Positions 1-16,398 of a stretch of 16,398 bases of DNA are shown here, piece by piece. The first letter of the stretch is position 1; each line of letters opens with the position of its first letter. The translations under genes were made by a program, and so were the position numbers. Under the pieces are notes generated by a model that was not told the origin of the DNA, ran no database searches, and saw only the letters and a program-made list of their open reading frames with translations. This stretch comes from Nitrospirae bacterium CG2_30_53_67. Its GTDB lineage: Bacteria; CG2-30-53-67. The stretch covers positions 1 through 16,398 of the forward strand of contig MNYV01000123.1 in assembly GCA_001873285.1 (NCBI GenBank), given 5' to 3'.

Positions 1-183
1 AGTCTTATCAATGATGTTTGGAGATTTACAAATTGTGAATTGGAGACACAAGTATTACTCGCTGAAGATCTTGGTTATATCAGGGATGAGAAGTTAAAGA
101 GACTTAAGAGTGATATCGAGGAGGTTGAGCGGATGCTCAAGGCACTGATCAAATCACTGGAAAACAAACACTTGACCCCTTGA
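1..183 (+). CDS. Four-helix-bundle (S23/IVP-type) protein, C-terminal part
   Basis: Frame 1 is open from the window edge to the TGA at 181-183 and gives 60 residues; the N-terminus lies outside. The helical run contains LLAEDLGYI, then a charged helix ending in ERMLKALIKSLE, which is the usual C-terminal helix of the four-helix-bundle family related to the 23S rRNA intervening-sequence protein (TIGR02436-like). These are small helical proteins of unknown biochemical role, sometimes linked to rRNA intervening sequences or to Avd of retroelements. The last codons (HLTP, stop) lie inside a CACTTGACCCCTTGA repeat that recurs in variant form near 10624-10829, so the C-terminus is partly repeat-derived. 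Family assignment is by pattern recognition. Confidence 0.75.
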   Translation, partial: SLINDVWRFTNCELETQVLLAEDLGYIRDEKLKRLKSDIEEVERMLKALIKSLENKHLTP

Positions 184-231
184 ACCCTGGAATCCTCGAA
201 CCCTTTTTACCCACTAATTTGGAGATGAACC
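184..231. repeat. 48-bp intergenic repeat, copy 1
   Basis: The block starting ACCCTGGAATCCTCGAACCC and ending GAACC recurs in the same orientation at 10945-10992 with a few changes. It directly follows the stop of the four-helix-bundle gene. It belongs with the GGGGTCAAG / CTTGACCCC repeat family seen at 10594-10829. Confidence 0.7.
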
Positions 232-330
232 AGAAAAAGAGATGGGCTTTAAGTTCTCCCCTCCGATCCAGCGAAGGGGGGAAACTGCAGGCAGGATGAG
301 AAACCCTTTCTTGAAACGAGTGACACGAAT

Positions 331-747
331 ATGGCTGTTATTCGATTCGGCATATCGCTTGAAAAACCGCTGCTTGAACGGTTCGACAGGCAGATCAGAA
401 AAAAAGGCTATGCGAGCCGAAGCGAGGCCATCAGGGACCTGATCAGGGACAGCCTTGTGACGGAGGAATGGGAGTCGGCCACTGCCGAGACCGTCGGAAC
501 GATCACCATCGTCTATTCGCATGAGACCCATGAGCTTACAGACACCCTTACGGATCTTCAGCACCGGTATTTTTATTCGATCATTTCTTCCATGCACATC
601 CACCTCGACGAGCACAACTGCCTTGAAGTCATCGTGGTCAAAGGCAAGGCAAAGGATATAAGAGCCATTGCCGACAAATTGATCGGGACCAAGGGGGTGA
701 AGCATGGGAAACTCTCGGTGACCACAACCGGAAAACACCTCAAGTAA
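331..747 (+). CDS. nikR: Nickel-responsive transcriptional regulator NikR
   Basis: This 138-residue protein has normal NikR length. The N-terminal ribbon-helix-helix (about 2-45) has [17 protein letters not shown], followed by an ACT-like metal-binding domain. The E. coli NikR high-affinity nickel ligands His76, His87, His89 and Cys95 align with H78 (QHRYF), H89 and H91 (MHIHL) and C97 (HNCLE), so the square-planar site looks intact. NikR represses nickel uptake genes when nickel is sufficient, which fits its place just upstream of the ECF transporter operon. No strong Shine-Dalgarno precedes the ATG. The start is chosen because NikR proteins begin just before the VIRFGVSL strand. TGACACGAATA at 321-331, overlapping the start codon, resembles the downstream half-site TAACACGAATA, so autoregulation is possible. 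It is separated from the transport operon by an internal promoter. Confidence 0.93.
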
Positions 748-756
748 ATTTTTTTC

Positions 757-791
757 TTGACAAGGTAACACGAATAATATAATGGTAACAC
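757..791 (+). promoter_or_regulatory. Promoter with candidate NikR sites before the nickel operon
   Basis: TTGACA at 757-762 and TATAAT at 778-783 form a sigma70-type promoter with a short 15-nt spacer. Two exact GGTAACAC octamers at 764-771 and 784-791 lie in the spacer and just after the -10, 20 bp apart start to start, which places them on the same DNA face. The half-site resembles the GTAACAC half of the NikR operator reported for deltaproteobacteria, but here the copies are direct rather than inverted. Bound NikR would block polymerase. The link to NikR is inference. Confidence 0.6.
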
Positions 792-958
792 TTGATCGGA
801 ATCCTGATCCATCATCCCATACGGATCCGGCATTTATCATCGGGGGATTGATTTACTCTGTTTCGGAGAATCTTGAGATCAATTTCGGGATTAAGCGCGG
901 ACTCAACAAACCCGAAACTGACGATTCGGTTCTCGCGGGCATAACCTGGAGGTTCTAA
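782..958 (+). pseudogene. C-terminal remnant of an outer-membrane beta-barrel protein
   Basis: A 58-codon frame ends in LAGITWRF and a TAA whose last base is the first base of the cbiM ATG (TAATG). The stretch has the alternating pattern of terminal barrel strands (SENLEINFGIKRGLNKPE) and the C-terminal Phe used for BAM insertion, much like the end of transporter proteins of the MetA-pathway/PF13557 type. There is no signal peptide and no earlier barrel. The ATG at 782 lies inside the -10 hexamer, so it cannot be used from that promoter. The frame survives as leader and carries the cbiM Shine-Dalgarno (GGAGG, 948-952) within its TWR codons. It is most likely the 3' end of a once larger first gene of the operon, lost by deletion. 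A short coupling leader peptide started internally is the alternative. Confidence 0.6.
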
Positions 959-1644
959 TGCATATCCCCGACGGTTACTTGAGCCCTCAGACCTATGTCC
1001 CACTCTACGGGGCGTCGTTTGTGTTCTGGTCCGTTGCCCTGAGGAAGATCAAGCAGGACCTTTCCACAAAGCAGATTCCGTACCTTGCGATGGCTGCTGC
1101 TTTTTCTTTCCTCATCATGATGTTTAATGTCCCCATCCCCGGAGGAACCACGGGCCATGCGGTCGGGGCGGGCATGATCGCCATCCTCCTCGGACCGTGG
1201 ACGGCGGTCATCGCCGTGTCCGTTGTCCTGATCATTCAGGCCGTGGTCTTCGGTGATGGAGGAATCACCACGATCGGCGCAAACTGCTTCAACATGGCGG
1301 TGGTGATGCCGTTTATCTCCTACTGGGTGTTCAAGGCCGTCAGTGGGAAGTCAAAGAATCCATCTCGGTTATTCCCTGCCGCCTTTCTATCCGGGTATGC
1401 CGGACTTTCCGGCGCAGCGATTGTGACGGCGATCGAGTTCGGCATCCAACCTTTAATTGCCCACGGCGCCGACGGGAGGCCTCTCTACGCCCCCTATCCG
1501 CTGTCGGTTGCCCTTCCTGCTATGGCATTGGAACATCTGCTTTTGTTCAGTGTGATCGAAGGCGTCGTAACCTTTTTGCTGTTCCGGTATTTTCTTAAGT
1601 ACGAGCCGGATTTGGTTTATGCATTATCGGAGACGAAAGTTTGA
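958..1644 (+). CDS. cbiM: Energy-coupling factor nickel/cobalt transporter S component CbiM/NikM
   Basis: At 228 residues this is normal length for the family. The N-terminus is the invariant MHIPDGYLSP. In NikM the Met1 amine, His2 and His67 bind the metal; here H2 and H67 (in TTGHAVG) fall at exactly those positions. Several hydrophobic membrane spans follow, including AMAAAFSFLIMMF and VIAVSVVLIIQAVVF. It captures Ni2+ or Co2+ for the ECF complex in the inner membrane. A GGAGG at 948-952 is 5 nt from the ATG. Linkage to nikR favours nickel over cobalt. It is followed after 1 nt by the PDGLE gene. Confidence 0.93.
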   Translation: MHIPDGYLSPQTYVPLYGASFVFWSVALRKIKQDLSTKQIPYLAMAAAFSFLIMMFNVPIPGGTTGHAVGAGMIAILLGPWTAVIAVSVVLIIQAVVFGDGGITTIGANCFNMAVVMPFISYWVFKAVSGKSKNPSRLFPAAFLSGYAGLSGAAIVTAIEFGIQPLIAHGADGRPLYAPYPLSVALPAMALEHLLLFSVIEGVVTFLLFRYFLKYEPDLVYALSETKV

Positions 1645-1645
1645 G

Positions 1646-1981
1646 ATGACACGGTTTCAGAGAAATCTCTGGATAGGACTCATCCTCATGGCGCTTCTCT
1701 CCCCGCTGGGTATCCTTCTGCCCGGAAGATTCCATGCAGAAGATGCATGGGGTGAATGGGGGATGAATACCATGGAGAAACTTCTGGGGTATGTCCCGCA
1801 AGGCTTGAAGAAATATTCCGAACTCTGGAAGGCTCCCATACCCGATTACAACTTCTGCAGTGAGAACGCCTCCATGACTTTCCAAATAGTCTCCTATATG
1901 ATTTCGGGTTTTCTGGGCATTCTTGCAACAGCGCTGATTGTATTCTTGATTTCGAGGTTTCTAATCAAACATGAAAAGTAA
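1646..1981 (+). CDS. PDGLE-domain (NikN/CbiN-like) subunit of the nickel/cobalt ECF transporter
   Basis: Start ATG 1646 lies 1 nt after the cbiM stop and gives 111 residues. The longer in-frame start at 1619 would overlap cbiM and add a non-conserved basic leader. The topology is typical of CbiN/NikN-type accessory subunits: a membrane segment at about 9-26 (IGLILMALLSPLGILLPG), an extracytoplasmic loop, and a second membrane segment at about 81-103. The loop begins AEDAWGEWG and is longer than in minimal PDGLE proteins. Its role is to assist metal loading of the CbiM core. It overlaps cbiQ by 11 nt, so it is translationally coupled. Confidence 0.8.
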   Translation: MTRFQRNLWIGLILMALLSPLGILLPGRFHAEDAWGEWGMNTMEKLLGYVPQGLKKYSELWKAPIPDYNFCSENASMTFQIVSYMISGFLGILATALIVFLISRFLIKHEK

Positions 1982-2894
1982 TATACCCTCATTCTTGCTG
2001 GAAAAACCGCGCCTGAGGTTCCCGGAAAAGACGGGAAAGGTTTCAAGACCCTCCTTTCTTGAAAAAGGGGTGCGGCAGTTCTCCAAATTGATCAGGACCA
2101 CCTATGTCCAGTGGGAGACCGCTAAGCAGGAAGGCTTTTCCCAGAGACTTGATGCAAGGGTAAAGGTTTTGTTTCTGATATTTTTTCTGGTCATCGTCAG
2201 CGTAAAGAAGGATATCCTTCCGGAAGTGCTCATCGGCGCTTTTGTCTTTTTGCTTGCCGCCGCGTCAAAACTGAACCTTGCCGGTTTCTATCGAAGGGCG
2301 CTTTTCTTTGGCTTTGTGTTCGGATTCCTGATTGCCCTTCCTTCGTCCCTGAATATCATAACCCAGGGAGAGGTGATGATTCCGCTGTGTAAGCTTTCAA
2401 GGCCGTATGACTTCTGGATTTATCATGTCCCCGCAAGCATAGGCATGACACGGGAGGGACTGCTCAGCGTTGCCCTTTTGACGCTGCGGGTTGTGAATTC
2501 CATCTCTCTTTCTTTTCTCGTGATCTATACGACCTCGTTTCCCGAGATCATCAGGGCTTTAAAGATCTTCAAGGCGCCGGATGCCTTTCTGATGGTGCTC
2601 ACACTGACTTACAAGTCTATCTTCATCTTTGCGCAAGGTGTCGAAGAGATGCATCTTGCGAAGAAAGGGAGGACGGTGGGCGCGGCTGCTTCGGATGCAA
2701 GGACCTGGGCCGCAGGCAGGATGGCCATCCTGTTCAGGAAAACCCGGATCCGGTGTGAAGAGGTATTCATGGCCATGCAAGGCAGGGGATTTTCGGGTGA
2801 GATCGTGATCTATGCCCCTGCGAAGTTCACGGTCCCGGACTTATTCGCGGGCCTCTTTTTTTTCGTGATCGGTCTTGGGTTTCTCTTATGGTGA
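1971..2894 (+). CDS. cbiQ: ECF transporter transmembrane (T) component CbiQ
   Basis: This 307-residue protein carries an N-terminal cytoplasmic extension of about 65 residues before the first span, longer than in many CbiQ proteins. Multiple hydrophobic segments follow (VLFLIFFLVIVSV, LIGAFVFLLAAAS, LFFGFVFGFLIALP, and a C-terminal LFAGLFFFVIGLGFLLW). The coupling-helix motifs that contact the ATPases are visible as LAKKGRTVG and, near the C-terminus, AMQGRGFSG, matching the Ala-Arg-Gly signatures of EcfT proteins. It couples ATP hydrolysis by CbiO to movement of the CbiM core. It overlaps the PDGLE gene by 11 nt and cbiO by 7 nt. Confidence 0.9.
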   Translation: MKSNIPSFLLEKPRLRFPEKTGKVSRPSFLEKGVRQFSKLIRTTYVQWETAKQEGFSQRLDARVKVLFLIFFLVIVSVKKDILPEVLIGAFVFLLAAASKLNLAGFYRRALFFGFVFGFLIALPSSLNIITQGEVMIPLCKLSRPYDFWIYHVPASIGMTREGLLSVALLTLRVVNSISLSFLVIYTTSFPEIIRALKIFKAPDAFLMVLTLTYKSIFIFAQGVEEMHLAKKGRTVGAAASDARTWAAGRMAILFRKTRIRCEEVFMAMQGRGFSGEIVIYAPAKFTVPDLFAGLFFFVIGLGFLLW

Positions 2895-3727
2895 GGTCTA
2901 TGAACGATATCATCCATGCCGAGGAAATTCGTTACAGCTACCACCGGCAATTTGAGGCGCTGGCGGACGTGAGCGTGAAGATTAAACAAGGAGGAAAACT
3001 CGCTGTCATCGGCGCGAATGGATGCGGGAAAACAACCCTTTTGCAGATTTTGGGCGGGCTGAGACATCCCTCCTCCGGACGCGTCTTCTACAGGGGACGG
3101 GAGGTCACCGAGGCTTCATTGAAGGAGAGGGAATTTCTGCGGGTCTTCAGGCAAGGGGTGGGCTATATATTTCAAGACGCGGATGTTCAGTTGTTCTCCC
3201 CGACGGTGTTTGATGAACTGCTCTTTGGGCCCGTGCAACTGGGCATTGAGGAAGATGAGGCTATAGAAAGAGTGCATGGCGTCATGAGAATGCTGGAAAT
3301 AGAAAACCTCAAGGAGAGGCCTTCCTACATGCTTTCCGGAGGCGAGAAGAAGCGGGTGGCGATCGGTTCGGTGCTCACCATGAATCCCGAAGTCCTCCTC
3401 CTTGACGAGCCGACCAACGGCCTCGATCCGAGGACGGAGTGCTTTCTCGTGGAACTCATGCTTGCGCTGAACGCGGCCGGGAAAACCATTGTCGTGGCCA
3501 CGCACGATCTCTCGCTCGTTGACGAATTACAGGCCGACGTGGCGGTCCTCTCCGAGGAGCACAGGATGGAGAGGATCGGCGCCGCAGGCGAGATCCTCAA
3601 GGACCAGGAACTGCTTCTCAAGGTCAATCTCATCCATGAGCATGTTCACCTTCATGGCGCCCATGCGCACAAGCATATCCATTCACATTTTCTCTTTCAC
3701 CGCCACGACGGCGGGAATGAACCCTAG
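2888..3727 (+). CDS. cbiO: ECF transporter ATP-binding protein CbiO with His-rich tail
   Basis: The 279 residues contain a complete ABC ATPase: Walker A GANGCGKT (42-49), Q-loop Q96 (YIFQD), signature LSGGE (149-153), Walker B VLLLDE (169-174) and switch H206 (THD). After the ATPase domain there is a tail (about 250-273) with 11 histidines in 24 residues, probably a cytoplasmic nickel-binding or storage segment as in other NikO-type proteins. The start is uncertain: ATG 2888 overlaps cbiQ, and ATG 2900 has a GAGG only 3 nt upstream. It is the last gene of the operon and converges on fprA across 54 bp with no clear terminator hairpin. Confidence 0.93.
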   Translation: MVRSMNDIIHAEEIRYSYHRQFEALADVSVKIKQGGKLAVIGANGCGKTTLLQILGGLRHPSSGRVFYRGREVTEASLKEREFLRVFRQGVGYIFQDADVQLFSPTVFDELLFGPVQLGIEEDEAIERVHGVMRMLEIENLKERPSYMLSGGEKKRVAIGSVLTMNPEVLLLDEPTNGLDPRTECFLVELMLALNAAGKTIVVATHDLSLVDELQADVAVLSEEHRMERIGAAGEILKDQELLLKVNLIHEHVHLHGAHAHKHIHSHFLFHRHDGGNEP

Positions 3728-3781
3728 GACAGAGTGACGGACATGGATTCATATGCAGTCGTGTAAGAGAGAATGATCAGA

Positions 3782-4996
3782 TCAGAACTGCCTATGGTAT
3801 TCCCTGACCTTCCTGGCAAAGTCCTTTCCGAATTCATAGCATCTCGATTCGTCTTCAGCGCCGGGCCTGTAGCGCACCTCAACTCCAGGCTCCACCATCT
3901 GAAGGCCCATTCTCTTTAACTCGGCATAGGCCTCTTTGACGCCGCCTCCGCCCCATCCGAAGCTCCCGAAGGCCCCGACGATCCTGTTTTTGGGCCTCAA
4001 CCCACGAAGGTGAGCGAGGAACTCGGCCACCGAAGGGAACATGATGTTGTTTAACGTGGGGGTTCCGAACAGAGATCCTCTCGCCTTCCAGAACTCCTTG
4101 ATGGCGATACTCATGGGAGTGGCCCTGAGCTTGATTACCTTGACCTCCATGTTTTCATCCTGGATCCCCTGCATCAAAGGCTGGGTCATGAGCGCTGTGC
4201 TCTTCCACATGGTGTCATAGATGATGACCACCCGTTCGTCCGCTCGGCCGCCGGCCATGTCCAGATACATGTTGATGATTTTTCCGGGGTCCGCCCTCCA
4301 GATGATTCCATGATCCGGGGCGATCATCTCGATCTTGAGCCCGAGCTTTTGGATCTCGGCGATCTTGGCCTTGATCAGGGAGCCGAAGGGCATGAGGATG
4401 TTCGCATAGTAGTCCTTGACCGAATCTTCGAGTTCATAGACCGAGTAACAGGTTAAGAATTCGTCGTCGAACCGGCCGGACGTGGCGTAATGCTGCCCGA
4501 AGGCGTCCTGGCTGATGAGAAGGCCGTCTTCCCTGACATAGGTCATCATGGAATCGGGCCAGTGGAGCATGGGTGTCTCCAGAAACATGAGGGTTTTCCT
4601 GCCGGTGTTCAGGGTATCCCCGCTCTTGACGATTTTGAAGGTCCAGCGCGATGTATCATAGCATCGGTCCAGCCCCTGCTTCCCTTTGGATGTAATAAAG
4701 ATGACGGCCTTGGGCGCAAGCTCCATGACCTTGTCCAGGCTGCCGGCATGGTCCGGTTCGATATGATTGATGATGACATACTCGATCTTGCCCGGATCAA
4801 CCATATTGCGGATATTCTCCAGCATCGTCTTTGAAAAGTTTTCCTTGACCGTGTCAATGAGCGTGACTTTTTCATCCAGGATAAGGTAGTTGTTGTAGGT
4901 GGTTCCGTTGGGGGTCACATAGCCGTGGAAATCCCTGACCCCCCAGTCAATGACGCCTACCCAGAAGATCCCCGGTTTGATTTCAGTTGATTTCAT
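3782..4996 (-). CDS. fprA: A-type flavo-diiron protein FprA (rubredoxin:oxygen/NO oxidoreductase)
   Basis: The 404 residues have the two-domain FprA layout. The beta-lactamase-like diiron domain carries the HxExD cluster at H78, E80, D82, then H145 (LHWPD), D164 (SQDAF) and H229 (APDHG), so all six iron ligands are in place. The flavodoxin domain begins near 255 with VVIIYDTMWKSTALM for FMN. The enzyme reduces O2 to water (and in some homologues NO to N2O) with electrons from rubredoxin, and protects anaerobes from oxygen. Two rubredoxins lie 2.5 kb away. No fused rubredoxin or flavin-reductase domain is present, so it is class A. A strong AGGGAGGT precedes the ATG, and hairpin repeat A with an extended -10 lies in its 5' region. 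Confidence 0.95.
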   Translation of the reverse strand: MKSTEIKPGIFWVGVIDWGVRDFHGYVTPNGTTYNNYLILDEKVTLIDTVKENFSKTMLENIRNMVDPGKIEYVIINHIEPDHAGSLDKVMELAPKAVIFITSKGKQGLDRCYDTSRWTFKIVKSGDTLNTGRKTLMFLETPMLHWPDSMMTYVREDGLLISQDAFGQHYATSGRFDDEFLTCYSVYELEDSVKDYYANILMPFGSLIKAKIAEIQKLGLKIEMIAPDHGIIWRADPGKIINMYLDMAGGRADERVVIIYDTMWKSTALMTQPLMQGIQDENMEVKVIKLRATPMSIAIKEFWKARGSLFGTPTLNNIMFPSVAEFLAHLRGLRPKNRIVGAFGSFGWGGGGVKEAYAELKRMGLQMVEPGVEVRYRPGAEDESRCYEFGKDFARKVREYHRQF

Positions 4997-5015
4997 GAAT
5001 ACCTCCCTTAGTTAT

Positions 5016-5021
5016 TTTATA
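5016..5021 (-). promoter_or_regulatory. Candidate extended -10 for fprA
   Basis: On the minus strand the sequence reads TTTTGATATAAA, giving an extended -10 (TG, one base, TATAAA) about 20 nt upstream of the ATG, between the hairpin repeat and the Shine-Dalgarno. No good -35 is visible, as expected for an extended -10. The implied leader would be very short. Confidence 0.4.
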
Positions 5022-5030
5022 TCAAAACTT

Positions 5031-5073
5031 AACCACAGAGAACACAGAGTCTTTCTCTCGGCACTCTGTGGTT
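5031..5073 (-). repeat. Nested hairpin repeat, copy A (upstream of fprA)
   Basis: Outer arms AACCACAGAG (5031-5040) and CTCTGTGGTT (5064-5073) are perfect 10-bp complements; inner CACAGAG/CTCTCG-type arms partly pair. Read on the minus strand, it matches copies B (7523-7563) and C (9999-10044), including the AAGACTCTGTGTTCTCTGTG core and a following (A)GGTTTTGAT-like stretch. Its near end is about 34 nt from the fprA ATG. Confidence 0.75.
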
Positions 5074-5157
5074 TCATCTCTCATGGAATGTAATATAAAG
5101 TTCCGGGACGTTCAAGAACTTTTTGTGCCTATCGCTGTTTCGGGGCCGGCCCTGAAG

Positions 5158-5186
5158 TTGACAGACGTCGGAAACATTATTAATAT
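5158..5186 (+). promoter_or_regulatory. Sigma70-like promoter upstream of the DHH gene
   Basis: TTGACA at 5158-5163 and TAATAT at 5181-5186 are spaced exactly 17 nt. This is the best consensus promoter in the 413-bp divergent region. It is about 224 bp from the DHH start and would give a long leader containing the inverted repeats at 5231-5265 and 5279-5314. Confidence 0.55.
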
Positions 5187-5230
5187 GTTAAAAATACCGT
5201 GACTTTTTGGGCCGCATGGGTGCGGGAAGC

Positions 5231-5327
5231 CGCTGATCAGGCTATAAATGATAATAATATCAGCGAGTTGTAAGTGTTTATTTATTTTTTTGATTTTTTT
5301 TGCAAAAATAAATATCAGTGGTATACT
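5231..5327 (+). promoter_or_regulatory. AT-rich leader with two inverted repeats and a second promoter
   Basis: The divergent gap between fprA and DHH (4997-5409) has no gene. CGCTGAT (5231-5237) pairs with ATCAGCG (5259-5265). An AT-only inverted repeat, TATTTATTTTT (5279-5289) with AAAAATAAATA (5304-5314), follows. TTTGCA (5299-5304) and TATACT (5322-5327), 17 nt apart, form a plausible proximal promoter for the DHH gene. The hairpins could be operators or a weak terminator of readthrough; their function is not known. Confidence 0.4.
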
Positions 5328-5409
5328 TTAAATCCTTTTCATTCGTACCACGGATTCAACGACTATTCACAGAACGGGGATAGAGAATGCTCATCATAGG
5401 TCGTTCTGA

Positions 5410-6420
5410 ATGACGGGGTTTCAAAAGAAAATCGAACTGCTGAAGAAGATGGTCGTTCCTTCCAGACGGGTACTGATTCTGACTCATGATAACCCGGACC
5501 CTGATGCCATTGCCGCCGCCTTCGGGTTTAAATATTTTCTCAAGGAGCAGTTCGGCCAGGAAAGCATCATCTCTTACGGCGGGATCGTGGGCCGCGCCGA
5601 GAATCAGTCGATGATCCAGCACCTCAAGATTCCCATGACCCCTGTAGATCAGATCCGTTTCCAGGATGATCTTTTCATGGTCCTGATGGATACTCAGCCC
5701 AGGACCGGGAACAACTCCCTCCCCGATACGGTCGTGCCGGACGTCGTGATCGACCACCACCCTCTTCGTGAGGAAACCAAGAAGGTCCCGTTTTCCGACG
5801 TGCGGGAAGAGGCCGGGTCGTGCTCCAGTATCATCACCTCTTATCTGAGGGAGGCCGGGATCGGGATCCAGCCGAGGCTGGCCACGGCGCTCTATTACGG
5901 GATCAAATCCGACACGAATGACTTTGGAAGGAACGCGGATGCCCTGGATCAGGAAAGTTATCTTTTTCTGTTTCCCAAGGTGCAGAGGGACATCCTGAAC
6001 CGGATCATCCATCCCAAGGTCTCGGCGGAGTATTTCAGGATATTAAACCGGGCGTTCAAGAAGGCCCGCATACACGGTTCGTCGTTGGTCACCTCCATCG
6101 GGCGGACCAGGAATCCGGACATGGTGGCCGAGGTCGCCGACATGCTCCTCCGTCATGAGGGTGTGGAATGGGTGCTGGTCATGGGGATCTTCCGGAAGGC
6201 CATGATCCTTTCCGTGCGGACGAGCGACATGCGGGGCGGCGCGGGAGACCTGGTGCAGGGCATGGTACGGGGCATGGGCAAGGCCGGAGGCCATGGGATG
6301 ATGGCCGGCGGCAAGATAGACATGAAGGATGGACTGAAGCAGGAACTGGAAGAGATGCTTCAGGAAAGGTTTCTGAAAAAGGTCGGGGATATCAACCAGC
6401 CCGCCGAGGCGCTGGTATAG
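5410..6420 (+). CDS. DHH/DHHA1 family phosphoesterase (NrnA-like)
   Basis: The 336-residue protein has the metal-binding DHH motifs THDNPDPDA (H26, D30, D32), MDTQP (D94) and VIDHHP (D115, H116, H117). The C-terminal DHHA1 motif GGHGMMAGG lies at about 294-302. Family members hydrolyse short RNA (nanoRNase), phosphoadenosine phosphate or cyclic dinucleotides; the sequence alone does not say which. The motifs that separate NrnA from GdpP-type enzymes (PAS and GGDEF domains) are absent, so a stand-alone cytoplasmic enzyme is likely. AGG at 5398-5400 precedes the ATG by 9 nt. The next gene starts 18 nt downstream, so the two are likely cotranscribed. Confidence 0.88.
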   Translation: MTGFQKKIELLKKMVVPSRRVLILTHDNPDPDAIAAAFGFKYFLKEQFGQESIISYGGIVGRAENQSMIQHLKIPMTPVDQIRFQDDLFMVLMDTQPRTGNNSLPDTVVPDVVIDHHPLREETKKVPFSDVREEAGSCSSIITSYLREAGIGIQPRLATALYYGIKSDTNDFGRNADALDQESYLFLFPKVQRDILNRIIHPKVSAEYFRILNRAFKKARIHGSSLVTSIGRTRNPDMVAEVADMLLRHEGVEWVLVMGIFRKAMILSVRTSDMRGGAGDLVQGMVRGMGKAGGHGMMAGGKIDMKDGLKQELEEMLQERFLKKVGDINQPAEALV

Positions 6421-6438
6421 ATTCAATCGGGATCCGGA

Positions 6439-6942
6439 ATGGACAAGGAATCGTTGGTTCAGATCATTCAGAGGGCCGTTCAGACCGAGAAGGACGGGAA
6501 CCTCTTTTACAGCCGTGCGGCCGGCGCCATCCGTGATCCCAAGGCAAAAAAGATGTTCGAGCTGTTGGCCAGGGACGAACTTTACCACGTGAAAATCATC
6601 GAGGATCTCTACCGGGACCTATTGACGGGCGGTAACATAGAGGCTGTAAAGGGCTATCCGATCTTTGAAAAAAGAGATGAGAACTTCAGGGAGGAGATCT
6701 CGAATTCCGGGAGCGAAGCAGATGTTCTTGAGCAGGCCATCGGAGATGAGATGGCGTCGAAAGATTTTTATCGGGAGGCGGCGGAGGTCCTGGAACCGGG
6801 GGAGGAGAAAGAAATCTTTCTGGATCTGATGGAGATGGAGGAAGGGCATATCCGGCTGCTGAAAGCGGAACTCGACTTCCTGAAAAAAACCGGAATCTAT
6901 TTTGATCCTACGGAATTCCCTGTAGAGGGTGAAAAGGAGTGA
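6439..6942 (+). CDS. Ferritin-like diiron protein (rubrerythrin family, no rubredoxin domain)
   Basis: The 167 residues form a four-helix ferritin-like bundle with the duplicated diiron pattern: E17, then E47-x2-H50 in the first pair, and E104, then E134-x2-H137 in the second pair. There is no C-terminal CxxC rubredoxin domain, so electrons must come from a separate donor such as the rubredoxins 0.4-0.7 kb downstream. Such proteins reduce hydrogen peroxide or sequester iron in anaerobes. It lies 18 nt after the DHH gene. The 160-bp gap that follows holds a small CCTCG-TTT-CGAGG hairpin at 6985-6997 with no T-run. Confidence 0.85.
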   Translation: MDKESLVQIIQRAVQTEKDGNLFYSRAAGAIRDPKAKKMFELLARDELYHVKIIEDLYRDLLTGGNIEAVKGYPIFEKRDENFREEISNSGSEADVLEQAIGDEMASKDFYREAAEVLEPGEEKEIFLDLMEMEEGHIRLLKAELDFLKKTGIYFDPTEFPVEGEKE

Positions 6943-7102
6943 TGCCCCAATAAACAAAGTGCTCCTCGGTCTTTTACGGCACAGCCTCGTTTCGAGGGGC
7001 GTGAAGGACGAGGTTCTCTGAGGTGGGATATTTCTTAAGTTACAGCCTGAGGTTTTTGGATTTTGAATCTATCCGGGTCAACAAAGCCATGAGGAGAAGG
7101 GT

Positions 7103-7315
7103 ATGAATTGTCCAAAATGCGGTGCGGCGAAGATGTCCATGGACAAGCCCGTCTATTTTAACGGGGACAATCATGAAGGGGATTTTCTTTATGCCGAAGA
7201 GATCCGCCGGTGCCGGATCTGCGGCAAGGTCGTCTTCGCCAAGAAAAATCTTAAGAAATCCAGAAAGAAGTTCATTAAAGGGCAGGTGATTACGGGAGGT
7301 TATGAAAACCTGTAA
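7103..7315 (+). CDS. Small zinc-ribbon protein
   Basis: This 70-residue protein has two CxxC knuckles, C3/C6 (CPKC) and C37/C40 (CRIC), in the spacing of a zinc ribbon, followed by a very basic tail (KKNLKKSRKKFIKG). GAGGAG at 7091-7096 is 6 nt from the ATG. The rubredoxin gene begins 21 nt downstream, suggesting one transcript. The knuckles could bind zinc or iron. The basic tail suggests nucleic-acid or partner binding. It resembles YgiT-like ribbons only in the metal site; I do not recognise a defined family. Confidence 0.75.
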   Translation: MNCPKCGAAKMSMDKPVYFNGDNHEGDFLYAEEIRRCRICGKVVFAKKNLKKSRKKFIKGQVITGGYENL

Positions 7316-7336
7316 TATCAAGATAAGGAGGGCAAA

Positions 7337-7498
7337 ATGAGAAAATGGAAGTGCACGGTCTGCGGCTATATCTACGATCCTGATGCAGGCGATCCTGACA
7401 GCGGAATCGCGGCTGGGACGGCCTTTGAAGATCTTCCGGATGATTGGCGCTGCCCGGTCTGCGGCGCCGCCAAGAGCGAGTTCGAACTGGAGGAATAA
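7337..7498 (+). CDS. Rubredoxin 1
   Basis: A 53-residue protein of exact rubredoxin size. The Fe(Cys)4 site is [11 protein letters not shown] (C6, C9) and RCPVCGA (C39, C42), with the conserved aromatic and DPDAGD loop. It carries single electrons, here most likely to FprA and the rubrerythrin-like proteins. AAGGAGG, 5-6 nt before the ATG, is the strongest Shine-Dalgarno in the cluster. This gene is below the usual ORF length cut-off. It is followed by hairpin repeat B and a second rubredoxin. Confidence 0.95.
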
Positions 7499-7522
7499 GG
7501 CCTGGGGTAGTCTTAAAAGCTG

Positions 7523-7563
7523 ACCACAGAGTGCACAGAGAAAGACTCTGTGTTCTCTGTGAT
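7523..7563 (+). repeat. Nested hairpin repeat, copy B (between the rubredoxins)
   Basis: A near-perfect nested palindrome: CACAGAG 7525-7531, TG, CACAGAG 7534-7540, loop AAAGA, CTCTGTG 7546-7552, TT, CTCTGTG 7555-7561. Only the 2-nt internal TG/TT bulge breaks the 16-nt arms. Its end is 43 nt before the rubredoxin 2 start. It is in the same orientation relative to the downstream gene as copies A and C. Confidence 0.85.
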
Positions 7564-7604
7564 TAGGTTTTAATAATGCGGGTCCGGGAAGAGGGGGAAC
7601 GGGA

Positions 7605-7763
7605 ATGAGAAGCTATCGATGCAGGATGTGTGATTACGTGTATGATCCGGATGAAGGGGACATGGACAGCGGGATTGAGCCCGGCACCTTGTTCGATGAA
7701 CTTCCCACAGCATGGGTCTGCCCCGCCTGCGGCGCCGGCCGGGAGGAATTCGAGAGGCTTTAG
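7605..7763 (+). CDS. Rubredoxin 2
   Basis: A 52-residue rubredoxin with [12 protein letters not shown] (C6, C9) and WVCPACGAG (C39, C42). It differs from rubredoxin 1 at many positions (for example MCD in place of VCG), so the two are diverged paralogues rather than a recent duplication. GAGGGGG at 7591-7597 is 7 nt from the ATG. Only 6 nt separate it from the acetolactate synthase gene, so the two form a transcription unit headed by hairpin repeat B. Confidence 0.94.
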
Positions 7764-7769
7764 GAAAAT

Positions 7770-9401
7770 ATGAAGTCATCAGAACTTTTTGTGAAGTGCC
7801 TGGAAAATGAAGGGGTCCGCTATATCTTCGGTCTGCCCGGCGAAGAGAATATGGATATCCTGGACGCCCTGTTTGACTCCCCGATTGAGTTTGTCTGCAC
7901 CCGCCAGGAACAGGGCGCGGCCTTCATGGCCGATGTTTACGGGAGGCTGACCGGCAAGGCGGGGGTATGTCTCGCGACCCTCGGGCCCGGCGCCACCAAC
8001 CTGATGACCGGCGTGGCGGATGCCTTCCTGGACCGGTCTCCCCTGGTGGCCATTACCGGGCAGACCGGCCGCGAACTCCTGCACAAGGAATCCCACCAGA
8101 ATATCGATATTGTCCAGACGTTCAAGCAGTTCACCAAATGGAACGCCAGGGTGGGAATCTCCCGGACCATTCCGGAAGTCGTCCGCAAGGCCTTCAAGGT
8201 CTCGGAAACCGAGAAACCCGGTCCCTGCCATATCGAGATCCCCGAAGATGTCGCCGCTGAAGAGGTCGAGGGCGAACCCCTTCCGGTCACCGGTTTCAAG
8301 CGGCCCCATACCGATCACATCGTTTGCAGGAAGGCGGCAGAGATTATCCAGCAGGCCAGGAGGCCTATTCTCCTTGCAGGGAACGGGGTCATCCGGGGGC
8401 GGGCCTCGGATGCGCTCCGGAAGTTTGTGGAGAAGACGAGGATTCCCGTGGCCAACACCTTCATGAGCAAAGGGGTGCTCCCGTCGGAAAGCGAGCTTTC
8501 CCTCTCGACCATCGGGCTTCAGTCCAGGGACTTCATTTCCTGCGGTTTCGACCGGGCCGACCTGATCATCTCCGTGGGATACGATTTCGTGGAATACGCC
8601 CCTTCCTTCTGGAACAGGGGGAAGAAGCCCGTGGTTCATATTGACTTTACGCCGAGTGAAATCGATGAGTATTATATCCCCCAGGTCGAGGTGATAGGAG
8701 ACATCGCCGCGAACCTGGCCAACATGATGAATGAAATCGAACCGATTGAGCAGGATGACTTCCCGAGGCTGCTCAAGACCATGGTGGAGGATGAACTCAA
8801 AGAGTACGCAGACGACGCATCCTTCCCCCTCAAGCCCCAGAAGATCCTTTACGACATCCGAAGGATCATGGGGAGAGAGGATATCCTGATCTCGGATGTG
8901 GGGGCGCACAAGATGTGGATTGCGAGGATCTATCCTGCTGAAGAACCCAATACCACGTTGATCTCCAATGGATTCGCCGCCATGGGATTCGCCCTCCCCG
9001 GCGCCGTCTGCGCCAAGCTGATTCACCCGGAAAGGAAGGTCCTCGCCGTCTGCGGAGACGGCGGTTTCCTGATGAGCAGCCATGAGTTGGAGACTGCGGT
9101 CCGGATGAAGCTCCCTTTTGTCATTCTGATCTTCAATGACGGGAAGTACGGCCTCATCGAATGGAAACAGATCAACCGATTCGGCCGAACCTACGGCGTC
9201 TCTTTCGGGAATCCCGACTTCGTACAGTTGGCGAGATCCTTCGGCGCGGCAGGATACCGCGTCCAGACGGCACAGGAACTCCATCCGGCGCTGAAAGAGG
9301 CGTTTGCGGCCAAGGTTCCCGCGGTCGTGGATGTCCCGGTGGACTATCGGGAGAATATCAATCTCACGGAGAAGCTGGGGAGGTTGATCTGTTATATATG
9401 A
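7770..9401 (+). CDS. alsS: Acetolactate synthase large subunit (ThDP-dependent, catabolic AlsS-like)
   Basis: The 543 residues have the three-domain ThDP fold. The catalytic Glu is E47 (TRQEQGAAFMADVYGR), followed by LATLGPGATNL. The metal/ThDP motif GDGGF near 430 continues to a distal ND (IFNDGKYG). HQNIDIVQTFKQFTKW and the PVDYRENINLTEKLG tail match acetolactate synthases of the AlsS type. The reaction joins two pyruvates to acetolactate and CO2. No ilvN small subunit follows, which favours a catabolic, feedback-insensitive enzyme over branched-chain biosynthesis. Its pairing with a rubredoxin is unusual. AGGA at 7762-7765 serves as the Shine-Dalgarno. Another ThDP decarboxylase activity cannot be excluded. 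Confidence 0.85.
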   Translation: MKSSELFVKCLENEGVRYIFGLPGEENMDILDALFDSPIEFVCTRQEQGAAFMADVYGRLTGKAGVCLATLGPGATNLMTGVADAFLDRSPLVAITGQTGRELLHKESHQNIDIVQTFKQFTKWNARVGISRTIPEVVRKAFKVSETEKPGPCHIEIPEDVAAEEVEGEPLPVTGFKRPHTDHIVCRKAAEIIQQARRPILLAGNGVIRGRASDALRKFVEKTRIPVANTFMSKGVLPSESELSLSTIGLQSRDFISCGFDRADLIISVGYDFVEYAPSFWNRGKKPVVHIDFTPSEIDEYYIPQVEVIGDIAANLANMMNEIEPIEQDDFPRLLKTMVEDELKEYADDASFPLKPQKILYDIRRIMGREDILISDVGAHKMWIARIYPAEEPNTTLISNGFAAMGFALPGAVCAKLIHPERKVLAVCGDGGFLMSSHELETAVRMKLPFVILIFNDGKYGLIEWKQINRFGRTYGVSFGNPDFVQLARSFGAAGYRVQTAQELHPALKEAFAAKVPAVVDVPVDYRENINLTEKLGRLICYI

Positions 9402-9420
9402 TCGTTTTATTGGTTCTCTG

Positions 9421-9446
9421 AAAGCCCGGTCCTTTGGGCCGGGTCA
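9421..9446 (+). terminator. GC-rich hairpin after acetolactate synthase
   Basis: CCCGGTCC (9425-9432), TTT loop, GGGCCGGG (9436-9443) form an 8-bp stem with one G-U pair, 20 nt after the stop. No U-tract follows, so it is either a weak intrinsic terminator or an RNA-stabilising hairpin. Confidence 0.45.
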
Positions 9447-9478
9447 GAGTTGAAAGGCTGTGCCGTGTTATTTCGTGG

Positions 9479-9710
9479 GAAAATTCGAAATTCGAAGCAC
9501 TAAATCCTAAACAAATTCGAATGACCGAAATCCAAAATTCAAGACTTATTTATCCAAATGTTGCATCATCACGTGTAGAATTGAAGCTTGCGAAATAGAT
9601 TCTCTCATGCACGATTTAGGTACAATATACAGATATAGACGAGGTTTTAAACATTTGAATTTTGAGTTTAGGATTTGTTTAGGATTTAGATTTTAGGATT
9701 TCGTATTTTC
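9479..9710. repeat. 232-bp inverted-repeat element (MITE-like)
   Basis: The left arm from 9479 (GAAAATTCGAAAT, then TAAATCCTAAACAAAT, then CAAAATTCAA) is matched in reverse complement by the right arm ending at 9710 (GAAAATACGAAAT, then TAAATCCTAAACAAAT, then CAAAATTCAA). Each arm is about 60 nt and imperfect, enclosing about 100 nt without an ORF. Base composition is far more AT-rich than the flanking genes. It fills most of the 408-bp gap 9402-9809. A non-autonomous mobile element or structured repeat is likely; no target duplication was resolved. Confidence 0.6.
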
Positions 9711-9713
9711 TAC

Positions 9714-9786
9714 AAGACGCAAGGGAAACCCCTTCCAGGGGTAACACAAAGCTACGTCCTCTGGGCGTGGATGTTTACTTGAACCC
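9714..9786 (+). promoter_or_regulatory. Structured leader resembling a cyclic-di-GMP-I (GEMM) riboswitch
   Basis: The segment reads GGGAAACC, then hairpin ACCCCT-TCC-AGGGGT (9728-9742), then AACACAAAGCTACG, then hairpin ACGTCC-TCT-GGGCGT (9754-9768). The GEMM-I core is GGCAAACC, hairpin, then ACGCAAAGCYACG; the second block matches 12 of 13. AAAC near 9727 can pair with GTTT near 9773 as the closing helix. TCCTCT (9757-9762) can also pair with AGAGGA (9800-9805) in the ferredoxin Shine-Dalgarno, giving a plausible on/off switch. The 3' half is degenerate, so this is a candidate only. Confidence 0.4.
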
Positions 9787-9809
9787 TTTAATCTATAGGA
9801 GAGGAAACT

Positions 9810-9983
9810 ATGCCACACAAGATTACCGATGAATGCATTCTCTGCGGCGCCTGTCTCCCTGAATGTCCCGAAGAGGCGATCTCCGAGGGGGATCCCAAGT
9901 ACATCATTGATCCGAAAAAATGCTCGGATTGCGGAAACTGCGCAGAGGTCTGCCCGACTGATGCCTGTGTTCCGGACGAATGA
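9810..9983 (+). CDS. 2[4Fe-4S] ferredoxin
   Basis: A 57-residue clostridial-type ferredoxin with two clusters: C9-x2-C12-x2-C15-x3-C19P and C38-x2-C41-x2-C44-x3-C48P. Length and spacing are canonical, with an acidic surface. It is a low-potential electron carrier in the cytoplasm, here probably feeding the oxygen and peroxide defence enzymes or pyruvate metabolism. AGGAGAGG ends 3 nt before the ATG region and is complementary to the leader at 9757-9762. The gene is too short for standard ORF cut-offs. Hairpin repeat C lies between it and the rubrerythrin-like gene. Confidence 0.94.
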   Translation: MPHKITDECILCGACLPECPEEAISEGDPKYIIDPKKCSDCGNCAEVCPTDACVPDE

Positions 9984-9998
9984 GACATGTCAAAAGCT

Positions 9999-10044
9999 AA
10001 CCACAGAGTGCACAGAGAAATACTCTGTTCTCTGCGGTCAGGTT
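9999..10044 (+). repeat. Nested hairpin repeat, copy C (upstream of rubrerythrin)
   Basis: AACCACAGAG-TG-CACAGAG, loop AAATA, CTCTG-TT-CTCTGCGG, then TCAGGTT. This matches copy B except for two lost inner bases and an A-C mismatch in the outer stem. It ends about 36-43 nt before the rubrerythrin ATG at 10080. Confidence 0.75.
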
Positions 10045-10079
10045 CTGATCATACAAGAGGAAGAATAAGGAGAACGGCC

Positions 10080-10562
10080 ATGATACGAGGAGATGAGGAT
10101 ATTGCCGAAGGTCTTCTGAATGCCTTCCGGCTTGAAAAAGGGGCCCATGCGTTCTATGAGGCTGCATCCGAGCGCGTACAGGACAGGAGCGCCGTGGAGA
10201 TGTTCAGAAAGCTTGCCGACGTCGAAGAGAGGCATATGCACGACGTCTACGATCTCTATCATGCCTTTATCGGGGACCGCGGTCCGGTTCCTTTTCCGGA
10301 GTTCAAAGAAAAGATGCCTGCCGAATACACCGAGAGCGGCAAGACCATCGAGGCTGCGCTATCGGACGTGCAGGGCCGCTTCTTCATGGACGCGAAGGAG
10401 GTTCTGCGCGTGGCCCTGCAGGAGGAGAGTTCGGCCCTGGACCTCTACACCCGGATGGCGGAACGTTCCGAGGACCCCGGCACGGCCGCGCTCTACAGGC
10501 AGCTTAGCGGCGAGGAGGAGGAGCACAAAAGCATGATCGAGAAGACACTCAAGGGGCTTTAA
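10080..10562 (+). CDS. Rubrerythrin-like ferritin-fold diiron protein
   Basis: The 160 residues start at ATG 10080, chosen because AAGGAGA (10067-10073) is 6 nt upstream. The longer open frame from 9987 runs through hairpin repeat C and is not a credible N-terminus. Diiron ligands are E19 (RLEKGAHAFY), E49-x2-H52, then E116 (QEESSALDLY) and E146-x2-H149. It lacks a rubredoxin domain, so peroxide reduction would depend on a separate rubredoxin or ferredoxin. It shares the fold with the protein at 6439-6942 but is clearly diverged. A peroxidase role fits the context; iron storage or a sulfur-related role is possible. Confidence 0.82.
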   Translation: MIRGDEDIAEGLLNAFRLEKGAHAFYEAASERVQDRSAVEMFRKLADVEERHMHDVYDLYHAFIGDRGPVPFPEFKEKMPAEYTESGKTIEAALSDVQGRFFMDAKEVLRVALQEESSALDLYTRMAERSEDPGTAALYRQLSGEEEEHKSMIEKTLKGL

Positions 10563-10593
10563 TCAAGGATTATCTCCAAAAGAATGGGTGAGA

Positions 10594-10829
10594 ACATAAG
10601 GGTCCAAGGGTTCAAGGGTTCCAGGGGTCAAGTGAAGTGCTTTTCAATACTTGAGGGTCCGAGGGGCCAAGGGTTCAAGGGGTCAAGTGAAGTGCTTTTC
10701 AATACTTGAGGGTCCGAGGGGCCAAGGGTTCAAGTGAAGTGCTAAAAATAACATAAGGGGCCGAGGGTTCTAGTGTTTTTCTCTGGAGATTTTACTTGAG
10801 TTTAAGTATTTCACTGGACCCCTTGACCC
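10594..10829. repeat. 55-bp tandem repeat and inverted relative
   Basis: The unit starting GGGGTCAAGTGAAGTGC begins at 10624 and again at 10679 (period 55). AAGTGAAGTGC appears a third time at 10732 in a shortened unit of 47. Each unit contains CAATACTTGAGGGTCCGAGG. The far side (about 10792-10829), TTTACTTGAGTTTAAGTATT then CCCCTTGACCCC, is an inverted relative, so the block can fold back on itself. With the 48-bp repeat at 10945-10992 it fills the gap 10563-11001, which holds no gene. Confidence 0.75.
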
Positions 10830-10944
10830 CAAGATACCTCAGTGTAGTAGCCGTCGCAGACGGTCCCGGCCCGGCAAGAATAGATTCAAGTAGATGCCGG
10901 GATCTAACGACAAAAATAGAGAAAAGCGGGGCACGCGAAGCGTA

Positions 10945-10992
10945 ACCCTGGAATCCTCGAACCCTTTTACCCCACTATGTGGGAGAAGAACC
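10945..10992. repeat. 48-bp intergenic repeat, copy 2
   Basis: This matches 184-231 in the same orientation, from ACCCTGGAATCCTCGAACCC to GAACC. It lies just before the Isf-like gene. An apparent N-terminal extension of that gene runs through it, which argues against an upstream start. Confidence 0.7.
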
Positions 10993-11001
10993 TTAATTAA
11001 A

Positions 11002-11613
11002 GTGAGACCATTGTATATCCTGGGGCTATCAGGAAGTCCGAGGCGCCATGCCAACTCCGAGACCCTTCTGGACCAGGTCCTGAGCGGGGCATCCGAGGCA
11101 GGCGCCGAAACCGGGAAGATCATCGCCTCGGGTTTCCAAAATCTTCGCCCCTGCGTGAACTGCGGAGATTGCCTGAAGACCGGCCGGTGCCGCGTCCAGG
11201 ATGAGATGCAGGAGATCTATCCCATGCTCGACCGGGCTGACGGACTGGTGGTGGCCTCTCCGATCTACTTCATGGGGGTCTCCGCCTTTCTGAAAATCAT
11301 CATCGACCGATGTCAATGCTACTGGTCACGCAAATATGTTCTCAAAGAGCCGCTCTTTCCCGAAGACCCCAAACGGATCCGCAAGGGGCTCTTTCTTGCA
11401 ACCGCCGGCCATGACAAACCCGTGGTCTTCCAGGGGGCCAGGATGACGGTTCGAGCCCTGTTTGATGTTCTGGATGTTTCTTACCTGGGCGAATATTTCG
11501 CAACACGCATGGAGAAGCCCAGGGATATTCTTGATGTGGAAGGGGCCATGAGTTCCGTCCACGACATGGGAAAGCGGCTGGTGGAGGAACTGAAAGGGCT
11601 GCCCCATGAATGA
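11002..11613 (+). CDS. Iron-sulfur flavoprotein (Isf-like), NAD(P)H-dependent FMN reductase family
   Basis: The start is GTG 11002 (203 residues) or TTG 11011, which has GTGAGA 5 nt upstream. An ATG at 10894 would translate the intergenic repeat. The flavodoxin-like fold begins LYILGLSGSPRRHANSETLL (FMN phosphate loop) and contains ASPIYFMGVSAFLKIIIDR. The compact motif C51-x2-C54-x2-C57-x5-C63 (CVNCGDCLKTGRC) is the CX2CX2CX5C signature of Isf, which binds a [4Fe-4S] cluster. Archaeal Isf accepts electrons from ferredoxin and reduces O2 and H2O2, which fits the ferredoxin and rubrerythrin upstream. It overlaps the methyltransferase gene by 8 nt. Confidence 0.82.
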   Translation: MRPLYILGLSGSPRRHANSETLLDQVLSGASEAGAETGKIIASGFQNLRPCVNCGDCLKTGRCRVQDEMQEIYPMLDRADGLVVASPIYFMGVSAFLKIIIDRCQCYWSRKYVLKEPLFPEDPKRIRKGLFLATAGHDKPVVFQGARMTVRALFDVLDVSYLGEYFATRMEKPRDILDVEGAMSSVHDMGKRLVEELKGLPHE

Positions 11614-12166
11614 AGCGGACCGGATACGCTGGGACAAAAAGTACAATGACAAAGAGCCGCCTCAGGAGATCGCGCCCGATTCTTTCCTGGTCCGGAGCAT
11701 CAAGGGGATCCGGCCGGGCCGTGCCCTCGACCTCGGATGCGGTTTCGGAGACAATGCCATCACCCTGGCCGGTGCCGGCTTCGAGGTGACGGCCGTGGAT
11801 ATTTCCCAGGTCGGCCTGAAGCGTGCAGTGGAGCGGGCCCGGAAGGCCGGGGTCTCGGTCCTGTTTCAACAAAGCGATGCCGAGGACTTTGATTTCGGGG
11901 ATCAGGTCTATGATTTGATCACCTCTTTTTATTTTATGAACCGGGCCATCTTTCCCCGTATCAAGAAGTCGCTGAAACCCGGCGGAATCTTTCTCTACAA
12001 GACCTATACCGTGGACGAACTCCGTTACCGTCCCGAGCTGAACAGGGCCTATCTTCTGGAGCATGATGAGTTGAAGACCCTGTTCGAGGATTTTGAGATC
12101 CTGTTAAATGACGAGAGGGATACAGGAACAGAATGTTCGGTCCGCTTTTTAGCCAGGCGTCCATAA
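11606..12166 (+). CDS. Class I SAM-dependent methyltransferase (TehB-like)
   Basis: The 186 residues have a Rossmann methyltransferase core: motif I ALDLGCGFG (40-48), acidic end of strand 2 at D65 (VTAVDIS), motif II around QQSDAEDFDF, and post-motif ITSFYFMNRAIFPRIKKSLKPGGIFLY. It is short and single-domain, like TehB and thiopurine-type methyltransferases, which act on small, often toxic, molecules such as tellurite or selenite. The substrate cannot be read from sequence. The 8-nt overlap with the Isf-like gene implies coupled translation and possibly a shared detoxification role. Confidence 0.85.
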   Translation: MNEADRIRWDKKYNDKEPPQEIAPDSFLVRSIKGIRPGRALDLGCGFGDNAITLAGAGFEVTAVDISQVGLKRAVERARKAGVSVLFQQSDAEDFDFGDQVYDLITSFYFMNRAIFPRIKKSLKPGGIFLYKTYTVDELRYRPELNRAYLLEHDELKTLFEDFEILLNDERDTGTECSVRFLARRP

Positions 12167-12169
12167 AAA

Positions 12170-12420
12170 TCAAAAAACTCCCTCTCCATCGAGGGACTGT
12201 GTCACAATTATGGAGATTCAGTTCCTTTGGGGACAAGGTTTAGGGCAATCAATAAATTTCCTCTCCCCGTGAATGGGGAGAGGGCAAGGGTGAGGGGTTG
12301 ACCGGAAAGAGCCCCCCTCATCCTCACCTTCTCCCCAAAAGGGAGAAGGAACATAAGGAAGAGATCAAGATTACGACACAGCCTCCGAGGGAGAGAGTGG
12401 GGGTGAGGGTGTCGGTTCAC
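12170..12420. repeat. Mosaic hairpin element between methyltransferase and aspartase
   Basis: The 282-bp gap holds three perfect hairpins: TCCCTC/GAGGGA (12179-12196), CCTCTCCCC/GGGGAGAGG (12260-12283) and CCTTCTCCC/GGGAGAAGG (12327-12349). It also carries the outer inverted pair CTGTGTCACAAT near 12197 and ATTACGACACAG near 12370. The G-rich and C-rich strands of the two middle hairpins can also pair with each other. The CCCTCACCC-type composition is typical of bacterial mosaic intergenic repeats. The first hairpin may end the methyltransferase transcript, but no T-run follows it. Confidence 0.6.
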
Positions 12421-12448
12421 TCGATAGAGTAAAGAGGGCAAAAGATTG

Positions 12449-13864
12449 ATGGATTCCGGAGGCTCGATAAAGAAGACAAGAGTCGAGGAGGATTCCCTGG
12501 GAGAGAAGGCGGTCCCGTCCTCTGCGTACTACGGCATCCAGACGGCGCGGGCCCTGGAGAATTTTCCGGTGAGCGGCACGCGGGCCCATCCTCTTCTCGT
12601 CCGGGCCTATGTCCTGATCAAAAAGGCCGCGGCCCTGACCCATGAACAGCTTTCTTTACTGGAGCCTGCGATTGCACAGGCGATTGTGCAGGCCGCCGAC
12701 GAGGCGCTGAACGGGAAACTGGCGGACCAGTTCGTGGTGGATGTGTTCCAGGCCGGGGCAGGGACCTCCTTCAACATGAATGTGAACGAGGTGCTAACCA
12801 ACCGGGCGCTGGAAATCCTGGGGGACACCCGCGGGAACTACAAACGGGTCAGCCCCAATGACCATGTGAACCTCTCGCAGTCCACCAACGACACCTTCCC
12901 CACGGCCATGCATGTCGCCTCGCTTCTCATGCTGCGGGAGCTGCTTCCGGTTCTGGCGCGGCTCTCCCTGTCTCTGGAAGACAAGGGCAAAGAGTTCTCG
13001 GACGTGATCAAGTCCGGCAGGACCCATCTGCAGGATGCCGTCCCCGTGACCCTGGGGCAGGAGTTTTCGGCCTATGCCGTATGCATCCGCAAATCCATCA
13101 AGGCCCTCCAATCATGCCGGCCCTCGCTTGAAGAACTTCCCATCGGAGGGAGTGCGGCCGGTACCGGGCTGAATGTCCCCGCCGGATACCGCGAAGAGAT
13201 GGTTCGAAGGCTGAGCGAAATGACCGTTCTTTCCCTCCGGCCCGCGGCGGACCTGAGAGAGGCCATGCAGAGCCGGGCCGCGATCTCTGCGCTCTCCTCC
13301 ATGCTCCGGAATCTTTGCCTGGACCTGATCCGGATCGCGAATGACCTGCGCCTCCTGAGCTCCGGTCCACGCACCGGATTCGCCGAGATCAGCCTCCCGG
13401 CAGTTCAGCCCGGCTCCTCGATCATGCCCGGCAAGGTCAACCCGAGTCTGGCCGAGTGCCTGAACATGGTCTGTTTCCAGGTTATGGGCAATGATCTGGT
13501 CATCGCCATGGCCTCGCAGTCCGGACAGCTCGAACTCAACGTCATGATGCCCGTGATGATCCACAACCTTCTCCAGTCCATGGAGATCCTGAAGAACTTT
13601 GTCCCGGTCTTTGCCGAAAAATGCGTGGCCGGGATCACGGCCCACAGAGAACGCTGCCGGTCGTACTTTGAGAAAAGCCTGGGACTGGCCACGATCCTGA
13701 ACCCCCATATCGGATATCTCAACGCCTCACAACTGGCCAAGGAGTCGGAAGAGAAAGGTATCCCTATCCGGGATCTGATCCTGAAAAAAGGGCTTCTCTC
13801 TCCGGAGGAACTCGACCTGATTCTCGATCCCGACCGGATCACGGGCCAGGATCAATCAATTTAA
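12449..13864 (+). CDS. aspA: Aspartate ammonia-lyase
   Basis: This 471-residue protein belongs to the fumarase/aspartase superfamily. Conserved blocks in order are SQSTNDTFPTAM, GRTHLQDAVPVTLGQEF, GTGLNVP and the catalytic serine loop GSSIMPGKVNP at about 322-332. The C-terminal half (GNDLVIAMASQSGQLELNVMMP and NPHIGYLNASQLA) matches aspartases better than fumarase C, which typically has ALTPKLGYD-type endings. It converts L-aspartate to fumarate and ammonia. ATG 12449 is preceded by GAGGG at 12434-12438; the TTG at 12446 is an alternative. It appears to be a single-gene unit. Class II fumarase is the alternative call, less likely. Confidence 0.85.
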   Translation: MDSGGSIKKTRVEEDSLGEKAVPSSAYYGIQTARALENFPVSGTRAHPLLVRAYVLIKKAAALTHEQLSLLEPAIAQAIVQAADEALNGKLADQFVVDVFQAGAGTSFNMNVNEVLTNRALEILGDTRGNYKRVSPNDHVNLSQSTNDTFPTAMHVASLLMLRELLPVLARLSLSLEDKGKEFSDVIKSGRTHLQDAVPVTLGQEFSAYAVCIRKSIKALQSCRPSLEELPIGGSAAGTGLNVPAGYREEMVRRLSEMTVLSLRPAADLREAMQSRAAISALSSMLRNLCLDLIRIANDLRLLSSGPRTGFAEISLPAVQPGSSIMPGKVNPSLAECLNMVCFQVMGNDLVIAMASQSGQLELNVMMPVMIHNLLQSMEILKNFVPVFAEKCVAGITAHRERCRSYFEKSLGLATILNPHIGYLNASQLAKESEEKGIPIRDLILKKGLLSPEELDLILDPDRITGQDQSI

Positions 13865-13880
13865 GATCTGTCTTTTCCCT

Positions 13881-13909
13881 TTGCTTTCGCATCCGTTCCC
13901 TCGTATAAT
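13881..13909 (+). promoter_or_regulatory. Repeated promoter cassette P1 (ORF6N)
   Basis: TTGCTT (13881-13886), 17 nt, TATAAT (13904-13909). The -10 sits at the start of a 58-bp block (13901-13958) that recurs at 15560-15617 with 52 of 58 identical bases, including GGACGGCTTGTGCG. The leader before ORF6N is about 145 nt and has no convincing gene. Confidence 0.6.
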
Positions 13910-14053
13910 CCCCGCAGTTAACTGACATTGGACGGCTTGTGCGGCACTCTCTGAATGATTGCCTGCCCTGAGTGCAGCCGTCATCTTACAACAACATCGC
14001 GCCCCAGCCCGCATCAATCATCCCGAAAAATACGGCGCGCCTCAGGAGGAGAT

Positions 14054-14605
14054 ATGCCCATGGAAAAGAATCTTATCCCACAAGACGCCATTGAACAGAA
14101 AATCTTCTTGATACGAGGCCAGAAGGTCATGATCGACAGAGATCTTGCAGAGCTTTATGGGGTACTAACCAAGGTGCTCTTGCAGGCAGTCAAGCGGAAC
14201 CTCAGGCGCTTTCCGTCTGACTTTATGTTTCTTCTTACATTTCAAGAGTTTAAAAACTTGAGGTCACAAATTGTGACCTCAAGTTCATGGGGTGGTCGCC
14301 GCTACCATCCCTATGCCTTTACCGAACAAGGCGTGGCCATGCTCTCCAGCGTGTTAAATAGTGACCGGGCGATCGAAGTGAATATCCAGATCATACGGGC
14401 GTTTGTCAAACTACGGGAGATGATCGCGTCACACAAGGACTTGGCGAAAAAGCTCGACGAACTTGAGAAGAAGTACGACACCCAGTTCAGGGTTGTCTTT
14501 GATGCAATCAGAGAGTTGATGAAACCTCCGGCACCGCGTCGAAAGAAAATCGGCTTCCTCGCCAAAGAACCCAGACCCGAATACAAGGCGGCACGCCCCC
14601 GTTAG
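14054..14605 (+). CDS. ORF6N (KilA-N-related) domain DNA-binding protein
   Basis: The start ATG 14054 (or 14060) follows AGGAGGA; the frame is open from 13955, but that part lies in the repeated promoter leader. The 183 residues carry the ORF6N domain at about 12-100: [42 protein letters not shown] and [12 protein letters not shown] coiled-coil helix (about 115-155) and a basic tail follow. ORF6N proteins are phage- and mobile-element-associated DNA binders of unclear role. The coding region contains a perfect 31-bp palindrome. The 3' end ([15 protein letters not shown]) is duplicated at 15897-15944, showing a second, eroded copy. Confidence 0.87.
14255..14285. promoter_or_regulatory. Perfect 31-bp palindrome inside the ORF6N gene
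   Basis: AACTTGAGGTCACAA (14255-14269), a central A, and TTGTGACCTCAAGTT (14271-14285) are exact complements with no mismatch. It covers the codons for the conserved [10 protein letters not shown] motif. It could be an intragenic operator bound by a dimer, such as ORF6N itself, or an mRNA hairpin that limits translation. Confidence 0.6.
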
Positions 14606-14690
14606 ACGCATGGCGCGTAACGGGGCTTAAATCCCCCTTTGGCAAAGGGGGATGCAGGGGGATTTTTGAATGCTGTCCTTCGTCCTCTGC
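14558..14690. repeat. Palindromic repeat REP, copy 1 (includes ORF6N tail)
   Basis: The block starts in the last ORF6N codons. It continues through hairpin CCCCGTTA/TAACGGGG around a GACGCATGGCGC core, then ATCCCCCTTT (14631-14640) with AAAGGGGGAT (14644-14653), then GCAGGGGGATTTTTGAATGCTGTCCTTCG (part of a longer shared run). Copies recur at 15897-16023 and 16096-16151. It may double as the ORF6N terminator. Confidence 0.75.
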
Positions 14691-14720
14691 TGGTTTCCCG
14701 CTGCTCCGTTCCCGGCGTTC

Positions 14721-14744
14721 CAAATATTTCCCCAAATATTTCCC
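14721..14744 (+). repeat. Tandem 12-bp duplication upstream of the MNT promoter
   Basis: CAAATATTTCCC occurs twice, back to back, at 14721-14732 and 14733-14744, ending at the base before the -35 TTGACA. The AAATATTT cores suggest an UP element or activator site in helical register with the promoter. Confidence 0.6.
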
Positions 14745-14781
14745 TTGACAGAGTTATGCCAAAGGCATAAGATCTTATGCC
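14745..14781 (+). promoter_or_regulatory. Promoter and palindromic operator of the MNT gene
   Basis: TTGACA (14745-14750), 17 nt, TAAGAT (14768-14773). Three half-sites overlap it: TTATGCC 14754-14760, GGCATAA 14764-14770 and TTATGCC 14775-14781. The last two make a perfect 18-bp palindrome centred on GATC that covers the -10, and the first two make a 17-bp palindrome over the spacer. Such a layout suggests tight autorepression, plausibly by the helix-turn-helix N-terminus of the gene product. Confidence 0.65.
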
Positions 14782-14789
14782 TCACGTCC

Positions 14790-15356
14790 ATGAGGTGCGT
14801 CGTGTTCTCCGAGAACCAATTGAGACTTCTTGCCTTACTTATGAGCCAGCCGGACAAGGAATATTACCTCAGTGAACTGGGGGAGATCCTCGGGAAGAGG
14901 CCCGGCATCTTTCAGCGCGGCATCAACTCTTTGGACGATCAGGGCATTGTGATCAGCAGGCGAAGAGGCAACCTCAGGCTCTTCACCATCAACCGTCAGC
15001 ATGCCTTGTACCCGGAGATCAAACGCATCGTGGAGAAGACGGTCGGCATAGAGGGGCTGTTGCGCAAGGTTGTCCAGGACCTGAAGGAGGTTACGATGGC
15101 CTTAATCTATGGCTCCTATGCCAGGGACGTCATGCGGACGGATTCGGATATCGATCTTGCCGTGGTCGGAAAGGCCGCTGTAGAAGCAAAACTCCTCAGG
15201 CAACTCAAAAAAGTTGAGAGAGCCATTGACCGGGAAGTCAACTTCAAGCTCTATACAAAAAAGGAATTTATCGAGCGAATGGAAAAAAGTGACCCTTTCC
15301 TGGCCGAGATCCTTTCAGACAAATACATTCTCCTCAAAGGAGACTTGAATGTTTGA
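14790..15356 (+). CDS. MNT-type nucleotidyltransferase with N-terminal winged helix (antitoxin-like)
   Basis: From ATG 14790 the protein has 188 residues; GTG 14802 with GAGG 6 nt upstream is an equally good start. An ATG at 14670 would begin before the promoter. Residues 5-70 form a winged-helix domain (ENQLRLLALLMSQ, YYLSELGEILG). A minimal nucleotidyltransferase domain follows, with GSYARDVMRTDSDIDL, fitting GSx10DxD (G108, S109, D120, D122). In MNT-HEPN modules this enzyme adds nucleotides to the HEPN toxin and neutralises it. The HEPN start codon overlaps its stop by 8 nt. The operator palindrome suggests it represses its own promoter. Confidence 0.85.
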   Translation: MRCVVFSENQLRLLALLMSQPDKEYYLSELGEILGKRPGIFQRGINSLDDQGIVISRRRGNLRLFTINRQHALYPEIKRIVEKTVGIEGLLRKVVQDLKEVTMALIYGSYARDVMRTDSDIDLAVVGKAAVEAKLLRQLKKVERAIDREVNFKLYTKKEFIERMEKSDPFLAEILSDKYILLKGDLNV

Positions 15357-15510
15357 ACCCTACCTCAAGAAAGGTCTCCTCAAGAATTCGATTCAATCCA
15401 CGACCCAAACCGAAGCAAAGAATGCTTTCAAAATCGCAAAGGTCATCCTCAACAAGATTGAGGAAATTCTGTGCCGCGATAATCCCCAGTTGAGGTTAGA
15501 TGTGGATTAA
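15349..15510 (+). pseudogene. Internally deleted HEPN toxin partner
   Basis: A 53-codon frame starts at an ATG overlapping the MNT stop by 8 nt. Residues 1-12 (MFEPYLKKGLLK) are the typical HEPN N-terminus. Residues 13-53 (STTQTEAKNAFKIAKVILNKIEEIL, which continues to DNPQL) match the usual C-terminal helix. The middle, about 80-90 residues with the catalytic Rx4-6H motif, is missing. The junction lies around 15385-15395 and keeps the reading frame. Full-length partners are about 130-150 residues. The product should lack RNase activity, so the toxin is dead while the antitoxin gene remains intact. Confidence 0.7.
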
Positions 15511-15539
15511 TGGACTCTTTCCGGCCTCCTGTTTTCTCC

Positions 15540-15568
15540 TTGCCTCCCTCCCCATTTCTTCGTATAAT
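15540..15568 (+). promoter_or_regulatory. Repeated promoter cassette P2
   Basis: TTGCCT (15540-15545), 17 nt, TATAAT (15563-15568), at the head of the second copy of the 58-bp block (15560-15617). It drives the small zinc-ribbon gene, whose GAGGAAGG Shine-Dalgarno follows the block. Confidence 0.6.
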
Positions 15569-15629
15569 CCCCATAGTTACCTGACATCGGACGGCTTGTG
15601 CGACACTCTCTAAATGAGGAAGGCGATCC

Positions 15630-15809
15630 ATGCCAAGCGAGTTTTGCACAATATGCAAAAAGATTACAAACACGGTCGTAACCGTCATGCCGCGGATCAT
15701 CACCGGCCCGGACGGGAAGGTGGAAACGATTACGGTCAAGACGTATCATTGCGAATCCTGCCGATCATTTATGCGCAGTGAGGAGACAGGCCGGTGCATC
15801 GTGACATAA
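15630..15809 (+). CDS. Small zinc-ribbon hypothetical protein
   Basis: This 59-residue frame starts at ATG 15630 with GAGGAAGG about 6-8 nt upstream and is below usual ORF length limits. Two knuckles, C6-x2-C9 (CTIC) and C41-x2-C44 (CESC), flank a beta-rich middle with a GPDGK turn. The end is SFMRSEETGRC. The ordered spacing, the good ribosome binding site and the adjacent promoter argue for a real gene. No function is known to me; single-ribbon proteins of this type often bind nucleic acid or act as small adaptors. Confidence 0.65.
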   Translation: MPSEFCTICKKITNTVVTVMPRIITGPDGKVETITVKTYHCESCRSFMRSEETGRCIVT

Positions 15810-15875
15810 AATTCATCAGGTGCACTGTGCCCTCTGTGGCAAGAGAAGCAGTTCGCTTTTTATGGAGTAAAAATC

Positions 15876-15944
15876 AAGAGGAAAGACTTGGTTCCTCTCG
15901 CCAAAGAACCCAAACCCGAGTACAAGGCGGCACGCTCCCGTTAG
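15876..15944 (+). pseudogene. 3' tail of a second ORF6N gene
   Basis: The frame KRKDLVPLAKEPKPEYKAARSR-stop repeats the C-terminus of the intact ORF6N protein ([22 protein letters not shown]-stop), and the DNA identity runs on into the REP element. Nothing of the ORF6N domain itself precedes it; 15810-15875 shows no recognisable gene. It is a relic of a duplicated ORF6N-REP unit. Confidence 0.7.
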
Positions 15945-16023
15945 ACGCATTGCGTGGGGCTTAAGTCCCCCTTTGACAAAGGGGGATGCAGGGGGATTTT
16001 TGAATGCTGTCCTTCGTCCTCTG
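15897..16023. repeat. Palindromic repeat REP, copy 2
   Basis: Matches copy 1 from the ORF6N tail codons through TCCCCCTTT (15966-15974) and AAAGGGGGA (15978-15986) to the CCTTCGTCCTCTG end. It has a reduced first hairpin (GACGCATTGCGT). It runs directly into promoter cassette P3. With P3 and REP copy 3 it fills 15945-16151, which has no gene. Confidence 0.75.
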
Positions 16024-16037
16024 TCCTCTGTTTTCGC

Positions 16038-16066
16038 TTGTTTTCACGCCCATTCTTTCGTATAAT
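16038..16066 (+). promoter_or_regulatory. Repeated promoter cassette P3
   Basis: TTGTTT (16038-16043), 17 nt, TATAAT (16061-16066), with the TTTCGTATAATCC context of P1 and P2. The downstream sequence differs from the 58-bp block and carries no gene before REP copy 3. Confidence 0.5.
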
Positions 16067-16095
16067 CCGCTCAGCCACCGGGTTCAAATCGGTAC

Positions 16096-16151
16096 GCCCT
16101 GCCTTATTAGACGCATGGCGCGTAACAGGGCTTAAATCCCCCTTTGGCAAA
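16096..16151. repeat. Palindromic repeat REP, copy 3, interrupted
   Basis: TTAGACGCATGGCGCGTAAC and AAATCCCCCTTTGGCAAA match copy 1, but the sequence switches after 16151 to the end of an insertion sequence. The flanking stem here is GCCCTG/CAGGGC in place of CCCCG/CGGGG, as if the pairing were kept by compensating changes. Confidence 0.7.
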
Positions 16152-16398
16152 CTGACCCTTACCCATAACCTGGGTTGCTGGACACAGGGGGGCTTTGAAG
16201 ATGTGGCGCATGAGTCCGGGTCAACAATTTCCACATGGCGGTGAGGTCGTCCAGACGTTGCAACCCCAACCAGAGACTTTGTGTGCCGGGCTCACCATCT
16301 CCCTTCCGGCCGAGAAAGCCGCCGAGCCGGGCCGCCATGCGCGTGGCCTCACGCAGCGTCGGCTCCGCCTCCGGAGGTCTCGGATCTTGAGTCATATA
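16152..16398 (-). mobile_element. End of an IS4-family insertion sequence
   Basis: The element end at 16152 reads CTGACCCTTACCCATAAC, similar to the IS50/Tn5 outer end (CTGACTCTTATACACAAG). The transposase C-terminus is read inward from it on the minus strand. The other end and the 9-bp target duplication expected for this group lie outside the window. Confidence 0.7.
16159..16398 (-). CDS. IS4-family (IS50-like) transposase, C-terminal part
   Basis: Seventy-nine residues are open to the window edge, so the N-terminal catalytic domain lies outside; the Met at 16395 is probably internal. The sequence TLREATRMAARLGGFLGRKGDGEPG followed by LWLGLQRLDDLTAMWKLL (part of a longer run) is the characteristic C-terminal end of Tn5-like IS4 transposases. 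The protein would cut and paste the element through its terminal repeats. The last about 18 residues (from RTHAPHLQ) are not conserved and run into the terminal repeat. Confidence 0.82.
   Translation of the reverse strand, partial: YMTQDPRPPEAEPTLREATRMAARLGGFLGRKGDGEPGTQSLWLGLQRLDDLTAMWKLLTRTHAPHLQSPPVSSNPGYG

Follow-up and report, generated by a model that had tools for sequence, protein, structure and literature searches.

A covarying palindrome at one fixed place inside ORF6N coding sequences of many phyla

A 27-bp palindrome with the core CA-NNN-TG is present at the same place in nearly all of 182 ORF6N genes of many phyla, and it is neither an occurrence by chance nor a by-product of the protein motif encoded there. 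From comparison of the sequences, we tentatively consider it a DNA-level cis element that belongs to the ORF6N gene, is probably a binding site of the encoded protein, and is most likely autoregulatory.

The palindrome and its host gene in the window

The first case lies in a contig of Nitrospirae bacterium CG2_30_53_67 (GenBank GCA_001873285.1, MNYV01000123.1), of which positions 1 to 16,398, the whole stretch of DNA analysed, are called the window. A perfect 31-bp palindrome without strand, AACTTGAGGTCACAA-A-TTGTGACCTCAAGTT, occupies 14255-14285 inside the ORF6N gene, which confirms the original prediction of two 15-nt arms around one base: in the inverted-repeat search the arms (14255-14269 and 14271-14285) are 100% complementary with a 1-nt spacer, and this is the sole fully complementary inverted repeat among the matches listed (arms of at least 12 nt, within 60 nt). 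The family-conserved palindromic part covers 14257-14283 (27 bp, 13 positions on either side of the centre) and the near-invariant core CA-NNN-TG covers 14267-14273, with a free central triplet at 14269-14271 that is AAT in the window. The codons under the palindrome are AAC TTG AGG TCA CAA ATT GTG ACC TCA AGT. Folded as single-stranded DNA, it is predicted to form a 14-bp stem with a triloop (-14.3 kcal/mol, z -7.1). Low odds of such a repeat arising by chance in coding DNA had also been proposed, and this is borne out: the palindrome scores 14 vs a maximum of 12 in random synonymous recodings of its peptide, i.e., 0/20,000 recodings reached the observed score.

No second copy was found in the 2.36-Mb genome, even with three mismatches allowed, nor was there one among the candidates scored in this genome by a covariance model. 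A high-copy repeat was ruled out by the few copies per genome, and an intrinsic terminator was rejected, the palindrome lying within an open reading frame with no T tract. Rfam gave no known RNA family at the palindrome; its sole match is elsewhere and at chance level.

The host gene (14054-14605, plus strand; Pfam PF10543, PADLOC, and an AlphaFold model) encodes an ORF6N-domain protein of 183 amino acids, with the domain at 14096-14353 on the same strand. The match to PF10543 (E 2e-35, 121.3 bits, curated cut-off 27.8) makes the protein a member of the ORF6N family; a weak Rha match was the only other one in the Pfam scan, which gave no Y1 (HUH) transposase. The PADLOC scan matched models of the phage-defence candidate PDC-S05 only (E 3e-62), and none of BstA. 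No significant sequence match to a solved homologue was obtained, and the fold search gave non-significant matches only, led by the DNA-binding fold of Dachshund/Ski. Residues 68-77, which the palindrome encodes, form in the AlphaFold model the last part of a helix and the first part of a loop modelled with locally low confidence; amino-acid change may be tolerated here.

Several other features were seen around the gene. Window positions 13873-13958 are repeated at 15532-15617 and 14558-14689 at 15897-16023, 16107-16151 is also part of the repeats, and the fragment 15897-15943 matches the ORF6N 3' end; the repeats 3' of the gene are apparently a decayed second ORF6N cassette with its middle replaced. 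A nucleotidyltransferase gene (Polbeta, PADLOC PDC-M05A) is followed by an apparent short broken HEPN-type remnant, recognized by eye (14796-15510 for both), and the two are possibly a decayed toxin-antitoxin or defence pair. Past the ORF6N stop, at about 14630-14652, there is a REP-like hairpin, ATCCCCCTTTGGCAAAGGGGGAT, with a near-repeat 1.3 kb further on (15965-15987), and it resembles the one after the ORF6N gene of a sister genome (L083). Further away, 10607-10777 holds three imperfect overlapping copies of a 69-nt repeat rich in AGGGGTCAAGTG, spaced by 55 and 47 nt.

Conservation and compensation in ORF6N and Bro-N genes

ORF6N homologues were drawn from genome contigs, the window's phylum, viral contigs, and plasmids, and further ones from the phylum of a Bacteroidota genome and the phylum of a Gammaproteobacteria genome; 61 of 243 unique matches had no protein anchors and were left out, and the 182 genes with both anchors were scored. 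Across 167 distinct sites, positions 2-13 from the centre are Watson-Crick paired in 140-166 (84-99%), pairing at position 14 drops to about 45% (77/167), and the centre triplet is free. Please note that a pairing figure of 98.6% from another alignment is biased, because its rows had been selected for good pairing; the site counts, the codon null, and the parsimony counts given here are free of this selection. At almost all positions several pair types occur, e.g., AT 96, GC 34, and CG 28 at position 4. As a codon null, each loop was recoded according to the codon usage of its own gene; of 176 distinct loops, 168 score above this null at p<0.05 and 162 do so at p<0.01, with a mean score of 10.9 vs 3.4. 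Parsimony on a protein tree from which the loop was excluded, used without support values, gave about 249 inferred double compensatory changes vs about 106 pairing losses. Whether compensating changes keep the arms complementary in other ORF6N genes had been named as the check on the palindrome; they clearly do, and the opposite pattern, the same amino acids with complementarity not conserved, is not what the ORF6N homologues show.

The palindrome depends neither on particular amino acids nor on one reading frame. Residues are coupled through the arms, i.e., SQ-V (TCA..GTGA), SQ-A (TCG..GCGA), CQ-G (TGC..GGCA), and FQ-G (TTC..GGAA), and at 15 of the 167 sites a one-base shift puts the palindrome in another frame, where it encodes EVVANCDHL, ELVTNWHRF, ELITICDKL, and similar peptides. 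Some genes have an extra codon ahead of it (SRSQFVTLK), and in some ORF6N genes two palindromes stand in tandem (L071, L120). Third-position GC is 0.46 inside the palindrome and 0.77 outside where the GC3 of the gene exceeds 0.7. A coincidence or a by-product of the conserved protein motif could be argued from LRSQxVTS being part of the ORF6N family consensus; however, with the codon nulls exceeded, other amino acids in the other frame, and a GC3 decoupled from that of the gene, this explanation retains practically no probability. Because relatives change both arms together, even altering the protein, the DNA itself is probably functional on top of the protein code.

DinD-like genes of the Bro-N family (PF02498) have a palindrome ahead of the ADGK motif, with the core ACANNNTGT and quite different covarying arms, and the codon null is exceeded at p<0.05 in 57 of 60 genes. 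These palindromes were seen at loci L319-L323, L329-L331, and L396-L463; none was found in E. coli dinD. We infer that the ORF6N and Bro-N sites are structurally equivalent. The Rha family was tried as an outgroup and dropped, with too few separate matches, which were the same ORF6N genes.

Further copies and genomic distribution

Palindromes flanking 180 ORF6N loci number 74 vs 5 expected from shuffles, some of them ordinary terminator-like hairpins. Those that have the same CA-NNN-TG core, with different arms, are concentrated in the 200 nt ahead of the domain start and the 100 nt downstream of the stop. On plasmids of Bacteroides finegoldii and Segatella hominis a copy immediately precedes the ORF6N start, and on a plasmid of Legionella oakridgensis one directly follows the ORF6N stop. 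Arms are shared between flanking and internal copies in 17 of 37 cases at position 4 vs 14.3 expected (P 0.2), i.e., the half-site common to all sites of a locus that would mark an autoregulatory operator was not found, and neither was any relaxation of the internal copy where flanking copies exist.

The covariance model was run on 33 genomes, with up to 150 candidates scored per genome. Among the model matches listed for ORF6N-bearing genomes there are 62 sites, 48 inside an ORF6N domain, seven within 300 nt of one, and seven elsewhere, and at least 36 of 44 full-length ORF6N domains have a match. In 14 ORF6N-less Bacteroidota genomes the one match among those listed is a terminator hairpin, and in genomes of the window's own phylum the element occurs only in the two with intact ORF6N domains.

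Two other observations were made on distribution. Genome G135, which has many ORF6N genes, shows adjacent palindromes between genes with no ORF6N nearby (L297 at 1637 and 1676, L298 at about 1704). In phage contigs (e.g., L091, L092, L097, L102, L104, and L112), where 31 stretches matched the pattern, the core AGGTCACAAWTTGTGACCT often has a stop codon a short way ahead of it and a T tract behind it, in the manner of an intrinsic terminator; such exact-core sequences were rejected as relatives, many being intrinsic terminators and few lying in or at ORF6N genes.

Possible function and alternative explanations

The original prediction left three readings side by side, i.e., an intragenic operator for self-control, an element recognition site, and an mRNA hairpin. 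The coupled arm changes favour a DNA element linked to the gene. A hairpin acting on translation or mRNA stability is conceivable in that a stem of 12-14 bp would form in untranslated mRNA and some copies are found a short distance outside the gene, on one side or the other, where the mRNA is likely untranslated; G.U pairs, however, ought to be favoured in an RNA stem of the coding strand, and the mismatches at ORF6N sites are 27 G.T vs 40 A.C (synonymous opportunities give an expected G.T share of 0.475; p 0.27), while at positions 3-14 of the Bro-N sites A.C outnumbers G.T by 19 to 3. Because there is no G.U excess, the RNA hairpin is not supported, and we regard it as quite improbable. How the arms stay matched is another matter. 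Loop triplets are about as frequent as their reverse complements (AAT 64/ATT 50, TTT 14/AAA 13, ATC 6/GAT 6, AAC 3/GTT 3), and their reversal changes the encoded amino acids. Template switching between the arms of inverted repeats homogenizes arms and inverts spacers in coding DNA (PMC8604942, PMC8794818), and since these are its known outcomes, template-switch correction probably contributes to the complementarity. The same outcomes would suit a purely mutational account, in which an old inverted repeat confers no benefit and owes its perfection to template switching, but this leaves unexplained why the palindrome is confined to ORF6N and Bro-N genes, why its core is conserved, why further copies lie beside ORF6N genes, and why it is nearly absent from ORF6N-less genomes, and we assign this account a low probability.

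For an autoregulatory cis element, the following picture may be drawn. The ORF6N protein, or a complex containing it, would recognize the palindrome at its own locus, through the region around CA-NNN-TG and the self-complementary form (a dyad, or an extruded or single-strand hairpin), and sites within the gene and immediately to either side of it would control ORF6N expression. Template-switch correction during replication would help to keep the arms complementary and flip the loop; because the arms are re-matched in this way and selection keeps the core, the arms could drift together with the core held. Autoregulation is in keeping with the clustering of palindromes around the gene. The seven model matches away from any ORF6N domain in ORF6N-bearing genomes count against it, as does the internal copy being no more relaxed where flanking copies exist, and since the copies of a locus differ in their arms, recognition of a single exact half-site by each protein is disfavoured. 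Intragenic operators of autoregulated bacterial genes (purR, galE) are dyad sites with a fixed half-site; the ORF6N palindrome is like them a dyad in or near the controlled coding region, whereas its arms vary and are complementary over 12 bp. A bolder version, which we hold to be rather doubtful, is that ORF6N and Bro-N proteins recognize a self-complementary DNA structure that is obligatory in their own coding sequence as a tag of self, with pairing rather than base identity as the signal that would drive the coupled amino-acid changes.

By analogy with BstA, self-immunity would also be conceivable: ORF6N would act against phages, and the palindrome in its own gene would suppress it on the carrier replicon. 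BstA is an abortive-infection protein with a KilA-N-like domain, and its aba is an intragenic DNA self-immunity element of 63 bp at the gene start, with cognate specificity and a requirement for terminal direct CCCGCC repeats, which is nowhere described there as a palindrome or inverted repeat (PMC8585504). The two share a DNA-based element inside the gene of a defence protein or candidate with a phage-type DNA-binding domain, and the PDC-S05 match of the host protein, the intragenic placement, and the DNA-level nature of the palindrome are in line with it. The ORF6N element is, in contrast, a 27-bp covarying palindrome in mid-domain whose arms differ within one locus where BstA-aba pairs are cognate; moreover, the defence activity of ORF6N is a database prediction only and ORF6N genes are widespread in chromosomal contigs, so that we find this explanation rather unlikely. 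Less likely still seems a mobile or selfish palindromic element with ORF6N as its preferred host or helper gene, in the manner of Rickettsia palindromic elements or of REP with RAYT. In its favour are flanking and tandem copies whose arms differ (L273, L266, L071, L120), the G135 copies between unrelated genes, the second reading frame, and loops in both orientations; against it stand the fixed position in nearly every ORF6N gene of distant phyla, the low number of copies in a genome, most of them located at ORF6N loci, and the fact that ORF6N is, to our knowledge, not a known transposase. Rickettsia palindromic elements share with our case palindromic DNA read in frame within proteins; they are longer and dispersed among unrelated genes of a single genus, whereas the ORF6N and Bro-N palindromes are short and sit at one position in two related families of many phyla; insertions in many unrelated genes were not seen, 55 of the 62 listed model sites falling inside ORF6N domains or no more than 300 nt away. 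The REP/RAYT likeness lies in hairpins that are found close to a gene family and are missing wherever it is missing, the difference in few copies, no Y1 transposase, and arms that are not shared.

Coding palindromes are also known within many mitochondrial genes of four nematomorph species, likewise inverted repeats overlaid on the protein code, whereas the ORF6N palindrome is a fixed site across bacterial phyla (PMC6649704). No earlier description of the ORF6N palindrome was found in the literature searched, which lies outside most subscription journals, and a prior report is possible; one publication mentions both ORF6N and a palindrome.

The ORF6N family, made up of predicted phage-type regulators and defence candidates, is widespread and has hardly been studied. 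At one fixed place its genes carry a second code, at the level of the DNA, which compensatory change has maintained across phyla, and such a code is also present in a second, related family, Bro-N. The pairing of the DNA imposes amino-acid covariation on the proteins, which is a trap for protein coevolution methods and for profile motifs, and the palindrome offers a concrete candidate DNA ligand with which the function of ORF6N and Bro-N proteins may be probed.
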